DNA from: a virus
Length of the DNA stretch: 49,503 nucleotides
Virus record (IMG/VR): IMGVR_UViG_3300027968_000004
Location: 1 to 49,503 of that record
Reading direction: 5' to 3' (one strand)
The position numbers and the translations under genes were made by a program. The notes below the pieces were generated by a model. It searched no databases. It worked only from the letters and a program-made list of their open reading frames with translations, and was not told the DNA's origin. Below, piece after piece: positions 1 through 49,503 of the stretch (positions within the stretch are counted from its first letter, which is position 1; each line of letters opens with the position of its first letter).

Positions 1-2940
1 GTTCCATCCGTTCTGTAATGGCGCGGGCCAGCCCGCTGAATAGGCCGTCCCCAATGTCCAATAGTTTTCCGCGGATGTAATTGTTTCGTTTGGAGCAGAA
101 ATGCTGTTATTCCACTGCCCGTCAATATAAAGATTTAGGGTTGAATTATTGTACGTTGCTGCCACATGATGAGGAAAACTCCAATTAAGAGCATAAGTGG
201 ATTTAACTATAGATGGGCTGCCCGTCCATGCTGCCGCATAAACATATCCGGAAGTATCTACAAACAAATGCGGCTCATAATTTGTCGGTGTTCCAAATGG
301 TGCTGCGCTCGTTCTTCCGATTATCCCTGTCGTATTATTCCAAGCGGAACTCCCCGGAACTACCCATCCGCCAATTGACCAAGTGGTTGATGTTCCGCTG
401 CCATTGGAAACATAAAACGCAGAACTGCCGTTAAAGGCCGCTGTGCCAGCGATTGCATCGCCGGGGGCAAGCACCGACCAGCCCGATACTCCCGTTGAGC
501 CAACCGCTGTCAGTGTTGATCCCGAGCGGGTTCCAAGACTGCCCATGCTGCCGTTGTCAAGCGGCCAATAATAGGTTGGAGAAAGCGACTGAATCACTCC
601 GTAAGACGGTCTTGCCGATAGATACGCGTTTGTTATGGTGCCGGTATTCAAGCCACCAAGGCCGCCGCCATTAACAACAGCATACCTTCCTCCGCCATCG
701 GGCCAATTGCCAAGGGTGTGATAACCAATGAGTCCCAGGCTTCGTAGTGTTCCGTTGGGATCAAACTGGTTCACCCCATTTACAAGATGGGTAGCGATAT
801 GCCCATTGGCGTCGTGCAAGAGGGTTCCACCGGAGGGAGAAAAGCTACCCGAAGGAGGATTTCCACTAGCCATCGACCACTGCCAAGTTGTTCCCTGTGG
901 AACAAAGGCCTCTACGAATCCATTGCCAGGAAAAGCGGGAAGTTGGACATAAAAATCCCACGCCAGCGCAGTTGCTGGGTTACCTCCCTGCGGATAAATC
1001 TGAATGGCTGAGATTGCCGCATTATCTCCCTGAGCTATCCAGTAAGCGAGAAGGTTCTGGCTCGGATTTCCTCCGCTCGCGTAATTTTGCTGTGTGGTGC
1101 TTAATGTAGAAATACCAGTGTAAGAGCCGCCTGCATAGCCGTTACTCGTCATGAATTCAAGGCGGAGGTGAGACCCAGCTTGGCTTGCCGCGCTATACCA
1201 AGAACCAATTTTGTACCATGTAGCACTCGATGGATTTGGAAGGGCCTGAATGTTGCGCGCAACGCGCGTTTGCCCGTCCATTGTCATGGTGTCCATGTTG
1301 CGGACGAGAACCGCCTTAACGCCCCAAATGTAAGCCCAATCAGACGTTGATGCGGCGTTGGTAAAAATGGCTTGGCCTTGTAACTCTGTTGAGTTTGAAG
1401 GAACTGTGTACGTTCCACTGAACTTTGTCCATGAAGTAGGAGCGCCCATGGCTATCAATTGACCATCACCATAATTACCACGATAAAACAGCCAATTGCC
1501 TGCGCCCCCAGTCTCGATCCAAAACTCAAAGTAATAAGATTCTCCAGGGATCATCTGGAAAATGTTGGACATAGAATCTCCTCCGTAATTCGCGGAGGAT
1601 ACGTTGTAAATCACGCTGCCCGTCTGACCGCCGGGGAGAGTTACGCCAGTTTTTATCTGAGAATTTTCAGACCACCCCGGCGCCGTCTGGCCATTTGAAC
1701 CCACCATTGCTGAACCGTTGTAAATCAGGTTCTCATGATTGTTCATGGCGGGGGTTTTGTTGTAGTTTGAGCTGTCGCCAATATTATCCAAAATTTTATT
1801 GAGATGCCCGCCCTGAGCAAAATCAATTAGAGCACGATTGGCAGCATCGACGGCCGCCACGGCATTCATACCGCCGCCGTTAATCACAGCATATCTGCCG
1901 CCTCCATCAGGCCAGTGCTGAAGAGTATGATAACCAATAAGCCCAAGTGTTCTTGCGGTTCCATTGGGATCATATTGATTTACTGAGTTATTTAAATTGG
2001 TGGATATATTCCCGTTGGCATCATGCAGAAGGGTTCCTCCCGCAGGAGCAAAGCTTCCTGTCGGTGGAGTAGCCGCCTCCATTGCCCAATTCCAATTAGT
2101 GCCGTCCGGAACATGCGCCTCCACAATTCCGTTTCCCGGATTTGCCGGAAATTTCATGTAGAAATCCCATGAGGTCGCTGTTGCGGAATTTCCTGTATTA
2201 GGATAAATATTGATCGAAGAAAGAGCTTGGTTATCGCCTTGTGCAATCCAATAAGCCGAAAGATTATTTGATGGGTTGCCGCCCGCTCCGTAGTTTTGCT
2301 GCCCTGCCAGTAATGTGGAAAGCCCTGTTACTGCGCTTCCCCCGTAACCATTAGAGCTTGTGAGCTTCAACTGTAGATGCGAGCCCGCTTTCGTAGAATT
2401 GCTCGACCAGGTACCAACTTTATACCAAGTTGAGGCAGAAGGATTCGGCGTCTTTTTATAATAAATTGTCGCTGGTTTTGCCTCGGGTCCGGGCGCCGAT
2501 GATATCACATGAAAAGAAGTCATCGGCGGTGACGGTGTCTGAGACGGTGTTGTTGTCGTTGATGCCGGTGGCGGAGACGTAGCCGGCGAAGAAGCCATCG
2601 GAGAATTGGGAGTTACTGGTGGAGGGGGCGCTGTGGCTACAGCCTGACTTTCTACTGTAAGAACTTTTCCTATGGCCTGTCCCGCTGTTGCTTGAATTTG
2701 TGATGGAATTGTTGGGAGTGCGCGTGAAAAAGTGGGTGTATCCGGAAAAAATCGTGTAGTATAAATATCCGCGTTTGGATCAACTGGGGGATTGGCACGA
2801 TTAGGAGAGGGGTTCCCGGGAACCGAAAGTTGTGTGCCTGGGTCTTGAGGCGGCGCCTGAGGCACACTTATGTTGATAGGCGTGAGGCCGGCCTTCTCTT
2901 TTAATTCCGGTGTTGAGATTCTTTGCTCTATTCTCGGCAT
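1..2940 (-). CDS. Tail fibre / receptor-binding protein, cut by the window edge
   Basis: Open from ATG at 2940 to the left edge (980 codons, no stop), so the C-terminus is missing here. After about 80 residues comes a Pro/Thr-rich linker (residues ~115-155), then a beta-rich module of about 190 residues starting near residue 170. A CBM4/9-like jelly-roll stretch follows, then a second copy of the beta-rich module displaced by 1209 bp, and finally a LamG/concanavalin-like domain (HHVAATYNNSTLNLYIDG) truncated at the edge. It lies downstream of the nozzle gene with a 1-bp gap, the usual place for the distal tail protein. Sugar-binding domains suggest host surface recognition. Joining the window ends would add 22 codons and a TAG at 49435-49437, immediately before the endolysin gene. 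Fibre identity is inferred from domains and position. Confidence 0.75.
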   Translation of the reverse strand, partial: MPRIEQRISTPELKEKAGLTPINISVPQAPPQDPGTQLSVPGNPSPNRANPPVDPNADIYTTRFFPDTPTFSRALPTIPSQIQATAGQAIGKVLTVESQAVATAPPPPVTPNSPMASSPATSPPPASTTTTPSQTPSPPMTSFHVISSAPGPEAKPATIYYKKTPNPSASTWYKVGTWSSNSTKAGSHLQLKLTSSNGYGGSAVTGLSTLLAGQQNYGAGGNPSNNLSAYWIAQGDNQALSSINIYPNTGNSATATSWDFYMKFPANPGNGIVEAHVPDGTNWNWAMEAATPPTGSFAPAGGTLLHDANGNISTNLNNSVNQYDPNGTARTLGLIGYHTLQHWPDGGGRYAVINGGGMNAVAAVDAANRALIDFAQGGHLNKILDNIGDSSNYNKTPAMNNHENLIYNGSAMVGSNGQTAPGWSENSQIKTGVTLPGGQTGSVIYNVSSANYGGDSMSNIFQMIPGESYYFEFWIETGGAGNWLFYRGNYGDGQLIAMGAPTSWTKFSGTYTVPSNSTELQGQAIFTNAASTSDWAYIWGVKAVLVRNMDTMTMDGQTRVARNIQALPNPSSATWYKIGSWYSAASQAGSHLRLEFMTSNGYAGGSYTGISTLSTTQQNYASGGNPSQNLLAYWIAQGDNAAISAIQIYPQGGNPATALAWDFYVQLPAFPGNGFVEAFVPQGTTWQWSMASGNPPSGSFSPSGGTLLHDANGHIATHLVNGVNQFDPNGTLRSLGLIGYHTLGNWPDGGGRYAVVNGGGLGGLNTGTITNAYLSARPSYGVIQSLSPTYYWPLDNGSMGSLGTRSGSTLTAVGSTGVSGWSVLAPGDAIAGTAAFNGSSAFYVSNGSGTSTTWSIGGWVVPGSSAWNNTTGIIGRTSAAPFGTPTNYEPHLFVDTSGYVYAAAWTGSPSIVKSTYALNWSFPHHVAATYNNSTLNLYIDGQWNNSISAPNETITSAENYWTLGTAYSAGWPAPLQNGWN
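661..2433 (-). repeat. Diverged internal duplication in the fibre gene
   Basis: Segments ~1870-2433 and ~661-1230 are diverged copies offset by 1209 bp (403 codons). Both encode a stretch starting TWYK(V/I)G and containing SHL(Q/R)L, AYWIAQGDN, GTLLHDANG, LIGYHTL and WPDGGGRYAV. They flank a different jelly-roll module, so the repeat unit is module plus spacer. Such duplications build long fibres. Confidence 0.85.
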
Positions 2941-2941
2941 A

Positions 2942-5842
2942 TTACTCTTGCGCTAGCAAAGCTCCCCAGATGGAAAGCGTTAACAATTCATTTCTGGCTG
3001 CTTCAGCCGGAAAAGATAATTTAATTTGCAGGTGTCGACAAACAACAGCGTCGTTGCCTTGCAGCAAATAAAAACGATTGCTCATTATAGATTGACTTGG
3101 TGTCAATACTGGGGGGTCTGCAACATAATTATTAAGGGTTTCAAAATTACCATTTATCTCATCGAGAAGTACGCTGACAGTCGGAATGCTTCCAACCTGC
3201 TGCAATTCAGCTGTGATAGACGATATCTCTGCAAGTTGACCGGGCTGTGCCAAAACAACGCTTCCAACTGTCATGTAGGCCGAATAAGTGTTACCCAAAT
3301 CTGTAAAAGTGGTCATTGATCTGGCGGCAATTTGTCCATTGCTCATGCCTAACAATAGTTGGTGCTGCCCGGGCGATGTCTCAACGGATTGCATTGCAGT
3401 AAATCCGGCTGAAATAGTCGCTTTAGGACTCCACGCCGGACCGCCTTCAGGAGGCTGATTCCAATTGCAGCGAAACCAATTCTGAACTCCGTCCGCAATA
3501 TAAACAGCCTTTTCACTAGTTCCTGCAATAATTGCTGCCACATAAACTTTTGTAGGATCAAAGCTAGATTCTAATAAGTTACCGATAACAAAACCTGCTT
3601 CGTTAATTCCTGCACTGGACCATTGAATAAATTGACGATCAGCAGTATACAGAAAAATATTTGATCCTTGAATATCCAAAGCATTGTAAGAAAGCAGTCC
3701 CAGGCCAGGTGTATACGGCATAACGTAAAAGGTTGGAATGTTGGTACCAACAATTATATAAAGATCGCTTTGAGTAAAGACCAGTAATCCGTTGGCCGTG
3801 GGAACCAAGCGATTAACTTGTGTTGGAAAAACAAAATAATTGGCTGGAGGAAACGCTTCCGCGCCGTTGCCTAAGAGCGTGTCGGGTCCTCCTGAAAAAT
3901 ACACAATGTTTCCTACAACACCCCAAACCCGGCCAGCATGATAAGCGAATTTAGTTAGTCCGCTCGGAGGGGGATCATTTGCATGAGCAAGGGGTGCCTG
4001 CTGTGTAATATTCAGAGAAGTATCGTTTGCACTATCTGTGATAACCTGGCTCGTATTCGGATATGGCGAAGTAGGAAGATTGAAAAAAGTGGAGCCGCCG
4101 TCTGTTGTACGAAAAACCCAAATTTGATTGACCTGTGGATCGGTGCTCGCTGTTAAAGTAACATTGACTCCAGCCGAATTATTAAACGGGCCTGTTCCCG
4201 CGCTTGGTGGAGTTGCTGTACTTACGTGCCCACTGTTACTGTTACCATAAGCTACCACATATTGATAGCCGGACGTGGCACTAAAAGAACCGGAATTCGA
4301 GCTAACAGATACTGGGGGTCCGCCCGTGGCCCAGATCGTAACTTTAACTACATCAATGTACCAAGTAGCGACGGAATTGCTTGCTGTATTAAGCCCTTGA
4401 ATTCTTACACCGAAATTACTTGTACTTAAAGATGTAGCACTCCAATTTGCGCCCCAAAAATCGCCCTGTCCCCCTAAAGTGACATAACCATTGGAGCTCG
4501 GCAGTTGAATACCAATTCTTGTATTCCCTACTGGCACGCCTCCTTGAAGTAACTGTACATTAAGATAAGAACCGTTTGGGTTTGATGGTTGATAACCCTT
4601 AATTTGAACCTGAATACCTTGAATTGTAGTTTGTGTGGATAGGTTAAAATTAAAGCCGGTTGCTTGCAGGTAGTCAGTTTGATTGGCAGCGGGTACCTGG
4701 TAATAAACTGTTAACGTAAAACCGTTTACTGCCGCCGATGCTCCATTGCCGGGCGCTCCCGTACAATCACAGGAGAAGGACAAACCAAAAGCCGAAGAAT
4801 TTACTACGGCAGGGGTCAGGCTCGTACCGAGCCCCCAAAGATCGTTTGAACCACCATACGTTTGTGCGGTCAAAGTAGAGGGCCACGGCGAAGCATTATA
4901 TCTGTTTGCTGAGCCATTTACACCAACAAGCTGCACGACAGAATCATAAACCGCGCTGGTTCCGCCAGTCTGTTCACGGCTAACTGATGCCGCGACTCCT
5001 AATATTATCGCGTTGGCAGGAATGCTAAAACCAAAATTTGTAACAACGATGGAGGTCGAACTACCGCCCGCCGGCAAAGAAGTTGTAGCCGTGCTGGTTG
5101 TTCCTTCGACTGCCGTGACGTTGCCCCAAGAAGAGCCGCCGCCAATTTGTGTAGCTGATTTTGGTGCGTTTGGGCCAGTAGATGTTGAAGCAATGGAGCC
5201 TGCATTAGCAGAAGCATAAGTACCGTCTTCAGCTGTTATATTCCCGGGGCTAGACCATGCGGCGCCTCCTGTAACTGGAACATCGCTACCAGAAGAACAA
5301 ATATTTGGACCGGAAGCTCCAGAAAAATCACCAATAGAAATGCCCCATTTCCGAGTTGATCCTCCGTCAGTCCAAGCAACAAGATCGACGCCATCGCCCA
5401 TATAAAGGGTGTTGCCGACTCCTTGAAAGAAGCACTTCCCGGCGCCGTTTGCTTTATTTAAAATTACTGTGGCGGCTGTTGGGGTTACATTATAAACGGC
5501 ACTTGCAGTATCGACGATAACATCTATTGGGTTTGGAACATTTTTAATTTGTCGAAAAGAATAAAACCCTAAAATAGGTGTGGCTACCGTAGCCGTCGAA
5601 AAAAGGATCAATCCCGGTCGGCGGATCATGGTGCCATAATTAGTGAGCTCCATGTTTAGCCCATCGATCAACATATCCGTGCGGGAGCCCAAGAACCTTG
5701 CTTCGTATCGGCTAGTAGGCCCATTAAACGGACTGCGCTGTGTCCGCAAACCGGAAAAGAAAGTTTGCGTTGTGATGGGATAATAGTGCGTGGGCTTCTT
5801 GGGAGGAGCACCAACAACTTGTAGAATTCCAAGATCAGGCAT
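2942..5842 (-). CDS. Tail nozzle / stabilisation-like structural protein
   Basis: 966 residues. The N-terminus resembles podoviral nozzle or tail tubular B proteins: an N-terminal GLNMELTNYGTMIRRPG segment followed by a beta-propeller-like series (YNVT, LYMGDG, VYFSGGPD, LYIIVGTN, QFIQWSS). The middle (~180-560) is Ser/Thr/Gly-rich beta sandwich sequence that may be inserted decoration domains. The C-terminal 350 residues carry the propeller-like repeats. It lies between the adaptor pair and the fibre, matching the T7 order gp11-gp12-fibre. No Shine-Dalgarno is visible before ATG 5842 (upstream GTAAAAACAACGATTT), so coupling to the gene 12 bp upstream is likely. Assignment rests on N-terminal pattern, size and order. 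Confidence 0.6.
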   Translation of the reverse strand: MPDLGILQVVGAPPKKPTHYYPITTQTFFSGLRTQRSPFNGPTSRYEARFLGSRTDMLIDGLNMELTNYGTMIRRPGLILFSTATVATPILGFYSFRQIKNVPNPIDVIVDTASAVYNVTPTAATVILNKANGAGKCFFQGVGNTLYMGDGVDLVAWTDGGSTRKWGISIGDFSGASGPNICSSGSDVPVTGGAAWSSPGNITAEDGTYASANAGSIASTSTGPNAPKSATQIGGGSSWGNVTAVEGTTSTATTSLPAGGSSTSIVVTNFGFSIPANAIILGVAASVSREQTGGTSAVYDSVVQLVGVNGSANRYNASPWPSTLTAQTYGGSNDLWGLGTSLTPAVVNSSAFGLSFSCDCTGAPGNGASAAVNGFTLTVYYQVPAANQTDYLQATGFNFNLSTQTTIQGIQVQIKGYQPSNPNGSYLNVQLLQGGVPVGNTRIGIQLPSSNGYVTLGGQGDFWGANWSATSLSTSNFGVRIQGLNTASNSVATWYIDVVKVTIWATGGPPVSVSSNSGSFSATSGYQYVVAYGNSNSGHVSTATPPSAGTGPFNNSAGVNVTLTASTDPQVNQIWVFRTTDGGSTFFNLPTSPYPNTSQVITDSANDTSLNITQQAPLAHANDPPPSGLTKFAYHAGRVWGVVGNIVYFSGGPDTLLGNGAEAFPPANYFVFPTQVNRLVPTANGLLVFTQSDLYIIVGTNIPTFYVMPYTPGLGLLSYNALDIQGSNIFLYTADRQFIQWSSAGINEAGFVIGNLLESSFDPTKVYVAAIIAGTSEKAVYIADGVQNWFRCNWNQPPEGGPAWSPKATISAGFTAMQSVETSPGQHQLLLGMSNGQIAARSMTTFTDLGNTYSAYMTVGSVVLAQPGQLAEISSITAELQQVGSIPTVSVLLDEINGNFETLNNYVADPPVLTPSQSIMSNRFYLLQGNDAVVCRHLQIKLSFPAEAARNELLTLSIWGALLAQE

Positions 5843-5854
5843 AAATCGTTGTTT

Positions 5855-6892
5855 TTACCACGGGTAGCCGTAGTTGTAAGGATTGGAAGGCCCTAAAGGA
5901 AGCACCGTGCCAACGCCCGTGCCCACGACCGGGTTACTGGGATAGAATCCGTAATCTTCCCTCTCGCGGTCGCCAGAGCGAACGGCAGTTTGAAGGGCGG
6001 CCTGCCACATCTGAATGGCGGTCATGGACTCTCTGGAACCCGGAGCATTATGATCTTTACAAAGAGCCAGAAAGCCCTGACGGAAAAGATAAGCATAAGA
6101 ATCAGGGATCGGTGCAATTGTACTTTGCAAAGATGTGATTACCGGCGGTTTCATCTGATAGACAGGACAAATTTGCCAAGTAATTCCGGAAAGCGGAGGC
6201 ATGGGATAAAGACGAATCGCGATGCCGCGAGGATCGGCCACTGTCCACGTGACCGTTCCATCAGTAACCGTAGTACCGGGAGTTGCATTGGGGCCGGCAT
6301 CGGGTCCACTTCCTGTGGAAGCAGATGTACCGTATCCCGACACATAAAGATAGTTCCCGTGGGGATCAATAATTTGCTGAATAGGAGAATTAGAGGGGAA
6401 TTGTTGCTGTGCGCCGGTAGGTCCTACCCCGCTCATATAAACCTGGTTGGGGAGCCAGGTTCCGTAGCGGGCGAGAGGAATAGGAATCCAAGAAAGTTGA
6501 AAAGGAGTGGCTTGGATAAAAGTCGGGTCTAATTCACGAACAGCCTCGAGCGGAAACTCTGGCTTCGGAATTGCTGTATTATTAATGTCGATGCGCGTTC
6601 CTTTTTCCAGCCAACCAAGATCGAGTACCGGTGTATTGGGCGGCCCTGATAAAGGAGAAACGCCGATATAATCCTGCTGAAAAGGAACCGTTGTAAAAGG
6701 CCTAATATAAGCACGGTTAAATTTCCAGGCAAGACTTTCTGCTAGGAACAGCTGCAAGACATCATTAGCAATTGAAACAGCCGGTTCTTGGGAAAAGCCA
6801 GAAGCGCCCAAGACAGGAACTAATTCAGCAAACGATCTTGCATAACGTACAGCATCTTGAATAGTGTAAGTTGAATTGGATAAAGTGGCCAT
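5855..6892 (-). CDS. Head-tail adaptor, T7 gp11-like (long paralogue)
   Basis: 345 residues, clearly related to the next upstream gene. Shared blocks are QEPAVSIANDVLQL...AWKFNR near the N-terminus and IAPIPDSYAYLFRQGFLA near the C-terminus. Between them is an extra insert (~145-215) with the phage tail motif of the type GTWLPNQVY...DPHGNYLYVSGYG...DGTVTWTVAD, a small beta domain often spliced into tail proteins. The likely role is a ring connecting portal and nozzle. The gap to the upstream gene is 8 bp and there is no Shine-Dalgarno. The C-terminus is rich in Pro, Gly and Tyr. Confidence 0.6.
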   Translation of the reverse strand: MATLSNSTYTIQDAVRYARSFAELVPVLGASGFSQEPAVSIANDVLQLFLAESLAWKFNRAYIRPFTTVPFQQDYIGVSPLSGPPNTPVLDLGWLEKGTRIDINNTAIPKPEFPLEAVRELDPTFIQATPFQLSWIPIPLARYGTWLPNQVYMSGVGPTGAQQQFPSNSPIQQIIDPHGNYLYVSGYGTSASTGSGPDAGPNATPGTTVTDGTVTWTVADPRGIAIRLYPMPPLSGITWQICPVYQMKPPVITSLQSTIAPIPDSYAYLFRQGFLALCKDHNAPGSRESMTAIQMWQAALQTAVRSGDREREDYGFYPSNPVVGTGVGTVLPLGPSNPYNYGYPW

Positions 6893-6900
6893 GATAGATT

Positions 6901-7629
6901 TTATTTCTGATTAATTATTCCGGCAGGATTAATGGGGCCGCCGACAGAGCGAAGTTGTCGTTGAGTGATAATTTGCCGCTCAAGGAAAATATTCTTTTCA
7001 TCTTCTGTTAATCCTTCAGAAACCGCAATGAGCTGACGGAAGAATAAATCAATAGCAAAAGCAAATTTTTCATCTCCTCTTTGTTCATAAGCCTTGGCCA
7101 GAAAACCCTGATTATAAATTGAATTCATATAATCTGGGATTGGTGCCCAAGTATCTGTCACTTGAGAAAAAACCGGAGGCGCATTTTGATAAACTAAATT
7201 GAGCGTATAAGTGGTATCGGGATTGGGAAACACACGGAAAGTGATGTTGCCGTTGCCATCGTCATTTTGAACGGCTATGTAAACAGGCTCATTTTGTGTC
7301 GAATCTAAAGTAAGCGTCCCGCGAATTTCCAATTCTTTATTAAACCCGGTACTGGTATTGTTAATCGTAGCTGTTTCTAGCCAGCCAAACGTAGGGAGCG
7401 CTATACTATAATCCTGCGCGGTACTATTGATTGATGTGGAAGCAGTAGAACGATTCCATCTCCAAGCAAAGGGTGGCGACAAAATCGCCTGCCTTACCCA
7501 GTCACCGATACTTAATGCCGGCTCATTGGGATAAGAACTATTTGCTCCAACGCCAGTTAATGGGCGAAGCTGATTGAAGGCTTGGGCAAAAGCAATGGAA
7601 CGTGCGAGTTGAATAGTTGAATTAGACAT
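6901..7629 (-). CDS. Head-tail adaptor, T7 gp11-like (short paralogue)
   Basis: 242 residues. It contains NEPALSIGDWVRQAILSPPFAWRWNR (quoted in parts: NEPALSIGDW, AWRWNR) and WAPIPDYMNSIYNQGFLAK, followed by a helical segment ending in a basic tail. This is the layout of T7-like tail tubular protein A adaptors, at about the usual length. It is the first gene after a terminator-like hairpin, and the T-rich run TTTTTTATTTTT sits directly before its ATG in place of a ribosome-binding site. The paired copy downstream suggests duplication and specialisation. Confidence 0.6.
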   Translation of the reverse strand: MSNSTIQLARSIAFAQAFNQLRPLTGVGANSSYPNEPALSIGDWVRQAILSPPFAWRWNRSTASTSINSTAQDYSIALPTFGWLETATINNTSTGFNKELEIRGTLTLDSTQNEPVYIAVQNDDGNGNITFRVFPNPDTTYTLNLVYQNAPPVFSQVTDTWAPIPDYMNSIYNQGFLAKAYEQRGDEKFAFAIDLFFRQLIAVSEGLTEDEKNIFLERQIITQRQLRSVGGPINPAGIINQK

Positions 7630-7630
7630 A

Positions 7631-7693
7631 AAAATAAAAAAGAGGTCTTACAAATGGGATGAAATCAAACTTCAAACCACCTGCGAAGACCTC
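7631..7693 (-). terminator. Terminator-like hairpin before the tail genes
   Basis: Read on the minus strand, GAGGTCTT (7693-7686) pairs perfectly with AAGACCTC (7649-7642). The second arm runs directly into TTTTTTATTTTT. The loop is long (36 nt), so termination may be partial. It separates the exordium-like gene from the tail operon. Confidence 0.5.
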
Positions 7694-7734
7694 AATCCGG
7701 AGTTCTCGCAAACTTTAAAGCAAATATTTAAACT

Positions 7735-8601
7735 TCAAAGTCCCAGCGCGCTCAAATTATTGGAAAAGAAATGCCACACCTGAGTCCAGAAATTTGCATG
7801 GTAACTAAAAATGCTGGCACTAAGAGAATAAGCCGGGAGCGGCGAAGGATTTTCACTTTGGCAATAAGGCTGCCCCTGCTCGTCGTGGCGTTTGGAATAC
7901 GTTTTTTGCACATTCCATGTTCGCCCGTTGACTTGTAAAGAAGCATTCCCGCCATTGCACAAATCTCCGTTCTCGCCAAATCCCGGGATTGTCCAGGCAT
8001 CAAGCCGTGGATCGGTGAGCATTTCTGCCAATTCGTGAGAAATAACTTGGGTGATTCTATCTAGCTGCTTTTGAGCAAGATGCAAGGAGCAAGCTAAATC
8101 AGAAGGACAACTTTCTTTCAAACAATCGTCCGTTAGAGCAGGAACAACAGCATAATCAAAACGATGGAACAAATGATAAAAGTAATCGTGAAAACCAAAA
8201 GCATTTGCCCCATTCTTTTCACAAACAACGGTGCTGCCGTCCTGCGTTCCAATCCCGGGAGCCAAGAGCAGCAAAAAGCAATTTGCTTCGGTGTCTGTTT
8301 TTGCTGCATCACGAACCGTATTCCAAATATCTTTTATTGTTAAATTTCCCGGCTGAGCATTAACCTGTTTTGTTGAAGCCACAACAAGGCTTTTTACACC
8401 ATATTGAGAAAGGATGTTCATGAATTTGCTCTGACCGAGATCAGAAACAAATTGTGTAATTTCCTTCTCAAATGGATGCTGCCCAACAAAAATGAGCCCC
8501 ACTTTAGCGTTTGCTATAATCGGACCCCCGTGATATTTAAATTCTGGGGAAAACACAGGGCTCGCCTTTGCAGCAGGAACACCCCTTTGCTTGCTCGCCA
8601 T
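7735..8601 (-). CDS. Exordium/PHI-1-like protein with HELAE motif
   Basis: 288 residues. The segment ISHELAEMLTDPRLDAW followed by a Cys-containing GDLCNGG stretch resembles the plant Exordium / phosphate-induced protein 1 family and its bacterial relatives, which carry HELAE plus DP...W. HExxE could bind a metal as in a metalloprotease, but catalysis is not established for this family. The N-terminal half has alternating strands and helices (KVGLIFVGQHPF, FLLLLAPGIGTQDG). Seven or so cysteines suggest disulphides, although no signal peptide is seen. The gene has an AAAGGAG site 6 bp before ATG. It sits between structural and tail genes, so virion association is possible. Confidence 0.5.
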   Translation of the reverse strand: MASKQRGVPAAKASPVFSPEFKYHGGPIIANAKVGLIFVGQHPFEKEITQFVSDLGQSKFMNILSQYGVKSLVVASTKQVNAQPGNLTIKDIWNTVRDAAKTDTEANCFLLLLAPGIGTQDGSTVVCEKNGANAFGFHDYFYHLFHRFDYAVVPALTDDCLKESCPSDLACSLHLAQKQLDRITQVISHELAEMLTDPRLDAWTIPGFGENGDLCNGGNASLQVNGRTWNVQKTYSKRHDEQGQPYCQSENPSPLPAYSLSASIFSYHANFWTQVWHFFSNNLSALGL

Positions 8602-8624
8602 ATTTCGCTCCTTTTAGAATTTAT

Positions 8625-9137
8625 TTAGGAACGGCCTGCTTCGATTGCGGCCACAGGATCACGGAAGAATCTTCGACCGGCAGCGGATATCCGGTTTCCG
8701 GATTTCTTCGACATCCATTCCATATAATCTGGGTCGTTACTACGCCAGATACGTCCACAATTAGTGCAGATTCCAATTTGTTCGCCCGTATCTAGATAAT
8801 GATGAACAATCGATGTGAGGCCGTGCGGACTGGGGAAATCAGAAAGTTCGTGAGAGCCTTGCAGGTGCTGACACCGAGCCTGGTCTCGTTTAAGGCTTTC
8901 CTCGAGACGCCTGCGCTGTTCGCGCATTTGCTCGCGCATCAATTCTTCATTTTTTACTTTATTGGGATCGACATACGGCTTGCGCGATTCGATAATGGCG
9001 TCGGCCAGCATCTTAAACGTCTCGATGTTGCCCTGAGCAGCCGCTTCCGTGGCTTTGGTAACAGCAGCCGTAACTGCTGAATTAATCAAAGCCTGTAAGT
9101 CTTTTGCACTTAAGGTAAGATTTTTTTCTTCTGCCAT
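8625..9137 (-). CDS. Zinc-binding coiled-coil protein
   Basis: 170 residues, starting at ATG 9137 because AAGGAG lies 6 bp upstream; an upstream in-frame ATG at 9173 has no such site. The N-terminal half is a long helix (LQALINSAVTAAVTKATEAA then EELMREQMREQRRRLEESL). The C-terminal part has a C-x2-H...H and CTNCGRIW pattern, likely one zinc site. I do not recognise the family. The late-operon position suggests a structural or assembly role. Confidence 0.7.
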   Translation of the reverse strand: MAEEKNLTLSAKDLQALINSAVTAAVTKATEAAAQGNIETFKMLADAIIESRKPYVDPNKVKNEELMREQMREQRRRLEESLKRDQARCQHLQGSHELSDFPSPHGLTSIVHHYLDTGEQIGICTNCGRIWRSNDPDYMEWMSKKSGNRISAAGRRFFRDPVAAIEAGRS

Positions 9138-9185
9138 ATTGTTCTCCTTGCCTCTGAATCCACAGAAGGCCAATGGTATTTGATT

Positions 9186-9896
9186 TTATTCGTGCCCGTT
9201 TCTAAAAACAAACAGGCTTCGACGATAAACAACCGAACCGGGCCCATCAGTGACCCGGCCAAAATATTTATTCACTTTCTCTTCGGTGGTGATCCGAGCT
9301 TTAATTAATCTTAGCAGCGGCGTCCGCCACCCCCTAACGCGCTCTTTTATTGGAATATCTCGAATCGGATCGAATTCATAAACACTGAATTCCGGCATAT
9401 AACCGGTAGGAATGTACCACAAATATTCAAAAGTTTTGCCATCAAGCCGAGGTTGCGGCTGCCCATATACACGGTAAACTGCTAAGTCGCCAATAATTCG
9501 TCCATCCGTAATATATAACTCGGATGGCAGCATCTTCTTGAGGCGATAAAGAAATTCAGAGTGGTGTAGATGATTGACCCAGCGGGGACCATCGTCCATA
9601 TAATCAAGCTGGTGCTTCCATCGCTGAGCCTTTGTTCGTTCGTCGTAATAATTCAATTCGGTCAGGCGGGCGATGTGCTCTGAAGTTGAAAGGCGAGGAA
9701 CCATCTCACACTCATAGCACTGATCGCGTACGCCTTCGCGATAAGAAGAGTCGCGGCGAAACTGACCATATGGCTTAATTTTCCCGCAGCTCAGGCACTC
9801 TTTCCAAACGACCTTAGTATTCGTTTGGTCGAGTACTTCTGCTGTAACGGGCGCTCCGCCGTGTCTAAGAATTTCATCAACACCAGGAAAGTGCAT
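9186..9896 (-). CDS. Unknown protein with HNH-associated-type zinc finger
   Basis: 236 residues. Residues ~34-64 have CLSCGKIKPYGQF followed by CYEC, the Cys4 finger often found at the N-terminus of small phage HNH or regulatory proteins. The remainder is rich in Tyr, Arg and Trp with no HNH motif, so nuclease function is not supported. It follows the small structural gene in the same direction with a 59-bp gap. Confidence 0.7.
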   Translation of the reverse strand: MHFPGVDEILRHGGAPVTAEVLDQTNTKVVWKECLSCGKIKPYGQFRRDSSYREGVRDQCYECEMVPRLSTSEHIARLTELNYYDERTKAQRWKHQLDYMDDGPRWVNHLHHSEFLYRLKKMLPSELYITDGRIIGDLAVYRVYGQPQPRLDGKTFEYLWYIPTGYMPEFSVYEFDPIRDIPIKERVRGWRTPLLRLIKARITTEEKVNKYFGRVTDGPGSVVYRRSLFVFRNGHE

Positions 9897-9955
9897 ACTC
9901 TACTATTCTCCGGAGTATCACAGATTATTTATTACTTCTCTCAGATAAGGCGGAA

Positions 9956-10384
9956 TTACATAGCCTCGAGACGAACATGCGCGGAATAGTTCATTGCTGT
10001 AGTGCCCGATGAGGCGTAACCTGTAGTCGAAACATTGACGTTCGTACCCGGCTTAGCGTTGATTGCAGCCGAAGAAGAAGCCAGCGTTGTTAGGCTGTTT
10101 CCAGTACTGGTCGGCGTTAAAGTCAGTGACATGGCGTTACCAGTATCGGCATCTGTATAACTAATAACAATTGAGGGCAGCGTCGAGGAAGTTGTAGCCG
10201 CCTGTGTTACTGTAGCAATTCCGCTAACACAGTAGAGATTTCCTGGCGCATTGGCCGGCACGGCATAGAGAAGCGTGGAAGCAATATTAGCAGCCTGCCC
10301 CGTTGCATCGAACGTTGCCAGGGTTAAAAAATTAGCATCTGCCACTTTATCGTTGGCAGAAAAGAGGCTTCGTAAAAAACCCAT
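9956..10384 (-). CDS. Small Ala/Ser/Thr-rich structural protein, possible capsid decoration
   Basis: 142 residues, beta-rich and low in charge, rich in Ala, Ser and Thr, with repeated TLTPTSTG and SGTTAMNYS-type turns. Composition and size are like decoration or minor virion proteins. An AGGAG site precedes the ATG and a TTGACA/TATAAG promoter candidate lies just upstream, suggesting a highly expressed, separately transcribed product. The family is not recognised. Confidence 0.65.
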   Translation of the reverse strand: MGFLRSLFSANDKVADANFLTLATFDATGQAANIASTLLYAVPANAPGNLYCVSGIATVTQAATTSSTLPSIVISYTDADTGNAMSLTLTPTSTGNSLTTLASSSAAINAKPGTNVNVSTTGYASSGTTAMNYSAHVRLEAM

Positions 10385-10414
10385 AATATTTTCTCCTGTT
10401 ACTTATTTGTCGTT

Positions 10415-10441
10415 CTTATATAGAACAACGGTTGTTGTCAA
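10415..10441 (-). promoter_or_regulatory. Sigma70-like promoter candidate
   Basis: On the minus strand, TTGACA (10441-10436) is followed after 15 bp by TATAAG (10420-10415). The spacing is short. A GTTCT-TATAT-AGAAC dyad overlaps the -10 region and could be a hairpin or an operator. It faces the small structural gene starting at 10384. Confidence 0.4.
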
Positions 10442-10478
10442 GCAGTGCCTATACATGCAGGCACGTCCATTTTCCGGA

Positions 10479-11114
10479 TCACGAAACAACAAAAGCTTTG
10501 TCCTCATTATTTATATCTGGCTTAAAAATTGGTCTTGCATCAAGCTTGCCATTCTCAATAAAAATACCAATAATACCGCCGGGTTTTACTAATACTTTTT
10601 CTGGCTGTTCTGGATGGAGCACGAACCCGACTTCTCGTATAATGCTTGAGTGTGCTTCTAATAGAGGAGGGCGACCGGTCGTTATGCCTAATTTAATGGC
10701 GTCTCGAAGGAGAGGACGAACACGGTTACGAAAATTATTCAACGACTCTCCTCCCGGAAAAGGTACATCTGGATTTTCAACGTGTTCCAAAACGATACGC
10801 CCGGTTTCAGGTGTTTTCTTTTTACCGCCCAGATCACCAACATTTAAAGGCGCCAAGGCATCATTATAGACAACATGATACTTTGGCGTTGTTTCTTGAA
10901 TGATTTTGGCTGTATGCCGTGCTCGCTTTTTAGGCGAGCAAAAAATAACCGGATACAGATCATAATCTGTTAAAAAAGCAGCCTGCTGGTGGGCAACATG
11001 GATTCCTGCTTGATCTAAATCAACGTCCAATGGACCGCGAAAGCAACAAGCTTGATTGAGGGTCGTTGTACCGTGGCGTCCAACAAGACAAACAAGTTGT
11101 GAATTAGTAGACAT
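10479..11114 (-). CDS. Histidine phosphatase (phosphoglycerate mutase-like)
   Basis: 211 residues with all expected core residues. These are the RHG triad at residues 13-15, an Arg in SPKKRARHTA, GGES with a conserved Glu in the middle, and a second His in EAHSS. RG...DVDLDQAG is also typical. The family removes phosphate from small molecules or phosphoproteins through a phosphohistidine intermediate. The substrate here is unknown. A full-length enzyme within the head genes is unusual. Possible jobs are nucleotide or sugar-phosphate metabolism, or reversal of host signalling. The gap to the upstream gene is 5 bp, so the two are probably co-translated. Confidence 0.8.
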   Translation of the reverse strand: MSTNSQLVCLVGRHGTTTLNQACCFRGPLDVDLDQAGIHVAHQQAAFLTDYDLYPVIFCSPKKRARHTAKIIQETTPKYHVVYNDALAPLNVGDLGGKKKTPETGRIVLEHVENPDVPFPGGESLNNFRNRVRPLLRDAIKLGITTGRPPLLEAHSSIIREVGFVLHPEQPEKVLVKPGGIIGIFIENGKLDARPIFKPDINNEDKAFVVS

Positions 11115-11119
11115 TAAGT

Positions 11120-11458
<339 letters not shown>

Positions 11459-11461
11459 AAT

Positions 11462-11746
11462 TTACCATTTCCAGCCGCAAACACAGATAAGGACTTCCCA
11501 TAAGTGACGTTTATATAGTGCACGAGCACATTGCGGGCAAAATCGGCGCCACGACACAGGAAGTCCCCTTCGATAAAATACGACAAGCACGCCAGGTGGC
11601 AGCCAGGTGGCTTGAAGGTGGATGGTCCGCCTGCCAACGGGTCCACGGGCGTCCGCTACTTTCAACCTCCAAAAACAGTTCCAGAGGCCCTGGCCGAGGT
11701 TCTGGGCACCATTTTGTAAGTCGAAATAACGGACAGGCAGGAGCAA
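11462..11746 (-). CDS. Possible small zinc-ribbon protein (uncertain)
   Basis: A 94-codon open frame that could start at TTG 11746, directly after a TGA, or at a later alternative codon. There is no good ribosome-binding site at TTG; GGAGG abuts a later TTG. Its end reads FCPQCARALYKRH then ICVCGW, a credible CxxC...CxC zinc ribbon, and its stop lies 3 bp before the next gene. The rest is Trp/Arg/Leu-rich and unconvincing. It could instead be a decayed gene or a chance frame. Confidence 0.3.
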   Translation of the reverse strand: MLLPVRYFDLQNGAQNLGQGLWNCFWRLKVADARGPVGRRTIHLQATWLPPGVLVVFYRRGLPVSWRRFCPQCARALYKRHLWEVLICVCGWKW

Positions 11747-11758
11747 TCAAACATCGCT

Positions 11759-11790
11759 TAAATATTTAGTCCAATCCGGCTAAATATTTA
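11759..11790. repeat. Perfect 11-bp AT-rich inverted repeat
   Basis: TAAATATTTAG (11759-11769) and CTAAATATTTA (11780-11790) are separated by 10 bp. It is the first of four strong hairpins between the capsid gene and the next downstream gene. It could be a terminator, an mRNA 3'-end stabiliser or a protein-binding site. Confidence 0.6.
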
Positions 11791-11845
11791 ATTTTGTTTG
11801 ATTTTTCCTACTTAAACTTGTTCAGAAACCGGATTCGGCCGATGT

Positions 11846-11887
11846 TTACTTGTGGCGAGGATGGTCGCTCCTCGTACCTACAAGTAA
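11846..11887. repeat. Long two-part hairpin
   Basis: TTACTTGT (11846-11853) pairs with ACAAGTAA (11880-11887) and, nested inside, CGAGGA pairs with TCCTCG. It lies in the 600-bp gap downstream of the capsid gene. No U-run follows on the minus strand, so a processing or stability role is as likely as termination. Confidence 0.5.
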
Positions 11888-11981
11888 AAAGATAAAATAC
11901 CCAGTAAAGGCCCCTCTTTAATTTTACCACATATTTTACCTTTTTAGAGAGAGGGCCCGATAAAAATAATTTAAAAATTAA

Positions 11982-12024
11982 GAAAAAGATCGAGAGGGCG
12001 GCACCAAAACCGCCCTCCCTTTTT
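11982..12024 (-). terminator. Rho-independent terminator after the capsid gene
   Basis: A perfect 8-bp GC-rich stem: GAGGGCGG (11994-12001) with CCGCCCTC (12010-12017). Minus-strand transcripts then meet CTTTTT (11982-11988). Plus-strand transcripts would meet CCTTTTT at once, so it may act in both directions. It would end the capsid mRNA. Confidence 0.65.
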
Positions 12025-12030
12025 ATAGTT

Positions 12031-12053
12031 AAGTTGTTATTTATCAACAACTT
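12031..12053 (-). other. Hairpin just after the capsid stop codon
   Basis: AAGTTGTT (12031-12038) and AACAACTT (12046-12053) form a perfect 8-bp stem with a 7-nt loop, 6 bp downstream of the capsid stop. It probably protects the mRNA 3' end together with the terminator. Confidence 0.5.
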
Positions 12054-12059
12054 ATTAGT

Positions 12060-12883
12060 TTACGAGCTGCTGGTCATAGACTGCAGCCGTCGCAGCGTCA
12101 TTACGGAACCGGGACGTAGGGTGTTCGTGTACTTTACGTTATAGCTCACCCAGCCCCCGATCTGCCTTGCCGGATCAGCCACAGACCCCTGAGCAGGAGC
12201 CTCCTGGATCATGAGCCGGTAGTTCTTCTCACCAGTCTTGGGGTTCTTCCCAAGGAAGACAGAGAAGATGGCGTCATCAGCAAACAGATACGTATTGTAA
12301 TACGTATTGCTGTTGATCGTAACCGTCGGCGTAGTCGTGGTTTGCTTGAAACGGGCACCACCAAACACAATCGTTTCCTCGTTGCTAACGGGAGCAAAGA
12401 GTTTATCGACCGTGCTTTCGTTCCGCTTCAGGATATCCGTCAGACCGTTGTTGCTCGTATCATTGAGCACATCATGCACAACGAACGGGTGGATGATTCC
12501 GCCCATATAGCCATCCGGGGTTAGCGGCCGGGCATTGACGCCGGCAAGCTGCTGAATAGCCGTGCGGATGTTGTTGGCCGACAGGAAGCTTCCCGGAGCC
12601 AGAGTGATCGTAACAGAGCTATCGACGCCTTGGGCGCTGTCTGCGGTAATCTGAACCAAGGAGTTCAGAGTTAGAGCCAACCGGTAGTTCAATTCCACCG
12701 ACAGGTTCTGAAGCAACCCGGGGTCGTCAATTGCCACGTCCATTGCCAGGTCGGAGCTGTTGATAAAATCAGCATACTGGCCGATGGTTGCCGTGATTTT
12801 CGTGGATGATTCAGCGATGGGCGAACCCACCGTACCTTCTGCCGCCTGGGTAGTATTGCCAGAGAGCAGAGCATAAGTATAGA
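12060..12883 (-). CDS. Major capsid protein, exon 2 (N4-gp56-like)
   Basis: This frame continues into an upstream stretch with no proper start; the only initiator is a TTG at 12899 inside the intron. The sequence (YTYALLSGNTTQAAEGTVG, then GGIIHPFVVHDVLND, NEETIVFGGARFK) matches the N4-gp56 family of HK97-fold capsid proteins but lacks the family's N-terminus. That missing N-terminus is found at 13840-14002. Splicing T13840 to T12883 gives 987 nt, that is 328 residues, with the junction reading SGNQIQ-F-YTYALL. The scaffold gene lies directly upstream and a terminator downstream, as expected for the most abundant virion protein. The 3' splice position is inferred; G12887 is an in-frame alternative last intron base. 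Confidence 0.8.
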
Positions 12884-13839
12884 CGACGTGTTTAGGCAAC
12901 TAACGTTCCCGTTAGTGCGCGCTCATGATCGCTCATGAGTCCAGACTGTATCTTTGCTCTTTTGTCTTTAGCCGCCTTCATCTGTTGGTAAAAATCTTCT
13001 CTTATTTCGGGCGTTGGTTTATTGTGCCTTACATAATTTAGAAGTATTTTACCTTCGTCTCGTTTAACGATTAAATATGGCAAGAGAGCAAGCAGGTATT
13101 TTTCAATGTCCTGCTTTTTGCTAATATACCAGACAAAAGCGGGCTTGCCTTTTTTATTTTTTAAAGGCGATATTGAGCCGCCAAACTTATTTTTTGCCAA
13201 TTCTAGCAATGGCATAAAAGTATTAGTAATTCCGATCCGAACGTTGTAGGCCGGTCCTCGACTTATTACTAAATAACCCTCGCCATCTAAAATTGCCGCC
13301 AAATATGCTTGTAACGGCTTACCAACAAGAGCACCCGGCGTTTCAGTCGTTACGCAGCTGGATTTCTTCGCTTCTCTTAACTTGACGAAAAGTTCGTCTC
13401 TCTTAACAGGATTTATTTGTCCGTCAAGATTTAAATATTCTAAAAGAATATTTGCTTGTTGACGCTTTTCAATTAAGTATGGCGAAATCGAAGTCAAGAA
13501 AAAACCGACACTTTTTCTACCATATAGTCGCCAATGGTATAGTGGCTTACTTAAATAGCCTCCATTCATGGCTGCCTTTTGGTAATTTATTGTGCCCCCG
13601 AAATGGTTAACAGCCCATTGCATTAGAGCCTTTGATCCATTTGTAAAGCCTACAAACGGCCGATAATTCACATAATTGGATTTAAACGTCTTGAAGATGG
13701 AAAAGCACCCTTCACCATCCATTAGTCCGGCCATGTAAGCTTTGGTTTTTTCTCTCATCCAGTTTGCTCGGTGTTGTCTGTTCTTGTGATAGAACAGAGT
13801 TCCACCGATTTAGTCGGGTTTTAATTCAGCACTATATTT
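12884..13839 (-). ncRNA. Group I intron interrupting the major capsid gene
   Basis: 5' side: exon end ATTCAG-U (13846-13840) pairs with GCUGAAU (13830-13824), which places the obligatory U-G wobble exactly at the exon end (P1). P4-P5 fits the family: CGGUG/CACCG (13807-13803/13773-13769) encloses an 8-bp stem UCUGUUCU/AGAACAGA with GAAC and CAA joining strands, close to the conserved P and Q elements. 3' side: two hairpins with GNRA loops (12922-12939 and 12899-12916) and an AAGAUACAGUC stretch like the S element. Exon 2 CUAUA (12882-12878) can pair with UAUAG in the guide loop (P10), and the last intron base would be G12884. P3, P6 and P7 are not resolved by eye because most of the core overlaps the endonuclease frame. 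Confidence 0.75.
12892..13758 (-). CDS. LAGLIDADG homing endonuclease (intron-encoded)
   Basis: 288 residues with two LAGLIDADG motifs, YMAGLMDGEGCF (residues 8-19) and YLAAILDGEGYL (about residues 152-163). It is therefore a monomeric two-domain enzyme with acidic residues DGEG in each active site. It would cut intron-less capsid alleles and spread the intron. There is no Shine-Dalgarno before the ATG, which fits the weak expression usual for such genes. The frame ends 8 bp before the proposed 3' splice site, so its last ~20 codons also form the intron's 3' hairpins. An intein is excluded by the stop codon straight after exon 1 and by the separate frame. Confidence 0.9.
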   Translation of the reverse strand: MREKTKAYMAGLMDGEGCFSIFKTFKSNYVNYRPFVGFTNGSKALMQWAVNHFGGTINYQKAAMNGGYLSKPLYHWRLYGRKSVGFFLTSISPYLIEKRQQANILLEYLNLDGQINPVKRDELFVKLREAKKSSCVTTETPGALVGKPLQAYLAAILDGEGYLVISRGPAYNVRIGITNTFMPLLELAKNKFGGSISPLKNKKGKPAFVWYISKKQDIEKYLLALLPYLIVKRDEGKILLNYVRHNKPTPEIREDFYQQMKAAKDKRAKIQSGLMSDHERALTGTLVA

Positions 13840-14002
13840 ACTGAATCTGATTACCACTGCGGAGAGGCAGCGGCTTCTGTTTGGTCATCGAAAGGAAGGG
13901 CGTTTGCGCCTTCAAGTTCGGGACCGCCTGGCGCTCGTAGTAGATAGCCACGAGGTTCGGCAAGGCTCCCGATGTGAGAATACTAGCAGGAGAATAGGCC
14001 AT
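13840..14002 (-). CDS. Major capsid protein, exon 1
   Basis: ATG 14002 with an AAGGAGG site 8 bp upstream opens a 54-codon frame, beginning MAYSPASILTSGALPNLVAI and ending KPLPLRSGNQIQ, then TAA inside the intron. The ending is the N-terminal signature of N4-gp56 capsids (LP.RSG followed by hydrophobic residues). The exon ends one base into codon 55 (T13840). The good ribosome-binding site and the position just after the scaffold gene show that this is the real start of the capsid gene. Confidence 0.8.
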
Positions 14003-14037
14003 TAGTGGCCTCCTTGTTGATTGGGATTAGATATTTA

Positions 14038-15264
14038 TTAGCGCCGATACTGGCGAGCCCGTTCCATCAACACGCCTTCCATCAGCTTGTTGATTTCCTC
14101 GTTGCTCATTGCTTCCAGTTCTTCGTCGGAGGGCACCGGATTGCTATTTGTGGGCTGAACAGAGGCAGTGGTCGCCTTCTGTCGCAATCCAAAATTAGCG
14201 GCGGTCGCTCTCGGCCTCACTGTTGTCCGAATCCCAGACGTAGAGGAGGCTGGTTTTGAAGCAGCTACTGGAGTTGCCGGCTTACGCGCAGCAACTTTTG
14301 CCGCTGGCTTCACGGGTTTTAGCTTTTCAGGTTCCTTCAATTCCAGCAATCCTGCTGCACTAAGTTCCTCAAAAGCCTCGCCCAATGTATCTCGATTGAA
14401 TTTTCCAATCTTGGTTAGTGCATCAAGCGTTGGTTCAAGATTGTCATCAGTCAATTCCTTATGTAAATATTGCTGTGAAAGATAAGCAACCAACGCACGA
14501 TAATTATCATCTGTGCTTAGGTAGGTAGGATGCTCGGCCACAAAAGCACGCGCTTCGGTTTCAACAAACAAAGCTTCTTCGACGCTGCGTCCGGCTTTGC
14601 TCATTTCCACAAGTTGTTCCAAGCTCAACCCCGTTTTCTTCTGAAACCATTTCTCTAAAGCTAGATCGGGGTTGTCTGCAAGAGCCGTTTTAATTTCAAA
14701 AATTTCGTCTGCCGTAAGCTGTCTAACAACAGGCTCGCTTGACGCCTGGGTTTCAGAATTATCCGTTTTCCGAACACCGAGCTTTAGTTGGCGATTCTGC
14801 TCTCGAATTTTCTTGGTAGCATTTACTTGTGCAGCAAGCAGCTCACGCATCAATTCATTTTCTGTATTTGCATGAAATACTTGCTTGCCGCCGCCATCAT
14901 AAAGCTCCAATGTGGCTTTAAGGCCGGTGCTCGTTCTCTCAATGATGGCTCGACCGGTGTCAAATTCTAACACTTCGGGCTCGGCATAAACTTCTGATCC
15001 ATCTTCGCTTAATACGCTATCGTCTGCATTTTCAGAAGCAACGGACTGTTCTTCTGTCTGTGCAGTCTGTGCAGTTTGTGCAGCCTCTGCGGCCTCTGCG
15101 GTTTGTGCTGCCTCTGCAGCTTCGATAGCTGCTTTTTCTTCTGGAGAAGCAAACTGCTCCACAAGATGATTAACAAAATCTCGCTCTCCTTCTCGTGTAT
15201 CAAGAGGTGCGAATAAAGGGTCCTCAAACGAATAAGGATCGCTTTGAATAGAGGTTTTACTCAT
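14038..15264 (-). CDS. Scaffolding protein
   Basis: 408 residues, highly charged and helical, immediately upstream of the capsid gene (35-bp gap). It includes a Glu/Ala/Gln/Thr repeat region (about residues 42-75; units like AEAAQT), an acidic stretch, a long middle helix (NELMRELLAAQVNATKKIREQ) and a basic Pro/Ala-rich C-terminal third. That third contains a short helical end (EELEAMSNEEINKLMEGVL), typical of the capsid-binding tail of scaffolds. It has a strong AAGGAG site. It would chaperone procapsid assembly and leave before maturation. Assignment is by position and composition. Confidence 0.7.
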   Translation of the reverse strand: MSKTSIQSDPYSFEDPLFAPLDTREGERDFVNHLVEQFASPEEKAAIEAAEAAQTAEAAEAAQTAQTAQTEEQSVASENADDSVLSEDGSEVYAEPEVLEFDTGRAIIERTSTGLKATLELYDGGGKQVFHANTENELMRELLAAQVNATKKIREQNRQLKLGVRKTDNSETQASSEPVVRQLTADEIFEIKTALADNPDLALEKWFQKKTGLSLEQLVEMSKAGRSVEEALFVETEARAFVAEHPTYLSTDDNYRALVAYLSQQYLHKELTDDNLEPTLDALTKIGKFNRDTLGEAFEELSAAGLLELKEPEKLKPVKPAAKVAARKPATPVAASKPASSTSGIRTTVRPRATAANFGLRQKATTASVQPTNSNPVPSDEELEAMSNEEINKLMEGVLMERARQYRR

Positions 15265-15346
15265 ATTGTTCTCCTTGGCTTCCCATCAATCCTGGTGGGA
15301 CAGGTGAATTTGTCACAAACCAAAAGATATTGTGACTAAAATTTGA

Positions 15347-15721
15347 TCACATGAGCTCGACAAGCGGAGCAGGCGTCGGTTTCTTTAATGCTTGTGTAAT
15401 GGTTTCGGGCGGCCGCCGTGACGCATCAATGGCAATGTCTACATCTTGAATAAATCTGTTGTAAAGAGCACTTAAAGCGAAAACAACAGCATGCTGCGCT
15501 TTTACTTTGGCTTCGTCGGCCGGACTAATATTTGCAAGTTCTTCAAGAGCGCCTTTAACGTATTTTTGTAACATCTCAAGGACAACCGGCCAACCCGGTT
15601 GTGCAACTAAATGCTGAAGAAGTCTCCCTTTATTGAAAAGCTCCGTTTCATACGCCTCTTCTTCGGTAAGAGGCCGATCAAGAATCCGCTCGATTTTAGC
15701 TGTGTCAATTTGGACGCTCAC
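15347..15721 (-). CDS. Unknown small helical protein of the head module
   Basis: 124 residues from GTG 15721, chosen because AGGAGG lies 6 bp upstream. Mostly helical (RILDRPLTEEEAYETELFNKGRLLQHL; AQHAVVFALSALYNRFIQDVDIAID) with a Pro-rich end. It lies between portal and scaffold, where small head-completion or portal-accessory genes are found. Family not recognised. Confidence 0.7.
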   Translation of the reverse strand: MSVQIDTAKIERILDRPLTEEEAYETELFNKGRLLQHLVAQPGWPVVLEMLQKYVKGALEELANISPADEAKVKAQHAVVFALSALYNRFIQDVDIAIDASRRPPETITQALKKPTPAPLVELM

Positions 15722-15739
15722 GATTCCTCCTGTGAGTTA

Positions 15740-17833
15740 TTATGCATTGGACCCAAAGCCTGGCCCGGTAGGTTCCCCGAGGACAGCCTCTTGTTTTCCG
15801 CTCTGCTCAATCGTCTGCCGGAAAATATCATTGGCCGCACGGGCAATGTTCCTGTCATTCAGAGTTTCAAGCTCATTCTGGTGCTTTTGTGCCTGAAGAG
15901 CTAATTTAGACTGCAGGTCTGCTTGTCCTTTGACCTGCGCTACAGCAGCAGGCTGCATCATCTCCCATCGCTTTTTGTCTTCGTCCGTCATCGGAATAAT
16001 GACGTCATTGACATTGCGCCAATCGCTGACCTCGAAGATCATTCGGATCAATTCTTCTGTATTAATCTTCATGCCGACCAGCGCAAGTCCTTGCTGAACC
16101 GGGGTGCTCTGCAAGTACTGCAGCATGATGGGAAGGGCCTGAGCCATGTTTCGTCGAGCCATCAGTTTGGCGCCGGCTAATGTACTGAACTTAACTCGGG
16201 CATTCAAAAATTCAAGAATGTCGCCTTCCTGTTTCAGGAATTCATGTTCCAGCTCATCATTAAGGATTGTTTTAAGAACCTTGATTGGCATTAAAGCACA
16301 ATTCAATTGATGCATCTGATCCAGAAAAGGTATAAATACTTGGTCACAAAACTTATCCAAAAAGTCTTCGATTTGCGAACCTGCCCCGGCGGCCAGCATA
16401 TTGGCCCCCGCTGCTGTACGCGCCAGGTTTGAATGGCCGGTGGGACCAGCAATACCTTGCATCGCCGCACTGGTTGCTCCTGAAATTTCTTCCGCACGTT
16501 GCTGCGACAGAGCCAGATGCTGTCCGGCTTCCGGAACTGCATCGAGGCGCCGTAAAGGAGTCAGATCGTCTTTATTATCTACTGTGATAATTTTGCCGGG
16601 GGAAATTCGAATATTTTGCGAAGGCACCGATTTACCACGAACCTGAACATAAACACCGTTCAAATTCAAAGAAAGATTATCAAGCCAGGTATTAATAATG
16701 CCCGCTTGTAATCGCTGCTCTCCACCAATAGTTTTAGCGAGGCCCATCCCGTAGAATGCTTCCGGAACATCCCACCAATTAACTGAGAAGAATGGGATCA
16801 CGCCATAAGGATTGCCAGCATTTAGAATAACCAGCTTTTGTTGCAGAACCATTATGTTGGTTTTGTTGTCCCATCGTTCCAGAACTTCCAAAGGCATGGT
16901 TAAGGGATCAGCGCTTGGTGTGTGAAATCGTGGCTCGCCTTTCAAATCTTGAAGCGGACTATTGGGGCTTACTTCAGCAGTATCCGCAATAGGTTCTTCT
17001 CGAGGGGGGAATAAAATTCGCAATAATTCTTCTTTGGAAGGAAGATTGATACCTGGTCTCTCACGAAGCTCTTCTAATTGATCCCAATCAAGGTACATAC
17101 GATGAATGACGTATTTGGCACGCCGAATATCTGGTACATTTAACGTGGGATCAACCAGCACGTGTCGTAAATTTACAATGTTCTCGAAATAAGGACCGGC
17201 AACCTGCTCCTCAATTTCATGCATTTCAATATTATCTTCGTCGTCAGGATCAATTGTAACAGGAGGAGCACCAAGAATGCCTGTTTCTAATTTAATTGGT
17301 TCTACTTTTCGTCGGTAAACCCGTCGAGTCCTGGTATAAGATTCAAAACCCCATTTCCAAATATTGGTGCCCATTAAAACTGCATTCTGAATGCCTCGGC
17401 GGACTTCAAGTTTAAAGCCCATCTCCTCTAATTGATAAGCCAAAACAGCCTGCACTGCGCGTGCAGCCTGAACGGATGTCCCCGGACGCGGCTGAATCAT
17501 AAAAGGTGGATTTTCATAAAACAGCCCTTTCATAATTTGAGGCACTAAAGAATTGACTGCTTTTGCCACAATGAATAAAGGAATATTCGCCCTTTGTGCC
17601 TGGCTCCCTTCCCAAAAAACCGGCAACGTTGGCGACTGATATACCATCGTGGCTTGCGGCCAATGAGCAACCCACTGCTTAGTGGCCTCAAATACTTCCG
17701 CACGATTAGCGTCTTGTATTACTAGTTTTAGTGCTGCTTCGTCACTCCATTGTCCTGTTGAAATAACTTCCTTTACTTCTTCAGGAGTGATCGGTGCACC
17801 TGGGCTAACATCGGGAGAAGGAAGTAGTGCCAT
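15740..17833 (-). CDS. Portal protein
   Basis: 697 residues, the expected size for podoviral portals. The N-terminal half includes the pattern VQAVLAYQLEEMGFKLEVRRG...AVLMGTNIWKWGFE seen in large portals. The C-terminal half has a long helix-rich segment with Ala/Gly-rich LARTAAGANMLAAGAGSQIEDFLDKF. The C-terminal ~100 residues are Gln/Lys-rich helix that could form the barrel. It lies between TerL and the scaffold/capsid pair in canonical order. It would form the dodecameric ring through which DNA is packaged. Confidence 0.8.
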   Translation of the reverse strand: MALLPSPDVSPGAPITPEEVKEVISTGQWSDEAALKLVIQDANRAEVFEATKQWVAHWPQATMVYQSPTLPVFWEGSQAQRANIPLFIVAKAVNSLVPQIMKGLFYENPPFMIQPRPGTSVQAARAVQAVLAYQLEEMGFKLEVRRGIQNAVLMGTNIWKWGFESYTRTRRVYRRKVEPIKLETGILGAPPVTIDPDDEDNIEMHEIEEQVAGPYFENIVNLRHVLVDPTLNVPDIRRAKYVIHRMYLDWDQLEELRERPGINLPSKEELLRILFPPREEPIADTAEVSPNSPLQDLKGEPRFHTPSADPLTMPLEVLERWDNKTNIMVLQQKLVILNAGNPYGVIPFFSVNWWDVPEAFYGMGLAKTIGGEQRLQAGIINTWLDNLSLNLNGVYVQVRGKSVPSQNIRISPGKIITVDNKDDLTPLRRLDAVPEAGQHLALSQQRAEEISGATSAAMQGIAGPTGHSNLARTAAGANMLAAGAGSQIEDFLDKFCDQVFIPFLDQMHQLNCALMPIKVLKTILNDELEHEFLKQEGDILEFLNARVKFSTLAGAKLMARRNMAQALPIMLQYLQSTPVQQGLALVGMKINTEELIRMIFEVSDWRNVNDVIIPMTDEDKKRWEMMQPAAVAQVKGQADLQSKLALQAQKHQNELETLNDRNIARAANDIFRQTIEQSGKQEAVLGEPTGPGFGSNA

Positions 17834-17885
17834 AAATTTCCGTACTATAACTATTACTATTGCTAATTACTATTGTTTACTGTTC

Positions 17886-18071
17886 CTATCTGTTAAAACG
17901 AAGCGGAACACGCGATACCGCTGGCTGATAGGTAATTGCAAATAAATTATAAGTGCCGTCTGATAGTGGTTCATCGGCCGGAAGCTTTACCTGAGTAGGA
18001 TGCATCGCATCGGCGCGATGTTGAAGTCGAACCTGCCTATCAGCATCACGAATTATAATCTCCACTTCCAT
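17886..18071 (-). CDS. Possible small basic protein
   Basis: 61 residues (EVEIIIRDADRQVRLQHRAD...GTYNLFAITYQPAVSRVPLRF), readable as a few beta strands. The ribosome-binding site is weak (GGAAG about 17 bp upstream). It fits the gap between the exported protein and portal genes in the same direction, but it could be a chance frame. Confidence 0.4.
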   Translation of the reverse strand: MEVEIIIRDADRQVRLQHRADAMHPTQVKLPADEPLSDGTYNLFAITYQPAVSRVPLRFNR

Positions 18072-18103
18072 TATTACTGCCGATTACTTCCAATTACTTC
18101 CGA

Positions 18104-19969
18104 TTACTTCAATTCCACAATGAACACATCTGTACGGCAATATCCGCTCGTTGGACAGCCTGTTGAGCCGGGTTCGTTCCCAAGACCGCCCTCCCAGTCA
18201 GACGTAAAAATATAGAAGTGACCATCCTGGGAAACATTTCCTCTAGGGGTGGCCCAGAAGTTTGATGGCGCCCCAGGACCCTGGTTCCAAAGGCCCGTTG
18301 CCCGGTGATGAGCGAATCTCCAGACACGAGTTGGCCCCACTGTAGAGACGCAATCAATTTCACCGGAATAAGCCCTCACGATGCTGCTGCCGGCATAGTC
18401 GATTGATCCACACACCGGCATCACGTCATTAGGATCAGCATCATTCCAAGACCAATGGCTGTCAGTAAATTGATGAGGGGTCGGAAGAGGACTAACTAGC
18501 CTTGTGTAATGGTGCAGGTCCCAGACAGGACGAAGCAAGACATCAGCCATATCATAATCATTGGGATCATTGACCAGACGGCTTGAACCCAGAGTCTGAT
18601 GGCCGCCGCAATCATCCAGCTGCAAGGTACAATAGCCGACCTGATTGGTCTCGGCATTCCAGAAGAAGAGTGTATAGCCTTCCTGGGCATCCACCCTTAC
18701 CGTGTTCCCATCTTTAGTAAGTCGGGCATTATGAACATTATACCCGGCAGTGCTCACGGTCGGAAGCGGAGCTGATGTAGTGTTCAGAGGGGCAGACTGA
18801 ACATATGTTCCTCCCACTGGACTGGTGTTCTGCAGAGTCTCGGCTCCGGAAGCAGTCCCAATGTAAACATTGAAAGGCTTGAGACCGCTTGTGCTGCCGT
18901 TGCTGCCGGGCACGCCGCCCCAGCTTCCATTCGGAATTTCAAGCTCATAGGGGTCGGAAAGCGTAGTGGGCAGCGACACCACCAAACTACCGGGAGAGGA
19001 CAACGTAATGGGTCCGACTTCTTTCGACGGCAGTGTTTCCCCGTTCTTGGGGTTCATCAACGTAACAGCGGTAATTTCAACATAATAGCTTCCGGCCGGC
19101 AGCGTCCCATTGCCGGGTTGTACAGTAACTGACGGAGATGAAGGAGTGGGAAGTTGTCCTACTCCGCTAGCAACCGGAGTTGGCGATAAATTCGTGCCGC
19201 CGATTGTTCCCGTCGTTGAATCATACCAGTAACAAGAACCCGATACACGATCATAAGTTGCAACAATCGCCGTTGCACCCTGGGCACTGCCTCCGAAGTA
19301 GTAACTGAATCGATTATCATCAGCACTATTGGTCAGGCCGCCACTATAGCTACCTGCGGCGTCCGATGGTAGATTTGAGCAGGAATTAAAGTTATAAATA
19401 GGGGTGACCGCTCCTGTACCCAAATTCAAGGCCGACAGCTGTCTGCTCTGCATGAAATAGAATGTCTTGGGATCGACAAAGCTGAATGTGCCTCCGACGT
19501 ACATGACACCATCTGTAGTGATGACATTGCTTACACTAAGGCCCGTCAGCCTGCTCACTTGCATCGTAGCGGCATCCAGCTTCATCATCACATACCAACC
19601 GGTGCGCGTGCCAATAAGGAAATAATAACCACCTCGAGTTCCCAGAGTGGGATCAAAGGCACTCCAGATGTTCGCCTCAGACGAGGCGTCAGTCAGGAAG
19701 CTAACATTTAAGAAGTGGTTGTTCCAGACACCGGCCAACGTATTGCCGTCAGTAGCCCGCACCATTCGTGATCCGAAATCGGGATCAACGAACGGAGTAT
19801 TTGAGGCCGGAGCGGCCAGCGGAGTTTCCTGAACGATATTTTGTGTGGAGTTGGCTAGATACTGTAAAGGAGCGATCTCGCAAGATGGCGTATTTGATCC
19901 CAATAATCCAAGGGTAAGTAACCCTGCAATAAAAATACTCCAAAAAACAAGATAAGCGGCCTTTTTCAT
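18104..19969 (-). CDS. Exported propeller-like protein with signal peptide
   Basis: 621 residues. It has an N-terminal Lys-Lys then a 20-residue hydrophobic segment (YLVFWSIFIAGLLTLGLLG), a signal peptide or anchor; a Cys at residue 30 is not a clear lipobox. The mature part has repeated short strands (DPDFGSRMVRATDGNT, SFVDPKTFYFMQSRQLSALN) like a beta-propeller, a fibronectin-like insert (~270-400) and the stretch HQFTDSHWSWNDADPNDVMPVCGS. It resembles secreted proteins of Acidobacteriota more than virion proteins. An insertion between TerL and portal makes it a likely cargo (moron) gene. GGAG lies 10 bp before ATG. Confidence 0.6.
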   Translation of the reverse strand: MKKAAYLVFWSIFIAGLLTLGLLGSNTPSCEIAPLQYLANSTQNIVQETPLAAPASNTPFVDPDFGSRMVRATDGNTLAGVWNNHFLNVSFLTDASSEANIWSAFDPTLGTRGGYYFLIGTRTGWYVMMKLDAATMQVSRLTGLSVSNVITTDGVMYVGGTFSFVDPKTFYFMQSRQLSALNLGTGAVTPIYNFNSCSNLPSDAAGSYSGGLTNSADDNRFSYYFGGSAQGATAIVATYDRVSGSCYWYDSTTGTIGGTNLSPTPVASGVGQLPTPSSPSVTVQPGNGTLPAGSYYVEITAVTLMNPKNGETLPSKEVGPITLSSPGSLVVSLPTTLSDPYELEIPNGSWGGVPGSNGSTSGLKPFNVYIGTASGAETLQNTSPVGGTYVQSAPLNTTSAPLPTVSTAGYNVHNARLTKDGNTVRVDAQEGYTLFFWNAETNQVGYCTLQLDDCGGHQTLGSSRLVNDPNDYDMADVLLRPVWDLHHYTRLVSPLPTPHQFTDSHWSWNDADPNDVMPVCGSIDYAGSSIVRAYSGEIDCVSTVGPTRVWRFAHHRATGLWNQGPGAPSNFWATPRGNVSQDGHFYIFTSDWEGGLGNEPGSTGCPTSGYCRTDVFIVELK

Positions 19970-19991
19970 CTATTCAATCTCCAAAAATAAG

Positions 19992-20015
19992 TATTGTTAT
20001 TGTTATTGTTATTGT
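19992..20015. repeat. Hexanucleotide repeat (TATTGT)4
   Basis: Four perfect TATTGT units in the gap just upstream of the exported-protein gene. It is one of several short tandem arrays found in gaps of the late arm. Confidence 0.8.
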
Positions 20016-20022
20016 GGTTTAA

Positions 20023-20232
20023 CTATTCATCCTGTTTTTTATCCGGCCCCCAATTTACTTTGCCCGTTTCCAGGTCAAGGGAGTCATCGGTTTTAACTGC
20101 CGTACTTCCTTCGTTGGCTTTCCCAACCGAAAAACATCTAGACACCGCCGCGCTTCGATCCTCACACGGCTTTCCCGGGCCGCTGTCCTCACAGTGCCGG
20201 GGACTTTCGAGCATACAATCATTCTTTGCCAT
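20023..20232 (-). CDS. Small Cys-containing hydrophilic protein
   Basis: 69 residues with a strong TAGGAGG site before ATG 20232. It has four cysteines in the first 35 residues (NDCM, RHCE, KPCED, SRCF) and an acidic end (DLETGKVNWGPDKKQDE). It could bind zinc or be a small secreted-type peptide, but no known family is recognised. It follows TerL with a 19-bp gap. Confidence 0.6.
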   Translation of the reverse strand: MAKNDCMLESPRHCEDSGPGKPCEDRSAAVSRCFSVGKANEGSTAVKTDDSLDLETGKVNWGPDKKQDE

Positions 20233-20251
20233 TTTTATATCCTCCTAATTT

Positions 20252-22225
20252 TTACCCAATTAACCCGCTGCCTAAAATTGGGTCCATACCATTACTCATG
20301 GGTTGCGGGGGTTCTTCATCTTTTAAAGGTTCTGTTAAATCAGTGGCTGGTCCGTAATAAGGCTGACCCCAGGCATCACTGGGTATCGGGCCATCATCTC
20401 CATAATGTCCAAAGATGATGTTATTTGCTGCATCTTCTTTTGACACGCCCATCGGGACTTCATTTTTTGCAATCATAATTTGCACACGCGGCGCATAGCG
20501 CATTTGCTGTGAAATCACATCAGGAATGTCGTCGCGCTTGTGTGAGGACAAACAGCGCTCAAACTCATCGTAAAGAGTTTCAAGATGCGGCAAATGTGAC
20601 GCAAAAAATAAACGGTCATTTACAAGCCACGGGTGCATAGACGCCATACGCTGCCGTTTGGCGTCTTTATTGTTTTCTGGAGTAAACCAATCAATGCCGG
20701 CAACAATCTTAAGGATTTCCGGATTCCCCCGCCGATGTGCTTCAACAAGAATTGTGGGCTCCAGGAATTTTGACCCCGACGCATTTTCAATTGCATAAAT
20801 GTGTGGGCGCCATTTTTGAGCCAAATCCACAACGGCCTGAGCCAAGGATGTGTGATTAAACCGCTGCCGGATTAAATCAATGATAAAAAGCTGTCCTTTG
20901 TCGTTATATATCCCGACAGCAGCCGTACTATAATCACGCTTCTTTTTTTCGCTAAAAGCGAAATCCCACGTAACAACAATCGGCCCGCACAAGGGGAGTT
21001 GATTATAAGGCACAGTATGTCTTAATAACAGCGGCCGATCAAAAGCTACGCGCGTTCGTGGCCGAGGATTCTGATTAATCTGAGCTTCAAAAACTCGTTC
21101 GTTGTGCCGCTGTTGCCGGCGCAATTCGGAAAACGGAAGATTTTCAGGAAATAAAATATAGTAATGCTCTTCCCCGAGCTTTTCTTCAGTTAGTATTCCT
21201 TTAAGGAGCTGTTCTTCTGCTTCAGGCTTTAATTTCCAACCAGTACCCAACAGCAACTTGCTTTTGTTTTCTCGATTGATTGTGATCGTCCAAGGACGCT
21301 TTTCCGGCCGATCCAAACCCGAAATTATTTCAACCGGGCCGACGTTGTTTTTTTCAATCCAGACGCCATAATAATCGTCGTCACTGTACCGCGTCCCCAG
21401 AAAATCAATAAATCCATAAGGCATCACCATTTTCAAGTTGGTGTCTACCGCATGGATAATTTTGTTGCACATCAACTCTGAGGCCGAATTTTCCTCATTA
21501 ACCACGTCATCCACTTTGGCAACTTCAAAGTGGAGTCCAGCCATCGCTGAACCAATGCCCCGTGCCATAATGGTAGGTTCTTTACGTTTAACTTGCTTCT
21601 TAGCCCACAATGGGCAGGTAAATTCTCCTGAAGCCCCCAGCTTCTTTTCATCCAGACAAAACTCTGGAAAGAAAATATTCATCGGGCTGGGGTCATCGTG
21701 TCGAATAACAAAATGGCCTTTGGTTTCATCCACAAAGCCTTCTGCCATTGGGTCCGTGGCAGTTAAGTAAAGAATCCGAATATCCGGAAAATTCAAAATC
21801 CACTGAACACAGTCAGAGACATCAGTAGTGCTTTTAAAGCTGCCCCGAGGATAAAGAACCATGCGAGTTTTAAACTCATTATCCTGTTCATCGAAAGGGC
21901 GACTATCATCTTTTTTGACAAAAAAATCGCACAAGACACGATGTGTTTCTTCAGTGACCTTGCTGTGCTCAATAGGCTTTCCAACACCCGAAAACGAGCT
22001 GGGCCACAAAAAATACTTGTGCAACCAGAATAAATTTTGCTTTGAACGCCGGCGAACATCTTGGACAAGAGCTGTCTCATAAAACTTGGTTGGGTTTTCA
22101 CTATATCGCTTGAGTAAATCTTTTTTTATAATCGGATCAGTGATATAGCGATATAATTCTAAATCAGGAATTCTTTCGGCGCTCCCATATTGTTCCACTA
22201 ATTCACGATAAGGAATTGGGGCCAT
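20252..22225 (-). CDS. terL: Terminase large subunit
   Basis: 657 residues. The ATPase domain has a Walker A-like YPRGSFKST at residues 125-133, a Walker B-like region VAKVDDVVNEE (~235-246), and a coupling motif region near IDFLGTRYSDDD. The nuclease domain begins with VVTWDFAFSEKKKRDYST near residue 420 and is followed by an RNaseH-like fold (YNDKGQLFIIDLIRQRF; HIYAIENASGSKF). It packages DNA into the prohead by docking on the portal. No Shine-Dalgarno is seen and the ATG lies 2 bp after the preceding stop, so translation is probably coupled. No small subunit is recognisable nearby. Confidence 0.9.
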   Translation of the reverse strand: MAPIPYRELVEQYGSAERIPDLELYRYITDPIIKKDLLKRYSENPTKFYETALVQDVRRRSKQNLFWLHKYFLWPSSFSGVGKPIEHSKVTEETHRVLCDFFVKKDDSRPFDEQDNEFKTRMVLYPRGSFKSTTDVSDCVQWILNFPDIRILYLTATDPMAEGFVDETKGHFVIRHDDPSPMNIFFPEFCLDEKKLGASGEFTCPLWAKKQVKRKEPTIMARGIGSAMAGLHFEVAKVDDVVNEENSASELMCNKIIHAVDTNLKMVMPYGFIDFLGTRYSDDDYYGVWIEKNNVGPVEIISGLDRPEKRPWTITINRENKSKLLLGTGWKLKPEAEEQLLKGILTEEKLGEEHYYILFPENLPFSELRRQQRHNERVFEAQINQNPRPRTRVAFDRPLLLRHTVPYNQLPLCGPIVVTWDFAFSEKKKRDYSTAAVGIYNDKGQLFIIDLIRQRFNHTSLAQAVVDLAQKWRPHIYAIENASGSKFLEPTILVEAHRRGNPEILKIVAGIDWFTPENNKDAKRQRMASMHPWLVNDRLFFASHLPHLETLYDEFERCLSSHKRDDIPDVISQQMRYAPRVQIMIAKNEVPMGVSKEDAANNIIFGHYGDDGPIPSDAWGQPYYGPATDLTEPLKDEEPPQPMSNGMDPILGSGLIG

Positions 22226-22227
22226 AT

Positions 22228-22455
22228 TTAGTATTTTTTATTGGCGCGCACATATACGCCGCCGGGACGCAGCCGGTGGGCTTTCTCCATTGAGATGCTC
22301 ATGGCGATAGCCTGCTTCGGAGGAACTCCTTCGCCACGCAGAACTTTGATCTTTTCTGAAATTAGTTTATTGGCCCTACGTTTGGCCGGACTGACTTTAC
22401 GCCGCTTACGCCCAAGCACGGCCCGACCCAACGAAGAGCGAATACTATGTGCCAT
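22228..22455 (-). CDS. Small basic phage protein (KQAIAMSISMEKA type)
   Basis: 75 residues from ATG 22455, directly after the stop of the preceding gene; a longer frame from 22557 would overlap that gene by 95 bp. It has the common phage pattern SEKIKVLRGEGVPPKQAIAMSISMEKAHRLRPGG, found in many small uncharacterised phage proteins. Strongly basic N-terminus (RAVLGRKRRKVSPAKRR). It could bind DNA or RNA. It lies directly before TerL and may drive TerL translation by coupling. Confidence 0.7.
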   Translation of the reverse strand: MAHSIRSSLGRAVLGRKRRKVSPAKRRANKLISEKIKVLRGEGVPPKQAIAMSISMEKAHRLRPGGVYVRANKKY

Positions 22456-22462
22456 TTTATCT

Positions 22463-22720
22463 TTACTTTTTCTTTCCGCCCAAGACGAACTTCGCCGCAT
22501 GGGATTTCTTTTCTTTATCGCCCGGCCAAGGCCAGCCTTTACGACGATAAAGGGCACGCAGCTTCCTTTTTAGCGCTTCTTTGTCCGGCCCTTGATAGGA
22601 GTTGCCGCGATAATTTTTGAAAAGAGCTGCATACGCCGCTCCGGCATGACGGCGGTCAGAAACGTTCAGATGCCCGGTTGTTTTCGTGCCGGGCTTTGGA
22701 GGAATGAGAAATTTAGCCAT
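22463..22720 (-). CDS. Small basic protein, DUF6582-like
   Basis: 85 residues. VSDRRHAGAAYAALFKNYRG followed by DKEALKRKLRALYRRKGW is like a widespread short phage domain in which a D..HA...A motif is followed by a basic helix. The ATG overlaps the stop of the upstream gene (TAATG), so translation is coupled. Role unknown. Confidence 0.65.
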   Translation of the reverse strand: MAKFLIPPKPGTKTTGHLNVSDRRHAGAAYAALFKNYRGNSYQGPDKEALKRKLRALYRRKGWPWPGDKEKKSHAAKFVLGGKKK

Positions 22721-23088
22721 TAGACTGCCTCTCCTGCTGGACTTCCGGCTCCTGCCTCTGCTCCCGGAGTAACGGGGCCTGCGCTTTCCTCTTCAGGGGC
22801 TTGCTGTTCCTGCTGTTCCTGTCCTTCTTGTCCTTGTTCGGTTTCCTGCGGCAAATGCTCTTCAAGGTGCTGTTGTACACCAGCAAGATCAGGATAGGTG
22901 TGCTCTTCCATCGGAGGCGCTGGCGAGAGCGGATTGTCCGCTTCATGGTGATTTTCCACAATGTATCCGCCATTTGAGGAACGGCGGATATGCACATGAT
23001 GAACTTTATGTCCAGATTTCTTGGACTTCTTGGCTTCATGTTTTGCAGCAAGATGCTTGGCTGCGCGAGAGTGTTTGTGGGTTGCCAT
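22720..23088 (-). CDS. Small protein with basic N-terminus and acidic Gln/Glu tail
   Basis: 122 residues. The N-terminal 30 residues are His/Lys-rich (HKHSRAAKHLAAKHEAKKSKK). A strand motif VHHVHIRRSSNGGYIVENHHE follows, recurring in small phage proteins. The C-terminal half is disordered and Glu/Gln/Gly/Ala-rich. GAGG lies 7 bp before ATG. The product could be an abundant DNA- or capsid-associated protein, but this is not established. Confidence 0.65.
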   Translation of the reverse strand: MATHKHSRAAKHLAAKHEAKKSKKSGHKVHHVHIRRSSNGGYIVENHHEADNPLSPAPPMEEHTYPDLAGVQQHLEEHLPQETEQGQEGQEQQEQQAPEEESAGPVTPGAEAGAGSPAGEAV

Positions 23089-23124
23089 GTTTTGCCTCTT
23101 TTAATTTTTTAATTTTTTAATGTT

Positions 23125-23445
23125 TTAATGTTTATACCAGATTTTAAGCGCGGTCGTCGTTGCAGTTACACCAGTAACTTGGAAATCTCGCCATCCCACG
23201 CCCGCGGTTTGAAAATCAAATTGAATTGGGGACATACTAGATGTCACAGGAAGGGCTAATAGAACAGTGCCGTCGTTTGGATCAGTAATGGTTATACTAC
23301 CTGCCGCAGCTGTCGGATTTCCGGTAAGGAGAATTTTAACTACTCTAATCCCCATCGGTGTGCCGCTTAGGGTTTGAAGCGACCGCCAACCAGCGGTCAT
23401 GTCTACGTCAATATGAATCGGATTAGTGTTGTAAATATTTGCCAT
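23125..23445 (-). CDS. Small beta-rich protein, possible virion component
   Basis: 106 residues of alternating strands (IHIDVDMTAGWRSLQ; RVVKILLTGNP; SITITDPNDGTVLLALPV; FQVTGVTATTTALKIWY), like small decoration or fibre-tip folds. It has a GAAGG site 7 bp upstream. Family not recognised. Confidence 0.65.
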   Translation of the reverse strand: MANIYNTNPIHIDVDMTAGWRSLQTLSGTPMGIRVVKILLTGNPTAAAGSITITDPNDGTVLLALPVTSSMSPIQFDFQTAGVGWRDFQVTGVTATTTALKIWYKH

Positions 23446-23501
23446 AAAATACCTTCAAAAACAATGAAAGATAGCTACGTTACTCCTCAACAATAGTCAA
23501 G

Positions 23502-24323
23502 TCAAATTGCAGGAGGAAGCGGGCAGAACACAAGATTAGTCGTGCCCCCGATGCGGCCGCTAAGGACGGCAATGATAGCGTGCTGATCAAGATCAATCAA
23601 AGCCGAGCCGCTTGCCCCGGGTCCTCCGCCAATGCCCACCAGCATGCTATGTTCCCAATTAATGTGATCTTCGGGATAAATGAGTGGGAACTCTGAAGTA
23701 CTGAATCCGGGCATTCTCGAAATGGTTCCCTCAAACCATTGGATGCTGAGGGCTGCCGGCCAACCAGCATAAACAACCCGACTGCCTACATGGCTCTTGC
23801 GAATGTCGCCCAGAGGAATTGTCGGGCGTTTCTCTGAGGTCGCCAGAAAAAGCAGGGCATAATCCTGGCCTTCATCCTCACTGCCCTGCCAGATGAGGGT
23901 TAGCGGGAAAGGCCCCCGCTGGCCTTGCTCAAACTCGATAGAAAACGAGCCGGGAACACCGGCCGAAATACAATGTGAAGCAGTTAGAACCAAGTAGCCC
24001 TTCCAAGGGAAGGGACTCTTACCATTAATCAGGGTCGCAGTGCACAAGCCCATCTCTTTAGTTATCGTTGTATGCTGCTGACCCTTTTTATGCGAGCGAA
24101 GGAAATCGTCGTTGGAAGAAGGCTCAATCTGAACTCGCGCGCGCAACACACCAACGGCTGCTAAACTTCGCTGACGAAAAGCGGCATCTGCATCGGTAGC
24201 ATGATTAGCTGGTTGAAACTGTATTAAACTATAGAACCAAACGAGCAGGATGATCAAAAAGAGAAGAAAGATACTGTTAACTATTGTTGATGTTTTGGTT
24301 GTAGTTATATTTTTAGTCGGCAC
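23502..24323 (-). CDS. Membrane-anchored trypsin-like serine protease
   Basis: 273 residues starting at GTG 24323 (no clear Shine-Dalgarno). A transmembrane segment at ~15-37 (IVNSIFLLFLIILLVWFYSLIQ) is followed by an S1-type protease domain. The catalytic triad is visible: His117 in LTASHCI, Asp154 in GQDYALLFL, and Ser238 in GASGSALID. Cys94 and Cys118 flank the His loop, as in the classical disulphide. The domain would face the periplasm or exterior. Phage head proteases are normally of other folds, so this is more likely a host-modifying or exclusion factor. Confidence 0.75.
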   Translation of the reverse strand: MPTKNITTTKTSTIVNSIFLLFLIILLVWFYSLIQFQPANHATDADAAFRQRSLAAVGVLRARVQIEPSSNDDFLRSHKKGQQHTTITKEMGLCTATLINGKSPFPWKGYLVLTASHCISAGVPGSFSIEFEQGQRGPFPLTLIWQGSEDEGQDYALLFLATSEKRPTIPLGDIRKSHVGSRVVYAGWPAALSIQWFEGTISRMPGFSTSEFPLIYPEDHINWEHSMLVGIGGGPGASGSALIDLDQHAIIAVLSGRIGGTTNLVFCPLPPAI

Positions 24324-24353
24324 AGATTGGGTTCATCGCTTTATTTAAATTAG

Positions 24354-24381
24354 CTTTTTACTTTTTACTTTTTACTTTTTA
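24354..24381. repeat. Heptanucleotide repeat (CTTTTTA)4
   Basis: Four perfect 7-bp units overlapping the stop codon of the small membrane protein gene. On the minus strand each unit supplies another TAA. Confidence 0.8.
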
Positions 24382-24576
24382 CTTCTTGCCCTTTGCTTTA
24401 CCAGACAGCAGGTTCAAAAGATGTGCGTGCACCGTATTCAGGTCATCAATCACATCCTGGTGAACCTGGTCAAGCTCTTTCTTGATCTCAGCAACGACTT
24501 TAGCTCCGAATAACTTCTCAACAATAACGCCGGCAACAAAGGCGACGAAGGGAAGAAAAACACTGACTGAGAACAT
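24379..24576 (-). CDS. Small membrane protein with coiled coil, holin- or spanin-like
   Basis: 65 residues. One hydrophobic segment (VFLPFVAFVAGVIVEKLFG, residues ~6-24) is followed by a heptad-patterned helix (VVAEIKKELDQVHQDVIDDLNTVHAHLLNLL) and a basic end. AAGGAG lies 7 bp upstream. The topology fits an accessory lysis protein or anchor, but the endolysin is far away and function is not shown. Confidence 0.65.
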   Translation of the reverse strand: MFSVSVFLPFVAFVAGVIVEKLFGAKVVAEIKKELDQVHQDVIDDLNTVHAHLLNLLSGKAKGKK

Positions 24577-24594
24577 GAAAATCTCCTTTTCCTT

Positions 24595-24810
24595 TTAATC
24601 TAAAAGTTTAGAAACTGAAGTTCTGTGCCGCCGGGGTTCGTTTGGCGATTTGGGAGATCGTGGGGGCGAGACATACAGCGGCATTTGATTGAGCCCCATT
24701 GCTAATTTGACAGCTTCCAGCCTCTGCTCCGGAGTAGCATTTTTATCCTCTGCTACCTGGCGGCAGCAAGCAATCATAGCTGAACGACCAAATTTCCGAG
24801 GAGTTGCCAC
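24595..24810 (-). CDS. Small helical protein
   Basis: 71 residues from GTG 24810. Its GAGG site overlaps the stop region of the preceding gene. AEDKNATPEQRLEAVKLAMGL resembles the short helical motif seen in the 11120 gene and the glycosyltransferase tail (N..P..R..A...L). The second half is Arg/Pro/Ser-rich. Its position upstream of TerL might suit a small terminase subunit, but no helix-turn-helix is evident. Confidence 0.55.
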   Translation of the reverse strand: MATPRKFGRSAMIACCRQVAEDKNATPEQRLEAVKLAMGLNQMPLYVSPPRSPKSPNEPRRHRTSVSKLLD

Positions 24811-24819
24811 AGGCCAACC

Positions 24820-25080
24820 TCAACACACAACTGTTCCTGGTACCAACACCCAACTCAATATCGTGGGATAAACCCAAGGAGAATACCATATCACTGGCGA
24901 GAATGGCCAATAGGGACTTGTCGTATGCGTTGGAATATCTGGGTACGATGGCACAAAAGTTGGGATTGGCGTTGGTACGTCGCCTGGATTTGGGATAGAG
25001 ACTACAACCGGAGCGAGGCTCCCAAGCGGGGTTCCAGTTACATTTTCGTTCATATTCACCCTTGCGGCGCTATCGTTCAT
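24820..25080 (-). CDS. Pro/Trp-rich small protein
   Basis: 86 residues from ATG 25080, chosen because GGAGG lies 7 bp upstream, although a perfect hairpin holds that site. The sequence is rich in Pro, Thr, Trp and Tyr (PSYPDIPTHTTSPYWPFSPVIWYSPWVYP) with a hydrophobic end and a final Cys. No family recognised. It may be membrane-active. Confidence 0.55.
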   Translation of the reverse strand: MNDSAARVNMNENVTGTPLGSLAPVVVSIPNPGDVPTPIPTFVPSYPDIPTHTTSPYWPFSPVIWYSPWVYPTILSWVLVPGTVVC

Positions 25081-25082
25081 GG

Positions 25083-25110
25083 CTGTCCTCCGATTAGGAG
25101 CGGAGGACAG
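25083..25110 (-). promoter_or_regulatory. Hairpin sequestering a ribosome-binding site
   Basis: CTGTCCTCCG and CGGAGGACAG form a perfect 10-bp stem with an 8-nt loop. The GGAGG used by ATG 25080 is inside the second arm. Translation would need the hairpin to be opened, for instance by an upstream ribosome or a bound protein. Confidence 0.6.
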
Positions 25111-25120
25111 AGTAACAAGC

Positions 25121-25169
25121 ATCGGTCGCTTTAGAGGAGGAGGAATAATTTTTTAAAGCGATGACCGAT
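25121..25169 (-). other. Second leader hairpin with bulge
   Basis: ATCGGTC-GCTTTA (25121-25133) pairs with TAAAGC-GAT-GACCGAT (25154-25169), 13 bp with a 3-nt bulge and a 20-nt loop containing CTCCTCCTC on the minus strand. Together with the 25083-25110 hairpin it makes a structured leader. Confidence 0.45.
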
Positions 25170-25181
25170 CAGGCGGGATAC

Positions 25182-25385
25182 TTACTCTGCCTCCGCGTGT
25201 CGAGATGTTTCAAACAATCTCGACTGCTCCGTTGCATAAAGGTCCGCTAACGGCGGCCGACCTTTAGCCAAATTTTCTAATTCCTGGCTACTGCCAGAAT
25301 AAATGAGCTTTAGTCCTTTTGGCGGGCGCCCCCGATCCATTGAAAGACCCAATTGTCGAAGAATTTGCGCCCAATAGTTGTACAT
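25182..25385 (-). CDS. Possible small protein
   Basis: 67 residues (NYWAQILRQLGLSMDRGRPPKGLK...NLAKGRPPLADLYATEQSRLF), with two GRPP turns and amphipathic helices. Only a weak ribosome-binding site is visible. It fills the gap and keeps the operon direction. A DNA-binding or small-terminase role is conceivable but unsupported. Confidence 0.45.
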   Translation of the reverse strand: MYNYWAQILRQLGLSMDRGRPPKGLKLIYSGSSQELENLAKGRPPLADLYATEQSRLFETSRHAEAE

Positions 25386-25590
25386 GGCTCTATGCAGTAT
25401 CCTACAGATACCCTGCCTATTTTGTTTTGCTCGTTACTCGTTACCCGTTATCCATTAACTGCTACATCAGATTTAAAAAGACCCGCCCCTCTTCATATTA
25501 TACCATTAAAAAATTAAATTTTGACAGCCAGATAAAATTTTATTTAAAAGGGAGGATATGGCCTCGAAGAGGCCAATAAATCAACGGGTT

Positions 25591-25655
25591 AAGACAAATT
25601 AAGGCAAGTCAAGACAAACCAAGACAAATTAAGACAAATTAAGACAAATTAAGAC
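25591..25655. repeat. Ten-bp tandem repeat (AAGACAAATT)
   Basis: Six full units plus a partial one; four units are exact and two diverged. They lie in the 260-bp gap after the Panacea gene and reach into its stop codon. The rest of the gap (25386-25590) is AT-rich with a small GGCCTC/GAGGCC hairpin at 25560-25574 and no gene. Confidence 0.85.
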
Positions 25656-26236
25656 TTGCTGCCAAAGAAAGAATCGAAGGCCGCTATTTCGGCAAGCTCG
25701 GCATCGATTGCCGAAATCTCTTCTGAAGACTTGCCTCCGGCTATTAAAATATTCCTATAATCCATGTTTGAAGACGAATAAGGCAGGGCAAAGCATTCGG
25801 GGAGTTTCCGCGAAAAAGCAACTAATTCTTCCTGGCTCTTGTCTCCGTGCTCGTAAACAATTTTCTGAATTAATTGCTCTTCGGCCATAGAAAGCTCCCC
25901 CCGGCCCGGGAGCCCAATCAGCCACACCGCGTCTTCGTTGGAAAGAATAAATTTCTTCCAAAACACTCCAAGTACTTCTTTTTCAAGTACTTCTTTTTCA
26001 GGTGCTTCTTTTTCATCGGAGCACAGGTTCAATAAAGCAGAAATGTGCCTTACGGCAGGCCCGCTGCTGGTCAGGATATAGCTATCCGTCGTAATGGGGC
26101 GGCCCCATCGTAAAAGGGCTTCTCGATCTATCAGATAGAGCAGCTTAACCAGCTTCTGGGGGCGGGTATCCTCGCCCAGAAGTCGGAGTACGGCGCTAGC
26201 GGTTTGGGTTGCTTTAATCTCGTTAAATCTTAACAT
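25649..26236 (-). CDS. Panacea-domain (SocA/GepA-like) protein
   Basis: 195 residues from ATG 26236 (GGAG 9 bp upstream); a frame from 26266 would overlap the previous gene. The core reads KLVKLLYLIDREALLRWGRPITTDSY followed by SSGPAVRHI, the Panacea (formerly DUF4065) signature. Such proteins neutralise diverse toxins or act as proteolysis adaptors. No toxin is obvious beside it: the only partner is the 58-residue zinc-ribbon protein upstream. It is the second gene of the late operon. It may act as an anti-toxin against host abortive infection or stabilise the prophage. Confidence 0.8.
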   Translation of the reverse strand: MLRFNEIKATQTASAVLRLLGEDTRPQKLVKLLYLIDREALLRWGRPITTDSYILTSSGPAVRHISALLNLCSDEKEAPEKEVLEKEVLGVFWKKFILSNEDAVWLIGLPGRGELSMAEEQLIQKIVYEHGDKSQEELVAFSRKLPECFALPYSSSNMDYRNILIAGGKSSEEISAIDAELAEIAAFDSFFGSKS

Positions 26237-26243
26237 GTGTTGT

Positions 26244-26420
26244 TCACTCCAATGATTTTTTACCACAATGATGGCAGACGGTTTTATCGGCTGTACAACC
26301 CACCCACTTCTTGCAGGTTGAGCACCACTTGCGGACCGACGGTGGTTTAGTCGAAGGCAACTCTGACCCCAGGGCAGCGCCGGGATTTTGATTTCGTTTC
26401 TTAGGCTTTGATGATCGCAT
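26244..26420 (-). CDS. Zinc-ribbon small protein
   Basis: 58 residues from ATG 26420 (GAGGGG upstream). The basic, Pro-rich N-terminus (RSSKPKKRNQNP) is followed by CSTCKKWVGC and CHHCGKK, one Cys4-type zinc ribbon. It is the first gene of the long minus-strand operon and ends 7 bp before the Panacea start. It could be a DNA-binding regulator or the partner or toxin of the Panacea protein. Confidence 0.6.
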   Translation of the reverse strand: MRSSKPKKRNQNPGAALGSELPSTKPPSVRKWCSTCKKWVGCTADKTVCHHCGKKSLE

Positions 26421-26489
26421 CGGACCCCTCTTCAATTTTACCACAGAAACAACGGCTAAAAGGCAGAAAAGAAAGAAAAAGGGGGTGCT

Positions 26490-26548
26490 AGGTGACCTGT
26501 CGCCAACCGCCGGATAGGCAAGGGGGTTGGTCCACCCCCCTAGACAGG
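26490..26548. other. Leader-region hairpin
   Basis: CCTGTC and GACAGG close a stem-loop of about 55 nt that contains a perfect GGGGGT/ACCCCC hairpin. It lies upstream of the first late gene and could be part of its 5' leader on the minus strand. Confidence 0.4.
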
Positions 26549-26610
26549 CAAAACTAAAAGATACTATAAGTAACGTAAGGCTAAGTCCAGCATCATCAAG
26601 AAGATAACGA

Positions 26611-26635
26611 TGTAACAGGTTCTGAAACTGTTACA
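26611..26635. promoter_or_regulatory. 25-bp near-perfect dyad, operator candidate
   Basis: Arms TGTAACAGGTTC and GAAACTGTTACA around a central T match in 11 of 12 positions. It stands in the divergent gap between the late and early operons, where a phage repressor would bind. A hairpin role in RNA is also possible. Confidence 0.55.
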
Positions 26636-26811
26636 GATAATAACTAACAACGCCCTATTAGACACGCCAGCGCGCTTTCAATCAGTCTCGAAACGTTGCG
26701 CATACGGGCACATACTCGCACTGAAAAGAAGTGTTAAGTCCTTTGTTTTCAATCCGTCTCATTCTGTAGAGTTATGTACTCTATCGAAAAACGCCCGCCT
26801 TTTGCCGGTGT

Positions 26812-26836
26812 GTAAAATTTACCGTGTAAAATTTAC
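26812..26836. promoter_or_regulatory. Paired GTAAAATTTAC palindromes
   Basis: Two copies of the 11-bp palindrome at 26812-26822 and 26826-26836, start-to-start spacing 14 bp. The second is extended to TGTAAAATTTACA. Further copies are at 28378-28388 (just before the second RNA-like region) and 40517-40527 (inside a gene). Likely a repeated protein-binding site. Confidence 0.6.
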
Positions 26837-26903
26837 ATACCGAGCAAATTTTAATCGCATATGTGTCTACTTACCTGTACGCGAGCCTATGTGCGCGTCC
26901 GCC

Positions 26904-26940
26904 CGTGTACGCGTGCGCGTGCGCGCGTATGCGCGTATAT
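26904..26940. other. Alternating purine-pyrimidine tract
   Basis: 37 bp alternate strictly between pyrimidine and purine, mostly CG and TG steps with a TATAT end. Such tracts readily adopt Z-DNA under negative supercoiling and melt at the TA-rich end. Confidence 0.7.
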
Positions 26941-26960
26941 CCCGCCGTCACACCCGCTCC

Positions 26961-27160
26961 GACGTACCGGCGCCTCGCCCTACTGACGCACCGGCGCACC
27001 GGAGCATCGGCACGTCGGCACGTCGGCACGTCGGCACGTCGGCGCATCGGCACGTCGGCACGTCGGCACGCCAACGCAGCAACACATCGACGCACCGGCG
27101 CACCGGCGCATCGGAGCACCGGAGCACCGGAGCACCGGAGCACCGGAGCATCGACATACC
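26961..27160. repeat. Array of 25 eight-bp repeats
   Basis: Unbroken 8-bp periodicity. The commonest units are GGCACGTC (runs of four and two) and GGAGCACC (run of four), with related GGCGCAYC and GACGCACC units. Because 8 is not a multiple of 3, long open frames on both strands here are by-products of the repeat. A replication-origin iteron array is a plausible use. Confidence 0.85.
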
Positions 27161-27182
27161 GGTGTCCCAATACGTTCCCGTT

Positions 27183-27202
27183 TTGGGAATTTTGATTCCC
27201 AA
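27183..27202. other. Perfect hairpin TTGGGAAT/ATTCCCAA
   Basis: An 8-bp stem with a TTTG loop, preceded by TTCCCGTT. A related copy lies at ~30243-30278 upstream of another small-gene cluster. It is followed (27265-27286) by a CGCGAAA/TTTCGCG hairpin in an A/T-rich stretch. Confidence 0.5.
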
Positions 27203-27299
27203 AGTGGAACTGTTTTTCCACTTCCCCCTTTTTTTCGCGCACGCGCGCGATTAAAAAAAGAACGCGCGAAAAATTTTTATTTCGCGTGTTTTCAATCAC

Positions 27300-27795
27300 T
27301 TACGCGCCGAGCGCAACACAATTTGGCGACCAAAGGGACTTTTTGGCACGCATACTGCAACAGGTGTTTGCGTCATTCGGAGGTTGGTGAGTTTCCCAGC
27401 CGGGTGACAAGGATGGTCGAAGCCAAAATCCGCCGAGAGACAACGGGTTCGGAGAATAGGCAGCAACTCCGCAAGGCCATGCGGGGTTTTCGACGTGTCC
27501 CCGCCCATAGGGGGCGAAGGTGGGCTCGGAGCGCGGAGACTGAAAGCCAATAGGCAACTAACCGCGCGGGGACTGGTGGAGCCTGTTACTGACCGGAACA
27601 AGCTGCTAATATGACGCCAAGCTTGAAGTTGCATGGCGTAAGGCAGAAGGGAAGGCAGGTGCAAACAGGCGACGATATCAGGGCAGGGCCACAAGATAAC
27701 TCCCCTTTTTTCTGCTCCTTTGCTGTCCTCCTGCTCCAGCGCCGCACTTTCATGTGCGGTGTTGAATCTAGGGGACAGCATCCCCACTTTATGGA
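27300..27795 (+). ncRNA. Candidate large structured RNA 1
   Basis: About 500 bp with no credible coding frame but many helices. Examples are a long-range 7-bp GCCTGTT/AACAGGC (from 27581 and 27664) enclosing CTGC/GCAG and ACGCCA/TGGCGT. Also present are GCGCGG/CCGCGC (from ~27530) enclosing GCC-AATA-GGC, CCGCA/TGCGG near 27469, CGCCC/GGGCG near 27502, and a terminal domain TGCTGTCC/GGACAGCA (~27720-27780) enclosing AGC-GCCGCAC/GTGCGGU-GUU. The last helix ends just before the Shine-Dalgarno of the next gene. It resembles large phage ncRNAs in scale (GOLLD, ROOL, HEARO-like), but I cannot match it to any. Confidence 0.5.
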
Positions 27796-27803
27796 GATTA
27801 GAA

Positions 27804-28094
27804 ATGACGAACAATCAACCTTCAAACATTATGGCGCAGCTTCAGGCTGCGATGCAAAGAATCAAAGAGCTTGAAGCACAAGTTGCTCGCCGGTCAACGA
27901 TCACGTTCAAGGTCAGTGATAAGGGCGCGGTGAGCGCATACGGGCTTGGCAGATATCCGGTGACACTCTATGCCGAGCAATGGGAGCGCTTGCTCGGCAA
28001 AGCGGACGAGTTGCGGGCGTTCATTGAAGCGCACCGTAGTGAACTAAAAACTAAGGCTCAGGCACAAGCCGAAGCCGAAGCAAAGGCACAGTAG
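27804..28094 (+). CDS. Small early protein (VSDKGAVSAYGLGRYPVTLY type)
   Basis: 96 residues from ATG 27804 (GGAG 9 bp upstream). An N-terminal helix (IMAQLQAAMQRIKELEAQV) is followed by a conserved-looking block FKVSDKGAVSAYGLGRYPVTLYAEQWERLLG and a helix. It ends in an Ala/Glu/Gln repeat tail (AQAQAEAEAKAQ). The block occurs in uncharacterised proteins of phages and other mobile elements. Its place between two structured non-coding regions suggests an RNA- or DNA-binding job, as inference only. Confidence 0.75.
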   Translation: MTNNQPSNIMAQLQAAMQRIKELEAQVARRSTITFKVSDKGAVSAYGLGRYPVTLYAEQWERLLGKADELRAFIEAHRSELKTKAQAQAEAEAKAQ

Positions 28095-28285
28095 CTCCGT
28101 TCGGCATCAGCGGGGCGCCCGCTGATGTCCGCCTCGTGGTACGGGGCGGGCATGAGGGGGCGCCTTTATGCCCTTCTTGTGCGGGGCGCAGCAGTGTGTC
28201 CCGCCAAGACGAATAATCAATCTCCCGCGCCCGTGCGGTTTCTTGGAGCCGTGCGGACGCGGCAGTGTCTCCATTTGCTAGACTT

Positions 28286-28330
28286 GCGCTGCGTTGCATT
28301 GCGCTGCGTTGCATTGCGCTGCGTTGCATT
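28286..28330. repeat. Three perfect 15-bp tandem repeats
   Basis: GCGCTGCGTTGCATT repeated three times without change, at the 5' side of the second structured region. Confidence 0.9.
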
Positions 28331-28357
28331 GCGCGGCGCTAGTCTGCAGGAGCACTG

Positions 28358-28374
28358 CGTCCGGAAACCGGACG
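28358..28374. other. CGTCCGG-AAA-CCGGACG hairpin
   Basis: A perfect 7-bp stem with an AAA loop, just before the structured region. It is a member of the recurring GTCCG/CGGAC hairpin family of the early arm. Confidence 0.6.
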
Positions 28375-28393
28375 TTGGTAAAATTTACATAGT

Positions 28394-28880
28394 GCCCTGT
28401 GTTTCGAGGATACCCTGCCAACTACCTCGCCTTTTGACCCACCTCGAAACCCTCCCCCCAACGAAAGTTGGGGTATCCTCAAAGCGCAGGGCGTTGCCGA
28501 GCGTTGCTGTGGGCCTTGCTGGGCCTTCTAGGGCTTACTAGCAAGGCTTGACTTGCGGGGCGTGTGCAAATATACTTACCGCGCCTCATGCCGGACGCTC
28601 ATCAGGCGTTTGCTTGCTGAGTGTCCAGCTTGGGACACGGTTCCACACTCCTACCGGTCTCGACGTGGGAGCCGCAGCAATCGCGGTAAGTCTTTGATTG
28701 CGCGGCGCTTAGACCACGCCTGCCGCTGTGGGCGGCGGGAGATTCGGAGCGACAAGCCTCCGGTAGGGTGCAAACAGGCGTGCGCCCAAGCTTGGGGAGT
28801 CCGAGGCTTGCCGTCGCCAAAGCCCGCAGATAGCGAATGTCCTCTCCTAGCCGATCCTAGCCAATAGCATCGGCTAGCAA
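28394..28880 (+). ncRNA. Candidate large structured RNA 2
   Basis: About 490 bp without a gene but dense in long helices. (a) A 20-bp stem with two single-base offsets, 28394-28414 with 28472-28492, holding a CCCAAC-GAAA-GTTGGG hairpin. (b) GCCTTGCT/AGCAAGGC, 28513/28540. (c) A 9-bp long-range stem CTTACCGCG/CGCGGTAAG (28575/28682) enclosing GGACGCTCA/TGAGTGTCC and GTGTCC/GGACAC. (d) CAAGCCTC/GAGGCTTG (28753/28803). (e) CTAGCCGAT/ATCGGCTAG (28847/28869). A GTAAAATTTAC site precedes it at 28378. Plus-strand transcription is assumed from flanking genes. No tRNA, tmRNA or RNase P signature is seen. Confidence 0.6.
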
Positions 28881-28961
28881 GACACGTTAGAAGCGCGACA
28901 TCCGGCGCGGGATACCTGCGGGAAAACCGCCTTGGGGCCTCGGACTAACCCTAATTTGCTC

Positions 28962-28998
28962 GGCGTCCGTCCATCCATCCGTCCATTTTGCGGACGCC
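28962..28998. other. GGCGTCCG/CGGACGCC hairpin before first small early genes
   Basis: A perfect 8-bp stem (28962-28969 with 28991-28998), 17 bp before ATG 29016. The loop contains repeated TCCATCC and an alternative inner GTCC/GGAC pairing. Same family as the other GTCCG hairpins. Confidence 0.5.
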
Positions 28999-29015
28999 CT
29001 GTGCGGAGGCAAAAA

Positions 29016-29240
29016 ATGCACACAGTAGAGTCTTTTGGGTGCGATTGTTTTGGCAATTGCACCGGCTGGCAAGTGATACGGGGCAGGCAGGTGCTCGCCC
29101 AATTCGTGGCGAGCGTCTATGAGCCTCAAGCACGCGAGGACGCTCGCCGCGCGGCGTTTGCCCTTGCTGCACGCCTTAACGCAGCAGAGGATTCCGCTCG
29201 TCGAGCAAAGGACGTGATTCAGCACGTCCTTGCAGACTAA
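29016..29240 (+). CDS. Small early protein
   Basis: 74 residues from ATG 29016 (GGAGG 6 bp upstream). The N-terminus has three Cys (FGCDCFGNC) followed by TGWQVIRGRQVLAQF, then a long Ala/Arg-rich helix (ARRAAFALAARLNAAEDSARRAK). It may bind metal or nucleic acid. It begins a run of closely spaced early genes and lies 14 bp before the Csx16-like gene. Confidence 0.7.
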   Translation: MHTVESFGCDCFGNCTGWQVIRGRQVLAQFVASVYEPQAREDARRAAFALAARLNAAEDSARRAKDVIQHVLAD

Positions 29241-29254
29241 TACGGAGGAAAAAA

Positions 29255-29623
29255 ATGGAAAAAATCGTGGTAACAAGGCACGCCGCTCTCGTAGAATTCC
29301 TACGAGAGATTGGCCTAATCTCAGAGGATACGCCAATTATCTCGCACGCCAGAGTGGAGGACGTGCGAGGCAAGCATGTCATTGGTGTGCTGCCCTTGGC
29401 GCTGGCCGTTGAAGCACGGACAGTAACAGAAGTGCCCTTGCATATCCCGCAGGAATTGCGGGGCAAAGAATTAAGCCTCGACGAGGTGCGCATGTATGCC
29501 GGAGCACCGGTACGGTATACCGTATACCGCACCGAAGAACTCTTGGACGTTGTAGCGTCCGAGAGTGCCTATCTAACTGGCGCCTCAATTGCGCACATGG
29601 ATGAAGAGCTAGAGCAATTTTAA
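29255..29623 (+). CDS. Csx16-like (VVA1548 family) protein, possible anti-CRISPR ring nuclease
   Basis: 122 residues. The pattern VTRHAALVEFLREIGLI...VRGKHVIGVLPLALAVEA...VPLHIPQELRGKELSLDEV follows the Csx16/VVA1548 family: a TRH near the N-terminus, a GxxVIGxLP strand-turn and a P.ELRGKEL block. Csx16 is found beside type III CRISPR systems and is linked to breakdown of cyclic oligoadenylate signals. No CRISPR array or cas gene is in the window, so a phage copy could blunt type III immunity. Recognised from memory of the family pattern, not by search. Strong GGAGG site. Confidence 0.6.
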   Translation: MEKIVVTRHAALVEFLREIGLISEDTPIISHARVEDVRGKHVIGVLPLALAVEARTVTEVPLHIPQELRGKELSLDEVRMYAGAPVRYTVYRTEELLDVVASESAYLTGASIAHMDEELEQF

Positions 29624-29640
29624 ACCCGTCGGAGGAAGCC

Positions 29641-29964
29641 ATGAAAATGAAAAAGAGAACGTATATGCGGGAGTTGAAGAAATTTAAAACTCCCGATGGT
29701 CGAAAGGCTTTGAATTTTATGCTGCGGGTGCGGCTCGCCCGCTTCGTGGCGGATAATTTCTCATTCGACGAGGCGGAACGCCTCGTTAAGTACTTGGATG
29801 AGAATAAAATAGCACATTGTCTCCATCACGTAGACACACACTACTGTGGTACGTGCTACCACAGCGAAGATATATATGAATTAAGCCTGCCGACAGGTAA
29901 GCTGTTTATTCACTATGACAACTCCGGCAGCACGCCGGAGTTTCGATTCACGCCAGCAAGCTAG
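29641..29964 (+). CDS. Small early protein with His/Cys cluster
   Basis: 107 residues. A basic N-terminus and helix (ALNFMLRVRLARFVADNFSFDEAERLVKYLDENK) are followed by HCLHHVDTHYCGTCYH, a potential metal site, and an acidic strand-rich end. GGAGG lies 6 bp upstream. Family unknown. The early anti-defence-like neighbourhood suggests a host-interaction role. Confidence 0.7.
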   Translation: MKMKKRTYMRELKKFKTPDGRKALNFMLRVRLARFVADNFSFDEAERLVKYLDENKIAHCLHHVDTHYCGTCYHSEDIYELSLPTGKLFIHYDNSGSTPEFRFTPAS

Positions 29965-29972
29965 GAGGAACA

Positions 29973-30188
29973 ATGAAGAGAGCATATGAGTTATACGATG
30001 AAAAAACAAGACGGGCGACCCCCGTCATAGACTTAACAGACGAGGAAGCCAGGAGGCTCAATGAAGCCCTTCTTGCCACAGGCTCGTCGAAGTACTTAAT
30101 TGCCAAAGAAGACCGAAAAGGGTTTTACTCTGGCCTCACGCGTTCCGAACTGGATCGCACGGGAACGTGTGAAACGGATTGGTACTAA
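29973..30188 (+). CDS. Small early protein
   Basis: 71 residues (RAYELYDEKTRRATPVIDLTDEEARRLNEALLATGSSKYLIAKEDRKGF), with a strand, a helix and a short end rich in Thr and Asp. AGGAGG lies 6 bp upstream. It ends just before a hairpin-rich gap. No family recognised. Confidence 0.65.
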   Translation: MKRAYELYDEKTRRATPVIDLTDEEARRLNEALLATGSSKYLIAKEDRKGFYSGLTRSELDRTGTCETDWY

Positions 30189-30380
30189 AACGGGGCGTCC
30201 GGCTAAAGCGGGGCGTCCGGTTTGCGGACGGATGCCCTGCACATTCCCGTGTTGGGAAAAGAAATTCCCATTTTGGGCTGCGGATGACGGCGGCACACGA
30301 GTTTTCAACAACTTACGTGCTGAAGTCCCTTTGGCCCACGAATTGCAATACAAAACAGCAAATTCGCATATGGAGGTCAC
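30189..30380. other. Hairpin-rich intercistronic gap
   Basis: Contains two copies of GGGGCGTCCGG, a perfect CGTCCG-GTTTG-CGGACG stem (30214-30230), and a segment ~30243-30278 (TTCCCGTGTTGGGAA...TTCCCA) related to the one at 27174-27207. I see no gene in it. It may hold a promoter or processing site for the next cluster. Confidence 0.5.
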
Positions 30381-30557
30381 ATGAATCGAACAATCCTTGC
30401 CGTCTTTCTCGCTGATTTTCATAGCGGGGCAGGCTCGCGCGGCTACCGCCTGCTCTGCCGCCTTAACCCGCCAAAGTTTAGTGCGGGTACAATTGAAAGA
30501 ATTCGGCGTACCGAACTGTACGCCTATCTTGCAGAGACCTACGCCCTGTCGGTATAA
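30381..30557 (+). CDS. Very small early protein
   Basis: 58 residues from ATG 30381 with GGAGG 5 bp upstream. It begins MNRTILAVFLADFHSGAGSR and ends AYLAETYALSV, with a basic middle (YRLLCRLNPP; IERIRRTELY). Its stop lies 10 bp before the next start and overlaps the next Shine-Dalgarno region. The site and spacing support a real gene. Function unknown. Confidence 0.65.
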   Translation: MNRTILAVFLADFHSGAGSRGYRLLCRLNPPKFSAGTIERIRRTELYAYLAETYALSV

Positions 30558-30567
30558 AGGAGGCAAC

Positions 30568-30885
30568 ATGTATCTTGCACAAAAAGTAAATCCTCGCCGT
30601 CTTGGATACTCGCCCAAGATGACAGCAATCATGGGCGCAATTATTGCCCATGATTATGGAGCGCGCGACCCCTACGGACGAAAGCTTGTCGCGCTCTCTA
30701 TCACGTCAGACGGGTTCGTGCTGGGTCATACTGATGACCCAGACGCTACGCTGTTTCTTGGCGATGCAGATGAGTTGCATCACAACATTCAACGCGTATT
30801 GCGCGACGCCAAGCTCGATAAAGTTGAGCTTGAGGCGTTTTGGCGCCTTTACGATAGCAGGGTTAGGGATTGGCGCGCGTTGTAA
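30568..30885 (+). CDS. Small early protein
   Basis: 105 residues from ATG 30568 (AAAGGAGG 6 bp upstream). Strand-rich middle (LVALSITSDGFVLGHTDD, ATLFLGDADELHHNIQRVL) and a C-terminal helix with Trp (LEAFWRLYDSRVRDW). Looks like a compact alpha/beta fold. No family recognised. Confidence 0.7.
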   Translation: MYLAQKVNPRRLGYSPKMTAIMGAIIAHDYGARDPYGRKLVALSITSDGFVLGHTDDPDATLFLGDADELHHNIQRVLRDAKLDKVELEAFWRLYDSRVRDWRAL

Positions 30886-30905
30886 GTAAGCGCGCCTATC
30901 CGCGC

Positions 30906-30920
30906 GTCCGGTTTTCGGAC
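30906..30920. other. GTCCG-GTTTT-CGGAC hairpin
   Basis: A perfect 5-bp stem in the gap before the zinc-finger gene at 30943. A member of the recurring family (others at 30214, 33346, 34687, 36558). Confidence 0.6.
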
Positions 30921-30942
30921 AAACTAAGACTGGAGGAAAACG

Positions 30943-31608
30943 ATGTGGAGTTTACCAGATATTAAACGCATGAATGAAGATGCAAAAGCGTTTGAAGCCA
31001 CGCTCAAGCGCATTGTTGTCACCGGTAAAGATAACGCAGGCAAAAAATTGCGCTGCGAGCATCACTCACGGAGTTGCGAAGGAGCGGTGCGAGCCATTGA
31101 ATATTACGATATTTTCAGTGACACCCCAAAGGGGTATATTCCATTGTGCGAAAAACACAATGGATATTATGGGACGCCAGACGAGGGCTACTTCACTTGC
31201 GATGCTTGCGGTCGGGTTTTCATAGAAAACTACACGTGGGAGGCTTACTTTCGCGTGGGTGAGGGCGAGATTCTTTGCTTGAACTGCTACCGCGAGCAAG
31301 AACTTGCCAAACCCGAAAACTGGATTGAGCTTACTGCTGAAAACATCGCAAAAGTAGACTTCGAGCAAATACGCAAAGCAAAACACTTGCTTGCAAGTGG
31401 ACAGGCCGTCCCCAACGGCCTGAAATTTATTGACAATGCGGAGTTTGATTCAATGTCTGGCCAGCAAATTAGCGGCCCAACGATAAAAGAAATTCTTACT
31501 GCCGCCCGCGATGCGGGTTACAAGCGGGCAATCCTAATTTTGGATGCAGCTTATCAGTTTGCCGTGTCCATCGGAGTTTATGTTGAAAACGGAGGGCACA
31601 ATGAATAA
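30943..31608 (+). CDS. Zinc-binding early protein
   Basis: 221 residues. The N-terminal part has CEHHSRSC and LCEKHNGYYG (a His/Cys site), followed by a clear ribbon CDACGRVF...CLNCYREQ at ~86-119. The C-terminal third looks like a helical fold (GPTIKEILTAARDAGYKRAILILDAAYQF). Probable nucleic-acid or host-factor binding. The next gene starts inside its last codons. Family not recognised. Confidence 0.7.
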   Translation: MWSLPDIKRMNEDAKAFEATLKRIVVTGKDNAGKKLRCEHHSRSCEGAVRAIEYYDIFSDTPKGYIPLCEKHNGYYGTPDEGYFTCDACGRVFIENYTWEAYFRVGEGEILCLNCYREQELAKPENWIELTAENIAKVDFEQIRKAKHLLASGQAVPNGLKFIDNAEFDSMSGQQISGPTIKEILTAARDAGYKRAILILDAAYQFAVSIGVYVENGGHNE

Positions 31609-31909
31609 CCCGCAAAAAAGCAAGCGCCGGCCAACGCTGCCAACCCCAAAGGAAGTATGGGTTGGCTCATATGGCTTACGAGAACATGATCCTGAGACCA
31701 CCATAGTTGCTCGAAGCGTCGATGAATGGGTGCGGCTGGTCGATGAGTTTATAAAAAGCTTCATCGCCGATAAAGCGACCTATGAAGAAATCGCAGTATA
31801 TGGGCCGTTTCCTGAAGCAACGGAAACGATTCGTAAACAACTGACGCCGTGGCAAGTTGTTGAATTTGAACAATTTCTGCGCGGCGAACAAGATTATTTC
31901 GCCTATTAA
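31601..31909 (+). CDS. Small early protein
   Basis: 102 residues from ATG 31601, overlapping the previous gene by 8 bp, with GGAGG 6 bp upstream. The basic Pro-rich start (PQKSKRRPTLPTPKEVWVGSYG) is followed by mixed helix (VDEWVRLVDEFIKSFIADKATYEEIAVYG). An acidic, aromatic end (EQFLRGEQDYFAY). No family recognised. Confidence 0.65.
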   Translation: MNNPQKSKRRPTLPTPKEVWVGSYGLREHDPETTIVARSVDEWVRLVDEFIKSFIADKATYEEIAVYGPFPEATETIRKQLTPWQVVEFEQFLRGEQDYFAY

Positions 31910-31926
31910 TCGCGGAGGAATTAAAC

Positions 31927-32403
31927 ATGAATTCACAAGTTCTATACGCCGTTCGCGAAGACGGCAAGCTTGAAGTTAAATCCCCTTTCCTGCCTTTACT
32001 GCCTCCCAAAGCAAAAGCATTGGGCGGACGGTGGGACGCGATCAAGGGCGTGTGGGTGTACGACGCTCGCGACCGAGAAGCTGTCCGAAAAATGTACACC
32101 GAGCTGTTTGGGGACGAAAACGAGCCCCTTGTTACCGTCCAGTTACGTCTTGGCCCATGTTACGGGCTGGATGAGTTATTGTTTGGCGGACGAGTGATAG
32201 CGCGGAGACGCTATCGGGACGCGGCGGTACTGCTGGGGGAGGGTGTAATTATTCTCTCCGGCGGTTTCCCCTCTCGCGGCGGAAGTATGAAACACCCACG
32301 ACTTGCGCCGCTAGACAACACAATCCTTCAGGTGCGCGATGTTCCAGTGAGCTTGGCCACTAAGCCAGACTTTGCTGAAACAATTGCAATCATTGAAGGT
32401 TAA
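31927..32403 (+). CDS. Early protein with ALGGRWD motif
   Basis: 158 residues. KAKALGGRWDAIKGVWVYDARDREAVRKMY resembles the short motif (K..GA/GRWD...K.W) present in DNA-metabolism-related and uncharacterised mobile-element proteins, for example DUF5710-like segments. The C-terminal half has Arg-rich strand segments (GRVIARRRYRDAAVLLGEGVIILSGG). Possible nucleic-acid binding, low certainty. Confidence 0.65.
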   Translation: MNSQVLYAVREDGKLEVKSPFLPLLPPKAKALGGRWDAIKGVWVYDARDREAVRKMYTELFGDENEPLVTVQLRLGPCYGLDELLFGGRVIARRRYRDAAVLLGEGVIILSGGFPSRGGSMKHPRLAPLDNTILQVRDVPVSLATKPDFAETIAIIEG

Positions 32404-32415
32404 TTGCTGCGGGGG

Positions 32416-32435
32416 CCGCGCATCCGAACACGCGG
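32416..32435. other. CCGCG/CGCGG intercistronic hairpin, copy 1
   Basis: GGGGCCGCGCATCC followed by an ACGCGG arm immediately before a Shine-Dalgarno. Near-identical elements precede the genes at 38864 (38829-38847) and 40088 (40044-40064). Confidence 0.6.
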
Positions 32436-32449
32436 AAAGGAGTAGCAGC

Positions 32450-32920
32450 ATGAACCGTAACGTTGTTGACTTCCTACTTCAGAATAACATTTTCGAGACA
32501 ATCATGACCGCAACGCGCGGCCCAGACAACGGCGACATACAATTAAAACGTGCGCTTACTGCTCCACTCCGGTGGACAATCGGGTTTGGGTATGGAAGCG
32601 CACATCCTCCCAAAAATGAAACTTTCGCGCACGTCTACGACGAAGGCCACGCCCCATCTTGCGATAATCACTTTGTAGAACATGCGTTTGCGGCGTTCTC
32701 CGCGCTCCGCCGCAAGGGGTGGGACTTATCGCGTGTTCCACTGACTGCGTATTTTGATCCAATTGCGGCGCGCGACGAGGCAATCGAAATTCTTTGCCAC
32801 GCAATCTCTCACGTGGCAGAAGACAATGACACGAAGGAATTGTTAACAGCGTGCTTGCGTAAATGCCCCCTTCGTAACAAAGAAGCCGCTGCTGATCCAA
32901 ACTTAAAGTTGACGCTATAA
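32450..32920 (+). CDS. Unknown early protein
   Basis: 156 residues from ATG 32450 (AAAGGAG 8 bp upstream). Helix-rich with His clusters (HVYDEGHAPSCDNHFVEHAFAAF; CHAISHVAEDND). Its end contains several Cys (ACLRKCPLRN). A metal-binding helical protein is possible. No family recognised. It follows the first CCGCG hairpin. Confidence 0.65.
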   Translation: MNRNVVDFLLQNNIFETIMTATRGPDNGDIQLKRALTAPLRWTIGFGYGSAHPPKNETFAHVYDEGHAPSCDNHFVEHAFAAFSALRRKGWDLSRVPLTAYFDPIAARDEAIEILCHAISHVAEDNDTKELLTACLRKCPLRNKEAAADPNLKLTL

Positions 32921-32933
32921 TGGAGGGACAAAC

Positions 32934-33143
32934 ATGAATAGATATTTACCAAAGTGCGTCACGGTCTTTTGGGACAATGGCCGCTATGTTGCTGTCCATT
33001 GGGAAACCAGTGCACGGTGCAAACATACGTTATCCGGCGACCGAGCCCATGATTCCAAGCCCTGCAATCGAGCAATTGGGCACGGCGCTACTCGCGGTGA
33101 AGCTATCCGAAAAGCACGCAAATATTTTAATCTTACTGAATAG
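32934..33143 (+). CDS. Small early protein, paralogue A
   Basis: 69 residues, beginning RYLPKCVTVFWDNGRYVAVHWETS, nearly identical in its first 25 residues to the gene at 38864. Then comes a variable Cys/His-containing loop (CKHTLSGDRAHDSKPCNRAIGHG) and a basic helix. Strand-strand-loop-helix layout. GGAGG upstream. Duplicated within the same operon about 5.9 kb apart. Function unknown. Confidence 0.75.
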   Translation: MNRYLPKCVTVFWDNGRYVAVHWETSARCKHTLSGDRAHDSKPCNRAIGHGATRGEAIRKARKYFNLTE

Positions 33144-33157
33144 AGAGGCGACGGACT

Positions 33158-33340
33158 ATGGAAGAAACACGGAAAGAAGAAGATAGGGCCGTGGCTTTTG
33201 GCGTGTGCAACGGCCAAGTGTTCTTTACTGAATCACTGGATGAGGAAGCGCTCCCTTACGCATCTGAAATTGCACAAACTCTCGTTGAACTTACCTTATC
33301 CGCCTTACGTTCAATTTTGCGGATCAGAAGGATCAATTAG
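33158..33340 (+). CDS. Possible small early protein
   Basis: 60 residues (RAVAFGVCNGQVFFTESLDEEALPYASEIAQTLVELTLSALRS). The Shine-Dalgarno is weaker than those of its neighbours (GAGAGG, 11 bp). Direction and tight spacing support it. No family recognised. Confidence 0.55.
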   Translation: MEETRKEEDRAVAFGVCNGQVFFTESLDEEALPYASEIAQTLVELTLSALRSILRIRRIN

Positions 33341-33345
33341 TCTTG

Positions 33346-33358
33346 TCCGGAAAACGGA
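33346..33358. other. TCCG-GAAAA-CGGA hairpin
   Basis: Short member of the GTCCG/CGGAC family, directly before the AAGGAGG of the next gene. Confidence 0.45.
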
Positions 33359-33377
33359 AAAAAGGAGGTAACAAACA

Positions 33378-33593
33378 ATGCGCATACCCTACGCAGAAAT
33401 TATCGCTTTGCCGAGCGGCAAGGGCAGTTGTGATGCAGAAGGTTGCACTGGCGTTGAACGTTACGCCATATACTATGAAGGCGGTATGTTATATCATTTT
33501 TGCGAAAACCATGTAAGCGCGGAAGAAGCCCGCATAGCGAAAGCGGGTCACCGCCCGATCCCGCCGGAGGCTTTCTCTGCACCGCGTATTTAG
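33378..33593 (+). CDS. Small zinc-binding early protein
   Basis: 71 residues. CDAEGCTGVERYAIYYEGGMLYHFCENHV has a C-x4-C...C-x2-H arrangement, like a treble-clef or ribbon that reads a small ligand or nucleic acid. A short basic Pro-rich end follows. AAAGGAGG upstream. Same style as the N-terminal part of the 30943 protein. Confidence 0.7.
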   Translation: MRIPYAEIIALPSGKGSCDAEGCTGVERYAIYYEGGMLYHFCENHVSAEEARIAKAGHRPIPPEAFSAPRI

Positions 33594-33650
33594 ATTAAAA
33601 CAATCGTACGCTGACAGTCGCATTTTATCACCGAGCACGGGGAGGTTACC

Positions 33651-33947
33651 ATGCGTACAACTATCAAGAAAAGTGCCAAAAATGCATATGAAGTGTGGTT
33701 AGATCGAAGCGGAGCAAAAGAAACTGTATCTATGTTTAACGATGTCAAAGCAGCCAGAGCTTTCGCCCATGCAGAAAACAAGCGCTTGAGTGAAAACGAT
33801 CCCGTTGGCTGGTATGTCGTGGAAGATTATACCTATCTCCAGCCATACATCGTAACATATCGTGAAGGAATCGCTGGAATCGCTTGGGCATCGGGAATTG
33901 ATGCCGACGGCCAGCCGCTTGGCTGGTTTTGGGAACCACTAAACTAA
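33651..33947 (+). CDS. Small early protein
   Basis: 98 residues with a basic start, a helix (VKAARAFAHAENKRLSENDP) and aromatic strands (GWYVVEDYTYLQPYIVTYREG; PLGWFWEPL). GGAGG 6 bp upstream. Compact alpha/beta protein. No family recognised. Confidence 0.7.
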   Translation: MRTTIKKSAKNAYEVWLDRSGAKETVSMFNDVKAARAFAHAENKRLSENDPVGWYVVEDYTYLQPYIVTYREGIAGIAWASGIDADGQPLGWFWEPLN

Positions 33948-33969
33948 ACCAAACCACTGGAGGAAAACA

Positions 33970-34683
33970 ATGATCAAATACAAACTAACAGATCAACACC
34001 ACATGACTTATAACGGGACATTGTGGGGCGAGGGAGTGACCCACAAAGCTTCCGGCCGTGGGGAATTATGCGGAGCTGGCTGGATTCACGTCTATGAATC
34101 CCCTGAGCTGGCTGTTTTATTGAATCCAATTCACGCAAATTTTGAAAAGCCCGTGTTGTGGACATGTGAAGTAAGCGGCAAAGAGAAATTAGATCGCGGA
34201 ATTAAGTCAGGCTATACGCAAGTTACCACGTTGCGTAAAATTCCTTTGCCAAAAATTTCTTCTTTCAAAAAAGTCAAGCTTGCCTTTGCTATTTCATCTC
34301 AGGTGTATGTTGAACCAAAACATTTGAGGTGGATCAAGCGATGGCTTAATAGCACCGAAAAATCGGCTGAAGTAGCAGAACTTGAAGCGAAACGTCTATG
34401 GGATGTGAGCTTAAAAATCTCAGAAAAAAGAAGCGCGCTCGTGCGTGAATATTTTGGCTATAATTCACTCCCGCCTAATTTTTCACGCGAAGAAGAAAAA
34501 CTATACATAGAAACCATGAAAACTAGTTCCGCACGAGAAGCAACCTTGGCAGCTTACTATTATGCAAAAAAAGATAGAAAAAATGCTGCCTCGTTTGTTG
34601 CTGAATCTCTTGTTAAAGCAACAAGGGCCGATTCAAACTTAGAGCTGGCTAGCACGGTTAAATCTCTTCTTAAAAATATCTAA
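33970..34683 (+). CDS. Uncharacterised conserved-type phage protein (LCGAGWIHVYESPELAVLLNP)
   Basis: 237 residues. The N-terminal ~110 residues (TYNGTLWGEGVTHKASGRGELCGAGWIHVYESPELAVLLNPIHANF; motif GWIHVYESP) match a pattern I know from uncharacterised proteins of many phages and some bacteria. In these, a W-containing strand, a Cys and a G(W)xHxY motif precede LNPIHA. The C-terminal half is a Lys/Ala-rich helical region. No enzymatic function is known to me. Confidence 0.7.
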   Translation: MIKYKLTDQHHMTYNGTLWGEGVTHKASGRGELCGAGWIHVYESPELAVLLNPIHANFEKPVLWTCEVSGKEKLDRGIKSGYTQVTTLRKIPLPKISSFKKVKLAFAISSQVYVEPKHLRWIKRWLNSTEKSAEVAELEAKRLWDVSLKISEKRSALVREYFGYNSLPPNFSREEEKLYIETMKTSSAREATLAAYYYAKKDRKNAASFVAESLVKATRADSNLELASTVKSLLKNI

Positions 34684-34686
34684 TCA

Positions 34687-34703
34687 CGTCCGTAAAACGG
34701 ACG
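34687..34703. other. CGTCCG-TAAAA-CGGACG hairpin
   Basis: A perfect 6-bp stem in the 43-bp gap before the next gene. Member of the recurring early-arm hairpin family. Confidence 0.6.
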
Positions 34704-34726
34704 AACTAACCCTATGGAGGTAAACA

Positions 34727-35101
34727 ATGAGAGTAATTCAAACGCGGTTCCACGGGCCTGGGAATGTGCGCGGCGCACGGATTAGCGCTCGCGATGAGGC
34801 CGGCAATACAGCAGTAATCCCTTATCCTTACGAACTTTCTATCGAGGGAGCGCACCGAAAGGCTGCCCGCCAACTCTGCGACAAAATGGACTGGCACGGT
34901 ACATTGCTTGGCGACGCTTTCAAAAAAGGGTACATCTTTGTACTTCTAGAAAACGATCCTTTGCGCGAAGCGGTGATCAAGCTTCTAAAATATCTCACAA
35001 ACCCAGAAAGAAAATTACACGTCAATCCCTATTCCATACCTGAACTACGAAACGTCATCGTAGCGTTAGGCGGGGATGGTTACAATATTCCCGAAGAATA
35101 A
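34727..35101 (+). CDS. Conserved-type small phage protein
   Basis: 124 residues. IQTRFHGPGNVRGARISARDEAGNTAVIPYPYELSIEGAHRKAARQLCDKMDW (short motif GPGNVRGARI) follows a widespread uncharacterised phage and plasmid protein: R.Q.K..GP.N.RG.RI...... then VPY.Y.L....H..AA..L. Function unknown. GGAGG 6 bp upstream. Confidence 0.7.
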   Translation: MRVIQTRFHGPGNVRGARISARDEAGNTAVIPYPYELSIEGAHRKAARQLCDKMDWHGTLLGDAFKKGYIFVLLENDPLREAVIKLLKYLTNPERKLHVNPYSIPELRNVIVALGGDGYNIPEE

Positions 35102-35116
35102 GAGAGAGGAGAAATC

Positions 35117-35353
35117 ATGACAAAAGAAGAAGTCATTAGACAGTATTGCTCAATCGGGGGCGAGGTGGCCGAGCATGTATTCGGCTTCCGCGAGGCAGCT
35201 GACTGTTTTTGCTCTGACACGCTGGAAGGATTCTCCTTCCAGTATAGCCGTCGCATCCTGGATTACATTCGGGATGCAGTCCATGACCGGATAAAGAAAG
35301 AAAGAGAAGAGTTACTATCGAAAGGAGACCAAGATGAATACAGCATGGGTTAA
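35117..35353 (+). CDS. Small early protein
   Basis: 78 residues, mostly helical and charged (EEVIRQYCSIGGEVAEHVFGFREAADCFCSD; ILDYIRDAVHDRIKKEREELL). AGAGGAG upstream. The next gene begins 20 bp before its stop. No family recognised. Confidence 0.65.
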   Translation: MTKEEVIRQYCSIGGEVAEHVFGFREAADCFCSDTLEGFSFQYSRRILDYIRDAVHDRIKKEREELLSKGDQDEYSMG

Positions 35354-35816
35354 GAAAGAGTATAGTAAGCGCATCAGAGAGCTTCTTGCTGACATCAGAG
35401 ATGATGTCAATGAAATTTTAAAGCCGACTTACAGCGTCCGAGCAAAGGGGCCGCATGATCTTTCAGAAGATGAATATCAATGGGATGTGCCCATTTATGA
35501 CAGAAACGGAGAACTATTAGCCACTGTCGCTTTAAGCATCGCTGAAAGCGACCAATACGACGGCGGCAGCGAGAATGGAATCAACTTCATTCTCGAGGTC
35601 ATAGCGCAAGGGGGAAGGATTCTTGGTCAGTGCGCCCCTTACAATTACACGTCAGATGTGTGGGTTCCTCTGACTCTGTCCGACGGCTCTCCAAACTACA
35701 AGGGCATCGAACAACGTTTCTGCTTACTTGAATACGCAGTAGATCGTTCTGAAATTATCGATACCCTTGAGGATTATTTAGAGGAAATAGAAAAAGGGAA
35801 AAACGTGAACGCATAA
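35334..35816 (+). CDS. Unknown early protein
   Basis: 160 residues, acidic. An N-terminal helix (KEYSKRIRELLADIRDDVNEIL) is followed by beta strands (WDVPIYDRNGELLATVALSIAES) and an acidic end (EIIDTLEDYLEEIEKG). AAAGGAG before ATG lies inside the previous gene. No family recognised. Confidence 0.7.
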   Translation: MNTAWVKKEYSKRIRELLADIRDDVNEILKPTYSVRAKGPHDLSEDEYQWDVPIYDRNGELLATVALSIAESDQYDGGSENGINFILEVIAQGGRILGQCAPYNYTSDVWVPLTLSDGSPNYKGIEQRFCLLEYAVDRSEIIDTLEDYLEEIEKGKNVNA

Positions 35817-35874
35817 AGCAAGAGAGAAAGCGCTCTAAAAGCGCGCCAAAAGCATATCAAAACAGGAGGATACG

Positions 35875-36555
35875 ATGAGTGTAGGATTTGATTACGGCGC
35901 AGGTCGCGCCAACATGGATGCTAAAACCGGCATCCGCTACGGGGTAATCAAGGAAAAATCAATTGAAGGGGCTTGGTATATCGATTCTGAACCGTGCTAC
36001 TTCGAGTTAAAGTGTCCCGATTGCGACGCAGAGCTTGTAGAGTTTGATGATGAAAAGCACGGCGACTACACCCTCCGCGCGCGGGGCAGCTATGCTGACT
36101 TTGCTTGCGAGTCTTGCCGGTTGGCTTGGTCAAGTAATGATGCTTGCCTCGGTGAACCAGAATACTATTTTTATAGAGATGAAAGATACGAATTAGAAAC
36201 GATCCTAGATAACTGTGTTATTGTCATGAAGTCGCCGTACTATACCTTCACAAAGTTTTGCTCGCCTTGCGTCCCTGGCGCAGGCGACCTCGATAGCCCC
36301 GATCCCGATGGGGTAAAAACCTATTGCCTTGGTCATGATTGGTTTGAGGAGGCCAAGGCCCCCTATCCTGTGTATCGGGTGCAAGATGATGCCCGCATCG
36401 AGGCCGCTTGCGGCTTGTGCTATGCAACAGGAGTGAGCACTAAGAAAACAACGGCTTGCGGAAAAATAATCGGAGTGGAGTGTGGTTGCAACGAATACCA
36501 CGCTGACGACAAATGTGACAATTCTAAATGTCAGGCTTGCCAAGAAGCAAAGTAA
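35875..36555 (+). CDS. Cys-rich conserved-type phage protein
   Basis: 226 residues with about 20 cysteines. The pattern W...SEPCYFELKCPDCDAEL, then KSPYYTFTKFCSPCVPGAGDLDSP, then YCLGHDWFEEAKAPYPVY is one I recognise from widespread uncharacterised phage and bacterial proteins. A distinctive C-terminal Cys cluster (GVECGCNEYHADDKCDNSKCQACQ) follows. Probably several zinc sites. Role unknown. AGGAGG upstream. Confidence 0.75.
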   Translation: MSVGFDYGAGRANMDAKTGIRYGVIKEKSIEGAWYIDSEPCYFELKCPDCDAELVEFDDEKHGDYTLRARGSYADFACESCRLAWSSNDACLGEPEYYFYRDERYELETILDNCVIVMKSPYYTFTKFCSPCVPGAGDLDSPDPDGVKTYCLGHDWFEEAKAPYPVYRVQDDARIEAACGLCYATGVSTKKTTACGKIIGVECGCNEYHADDKCDNSKCQACQEAK

Positions 36556-36557
36556 GC

Positions 36558-36572
36558 GTCCGCAAAACGGAC
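36558..36572. other. GTCCG-CAAAA-CGGAC hairpin
   Basis: A perfect 5-bp stem starting 3 bp after the stop of the Cys-rich gene. Member of the recurring family. Confidence 0.6.
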
Positions 36573-36615
36573 AAAAACAAGGAGGAAACAATGAAAGATT
36601 ATAAGGAGGGAAAGA

Positions 36616-36774
36616 ATGGACGAAAAACTAAAAAAGTTAGAAAAAGAAATAAAACGGTTTGAAAAATGGCAGAAATACGAAGAACGCAAGGCCCGCTATA
36701 GAATGCTATTCTTCTCACCTGCCTCTCAAGAGCAAGAGGCCGATGTTCTTGAACCCGTTATGCAAAACGAATGA
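36616..36774 (+). CDS. Very small coiled-coil protein
   Basis: 52 residues from ATG 36616, with AAGGAGGG 6 bp upstream. Charged helix (DEKLKKLEKEIKRFEKWQKYEERKARYR) then FFSPASQEQEADVLEPVMQNE. Another ATG at 36591, also with an AGGAGG site, opens only a 23-codon basic frame and may be a leader peptide. The stop overlaps the next Shine-Dalgarno region. Confidence 0.6.
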   Translation: MDEKLKKLEKEIKRFEKWQKYEERKARYRMLFFSPASQEQEADVLEPVMQNE

Positions 36775-36786
36775 AAGGAGAAAATT

Positions 36787-37398
36787 ATGTACCAATATAC
36801 AGAATATGAATATATCCGAAACCCGCGCTCGGAATACCCTGAGCTGATCGGATTGGAAAATATCGTCCTTAGCGAGAATCTCGTACGCGTTACACGACGC
36901 GGAGAAGTCCATCGTGTCCGCGTAAAAGGATGCGGAGCCGTGTTGGAGCAACGCTTTAACCAAGCGCCGTCTGTGCGCTCTTACAAGGAAATTGAACGTA
37001 ATTGGTTTACGCCCTATCCCAAAAGTGAAGCTGATCTCTCGCCAGTTCCTTTGCGCAAGAATCGGCGGGGAGATTGGGTTCCGACCAAGAAAGTTGAGAC
37101 TATTGAAATCAGGGCCGCCGATGGAGGGTTGAATGAGTGCTGGGGTGTTGGCGCCACTGAAAAAGGCAAAGCTGTGGCTTTTGTTTGTGACGGTCACAGC
37201 GATTTTTATCACTGCGTCACCGGCACGGGGCGTTATATCTACAACGGGCACTTCATTGATGCCACCGGAAGCTGCATCAAGATTAAGCAGGGAAAGGTGG
37301 TACAATGTGACTATAAAGGCAACCACCGGCGGGGCGACACCGTTCAATTACCAACGCGAGGCTTCGTGGTTCACTTTGTCCGCGAAGACAAGGACTAA
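36787..37398 (+). CDS. Unknown early protein
   Basis: 203 residues, basic and strand-rich (LVRVTRRGEVHRVRVKGCGAVLEQRF; GKAVAFVCDGHSDFYHCVTGTGRYIYNG). The first half could bind nucleic acid and the second half is a small beta barrel-like stretch. AAAGGAG 7 bp upstream. No family recognised. Confidence 0.65.
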   Translation: MYQYTEYEYIRNPRSEYPELIGLENIVLSENLVRVTRRGEVHRVRVKGCGAVLEQRFNQAPSVRSYKEIERNWFTPYPKSEADLSPVPLRKNRRGDWVPTKKVETIEIRAADGGLNECWGVGATEKGKAVAFVCDGHSDFYHCVTGTGRYIYNGHFIDATGSCIKIKQGKVVQCDYKGNHRRGDTVQLPTRGFVVHFVREDKD

Positions 37399-37453
37399 AC
37401 GAAACCATGCTTGTATTTAGTGGCACTTAATGCAAGAGAAAAGGAGACCTAAA

Positions 37454-38299
37454 ATGACGGCAGAAGAAATATATAAAATCAAACCCACCGAATATGGCTG
37501 GCGGCTACTACCTGACGGCCACTGGGTCAAGTTTGGAAAAGAAGTCGCGCTGGGCGCGACCCTTACGCTTGGCGGCGAGGTAGTATTTGGGAATTTGATA
37601 GAAGTTGGAGATAATTCCATAGTAGGAAATAACACCATAATAGGCGATGAAACAATAATCGGATATGCAGCCTATATCAACGACAAAGTTCGCATAGGAA
37701 ATAATGTCAGGCTCGGCAATAAAATAGTAATTGGTGACTGGGCAACACTTGGTAATCGTGTAATAACTGGCCATAAGGTTTGGCTCGGCCCCGATGTGAA
37801 AATCGGCGACGCAACAATTATTGGTCACGAAGTTAAGATCGGAAAAGGGGCAAAAATAGGGGAAAGAGTGGTGATTGGTGATGGAGTAACGATTGGTGAT
37901 GACTCAGTAATAGAGGATGAATCAAAAATCGGCACCAAAACAAAAACCGACTTTAATGTGAAAATCGGCAAAAGAGCAAATATTGGCGACTGGGTGTCGC
38001 TTGGACATCGTGTAAAAATCAATGCCGACATGTCTGTTGCCGATAAGATAGAATTCACAAATACCCCACTACAGATACAATGCCATCCTTATTTAGTCTA
38101 TCCCTACAGTTGGAGAGAAATAGGGGTGGGATGCGTCATCCATACAATTGATTACTGGTTGGCGGGGCCGCCCAGAGAACTTGCGTGGCATCCTGAATGC
38201 CGTCCGTGGAGCAACTATATGGAGGCCATCAAGATGGTTGCTTCATGGATAGAAGAGCATCGTCCTTCTCCAAAAGAAGGAGGAATTGCAAACCAATGA
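37454..38299 (+). CDS. Hexapeptide-repeat left-handed beta-helix protein
   Basis: 281 residues from ATG 37454 (AAAGGAGA upstream). Residues ~35-205 consist of more than 25 hexapeptides of the form (I/V)GDxxx, such as VGNNTI, IGDETI, IGNNVR, IGDWAT, IGERVV. This is the left-handed beta-helix of acyl- and acetyltransferases. No catalytic His is obvious, so a structural or binding role is possible. The C-terminal ~75 residues (DYWLAGPPRELAWHPECRPW...MVASWIEEHRP) form a different domain. Modification of a sugar or antibiotic is one possibility. Confidence 0.75.
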   Translation: MTAEEIYKIKPTEYGWRLLPDGHWVKFGKEVALGATLTLGGEVVFGNLIEVGDNSIVGNNTIIGDETIIGYAAYINDKVRIGNNVRLGNKIVIGDWATLGNRVITGHKVWLGPDVKIGDATIIGHEVKIGKGAKIGERVVIGDGVTIGDDSVIEDESKIGTKTKTDFNVKIGKRANIGDWVSLGHRVKINADMSVADKIEFTNTPLQIQCHPYLVYPYSWREIGVGCVIHTIDYWLAGPPRELAWHPECRPWSNYMEAIKMVASWIEEHRPSPKEGGIANQ

Positions 38300-38553
38300 A
38301 TATTCCTATACGCACAGCAGCACCGCTACGCTTGGTAATTCCAGAAGACGCTATAACTACTAACAAGGGGGCGAACGGATTAGAAATCTATATTCCGGGT
38401 TATCGCCAAGCCCCAGATGGAGAAGGGACACAAATCTATCTTGAAATTTACAACGGGCATTTGCGGGTATATGTGTGGGATGGTGGAGATGACCCCGCTG
38501 CCGTAGTAACAATAGAGCGAAAAGCAAAACAAGGAGGAAAGAATGAAAGTTAA
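38296..38553 (+). CDS. Small early protein
   Basis: 85 residues, ATG overlapping the previous stop (ATGA). Strand-rich: LRLVIPEDAI, LEIYIPGY, IYLEIYNGHLRVYVWDGGDDPAAVVTIER. Possibly a small beta sandwich. Co-translated with the beta-helix gene. No family recognised. Confidence 0.65.
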   Translation: MNIPIRTAAPLRLVIPEDAITTNKGANGLEIYIPGYRQAPDGEGTQIYLEIYNGHLRVYVWDGGDDPAAVVTIERKAKQGGKNES

Positions 38554-38818
38554 AGAACTGCTCAATGAGCCATCCAAATGGACAAAAGGCACTTGGGCAA
38601 GAAACGAAAAAGGAGAACCTGTGTACGAAAGTGATTGTCATGCGGTGTGCTGGTGTCTTATCGGTGCAATTAGAAAGTGCTATGGATCGGAAGAGACCGA
38701 AGAGATATTAAAAAAAGTTAGATCAGCTTTGAAAGTTCAATCAATTTCTGATTGGCAAGATCGCCCAGAAAGAAACTTTTATGAAATTCAAAAACTTGCT
38801 GTTGACTTAGACATTTAG
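38543..38818 (+). CDS. DUF6197-like small protein
   Basis: 91 residues. The pattern W.KGTWARNEKGEPV then A.CWCLIGAIRKCYG follows DUF6197-type proteins, which have a W.xGxxAxDxxG start and a wCxxGAlxra core. Function of the family is unknown, though it is common in phages and actinobacteria. Overlaps the previous gene by 11 bp, with GGAGG upstream. Confidence 0.65.
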   Translation: MKVKELLNEPSKWTKGTWARNEKGEPVYESDCHAVCWCLIGAIRKCYGSEETEEILKKVRSALKVQSISDWQDRPERNFYEIQKLAVDLDI

Positions 38819-38828
38819 AAATTAGGGG

Positions 38829-38847
38829 CCGCGCATCCTACACGCGG
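38829..38847. other. CCGCG/CGCGG intercistronic hairpin, copy 2
   Basis: GGGGCCGCGCATCC then CACGCGG, before the paralogue B gene. Copy 1 is at 32416 and it precedes the run leading to paralogue A, so hairpin and gene were perhaps duplicated together. Confidence 0.6.
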
Positions 38848-38863
38848 AGAAGGGAGGAACGCC

Positions 38864-39088
38864 ATGAGCAGGTATTTGCCAAAATGCGTCACCGTTTTCT
38901 GGGACAACGGCCGTTACGTGGCCGTCCATTGGGAAACCAGCAGAATCTGCAAGCACGTGACCGATGACTTGAAACCCTCTAATCTAGTCATCGGACAGGG
39001 GAATACACGTACGGAAGCCATTAGAGATGCACGTGACTATTTTGATTTTGATGCTCGTTTAGAGCGCACAAAGGAGGAAACAAAATGA
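38864..39088 (+). CDS. Small early protein, paralogue B
   Basis: 74 residues, with RYLPKCVTVFWDNGRYVAVHWETS identical to the 32934 gene, then divergence with loss of the second Cys pair, and an acidic Lys-rich tail (RLERTKEETK). GGAGG upstream. Its stop overlaps the lipoprotein start (ATGA). Confidence 0.75.
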   Translation: MSRYLPKCVTVFWDNGRYVAVHWETSRICKHVTDDLKPSNLVIGQGNTRTEAIRDARDYFDFDARLERTKEETK

Positions 39089-40032
39089 AGAAAACACTAA
39101 TAATTATAGCTTTAGCTACCACACTTTTATTGGGCGCTTGCGGCGGAAGCAACATAAACAGACCGCCCAATCAACCACAACCCAAGCCCCAGCCGTTAGT
39201 AGACCCCAGCGGCAATTGGAGTTGGACTTTTGGCACAGCCCCGCTCACATTCAAATTGGGAATGGCGTTACAGCAGTCTGGCAGCACGGTTACCCTCGCC
39301 AGCTATATTTTCGACGCTAGCGGCGAAACCGTCGAACAGCCTTCGTCTAATTGGAGCTGCCCCGCTGCGCTAACGCTTGGGTTCCAGAACGGCACGGTTG
39401 CTAACACGGATCAATTTAGCGCAGTTGTGACATTTGGCGTTCCTCAAGCTGGACCTATAGGCGGCCCTATCACAGTAACCAATCTCGGTAGTATTACAAT
39501 CACAGCTACCCTAAATTCTACCGGCACAACGATGACGGGCACTTATAGCGGCGCGCCATCTTGTACCGGCCTTCCTGCCACAGGGGCGTTTTCTGGAATC
39601 GCTGTGCCCTCTGTGACCGGAACGTGGTCGGTGACGCTAACCCAGTGCAATCCTGATCCGACCGGTGTTTGCACGCCGATTAATGGAGCCACTCCAGCAA
39701 CCATGACGTGGACGTTGCAACAGTTTTTGTCTCCGTTAGGGGCTACGGGGACATGGACAGCTTCCGGTATTCCTGCTCTTGGCGACAGCGGCAGCGCCAG
39801 CAGTGGAACGTCTATTGGCTATAACCACATAACCATTGGCCCAGGCGGCCTTAGCGGGGTGGATTTTGGTCTTCTATTCCAGACCACCAGCCCAGGGGCG
39901 AACCTTGGCATCGCTCTGTGCCAAGGAACTCTCGATCAAAACGGCGGTTATTCGGGGCTTTTGACGGTGTACGGGCTTAGCTATACGCCCGTTGCCTATT
40001 ATCTTTTAACCGCTGCACATCCTATATCCTAA
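39085..40032 (+). CDS. Lipoprotein of early arm
   Basis: 315 residues with a lipoprotein signal: KK, hydrophobic LIIIALATTLLLGAC, Cys19 in LLGAC followed by Gly. A Pro/Gln-rich linker leads to beta-rich sequence with GNWSWTFG and GTWSVTL segments and Cys pairs (NWSC, APSC, LTQCNPDPTGVC). It looks like surface lipoproteins of Acidobacteriota. A phage-encoded lipoprotein in an early operon suggests superinfection exclusion or lysogenic conversion. AAAGGAGG upstream. Confidence 0.75.
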   Translation: MKKTLIIIALATTLLLGACGGSNINRPPNQPQPKPQPLVDPSGNWSWTFGTAPLTFKLGMALQQSGSTVTLASYIFDASGETVEQPSSNWSCPAALTLGFQNGTVANTDQFSAVVTFGVPQAGPIGGPITVTNLGSITITATLNSTGTTMTGTYSGAPSCTGLPATGAFSGIAVPSVTGTWSVTLTQCNPDPTGVCTPINGATPATMTWTLQQFLSPLGATGTWTASGIPALGDSGSASSGTSIGYNHITIGPGGLSGVDFGLLFQTTSPGANLGIALCQGTLDQNGGYSGLLTVYGLSYTPVAYYLLTAAHPIS

Positions 40033-40043
40033 TAAAACGGGGG

Positions 40044-40064
40044 CCGCGCATCCGACCAACGCGG
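40044..40064. other. CCGCG/CGCGG intercistronic hairpin, copy 3
   Basis: GGGGCCGCGCATCCG then CAACGCGG, after the lipoprotein stop. Nearly the same sequence as copies at 32416 and 38829. Confidence 0.6.
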
Positions 40065-40087
40065 GAGAAAAGAGAAAGGAGAAAAAC

Positions 40088-40741
40088 ATGGAGCACAACA
40101 CAACAAATCCACAATTTGAATTTTACCCTCCACAAAAACATTGTATAATCGAGGGAGGGCACATTCTTTTTGTTGAGACAGAATACGATCCTGATTCCCC
40201 AAATCCTTTGGAAGAGGATGAAGGATTGGGGCAAATCCGCTCTTTCAATCCTCGGCACATAAATTACATTAACCTTAAAAAAATCAACACCGTTGTCACT
40301 GAAAATCTTGATGCCGTCCAGCTGTCATACTATGAGCACGACCGCTGCCTTTGGTTTGTTGCCGGAACACGCACCCCACCCGGAGTTGAATTCCAATGGG
40401 ACGGCGTACGGTTCGCCGGCATCTGGTTTCCAACCGAGGCCACAATTCAAGAATACGAGGCTTCTCAAACGGATAAAACACGGCAGCAATGGATGATCGA
40501 AAGAGCAAAAGAAGCATGTAAAATTTACACAGCTTGGTTAAATGGTGAAGTATATGCATATTCTGTACACCTTTTTCCGATAAAGAAAACGGAACGAGGA
40601 CAGCTATATGACAGACGCGAAGATTATAGATTCGACCAGCCGCTCTTCGAGGAATACGCTGGAGATTTTATTGATTTTGATCAATTTGAAGCAGAGGTTA
40701 ACGCGGCAATAAACCGCGCATTGTCTAAAATTAAACCATAA
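40088..40741 (+). CDS. Unknown early protein
   Basis: 217 residues, acidic and aromatic (NPQFEFYPPQKHCIIEGGHILFVETEYDPDSPNP; DYRFDQPLFEEYAGDFIDFDQFE). The middle has a helical segment (MIERAKEACKIYTAWLNGEVYAYSV). A GTAAAATTTAC palindrome at 40517 lies inside the coding sequence. AAAGGAG upstream. No family recognised. Confidence 0.65.
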   Translation: MEHNTTNPQFEFYPPQKHCIIEGGHILFVETEYDPDSPNPLEEDEGLGQIRSFNPRHINYINLKKINTVVTENLDAVQLSYYEHDRCLWFVAGTRTPPGVEFQWDGVRFAGIWFPTEATIQEYEASQTDKTRQQWMIERAKEACKIYTAWLNGEVYAYSVHLFPIKKTERGQLYDRREDYRFDQPLFEEYAGDFIDFDQFEAEVNAAINRALSKIKP

Positions 40742-40751
40742 AGGAGTGAAT

Positions 40752-41084
40752 ATGGCCAGATTTTCAAAAAAGCAATACCAAATGGTTGCCGGTGCTCTGG
40801 CAAGCGCATACAAGCAGCTGCCCGACAGCCACTCATTTATGAAAGTAATTACTGAACTCTCAAAAATGTTTCAGAAAGACAACCCTGCTTTCCAACCAGA
40901 TCGTTTTGAAGCTGCGGCGCTCGGAAAGGTTTCTGCCAATTCGCGCCCGCTATTCGATAAAAGAATTCAAGAAAATTCTGAACAGCCCAAAGGGTGCTCA
41001 ACAAAAATCATTAGCCCCAGCGGGCTGCGATTGGATTTAGGAGATATTACTTCGATTCCCATGAGGAGGAAATATGGCTTATAG
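40752..41084 (+). CDS. Small phage protein
   Basis: 110 residues from ATG 40752 (AAGGAG 5 bp upstream), rather than the GTG inside that site. FSKKQYQMVAGALASAYKQLPDS...FQPDRFEAAAL follows a common uncharacterised phage pattern of a short helical protein that begins with an F.K..Y..IA helix. Its end overlaps the next gene by 11 bp. Confidence 0.65.
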   Translation: MARFSKKQYQMVAGALASAYKQLPDSHSFMKVITELSKMFQKDNPAFQPDRFEAAALGKVSANSRPLFDKRIQENSEQPKGCSTKIISPSGLRLDLGDITSIPMRRKYGL

Positions 41085-41349
41085 ATTTAGAGAGGCTCTA
41101 GCAATTCAGGAAGGCGCTTGCAATCCCAGCGGAATTGCCTATGCAATTATCGAAGCGTGCAAAGAAGCACGTCATGAAGATCGTAATCCAACAGAAGATG
41201 TGGCGGTACGCCTAATGGTGCATCAACTCGCTTACATCTGTAACATCGCTGTTTTCGATACCAACAGTGAAGCATATGATGCAGCCATAAAAGAATGCCT
41301 TGAAAGACAGGCGGCCGAGGATGTCAAAAAACCACCCAAAAATCCTTAG
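41074..41349 (+). CDS. Small helical protein
   Basis: 91 residues, helical (FREALAIQEGACNPSGIAYAIIEACKEA; MVHQLAYICNIAVF). GAGGAGG upstream. Resembles small uncharacterised phage proteins with an EGACNP...I..A motif. Function unknown. Confidence 0.65.
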   Translation: MAYRFREALAIQEGACNPSGIAYAIIEACKEARHEDRNPTEDVAVRLMVHQLAYICNIAVFDTNSEAYDAAIKECLERQAAEDVKKPPKNP

Positions 41350-41398
41350 CACAATCAAAATTTCATAAAAACACGATATAATTACGAAGGGAGGAACT

Positions 41399-41521
41399 AT
41401 GTCTTTTTTATTTACAATCCAGCTCGCGTTAATCGTATTTCAGGTATTTTTCCTCGCGGCCATACTTCTTTTTCTAGTTTATTGCCACGACCAAGACGAG
41501 AAAAAAATATCAACGGAATAG
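41399..41521 (+). CDS. Single-pass membrane peptide
   Basis: 40 residues: SFLFTIQLALIVFQVFFLAAILLFLVYCH then DQDEKKISTE. One transmembrane helix with a charged end. GGGAGG upstream supports translation. TATAAT at 41377-41382 just upstream may be a -10 element, though no good -35 is visible. It could be a small exclusion or lysis-timing protein. Confidence 0.6.
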   Translation: MSFLFTIQLALIVFQVFFLAAILLFLVYCHDQDEKKISTE

Positions 41522-41536
41522 GCAGGAGGATGAATA

Positions 41537-42445
41537 ATGACATTTAGAGACTATGCCGCCACTTGGCAAACAACCGTGTTGCCCTTAAAGGCGGAGGCCA
41601 GCCAGGTCACAATGCGCCACCACCTACAGAAACATCTTCTGCCGGCTTTCGGCGCGCATAATCTAGAAGAGCTCACAAATGGAGCCGTACAGGAATGGAT
41701 TACGCTCCTTGCCAACAGCCACGCACCCAAAACCGTAAAGAATCTTTGGGCCACACTACGCCTGATTTTGAAGTCTGCACACCGGGATGACCTGATTACA
41801 CGCATCCCTGAGCCAGCGTTGCCGCGTGTTCGCAACAATCGGCAGGCGTGGTATACACTTTCTGAATTACGCCGCGTGCTCGAAGCCGCAGAAGCCGCGA
41901 AACCGCTGGTGTGGCTTCTAGCCGAAACGGGCCTCCGCGTCGGAGAAGTTCTGGGTTTGACTAAAGACGCTGTAGACTTTCAAGAGCGCACCCTGACCGT
42001 TCGACAGAGTGTGTATAAGGGAAAAGTCCAAGCCACAAAAACCCAGGCATCTGATAGAATTCTCAGCATTTCTCCACAACTGGCGGTACTGTTATCAGAA
42101 CAGAGCCAGCGCAGCGCACAATTCCTTTTTGGTTCCCGAGGGGGGAGCCGGCCAGCGTGCCCAGACACACTGGGGGATTTCCTTTATGATATTCATTTAG
42201 CAGCAGCAGTAGATTGGAAAGGAATTCATGCCTATCGCCACGCCAATCGCTCGCTTATGGCCCGACTGGGGATTCCCGATCACATTGCGGAGTACCGCAT
42301 GGGTCATGCGCCGCAGGGTATCCGAGGGGTGTATCTCCATATTCAGCCGGGCGCAGACCGCGAGGCTGCCATCCGCATTGCGGACGCCTTAGGTCGTCGA
42401 AATCACACGAAAGAAGAGAAGGATGCCTTATGGGGAGAGAGATAA
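41537..42445 (+). CDS. int: Tyrosine recombinase / integrase
   Basis: 302 residues. The SAM-like N-terminal domain (residues ~1-90, TMRHHLQKHLLPAFG...) and the catalytic domain hold all the expected residues: Arg134 in ETGLRVGEV, Lys168 in ATKTQ, His231-x2-Arg234 in HAYRHANRS, His257 in MGHA, and nucleophile Tyr266 in GVYLHI. It would integrate and excise the phage at an att site. No attachment site core can be recognised without host sequence, and no excisionase is obvious. The short N-terminus lacks an arm-binding domain, which suggests a simple integrase. Confidence 0.9.
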   Translation: MTFRDYAATWQTTVLPLKAEASQVTMRHHLQKHLLPAFGAHNLEELTNGAVQEWITLLANSHAPKTVKNLWATLRLILKSAHRDDLITRIPEPALPRVRNNRQAWYTLSELRRVLEAAEAAKPLVWLLAETGLRVGEVLGLTKDAVDFQERTLTVRQSVYKGKVQATKTQASDRILSISPQLAVLLSEQSQRSAQFLFGSRGGSRPACPDTLGDFLYDIHLAAAVDWKGIHAYRHANRSLMARLGIPDHIAEYRMGHAPQGIRGVYLHIQPGADREAAIRIADALGRRNHTKEEKDALWGER

Positions 42446-42573
42446 CCCACAACGGCAACTCAATTACTGGCGCCCATGCAGTTAAAAAAGAAAGCGCCGT
42501 ACAAGACTGGAACGTCACCTCTTATCTCATTAGGTACTTGACAACACACGAAGCGCGATGCTACTGTCCTTGA
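42430..42573 (+). CDS. Possible very small protein
   Basis: 47 residues from ATG 42430 (AAGGA 8 bp upstream), overlapping the integrase end. No recognisable features apart from a Cys-x-Cys near the end (ARCYCP). The promoter candidate lies inside its last codons, so it may be non-coding. Confidence 0.3.
   Translation: MGREITHNGNSITGAHAVKKESAVQDWNVTSYLIRYLTTHEARCYCP
42538..42567 (+). promoter_or_regulatory. Sigma70-like promoter candidate
   Basis: TTGACA (42538-42543), 18-bp spacer, TACTGT (42562-42567). A perfect -35 with an acceptable -10, placed 38 bp before the ATPase gene. It would drive the replication cluster independently of the integrase. Confidence 0.5.
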
Positions 42574-42604
42574 AGAGGGGCATTCTCTTTTTGAGGACAA
42601 AATA

Positions 42605-44167
42605 ATGAGCCTAAGCTACGATGTTTCCAATACACCAAACGCCGGGCGTCTTATAGAATCTCTCCGTTACCTCGGCTACGGCAACTATGAGGCCTTGGCC
42701 GACATTATCGATAACTCCATTGATGCCGGAGCGCACCACATCAGCATCCGCATTGCTTCCCGTCAAGGCGAAATAGAAATTACGATTGCAGACGATGGTT
42801 GCGGCATGGATCGAGAAACCCTAGACCAAGCCATGCGCCTGGGTTCGCTGACCGAGCGCTCCATCGAGGCCGATCTAGGCAAGTTCGGAATGGGATTAGT
42901 AACCGCCAGTCTCTCAATGGCGCGCCACTGCCACGTAATCACCCGCAGCGCCCGGGGTGAGCTTTGGTCGAGCGCTTGGGACGTGGATCATATTGTACGA
43001 ACCAACACTTTTTCTAAGCACCTGGATCGTGCAACAACTGCTGAGCGCAAACTCTTCCGCGAGTTACTGCCCAAAGCGAAAAGCGGCACGATCATCCGGC
43101 TCACAAAAGTAGACAACCTCAGCAATCGAAATACAACAGTATTCGCTGCAACCTTGTCTGAACACCTGGGCCGGGTACACCGTTATTTCATTAAAGAGGG
43201 AGTTCAAATCAACATCAATGACAAGCCCGTCAACGTCATCGACCCCCTCCAGTTAGACGACAAGGGCACGCAAATTGTTGTGGACGATACTATTTCCTTT
43301 CGTCTAGACGGGCAAGAACACCCCATCCGAATCCGAGTAGTCCTTCTCCCCGACGAACCTCTGCACGCTTTGGACGTGGCTAAGTCTATGAAAGCCCAGG
43401 GCTTTTATGTGCTACGAAATAAACGGGAAATCGCCAATGCCGTAACCCTTGGCTTCTTCACAAAACACCCCGACTTTAACCGAATGCGCGGCGAGATATT
43501 CTTTACCGGGGCGCTGGATCGCCAGATGGGGATTGAATTTACCAAACGCCAAGTCAATCTGAGTGAAGAGCTATCTGAAGAGCTGGGCAAGATTTTAATT
43601 CCGACCTGCCGTACCATAAAGCGGGGGGAATCGACACGAAGAATCGAGGCCGATACTGCCGCTAAGGAACAACATACTCGCGCGGCCAAAGCCATAGCCG
43701 AAAAATCCAAAGTGCTGCTGCGCCCGCAGCCGGCCCCGCCGACAGAGGCCGAAGAAAGAGAAAAAGAAAGACAAAGAGAAAAAAGCGGCGCCGGAAGTGA
43801 AGCACAACCCGCAGCAAAAAGTCAAAAAGCGACCCTTCGGGAACGAGAGGCGGCCATAGCCGGTGCGGAAAAACAGCAAACCACCATAGAGTTCCGGGAA
43901 GAACATCTAGGCCCCACGGGGCAGCTCTATGAAGCGGACCTGCAGGGAAGAAAAGTTGTTGTCCGCTATAACATTGAACATCCCGCCTATGCTCGGCTGG
44001 TGTCTGAAAATCTTGATTCACCCCGGCTGGTGAGTGCCATTGATTTCTTGCTTTATTCAATGGCCGCTGCCGAGTTACGGGTGGGGGCGGAGTCAGAAAC
44101 CGCCAATGAAACGTTGGCGAATTTCAAAGGAGTAATGTCCGCCAACCTACGGACATTACTTAGTTAA
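42605..44167 (+). CDS. MORC/Hsp90-type GHKL ATPase
   Basis: 520 residues. The ATP-binding Bergerat fold is complete: ADIIDNSIDAG with Asn37 (N box), IADDGCGM with Asp63 (G1 box), and LGKFGMGL at 91-98 (G2 box and ATP lid). A transducer-like domain follows with GTIIRLTKVD and a conserved-type basic FTKRQ. Residues ~345-440 are charged coiled coil or linker (EEREKERQREKS). The C-terminal ~80 residues form a separate domain (RKVVVRYNIEHPAYARL). Prokaryotic relatives occur with restriction-like and chromatin-like systems. In a phage it may act in DNA packaging, replication or counter-defence. Confidence 0.8.
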   Translation: MSLSYDVSNTPNAGRLIESLRYLGYGNYEALADIIDNSIDAGAHHISIRIASRQGEIEITIADDGCGMDRETLDQAMRLGSLTERSIEADLGKFGMGLVTASLSMARHCHVITRSARGELWSSAWDVDHIVRTNTFSKHLDRATTAERKLFRELLPKAKSGTIIRLTKVDNLSNRNTTVFAATLSEHLGRVHRYFIKEGVQININDKPVNVIDPLQLDDKGTQIVVDDTISFRLDGQEHPIRIRVVLLPDEPLHALDVAKSMKAQGFYVLRNKREIANAVTLGFFTKHPDFNRMRGEIFFTGALDRQMGIEFTKRQVNLSEELSEELGKILIPTCRTIKRGESTRRIEADTAAKEQHTRAAKAIAEKSKVLLRPQPAPPTEAEEREKERQREKSGAGSEAQPAAKSQKATLREREAAIAGAEKQQTTIEFREEHLGPTGQLYEADLQGRKVVVRYNIEHPAYARLVSENLDSPRLVSAIDFLLYSMAAAELRVGAESETANETLANFKGVMSANLRTLLS

Positions 44168-44198
44168 GAAGAAGAGAAGCAGAAAGGAGGACAGAAAG

Positions 44199-44435
44199 AT
44201 GGAACAGGTAAGGAGCTATCACGTGCTAATTCGTGCAAAACACGATTCAACAATCCTCGAAGCCCCGATGTGGTTTCCAAGCCCAGAGGAGGCCGAGGAA
44301 TTCGGAAAGGAAGCTATCCGCGTTTTGAGCTGGTTTATTGAGCTTGATGCGTGGAAAATCACGTCCACTGATCAAGCCCCAACCCATACTTTTCACGAAG
44401 GCAATCTTTTAGTATTACAGAAAGGAGTGCAGTAG
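44199..44435 (+). CDS. Small protein of the replication cluster
   Basis: 78 residues (SYHVLIRAKHDSTILEAPMWFPSPEEAEEFGKEAIRVLSWFIELDAWKI). A strand-helix-strand fold like a small beta-grasp domain. AAAGGAGG upstream. Its stop overlaps the GTG start of the next gene. No family recognised. Confidence 0.65.
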   Translation: MEQVRSYHVLIRAKHDSTILEAPMWFPSPEEAEEFGKEAIRVLSWFIELDAWKITSTDQAPTHTFHEGNLLVLQKGVQ

Positions 44436-45328
44436 TGCCAAAACAAACCGAAGAATTAAGCCGAGAATATAAGGGTCGAACAATTCGCCTTAACCCAACG
44501 ACGCTCAGATTTGAGATTGCCGGCGAGGGGGTTGAGGAATCGGTTTCACTAGATTCCCTAGCCGAAGCCGAGGCGTACATTGACAACATTGAGCGCCGGG
44601 CCATCAACGAAATCCGCAAACAATTTGAACCCATAAGGCTGATCGATGAGATGGGGGTTGAGCATGTTCTCAAAGGTTTACACATACGAACCCTAAGGCC
44701 ACTGCTCGAGCCACCCCTCAACTACCCATCGGCCTTGTATGTTGCCACGCCAGAGGTACGACAACGGATTCAGGAACTCTTGGACTGGCGTCAGAAAGTT
44801 CAAGCAATAACCCAAGAACTAGAGGCTGCGCTTATCCGTTTTCCGGATAGAGATAGCTCGCTTAGCTATGTCGAGCAACTACTAATGCTCACTTCGTCGG
44901 TCCAAAAGGCCGTTCAAGAGGCACAAACTCTCAAAACAACGAGATATATGAGCACTAAACAACAGCGCGCCACCCGGCATTTTCCACACAAACCTTTCGC
45001 TTTTTATTCCTTCGTTATATCGTTATTGCGCGAAGAGGAAACCTTCAGGACCCCCCTTACAATCCCGTTTGGCGCAGACATCTGCAAAAGAAAGGACACA
45101 AATATCGCAGGATCGGGACGCCGGACGGCGTCCGTGCCGCCACCGATTCCAAGCCCCAAGCCAAGGTCGATTTTTTCAACCTTGGCATTAGCTGCCTGGC
45201 CCAACCCCAGGGGAACCACAACCAGGTCGCCCTCACGAATCTCGTTCCCAAATGCATCTTTTACCACACAAACCTCCAGCGGGAAAGCTTCCCTGTATTC
45301 ACTATACATCAAAAATAAGCCTGGCTGA
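44435..45328 (+). CDS. Unknown protein whose C-terminal third reads through an antisense gene
   Basis: 297 codons from GTG 44435 (AAAGGAG 7 bp upstream). Residues 1-~170 look like a real helical protein (KGRTIRLNPTTLRFEIAGEG; QELLDWRQKVQAITQELEAAL). From about residue 175 the sequence becomes Ser/Pro/Thr-rich and unstructured (RTASVPPPIPSPKPRS), the usual look of an antisense frame. There the opposite strand carries a more convincing protein (45004-45309). The original stop may have been lost, or the C-terminus may be genuinely disordered. Confidence 0.55.
   Translation: MPKQTEELSREYKGRTIRLNPTTLRFEIAGEGVEESVSLDSLAEAEAYIDNIERRAINEIRKQFEPIRLIDEMGVEHVLKGLHIRTLRPLLEPPLNYPSALYVATPEVRQRIQELLDWRQKVQAITQELEAALIRFPDRDSSLSYVEQLLMLTSSVQKAVQEAQTLKTTRYMSTKQQRATRHFPHKPFAFYSFVISLLREEETFRTPLTIPFGADICKRKDTNIAGSGRRTASVPPPIPSPKPRSIFSTLALAAWPNPRGTTTRSPSRISFPNASFTTQTSSGKASLYSLYIKNKPG
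45004..45309 (-). CDS. Small protein antisense to the preceding gene
   Basis: 101 residues from ATG 45309. VVKDAFGNEIREGDLVVVPLGLGQAANAKVEKIDLG resembles small phage barrel proteins with a D.(F/L)GN.I..GD.V motif, and continues with strands IFVSFLLQMS and RGVLKVSS. It is convergent with, and fully inside, the 44435-45328 frame. The ribosome-binding site is poor (AGG, 11 bp). On sequence quality this strand looks like the true coding one in the region. Confidence 0.5.
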   Translation of the reverse strand: MYSEYREAFPLEVCVVKDAFGNEIREGDLVVVPLGLGQAANAKVEKIDLGLGLGIGGGTDAVRRPDPAIFVSFLLQMSAPNGIVRGVLKVSSSRNNDITKE

Positions 45329-45405
45329 CTGTTGCAAAAAAATATTTTTCTTCACGGTCAGAAAGCTGAATTTTTATGTGAGAATATACTAGGAGGCTAT
45401 TGCTT

Positions 45406-45696
45406 ATGGATGACGTAATGAGTTTCGAGGAGATTGCGGAAAAATTAAACATGTCAGTGGAGGAGGTGATAGAAGTATATAATACCGCAATGTACAAAAT
45501 CCGCATGAAGCTCTCAAAGGGAAGGCATATCTGCTGGAAGTACGACAACGGAACTAAGAAAGAAATCTTCCGGGTAACCGGACTTTCGCCATTGGGGGAA
45601 GCTCTACGCAGTCACTTGGATAATCTGATGGCTGAAGGCAGACGCCCGGCGGTTACACGAATCATTCGGTTTGAAGATAACCTAAAGGATGAATAA
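45406..45696 (+). CDS. Sigma-region-4-like HTH protein
   Basis: 96 residues from ATG 45406 (AGGAGG 9 bp upstream). MSFEEIAEKLNMSVEEVIEVYNTAMYKIRMKL is a sigma70 region 4-type helix-turn-helix. The rest is basic and has no region 2, so it is not a complete sigma factor. It could recruit or redirect RNA polymerase, or bind DNA near the polymerase gene. Its stop overlaps the polymerase ATG (TAATG), so the two are co-translated. Confidence 0.65.
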   Translation: MDDVMSFEEIAEKLNMSVEEVIEVYNTAMYKIRMKLSKGRHICWKYDNGTKKEIFRVTGLSPLGEALRSHLDNLMAEGRRPAVTRIIRFEDNLKDE

Positions 45697-47681
45697 TGGA
45701 AGGAATGCTGTTTTCAAAAGAAGAAATGTCCGCGCTTCTTCGGCAACTCCCGCAGCCTGAGCCACCGCAGGATTATGCAACACCAGTTCATTTTCCGGAC
45801 ATTCATAGAGCAAAGCGCATAACCCTTGACATCGAAACACACGACCCGGACCTACTTACGAAAGGGCCAGGTCCCCGTCGAGACGGTTACATCGTGGGCT
45901 TCGCCATCAATGTTAACGACGGAGAATTTGTCGAATACTTCCCCGTCAAACATCGAGACGGTCCCAACTGTCCGCAAGCGCTGCAGTGGCTCGTAGATAA
46001 TCTTTGCCGATTTCGTGGGGAGCTCGTCGGAGCGAATCTATTATACGACTTAGACTATCTCCAGTACGAAGGTGTTGATGCCAACTTATTTGCTGTCCAC
46101 GACATACAATTTGCTGAGCCGCTAATCGACGAACACGCGCCCTCATATTCTCTCGAAACGCTGGCACAGAAATATCTTGGTATGGGAAAAGCCACCTTAA
46201 GCCTTGAAGCTCTTTATGGGCCTCGAGTAAAACAAGCGATGGCGGAGGTCCACCCCGGGCACATGCGGACCTATGCTTTACAAGACGTTATTTTGCCGAG
46301 CCTTATTCTCGACAAGCAACGGCTCGTCCTGGCAAAAGAACGTCTCCTGTCTTTATTTGAATTAGAGAGCCAACTTATTCCTCTTTTACTGTACATGAGG
46401 AAAACAGGAGTTCGCGTGGACTTGGAACGGGCCGCCGAGGCAGAGCGCATTCTGGCCGCACGCCGCGATGCCGCGCTCTTAGGTATGAAACGAATTGTAG
46501 GCTTCGATGTCGATCCAGATTCCGGAGAGTCTATCTCTCGGGCATGCCAAGTATTAGGAATAGACCATCCTTATACTGACAAAGGCAATCCTAGTTTTGT
46601 AGGGGATTGGCTAAGAAGTCAAGCGGCAAAAGACTGGATCGATGAAATGGACGAGGGCAAACTATTTTTCCGCTATTTGCTTGACGCCAGAAAATATGAA
46701 AAAGCCCGTAATCCATTTCTGACCAACTACATCCTGGGTAGCCACATCAACGGAAGAATTCACGCGCTCTTTCATCCCTTACGACGAGTGGCAGAAGACG
46801 GCAGCCAGCAAGGAACGGTCTCCGGTCGCTTCTCTTCCACACATCCCAATCTGCAAAACATCCCCGCCCGCGACCCCGAACTTGGGCCGCTGCTTCGTTC
46901 TTTCTTCCTGCCCGAACCAGGCTTCAAGTGGCTCTCTTATGACTACAGTCAAATCGAATACCGTATGTTCTCTCACTTCGCAGTAGCTGCCGGTTGCGAA
47001 GGAGCGGAGTCCATTCAAAAGAAATACATTGCAGACCCCAACACGGACTTCCACGCGGCGGTTGCCGAGCTGACCGGCGTCTCACGCAAAGAAGCCAAGA
47101 ACGTAAATTTTGCCTTGCTGTACGGCGCCGGTCCTCGAAAGCTGGCGTCCATGTTAGGGCTCCTGGGCCCCGACGGCAATCCTACGCAAAGAGCCTTGGA
47201 TATCATGGAGCAATATCACGAACGCGCGCCATTCGCTAAGGAGCTCCTAAAAAAGATTAGCCACAAGGCGGCACATCGAGGATATGTAACCACTATTCTC
47301 AAACGTAGGGCACGTTTTAATCTTTGGGAACCATCCGGGCAAAACGCCAAACGAGGAGTTGCTTTACCCAAAGAAGAGGCTACGCGATTATACGGGGATA
47401 AAATTCAACGAGCGCAAACCTATAAAGCCCTCAACTCCGTATTGCAAGGAAGCGCTGCCGACCTAGCCAAGAAAGCTCTGGTCGATATTTGGAAAGCCAG
47501 GATCATTGACGAATCTTTAGCCTTGCACCTACTGGTACATGACGAGTTTGATTTCTCCATCGAGGACCCGAACGACAAACGCATTAGCCAAATCAAAGAA
47601 CTAATGGAGAATGCCGTTCCTCTCAAGGTGCCGGTTAAGACAGAGGCGGGGTTAGGAGATAATTGGAGTGAAGCCCACTAG
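45696..47681 (+). CDS. polA: Family A DNA polymerase with 3'-5' exonuclease
   Basis: 661 residues. The exonuclease domain has LDIETHD (Asp45, Glu47), GANLLYDLDYL and YALQDV. The polymerase domain has GRFSSTHPNLQNIPAR, motif A SYDYSQIEYR with Asp416, motif B RKEAKNVNFALLYG (~462-475) and motif C HDEF with Asp616. It has no 5'-3' exonuclease domain, as in T7 and other phage enzymes. The position equivalent to E. coli residue 762 is Phe. It replicates the phage genome. No helicase or primase gene is recognisable in the window, so host proteins or unidentified small genes must supply those functions. Confidence 0.92.
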   Translation: MEGMLFSKEEMSALLRQLPQPEPPQDYATPVHFPDIHRAKRITLDIETHDPDLLTKGPGPRRDGYIVGFAINVNDGEFVEYFPVKHRDGPNCPQALQWLVDNLCRFRGELVGANLLYDLDYLQYEGVDANLFAVHDIQFAEPLIDEHAPSYSLETLAQKYLGMGKATLSLEALYGPRVKQAMAEVHPGHMRTYALQDVILPSLILDKQRLVLAKERLLSLFELESQLIPLLLYMRKTGVRVDLERAAEAERILAARRDAALLGMKRIVGFDVDPDSGESISRACQVLGIDHPYTDKGNPSFVGDWLRSQAAKDWIDEMDEGKLFFRYLLDARKYEKARNPFLTNYILGSHINGRIHALFHPLRRVAEDGSQQGTVSGRFSSTHPNLQNIPARDPELGPLLRSFFLPEPGFKWLSYDYSQIEYRMFSHFAVAAGCEGAESIQKKYIADPNTDFHAAVAELTGVSRKEAKNVNFALLYGAGPRKLASMLGLLGPDGNPTQRALDIMEQYHERAPFAKELLKKISHKAAHRGYVTTILKRRARFNLWEPSGQNAKRGVALPKEEATRLYGDKIQRAQTYKALNSVLQGSAADLAKKALVDIWKARIIDESLALHLLVHDEFDFSIEDPNDKRISQIKELMENAVPLKVPVKTEAGLGDNWSEAH

Positions 47682-47692
47682 AGAGGACAAAA

Positions 47693-48010
47693 ATGACGCC
47701 CGAAGAATATTGCAAACTGGTAAATCCCGCTCCCGAAAATGAAGAATACAAAATCAAGGAATTTGCCAAAAAGCAGCCAACCCCTGCCGCCCGGCTGGCT
47801 ATATGGCACAACCGTGAGCTGCATCCGCCTCGGCGGATCGACTGGCAAACAATATTTACGTTGGATTATGCTTACAGGATAAAAGATTTTACAATCTTGC
47901 AGCAGTACGCCGGCGGCCGCCACGCACTTGCAATCCTGATCGCTCGAACCATGCTCGACGATCTTAAGAAACAAGAGGAAGAAAACTATCTGCATCCGTG
48001 GTGGGCATAA
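47693..48010 (+). CDS. Last early gene, unknown
   Basis: 105 residues, helical with a Pro-rich middle (QPTPAARLAIWHNRELHPPRRIDWQ) and an acidic end with two terminal Trp (EEENYLHPWWA). GAGG 7 bp before ATG. It converges with the glycosyltransferase gene, only 17 bp apart. No family recognised. Confidence 0.65.
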   Translation: MTPEEYCKLVNPAPENEEYKIKEFAKKQPTPAARLAIWHNRELHPPRRIDWQTIFTLDYAYRIKDFTILQQYAGGRHALAILIARTMLDDLKKQEEENYLHPWWA

Positions 48011-48027
48011 AATCTAATTAGCGTGTA

Positions 48028-48888
48028 TTATACTCTAATAAATTGCTTGCGCCAACAAACGACTTCGGGATGAGACGATAAGGAAGAACCCCTTAATTCT
48101 AGAAGGTAAGATAGCGCCGCCCGATTTTCCGGTGGCGCGGATTCGTTTCTAATAATTGTTAACAATAGATAATCCGGCATACCAGCAAAATCCTGATCAA
48201 ACTGCTGAATCAATCCTTCCGGTACTTCGTGATATAGCCGCGAATACACTCGATAAAAATCTTGTGCTTTTCTTAGGTGGTGCGTTGTAATGATGTCATT
48301 ATCCGGCTCAGGCTGTCCGGCATCTGAACCGATCTTTACTTCACTACGATATCGTCGATCACCCGCCGGCACGATGCCTTCTTGAAAGGCAATATAACCC
48401 GCACCCACATCTTCCCACGGGTATCTGCAAAACTCTTTCATTCCCCTTTTCACCACGGCAGAAACAAACCGCCGTGACGCCCAATAACCGGCTCCGCCGT
48501 GTAAACACAAAAAAGGAGCTACCTTTTGCTCATACACCACCATATCTTGCAGCATACCCACGTGATCGTGCCGCGCAAACCCGCTCAACAGTAATCTATC
48601 TGGAGCCACAAACGTATCGTTATCAATCTTGAAAAAATAATCGTATTCAAATTCCAAAGCATACTTATACATGAGCCAGGTTTTTTGATTGTGTTCTGGC
48701 TTGCTGTCCCCCACCGGCACAAAAACTTCATCAACTTCTAATGGCTGCGATATCCCATTACCCACAAAAAACCGCACATCCACGGCCATTGCTGCAGAAG
48801 AAGGAACATGCCGAACCCAAGTATTCCGATGGACGGAGTGAATTGGCCGGTGTAAATTACAAGAAAGAACACCAATAAGTATGCGCAT
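48028..48888 (-). CDS. GT31/Fringe-like glycosyltransferase
   Basis: 286 residues. RNTWVRHVP...DVRFFVG near the N-terminus, DYFFKIDNDTFV with the DxD-type Asp89-Asn-Asp91, GGAGYWASRRFVSAVV and PWEDVGAGY are the successive motifs of GT31 (beta-1,3-galactosyltransferase / Fringe) enzymes. It would transfer a sugar from a nucleotide sugar to a glycan, using a metal ion. The last ~55 residues (LLTIIRNESAPPENRAALSYLLELRG) share a motif with the 11120 gene. It directly follows the endolysin with a 4-bp gap and no Shine-Dalgarno. Possible roles are glycosylation of virion proteins or of the host surface. Confidence 0.75.
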   Translation of the reverse strand: MRILIGVLSCNLHRPIHSVHRNTWVRHVPSSAAMAVDVRFFVGNGISQPLEVDEVFVPVGDSKPEHNQKTWLMYKYALEFEYDYFFKIDNDTFVAPDRLLLSGFARHDHVGMLQDMVVYEQKVAPFLCLHGGAGYWASRRFVSAVVKRGMKEFCRYPWEDVGAGYIAFQEGIVPAGDRRYRSEVKIGSDAGQPEPDNDIITTHHLRKAQDFYRVYSRLYHEVPEGLIQQFDQDFAGMPDYLLLTIIRNESAPPENRAALSYLLELRGSSLSSHPEVVCWRKQFIRV

Positions 48889-48892
48889 CGTG

Positions 48893-49429
48893 CTATTGTA
48901 AAATCATATAAAAACGTTCTGCAAATCCTGCTATCGTCTGCGCATGGTCTTGATCATTAATAATTCGGCGAGCGTCAACATAATTGGCCCCAGCATCGTT
49001 GATATAATCATCTAATTTCTTGCCGGTAAACAGCCCCTCCCGCATCCCTACAGAAAGAATGCGGTAAGCGACCGATGGCTCCAATGCCAAATCAGGTTGT
49101 GCCACTAAATCATACCCTACAACTTTTGAAAAGCGCTCATAATTTGATTTCCAAGTAATCTGACAGTATCCCCGACCATAATAAACCTGTCCGGTTTCTG
49201 GATCGGGAATTCCATAAGGTCTTCCCGCTCCATTTCCATTTTCGGCTATTGGCTTATAAGTATAACGCGTCTCCCAGCGTACCGTCGCTAAAACATAGGC
49301 TACCTGCCGCTGGTCTGTGAAGGCAATATCTTCGCTAATGAAACTTAGAAGCCGCCTAAATTCTAACTCATGGCTTAGCGGCGGCCACGGATATTGGCGG
49401 ACAATTTCATCGATGGGCTTAAGCAGCAT
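48893..49429 (-). CDS. GH19-type endolysin
   Basis: 178 residues, the usual size of compact phage GH19 lysozymes or chitinase-like endolysins. The likely catalytic Glu53 lies in TVRWETRYTYKP. PYGIPDPETGQVYYGRGYCQITWKSNYERF (short motif YYGRGYCQITW, 83-93) is the family signature. It would cleave peptidoglycan glycan strands at the end of infection. No signal peptide is seen, so it needs a holin. GGAGGAG (49445-49451) lies 15 bp upstream, inside the end of the fibre frame if the genome is circular. Confidence 0.85.
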   Translation of the reverse strand: MLLKPIDEIVRQYPWPPLSHELEFRRLLSFISEDIAFTDQRQVAYVLATVRWETRYTYKPIAENGNGAGRPYGIPDPETGQVYYGRGYCQITWKSNYERFSKVVGYDLVAQPDLALEPSVAYRILSVGMREGLFTGKKLDDYINDAGANYVDARRIINDQDHAQTIAGFAERFYMILQ

Positions 49430-49503
49430 TAAATCTATTTTTTACTCCTCCAATTAAAATCAATTGAATTTTTACGTAATTTAATCGAAAAAAAAAATAT
49501 TTC

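Follow-up and report, generated by a model that had tools for sequence, protein, structure and literature searches.

A LAGLIDADG endonuclease frame predicted to run through the catalytic core of a group I intron in a phage major capsid gene

Reading frames carried by introns commonly run into the ribozyme that hosts them, a phenomenon termed core creep (Edgell, Chalamcharla and Belfort 2011, PMC3073962). The single ORF of the T4 td intron, that of I-TevI, occupies one loop and overlaps the core by 20 nt at its end; in a LAGLIDADG case from Synechococcus lividus the ORF lies in P8 and overlaps by 81 nt, and the table of such cases contains zero ORFs with coding domains in two loops (PMC3073962). 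Introns in capsid genes are likewise on record, from mycobacteriophage LittleE and lactococcal phage Tuc2009; the LittleE element is group I-like, encodes a homing endonuclease, has a U before it and a G at its end, and its splicing was shown by RT-PCR (PMC3706429). The MCP gene of a crAss-like zeta-group phage is broken into five parts (PMC7886860). Each of the three ingredients, group I intron, capsid intron and core creep, has precedent.

We analysed a 49.5-kb IMG/VR virus record, taken whole as a window of 49,503 nucleotides and read on the minus strand for the feature described here. Judged from sequence and comparison, the segment from 13839 to 12884 is a group I intron that splits a major capsid gene, probably of the N4-gp56 type, and its LAGLIDADG ORF is predicted to cross the catalytic core, with domain 1 in the loop of P6a and domain 2 in the loop of P8 (Table 1).

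Table 1. Predicted features of the interrupted capsid gene, its intron and the endonuclease ORF, in window coordinates
Feature	Position	Strand	Remarks
Major capsid gene, exon 1	13840..14002	-	codons 1-54 and first base of codon 55; PHROG 1357 profile 22-69
Group I intron, 956 nt, capsid insertion site 55.1	12884..13839	-	empty sites, core structure, covariation, ORF-less relative
P1	13823..13847	-	exon 1 end GATTCAGT with internal guide GCTGAATT (13830-13823); U.G at 5' splice site
P10 partner TATAG	13832..13836	-	5 bp possible with exon 2 CTATA (12882-12878); sequence alone
P3 5' strand CCCGAC	13813..13818	-	partner 13339-13334, one A.C
P4 enclosing P5	13768..13808	-	P4 13808-13803 with 13773-13768; P5 13797-13791 with 13784-13778
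P6a 5' strand CTGGAT	13757..13762	-	overlaps ORF ATG; partner ATCCAG 13363-13358
LAGLIDADG endonuclease ORF, 288 aa, two domains	12892..13758	-	crosses ribozyme core; Pfam LAGLIDADG_1 3.3e-6
P6a loop, coding for LAGLIDADG domain 1	13364..13756	-	MAGLMDGEGCF, residues 9-19; layout common to 16 introns
Core segment P6a 3', P6, P7 5', J7/3, P3', P8 5'	13327..13363	-	also encodes interdomain linker SSCVTTETPGAL
Strands of the core segment		-	P7 5' GACTG 13348-13344; P3' GCCGGG 13339-13334; P8 5' GCTCTT 13332-13327
P8 loop, coding for LAGLIDADG domain 2	12962..13326	-	LAAILDGEGYL, residues 153-163
P8 3', J8/7, P7 3'	12944..12961	-	P8 3' AAGAGC (12961-12956), J8/7 AAAGATA, P7 3' CAGTC (12948-12944); also codes for tail start KIQS
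P9 and P9.1 hairpins	12900..12939	-	P9 12939-12922, P9.1 12915-12900; also C-terminal tail coding; from sequence
Major capsid gene, exon 2 with stop codon	12060..12883	-	PHROG 1357 profile from 70 on

An interrupted capsid gene and its ribozyme

Exon 1 ends in T (GGTAATCAGATTCAGT), the last base of the intron is G and exon 2 starts with TCTATACTTATGC. Read unspliced, codon 55 is an in-frame TAA stop directly after exon 1, which rules out an intein; joined, the exons form 328 codons, and residues 1-328 are uninterrupted in intron-free relatives and align to intact capsids without gaps. The exons match contiguous parts of PHROG 1357 (major head protein), exon 1 covering profile positions 22-69 and exon 2 positions 70-226, and the joined exons score 59.7 bits (E 4.7e-16) as against 18.2 and 25.2 singly. 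TIGR04387, the 'N4-gp56 family major capsid protein', matches residues 10-196 of the joined product (E 4.8e-13, 49.1 bits, below its curated cut-off of 60). The exact empty site is found in contig L017 as GGTAATCAGATTCAG-TTCTATACC. Thus the 956-nt element, its junctions, the restored frame and the capsid host gene, all proposed in the initial annotation, are borne out by comparison with relatives. Placing the 3' splice site at 12887 instead would introduce a V absent from every relative, and the empty sites rule against it. Within the phage collection the nearest capsid is that of Tunturiibacter phage Tunturi_3; at 37.8% identity it gives no more than a hint of the host group. A blastn search with the intron as query found no match among 50,697 phage records.

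In this group of uncultivated phages the capsid gene is an insertion hot spot. Among 82 capsid loci, which include near-duplicate contigs and are not independent lineages, 54 hold at least one insertion and 16 hold four or more; about 20 insertion sites are used, and one complete gene (L073, 1059-4682) contains seven introns. The view that introns are uncommon in phage capsid genes, when set beside the published cases (PMC3706429, PMC7886860) and their great frequency in this group, needs qualifying. The introns of capsid loci L003 and L039-L084 (e.g. L082:692-4867) are of at least two ribozyme types, recognised by the intron ends AAACAC..G and GTAACA..G, and junctions placed at sites 77.0 and 79.0 are probably mis-registered 73.2. 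In L003:2-577 a GIY-YIG/NUMOD-like ORF is joined to an apparent portal-protein C-terminus, which suggests an intron in the portal gene too. In the window itself, the minus-strand frame at 9186-9896, near structural genes, has weak endonuclease VII and HNH PHROG matches and is possibly a free-standing endonuclease, and a protein with a histidine phosphatase (branch 1) domain is encoded among the structural genes at 10479-11114 (minus strand).

The secondary structure begins with the pairing of GAUUCAGU with GCUGAAUU in P1, which leaves a U.G pair at the break, and RF00028 aligns the same P1 in a relative at the same capsid site (L076). Both this pairing and the P4-P5 domain had been noticed earlier from the sequence. 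P4 is mostly invariant across introns and is found by RNAalifold. P10, also proposed earlier, can form with five base pairs; it is plausible but weak, and its register differs among relatives. P3 contains one A.C mismatch, which recurs in L003, and across 16 introns five of its six pairs show two-sided change. The assignment to group I goes beyond P4-P5 and rests on P3, P6a, P7, P8 and J8/7, elements that for the most part fall within the ORF; the P3/P7 pseudoknot with P4-P6, P8 and J8/7 is present. A placement of P3' at AGTCTGG (12947) with P7 near P9 was dropped because AAAGATACAGTC serves as J8/7-P7' and the linker holds perfect partners. By J8/7 motif and by endonuclease, no further ribozyme copies were found within the window.

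Rfam returns no match for the window intron at the gathering threshold, and the relaxed matches (RF00028, 12.8 bits, 12922-13147) are in the wrong register and at chance level. The intron escapes the models probably because two long coding loops separate its core strands; a covariance-model match is a detection aid and not a defining feature of a group I ribozyme. The ORF-less intron of L076, 206 nt long, scores 53.7 bits against RF00028 (gathering 50), and the alignment places P3, P4, P6, P7, P3', P8, J8/7, P7' and P9 on the strands that correspond to those of the window intron; several further introns of the same capsid gene are also above the threshold. The initial annotation would have given up the intron if a failed group I search had coincided with a lack of capsid homologues across the junction; such homologues do cross it, and ORF-less relatives match RF00028.

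A coding frame through the catalytic core

The ORF encodes a predicted LAGLIDADG endonuclease, as noted earlier, and matches Pfam LAGLIDADG_1. The protein has two motifs, and its halves are homologues that align at 31% identity (E 1e-17). AlphaFold, given an input alignment of 16 sequences only, predicts a two-domain LAGLIDADG monomer (pLDDT 83, pTM 0.83), and Foldseek matches it to LAGLIDADG meganucleases including mMsoI, I-SmaMI and I-OnuI (E about 1e-12 to 1e-15). Predicted confidence falls below 50 only at the ribozyme-encoded pieces, residues 134-142 and 269-288, and in the loop 64-68, the C-terminal tail having pLDDT 22-30. A scan of genome contigs found distant LAGLIDADG relatives only.

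Is the element still intact? A decaying intron, with a non-functional ribozyme or endonuclease and a capsid protein that is broken or made in two pieces, would fit the A.C mismatch in P3, the stop that follows exon 1 and the P5 region of the window intron, in which we found neither a promoter nor a clear ribosome-binding site, nor any other expression signal for the ORF. Against this, the frame is open over 288 codons, the acidic residue is kept in both motifs (DGEG twice), the core is intact, the exons align gap-free to intact capsids, and a second contig (L002) carries the identical intron with zero differences. We consider decay very improbable.

The frame had been described as independent. 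This holds with respect to the exons only, since core strands of the ribozyme lie inside it: residues 134-142 are encoded by the strand that holds P7 and P3', whereas J8/7-P7'-P9 and P9.1 encode the last 20 residues of the protein. After capsid relatives were fetched and the junctions of each intron placed, the same split layout was found in 17 introns, 16 of them distinct when one near-copy is left aside, at capsid sites 21/22, 33, 55 and 90; it also occurs at four more loci (L098, L099, L100 and L103).

These introns bear on a simpler reading, namely that this is an ordinary group I intron with a two-domain ORF in one loop, whose C-terminus has crept into the core and whose linker resembles P7 and P3' by chance. 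Core creep is common (PMC3073962), and relatives at sites 73 and 88 do hold both domains in P6a. However, in all 16 split-layout introns the two domains are separated by GACTR, the complement of P3 and the 5' strand of P8, and a search for another P7 5' strand outside the ORF found none. When partner strands of P3, P6a and P8 were permuted among introns, none of 20000 permutations reached the true pairing; P4 and P7 are too constant to inform this test and lend no covariation support. In the 16 excised cores, 93.8% of cells are standard pairs, and in 13 of the 25 pairs both sides change. None of 500 shuffles matched the cell counts or the covariation score, a control inflated by the relatedness of the sequences; this applies less to structures slid by one to three columns, in which 29-39% of cells pair. 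RNAalifold, to which no structure was supplied, predicted P3, P4, P6, P6a and P8, with two-sided changes at 15 of 22 pairs.

The coding sequence bears the same mark. Where at least 13 of the 16 proteins share a residue, codon entropy is zero at V136, T137, T138, T140, K269, I270 and Q271, positions that overlap P7 and J8/7-P7', and at the other 56 conserved positions its minimum is 0.57 and its mean 1.38. The codons GTA ACG ACT and ACG of the core segment are invariant in 13-16 sequences, and AAG ATA CAG at the start of the tail do not vary either. The simplest reading of these frozen codons is selection on the RNA inside the ORF. Given that P3 and P8 covary and that codons are frozen exactly in the stretch between the domains, we attach very little credence to an ordinary intron with a chance resemblance in its linker. 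As in core creep, the ORF overlaps core strands from a peripheral-loop insertion; the overlap is not terminal with the ORF body in one loop, and the core sits between two domains.

Layouts of related introns and their origin

One ribozyme family in the same capsid gene presents four ORF layouts: none (introns of 191-232 nt), one domain in P6a (sites 39, 91, 184 and 187), two domains in P6a (sites 73 and 88) and the split form. In the one-domain layout the frame continues through P7, P3' and P8 and usually beyond. The frame through the core is identical in all four layouts (e.g. ...TTNTP...KIES...), and read from its sequence the ORF-less intron of L076 still has it open. In an unrooted tree of single domains, domain 1 of the split layout is a clade (99/95), the P8 domain is a clade except for a long-branched copy from site 90 of L003, and the two-domain type confined to P6a forms two clades apart from the split form. 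It thus seems that endonucleases with two domains evolved on this ribozyme on two or more occasions, one of them by way of the core. The split layout probably arose once, a single origin that the tree partly supports, and then spread to at least four capsid sites.

Other introns of the set show further variation. At site 233.1 (L003:6118-6678 and L043:4429-5046) a zinc-finger/HNH-like ORF ends in a similar core-encoded tail (TTNTP...KIES). In the 1312-nt intron of L068 at site 88.2, the LAGLIDADG ORF is preceded by an extra 87-aa frame (MATHDIVDGFEPDD...) located in the P5 region. In L059:2061-2089 a sigma-70-like promoter (TTGACA, a spacing of 17, TAGTAT, with TG before it) sits within an enlarged P5 loop, ahead of the endonuclease ORF, and such a promoter also lies in the P5 regions of L079, L054, L060, L083, L044, L039 and L082. 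The pattern occurs in 10 of 32 introns as against 1.6% of shuffled ones, and the window intron is without it.

Two-domain LAGLIDADG proteins can act as maturases. Might the protein then mainly aid the folding of its own intron rather than serve homing? A large ORF that crosses the core may need splicing help, and in a relative (L055:1874-2725) the motif of domain 2 is DGKG and not DGEG, the catalytic acid being lost, so that this copy is possibly a nickase or a maturase. Both motifs of the window protein retain their acidic residue, and related introns occupy several sites while empty sites coexist, as expected of mobile elements. We regard a mainly maturase role as improbable, though less so than decay.

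A proposed mechanism and comparison with known systems

The locus is very probably a mobile group I intron whose monomeric, two-domain LAGLIDADG endonuclease is split over the P6a and P8 loops and whose core is translated. In the transcript, P1 and P3-P9 would fold and guanosine attack would cleave after GAUUCAGU; joining of exon 1 to exon 2 would then give the 328-residue capsid protein. A ribosome passing through P6-P7-J7/3-P3'-P8 would make the interdomain linker, and J8/7-P7'-P9 would yield the tail. The endonuclease would cut intron-free capsid alleles at the empty site, its predicted target, which contains GGTAATCAGATTCAGTTCTATACC, and repair would copy the intron in. As to the order of events, it is likely that reading frames in P6a had already extended across the 3' half of the core in this ribozyme family; the P8 loop may then have acquired another in-frame LAGLIDADG domain, either newly arisen or inserted there, so that a presumed homodimer became a monomer able to recognise an asymmetric site.

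Because translation of the endonuclease would require the ribosome to open P7, P3 and P8, each transcript might yield either endonuclease or spliced capsid message. Such a switch is conceivable, if rather unlikely; were it true, fusion through the core would have turned a single-domain endonuclease into a monomer and would at the same time serve as an inbuilt control on capsid supply.

The locus presents one stretch of nucleic acid under dual constraint, as ribozyme catalytic core and as internal protein coding sequence, and the constraint is visible codon by codon. It points to fusion through a ribozyme as a route from a single-domain, presumably dimeric, LAGLIDADG endonuclease to a monomeric one. 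In the same gene and ribozyme family this route can be compared with another, in which P6a holds both domains, and with the states presumed to have come first, introns with one domain or with no ORF. With its many insertion sites, the capsid gene lends itself to the study of intron homing in a gene that is essential and highly expressed.

A search of the open-licence literature turned up no endonuclease whose coding sequence is divided between two loops, an absence that is weak evidence. Like the crAss-like zeta phages (PMC7886860) and the Jug phages (PMC12363816), this group is uncultivated and dense in self-splicing introns; here there are up to seven introns per capsid gene at about 20 sites, and the passages cited for those phages describe no split endonuclease layout. 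LittleE and Tuc2009 share with the window an intron in a capsid gene, and LittleE also an endonuclease and the U/G ends, but they differ in the endonuclease, which is HNH in LittleE, in having a single intron and in their HK97-like capsid. I-OnuI, I-SmaMI and mMsoI have the same two-domain fold with two LAGLIDADG helices, at 14-20% identity, whereas the linker and tail of the window protein are encoded by ribozyme core strands. Like td and the other core-creep cases, this is a phage group I intron with an endonuclease ORF in a peripheral loop that overlaps P6a and P7 core strands; unlike them, its ORF has two domains in two loops, with the core as internal coding sequence. Known families, the group I intron and the two-domain LAGLIDADG endonuclease, appear here in a layout that seems new.

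Follow-up and report, generated by a model that had tools for sequence, protein, structure and literature searches.

A gene-free, helix-rich segment ahead of the early rightward genes of a phage as a candidate structured RNA

Genomic context

The window analysed here, the whole 49,503-nt stretch of the IMG/VR virus record IMGVR_UViG_3300027968_000004, has two divergent arms: genes of the left arm, which extends to about 26.3 kb, are read leftward, and those of the right arm, beginning at position 27804, are read rightward. Within the right arm a gap between two + strand genes (28095-29015) is gene-free throughout, and its downstream part holds the segment considered here, a proposed non-coding structured RNA of about 553 nt (28394-28946, + strand) delimited by its predicted fold. 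The gene upstream of the gap (27804-28094, + strand) encodes a 96-aa protein whose family (..PVTLYAEQW..) has members in many phage and bacterial genomes; of the loci kept for comparison, 80 lie in viral contigs and 80 in bacterial genomes, the latter including many Acidobacteria, Bdellovibrionales and Proteobacteria.

The first downstream gene (29016-29240, + strand) has a good Shine-Dalgarno sequence and encodes a 74-aa protein that found no match in a PHROG search. The second (29255-29623, + strand) encodes Csx16 (PF09652; E 3.4e-17, 62.9 bits against a cut-off of 25). Csx16 is an experimentally confirmed family of cA4-specific ring nucleases (PMC12409355), so that the product of the phage gene may act against type III CRISPR. 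A published survey of 28,114 phage genomes found Csx16 in just two of them (PMC12409355), and a tblastn search of the phage collection with the Csx16 of this phage gave no match.

Elsewhere the same phage encodes a Panacea/SocA-like protein (25649-26266) and a GHKL-type ATPase protein (42605-44167); a TTGACA-type promoter precedes the ATPase gene near 42530. A near-identical contig, which stops at 28423, carries about 16.8 kb unmatched in the 49,503-nt stretch and then joins base 1 of that stretch, which is thus a fragment. The best named relative of the phage terminase is that of Acidobacteriota phage Tunturi_3 (29%), and querying 396 genomes from a single bacterial phylum with the terminase gave no hit. 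Locus L007 has tRNA-like genes, identified by eye, densely arrayed over 3500-5300, upstream of the gene for a terminase that shares 40% identity with that of the phage.

Repeats, palindromes and promoter-like sequences

The upstream half of the gap (28095-28393) consists of long hairpins in a row, with z -9.1 on the + strand and -7.5 on the - strand, and is structured at least as strongly as 28394-28880; the + strand is favoured there by 3.6 SD. It contains 15-bp iterons of the sequence TTGCGCTGCGTTGCA (28284-28338). In a sister strain with one copy fewer, the predicted upstream fold loses only part of a hairpin tip and is otherwise intact, and this loss is the only natural variation seen near 28394-28946. 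Between two otherwise near-identical strains the copy number of tandem repeats differs both at 26985-27160 (8-bp units; 32 bases) and at 28284-28338 (15 bases). The region preceding the 27804 gene (27291-27803) is also non-coding and moderately structured (z -2.5); it shares the 14-mer GGTGCAAACAGGCG with 28767-28780 and TTTGCG..TTCGGAGG with position 7406 of locus L017.

The palindrome CGTCCGGAAACCGGACG (28358-28374) is one of the CGTCCG-N5-CGGACG sites, which occur at 28358, 28980, 30214, 30905, 34687, 36557 and 42370 (seven matches with at most one mismatch, against 0.06 expected). Among the copies the stem is kept and the loop varies, and several lie at gene junctions of the right arm, about 20-25 bases upstream of a start codon. 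The motif is a candidate operator, stoperator-like site or mRNA hairpin. The palindromes at 28358 and 28980 flank 28394-28946 on both sides, and a CGTCCG...CGGACG hairpin (28964-28998, + strand) stands directly ahead of gene 29016. Five bases upstream of 28394 lies the operator-like GTAAAATTTAC (28378-28388), other copies of which are found at 26812 and 26826 (within 26812-26836) and at 40518; those at 28378 and 26812-26836 might be shared operators of two early promoters.

No convincing promoter was found immediately upstream of 28394, and the 3' end of the segment lacks a U-tract terminator. A sigma-70-like promoter sequence, TTGACT-17-TATACT (28548-28576, + strand), agrees with the consensus at 10 of 12 positions, a match that alone is not functional evidence, and lies within Domain II of the fold described below.

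Helix content, folding energy and coding potential

The first-pass annotation described at least eight long helices in 28394-28880, and the count bears this out: nine perfect Watson-Crick helices, each 8 bp or longer and spanning at most 180 nt, are present, compared with 1.26 ± 1.17 (maximum 4) when the sequence is dinucleotide-shuffled 100 times. Direct repeats (3 against 1.1 in shuffles) and mirror repeats (2 against 0.9) are not enriched, so the helix excess is not a matter of low complexity. Among 500-nt intervals of the 49.5-kb record the top helix excess is that of 28501-29000 (9 against 1.0 expected). Relative to shuffles, the folding energy of 28380-28900 has z -5.1 on the + strand and -3.8 on the - strand, and that of 28394-28946 on the + strand has z -4.65 and -5.16 with two shuffle sets (MFE -265.2). 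The difference in MFE favours the + strand of the segment by 1.9 SD, a modest preference; the cases available for assigning the strand by counting G-U against A-C mismatches were too few. Not all of the perfect helices fit into one nested fold, several being in competition or crossing one another. Forced-helix folding puts the energy cost of six perfect helices that lie outside the predicted fold, and compete with it, at 5-12 kcal/mol.

The segment was also annotated as free of coding sequence, and this stands. Open reading frames in the 28394-28880 region score -0.05 to -0.18 per codon, compared with -0.04 to +0.16 for the genes, and none reaches the Pfam cut-off; hidden genes were rejected on both grounds.

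Edges and predicted domains

The helices reported for 28394-28880 are real, but the limits of the structured stretch need revision, both because 28095-28393 is structured too and because the 3' edge is better placed at about 28946. Bases placed with P>0.9 amount to 48% for 28394-28880 and 76% for 28394-28946, against 35-37% in shuffles; the fold becomes well defined once the 3' arm of the helix 28799-28808/28936-28945 is included. Alternative 3' ends from 28946 to 28989 are still good, and those at 28924 and 29015 are poor. Since 28946 was picked partly after folding, the 3' edge was left free in the real and the shuffled sequences alike. With this floating edge the mean entropy comes down to 0.34 bits at best, compared with 0.67 ± 0.18 in shuffles (lowest of 24 shuffles 0.37), and the entropy averaged over edges is 0.61, against 0.96 ± 0.16 (lowest 0.61), a result that is supportive, if not overwhelming, of a well-defined fold. 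Unselected 300-nt intervals within 28394-28946 are often poorly defined. On the - strand the fold of 28394-28946 is less well defined than on the + strand, and some nearby - strand intervals are as well defined as those of the + strand.

The fold comprises three predicted domains, all on the + strand. Domain I (28394-28492) is a 22-bp stem (28394-28415/28471-28492) of 19 Watson-Crick pairs, 2 G-U pairs and 1 mismatch; its competitor, a 9-bp helix (28401-28409/28442-28450), costs 8.7 kcal/mol when forced. Domain II (28497-28795) is multibranched and closed by CCGAGC/GCTTGG (28497-28502/28790-28795), with helices at 28511-28549, 28557-28587, 28593-28626, 28630-28663, 28664-28718, 28719-28739, 28745-28762 and 28766-28787, most of which have P>0.9 when folded within 28394-28946. 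Folded alone, this domain has z -7.5 with 87% of bases placed, a figure to be discounted because the fold itself served to choose the limits of the domain; 300-nt intervals starting near it are not well defined. Domain III (28799-28945) is closed by the 10-bp helix 28799-28808/28936-28945, whose 3' arm lies beyond the originally noted 28880, and holds a 9-bp hairpin (28847-28855/28869-28877).

Search for relatives

No homologue of the segment was found in the phage, plasmid, viral and bacterial collections searched by DNA, protein-neighbour, pattern and covariance-model methods. In the phage and plasmid collections blastn gave just short weak matches, and a DNA pattern search with the helix pairs gave none. 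By way of neighbouring genes, Csx16 led to one contig of different context (L002) and to none among the genome contigs, the 30943 gene recovered a locus (L024) with a non-matching upstream region, and the 29641 gene recovered none. None of the 160 loci of the 27804 family has a similar flank, and the idea that strong structure is a general trait beside genes of this family was not borne out across loci. Very large imperfect hairpins (z -4.4 to -9.6) occupy intergenic gaps of other phages (L017, 4950-5560; L018, 6300-6850; L020, 5200-5820); the first impression that they represent a shared trait did not hold up.

Rfam covariance models gave no match to the segment at the gathering score, whether to a self-splicing intron or to another class, and those that appeared at E<=5, to microRNA and ALIL families, were of chance level; in 15 of the 27804-family loci they identified three tRNAs only. 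ARAGORN detected zero tRNAs within the 49,503-nt stretch, itself a fragment. A covariance model of 28593-28740, effectively a single-sequence model, recovered only itself, a weak overlapping antisense match and one chance-level match, and retrieved nothing from 13 virus records or from 396 genomes of one bacterial phylum. Empty searches in collections without near relatives are weak evidence of rarity, and with no homologue found the structured RNA remains a prediction from one sequence.

Comparison with known phage RNAs

The first-pass annotation proposed a large ornate RNA of the GOLLD or ROOL kind, or a new one. A large structured RNA is still the better of the available readings, given the long-range branched fold, the lack of an ORF, the preference for the + strand and an early context that looks transcribed; membership of the GOLLD or ROOL families is unsupported, as the Rfam scan produced no match worth naming at the gathering score or at E<=5 and there is no tRNA. 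GOLLD RNAs are large, elaborate, non-coding and phage-borne, with function unknown; many exceed 800 nt, they are often near tRNA islands, and their 3' region is universally conserved (PMC12286853). The segment is likewise non-coding and phage-borne, with a large and elaborate predicted fold. It differs in having no Rfam match and no tRNA in the stretch, tRNA proximity being usual for GOLLD but not universal. Increased expression during lysis is a further feature of GOLLD. ROOL is a large branched RNA of phages and prophages with a complex, covariation-supported fold containing pseudoknots, to which the branched predicted fold of the segment and its several possible crossing helices may be compared; however, these helices are costly as competing nested folds (5-12 kcal/mol), and the segment has neither an Rfam match nor a tRNA island. 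The put sites of phage HK022, which are processive antitermination RNAs, comprise two hairpins and are well under 100 nt. The proposed RNA of the segment would resemble them in being structured and in standing at the head of an early transcript, and it is far larger.

Interpretation

The excess of complementary helices, the low folding energy, the absence of a coding signal and the gene layout are direct observations. With moderate confidence, 28394-28946 is read here as a structured untranslated RNA that would head the early rightward transcript, either as a free-acting molecule or as a leader. This reading is favoured by the enrichment of complementary helices but not of direct or mirror repeats, with the largest helix excess of the record and z scores of about -5, by a + strand fold that is well defined and has a natural 3' edge at 28946, by the MFE difference in favour of the + strand and by the lack of a coding signal. 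Also in its favour are the two flanking genes, both on the + strand, the leader-sized gap, the lack of a U-tract terminator and the presence of GTAAAATTTAC just upstream, as well as the bracketing of the segment by CGTCCG-N5-CGGACG palindromes and the loss of an iteron that leaves the predicted upstream fold intact. It is weakened by the empty homologue searches, by the hairpin-rich coding genes at 29016-29623, by the modest strand preference and the equally well-defined - strand intervals nearby, by the failure to find a convincing promoter directly upstream and by edges chosen after folding.

We infer the transcription, strand, start site and function of the segment as follows. It would be transcribed from the + strand as the first part of the rightward early transcript. 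That transcript probably starts close to the operator-like site at 28378, or else arises by read-through from gene 27804, and would continue into the small early genes from 29016 on, Csx16 included. The RNA would fold as three consecutive closed domains and act as RNA, a stable trans-acting molecule being slightly likelier than a cis-acting leader; in the cis version, the leader would tune transcription or decay of the early operon. As a new phage RNA the segment is credible but unproven.

The main rival is an element acting at the DNA level, a replication origin or control region in which the inverted repeats are protein sites or extruded hairpins. Iteron-type replication origins combine repeats and palindromes, and the gap between the arms is alike in this respect, with its 15-bp iterons at 28284-28338 and operator-like palindromes; the 8-bp repeats at about 26985-27160 vary in copy number between strains, as the iterons do, and both strands of the segment fold well. 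The gap between the divergent arms also lies near the minimum of the cumulative GC skew (26-27 kb), although skew tracks gene direction too. However, the iterons and operators lie outside the segment, 28394-28880 itself being without iterons, its helices for the most part form a long-range, branched structure instead of iterated sites, and the + strand is favoured. We consider a DNA-level element unlikely.

It is similarly doubtful that the structure is only a cis-acting leader transcribed from the promoter-like sequence at 28548-28576, an explanation that overlaps the cis version of the preferred one and differs in the start site. In that case 28584-29015 would be a 5' untranslated leader functioning in antitermination, attenuation or stability. 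The near-consensus hexamers and their 17-nt spacing agree with this, as do the folding of 28584-28946 alone (z -6.1, 76% of bases placed) and the hairpins ahead of ribosome-binding sites at other places in the early operon. On the other hand, consensus promoter matches arise by chance, this one is inside Domain II, so that Domain I and the closing helix would be left untranscribed, and 28584-29015 is less well defined.

The early region as a whole also bears on the contrast, drawn in the first-pass annotation, between the segment and an otherwise tightly packed genome. The gap is indeed gene-free, but the contrast is weaker than claimed because the coding genes just downstream are unusually hairpin-rich. 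Ten perfect hairpins of 8-10 bp, against 0.37 expected, occur in coding 29016-31608 (one, at 29286, is CTCTCGTAG-AATTC-CTACGAGAG), and the genes at 29016-29623 have z -5.7 on the + strand and -7.5 on the - strand, with no significant + preference. These hairpins and z scores suggest that something makes the entire early region hairpin-rich. The segment could accordingly be a functionless by-product of mutation, such as template switching that perfects quasi-palindromes, in keeping with the low folding energies across 29-31 kb. We regard this as distinctly improbable, since the hairpins of the coding genes are short and local, whereas the helices of 28394-28880 are long-range, with zero perfect hairpins having loops of 12 nt or less. 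Finally, a diverged GOLLD, ROOL or other known large RNA missed by the models would suit the size, phage setting and branched fold but is very improbable, given no Rfam match at the gathering score, chance matches at E<=5 and no tRNA.

If the segment is a structured RNA as preferred here, it could, more speculatively, belong to a new class of large phage RNA with several domains, expressed early, acting in trans and encoded in the same early operon as Csx16, a proposal to which we give little weight. Such an RNA could help to counter RNA-sensing defence of the host, perhaps through binding to a host protein, or self-assemble like GOLLD and ROOL; the link between the segment and Csx16 is one of position only. 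Only a handful of large RNAs have been described from phages, and what they do is an open question. Should the fold be a DNA-level feature or a by-product, the region would still illustrate, in compact form, a phage control region rich in hairpins. If the RNA reading is true, a new large RNA in an early operon with a candidate anti-type-III-CRISPR enzyme would provide a tractable case.

Follow-up and report, generated by a model that had tools for sequence, protein, structure and literature searches.

The virus contig analysed here carries a small Csx16-like gene, and its product is likely to be a ring nuclease that cleaves cyclic tetra-adenylate (cA4) and would act as a type III anti-CRISPR. 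On balance, we also favor the view that a large anti-CRISPR family of mobile elements, not yet named, arose from Csx16. This family would occur in diverse tailed phages (including contigs of more than 250 kb) and in plasmids, would be distinct from the cas-linked Csx16 and nearly missing from curated phage databases, and would be the third well-populated family of viral ring nucleases beside AcrIII-1 and AcrIII-2.

Csx16 has been seen in phages before: the survey of Hoikkala et al. (PMC12409355) lists it for 2 of 28,114 phage genomes. The new parts are the 63 further viral relatives and the separate phage/plasmid clade described below, while the record in print rests on two genomes. The size and the separateness of the mobile-element clade were not found in the literature searched.

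Csx16-like gene and family assignment

The window, meaning the whole stretch of 49,503 nucleotides of the IMG/VR record IMGVR_UViG_3300027968_000004, contains the Csx16-like gene as an intact ORF with an ATG start and 122 codons (Table 1). PF09652 (Cas_VVA1548/Csx16) was the sole Pfam-A family identified in the protein, with 62.9 bits (E=3.4e-17) against a curated cut-off of 25 bits, and protein residues 5-88 were aligned with positions 2-88 of the 91 profile positions. A chance reading frame was ruled out as explanation of the ORF by this match. The first-pass annotation had named three blocks of the Csx16/VVA1548 type, and all of them (TRH at residues 7-9, VIGVLP at 42-47 and ELRGKEL at 67-73) occur in the protein, within the part aligned to the PF09652 profile. 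The conserved R/H, GxLP and RGxEL residues of the family were all found in the window protein, namely R8, H9, G44, L46, P47, R69, G70, E72 and L73.

Table 1. Csx16-like gene, its motifs and the adjacent genes in the window.
Feature	Position	Strand	Evidence
Upstream gene in the run (74 aa), without a Pfam family	29016..29240	+	Sequence, with GCGGAGG site
14-nt gap with ribosome-binding site ACGGAGG, 5' of the Csx16-like gene	29241..29254	+	Sequence
Csx16-like gene, 122 aa	29255..29623	+	Pfam 62.9 bits, E 3.4e-17; AlphaFold2 pLDDT 90.7
TRH motif codons, T7-R8-H9	29273..29281	+	R8 and H9 invariant in 62/62 phage homologues
VIGVLP motif codons, V42-I43-G44-V45-L46-P47	29378..29395	+	G44 and P47 invariant in all compared rows
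ELRGKEL motif codons, E67-L68-R69-G70-K71-E72-L73	29453..29473	+	R69 in 61/61 ungapped phage homologues
Downstream gene (107 aa), without a Pfam family	29641..29964	+	No viral-contig relative found
Next downstream gene (71 aa)	29973..30188	+	Sequence

The Csx16 profile search proposed with the first reading gave a strong match, that to PF09652. The NCBI equivalog model of Csx16, TIGR02620, gave 18.2 bits to the window protein, below its cut-off of 46.35 bits. On the same model the cas-linked controls (n=3) scored 87-113 bits, the orphan plasmid copies 25 to 59 bits and the methanogen-virus copies 45 bits. The window protein is thus a member of the family in its broad sense, outside the cas-linked core. 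We therefore refine the first reading: by its sequence, the protein is a member of a divergent mobile-element subfamily and not the cas-linked Csx16 equivalog. Searches of the 122-aa protein against PHROGs and against the PDB sequences revealed no family and no match, respectively.

Genomic context

The window, itself an IMG/VR virus record, encodes an SU10-type portal, a large terminase, a family A DNA polymerase and a tyrosine integrase. It is a tailed phage, and this phage is probably temperate and incomplete. It appears incomplete because another contig (L050), which is 98.6-99.9% identical over window positions 1-28423, extends to the left and runs 16.8 kb past the left end of the window. 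In L050, a minus-strand ORF of 3401 aa (1449-11654) perhaps encodes a giant virion protein.

The Csx16-like gene lies within a plus-strand run of small genes, which are separated by gaps of 14, 17 and 8 nt. The run has the direction opposite to the portal and terminase genes, and is on the same side as the DNA polymerase gene. The first-pass annotation had placed the gene in an early operon; the closely spaced plus-strand run (gaps of 8-17 nt) and its position make an early operon a reasonable reading.

RAMP proteins (PF03787), the Cas10 palm domain (PF22335) and a CRISPR-like repeat array were all sought in the window, and none was found. So the gene is not surrounded by a type III CRISPR locus, which agrees with the stand-alone gene described at first reading. 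A type III locus borne by a provirus was also ruled out, since the window is without RAMP or Cas10.

GC-rich tandem repeats are present at window positions 26891-27162 (8/24-nt units) and 28284-28338 (15-nt units), separating the minus-strand and plus-strand gene blocks. The near-identical contig described above, which is without Csx16, ends its match to the window at 28423, right after these repeats. This contig was considered as a presence/absence test and was rejected, because the match stops before the gene.

Several other genes of the window are worth recording. A LAGLIDADG endonuclease ORF (12892-13758, minus strand; PF00961, E 3.3e-6) is flanked on the same strand by two ORFs, one short (13838-14002) and the other longer (12060-12899). 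These two read as though a single virion protein had been cut in two by an intron or intein; an Rfam intron match was sought at 12060-14002 and was not found. A protein with the SocA/Panacea antitoxin domain (PF13274, E 9.8e-12) is encoded at 25649-26266 on the minus strand, adjoined by a small cysteine-rich ORF (26244-26444). Two paralogous small proteins (RYLPKCVTVFWDNGRYVAVHWETS...), which belong to no Pfam family, are encoded in the same plus-strand region at 32934-33143 and 38864-39088. Directly after the integrase gene, there is a plus-strand gene (42605-44167) for a GHKL-type ATPase (PF13589 HATPase_c_3, E 2.2e-26), which is unusual cargo for a phage.

Relatives in viral contigs

Csx16 queries were run in six viral-contig scans and turned up a Csx16-like gene in 63 further distinct IMG/VR virus contigs of 4 to 321 kb. 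There are thus at least 63 viral relatives besides the window, or 64 records in all, many of these contigs being fragments. Two of the contigs are large, with 261 and 321 kb. A large terminase was identified in 39 of the 64 records, and the other 25 had no match to the terminase families tried. The relatives are spread over many unrelated phages. No RAMP was detected in any of the 64 records including the window, with positive controls detected in the same search, and the Cas10 palm domain was absent from all 30 records tested.

Comparison of the neighborhoods of 28 viral loci, the window and five plasmid loci revealed no constant neighbor gene. No other gene family was common to more than four of the compared loci, so the Csx16-like gene seems to function and to spread by itself. 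No recurrent defense or cas system was found in the neighbor scans, which gave replication genes and singletons only, and some of the viral copies are embedded among phage replication genes.

Among 50,697 curated phage records, matches were obtained only in the methanogen viruses Drs3 (two records) and PhiF3, which presumably correspond to the two genomes listed in PMC12409355. Curated phage collections lack the lineage in which the 64 viral contigs carry the gene, which suggests that uncultured phages commonly target type III signalling. Pattern scans of genome contigs gave no matches; the same scans missed the plasmid copy of Deinococcus proteolyticus, which does fit the pattern, so this absence is uninformative.

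Most of the proteins are about 100 aa long and show good conservation, which makes the claim directly testable with cA4 cleavage and plasmid-challenge assays that are already established.

Plasmid copies

Orphan csx16 copies were found on plasmids of Deinococcus, Allomeiothermus, Paenibacillus and an uncultured archaeon, and no cas genes were annotated within the stretches read. On a plasmid of Allomeiothermus silvanus (L042, 5989-6774), a tandem Csx16-Csx16 protein of 261 aa has two PF09652 stretches and 122.8 bits, and its gene adjoins a conjugation gene. Csx16 was modelled as a dimer (PMC12409355), and together with this model the tandem fusion supports a dimeric active unit. Another gene of this Allomeiothermus silvanus plasmid (L003, 5998-8013) encodes a 671-aa protein with a Csx16 domain at its N-terminus, followed by an apparent degenerate second copy, which was recognized by eye below the Pfam threshold.

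Phylogeny and conservation

In the maximum-likelihood tree, the window protein groups with nearly all of the phage copies and with those on the Deinococcus and Allomeiothermus plasmids, in a clade of 59 rows with support 99/96. The four cas-linked Csx16s fall outside this phage/plasmid clade, and a smaller tree also places them outside. Its resolution is limited: the tree is built on about 100 columns with long branches, few cellular rows and only four cas-linked Csx16s, and for the larger tree the bootstrap had not converged. About 68 cas-linked Csx16 loci are known from complete genomes.

Residues R8, H9, G44 and P47 were unchanged in 62 of 62 phage sequences; H9, G44 and P47 also show no variation among the cas-linked, plasmid and archaeal-virus proteins. 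R69 was kept in each of the 61 phage sequences that are ungapped at that site. Comparison of the profile of the phage set with that of cas-linked Csx16 gave a probability of 98.9% and E 1.4e-17, with the motifs in register. The dN/dS of about 0.16-0.18, obtained from the single usable close pair of phage genes, indicates purifying selection.

Predicted structure

The AlphaFold2 monomer model is confident (mean pLDDT 90.7) and shows a Rossmann-like alternation of strands and helices, with a C-terminal helix predicted at residues 93-113. When the model was compared by Foldseek with the PDB and with viral models, there was no match at E 0.001. VIA-align rows included CARF proteins and ring nucleases (Cam1, Sis0455, Cad1, Sso2081, Csx1-Crn2) with Z of at most 3.9, values that are too low to stand alone and that are mixed with rows of unrelated Rossmann folds. 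A weak DALI match of Csx16 to a Crn2 homologue was also published (PMC12409355), and the weak rows of the predicted model fit with this match, although they are no proof alone.

Proposed function and alternative explanations

One Csx16, tested as a purified protein, breaks cA4 down into linear products and leaves cA3 and cA6 uncut (PMC12409355). Because the window protein has the same motifs as the cas-linked Csx16, it is expected to cleave cA4 made by the host, and cA4 rather than cA6 is the expected substrate since the tested Csx16 did not cleave cA6. In the proposed mechanism, the Cas10 of a host type III system would make cA4 during infection. The Csx16-like gene would be expressed after infection, and its product, probably a homodimer, would bind cA4 and cut it to linear products, with H9 together with R8, R69 and the GxLP loop as candidate catalytic residues. 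The removal of cA4 would keep the cA4-activated effectors of the Csx1, Can and Cam types off. We infer the dimerization, the catalysis by these residues, the timing of expression and the protection of the phage. The stand-alone phage copy is probably a counter-defense gene, and the anti-type III interpretation of the first-pass annotation is supported, with the anti-CRISPR role itself a putative one.

The conservation of the pocket cannot tell binding from catalysis, so a protein that binds cA4 tightly, cleaves it very slowly or not at all, and sequesters it like Csx15 and the anti-CBASS sponges has to be weighed. Csx15, from a neighboring family, acts mostly as a sponge and can still relieve type III immunity if over-expressed (PMC13148439), but its authors hold that sponging is ill-suited to type III signalling. 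The tested Csx16 fully degraded a 100-fold excess of cA4 (PMC12409355), and R8 and H9 are invariant in the phage set, and both points speak against the sponge, which we regard as unlikely. Slightly less likely again is a shift of the mobile-element clade to another cyclic oligoadenylate, a CBASS signal or a linear oligoadenylate, by which its target would be something other than cA4-signalling type III CRISPR. The clade scores below the TIGR02620 cut-off and branches away from the cas-linked proteins, and Crn4 shows that ring nucleases vary in range (PMC12830947); against this, the pocket motifs are identical to those of cas-linked Csx16.

Another explanation concerns the beneficiary of the gene. 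Cellular Csx16 is thought to play a reset role in type III loci, and the contig has a tyrosine integrase, so the gene on a temperate phage or plasmid might dampen the type III autoimmunity of the lysogen rather than serve as an anti-CRISPR in lytic growth. However, copies are also present in contigs of 261 and 321 kb, and some are found amid phage replication genes, and we consider this explanation unlikely, the least probable of the three. Cleavage of cA4 as a type III anti-CRISPR is the reading that we prefer.

Comparison with known systems

Viral ring nucleases already known include AcrIII-1, AcrIII-2 and the phage Crn4b (PMC12830947, PMC12751052). AcrIII-1 (DUF1874/Crn2) and AcrIII-2 (viral SAVED) destroy cA4 (PMC12409355, PMC12751052), which is the same role as that proposed for the window protein, but they are protein families different from Csx16. 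The AcrIII-1/Crn2 family (PF08960, DUF1874) was absent from the window and from the 29 other records tested.

Cas-linked Csx16 (TIGR02620/PF09652) shares with the window protein the PF09652 domain and the S/T-R-H, GxLP and RGxEL motifs. In contrast, the window protein is without cas linkage, scores below the TIGR02620 cut-off, lies on a separate branch and has a C-terminal helix. The methanogen viruses Drs3 and PhiF3 are tailed viruses too, and their PF09652 gene likewise stands alone in the genome, but they are archaeal viruses, and their proteins are on other branches of the tree and reach 45 bits on TIGR02620 against 18 for the window protein. The orphan Csx16s of Deinococcus proteolyticus and Allomeiothermus silvanus differ from the window protein in being carried on plasmids, one as a tandem double-domain protein and another as a 671-aa protein, and they fall together with it in one supported clade.
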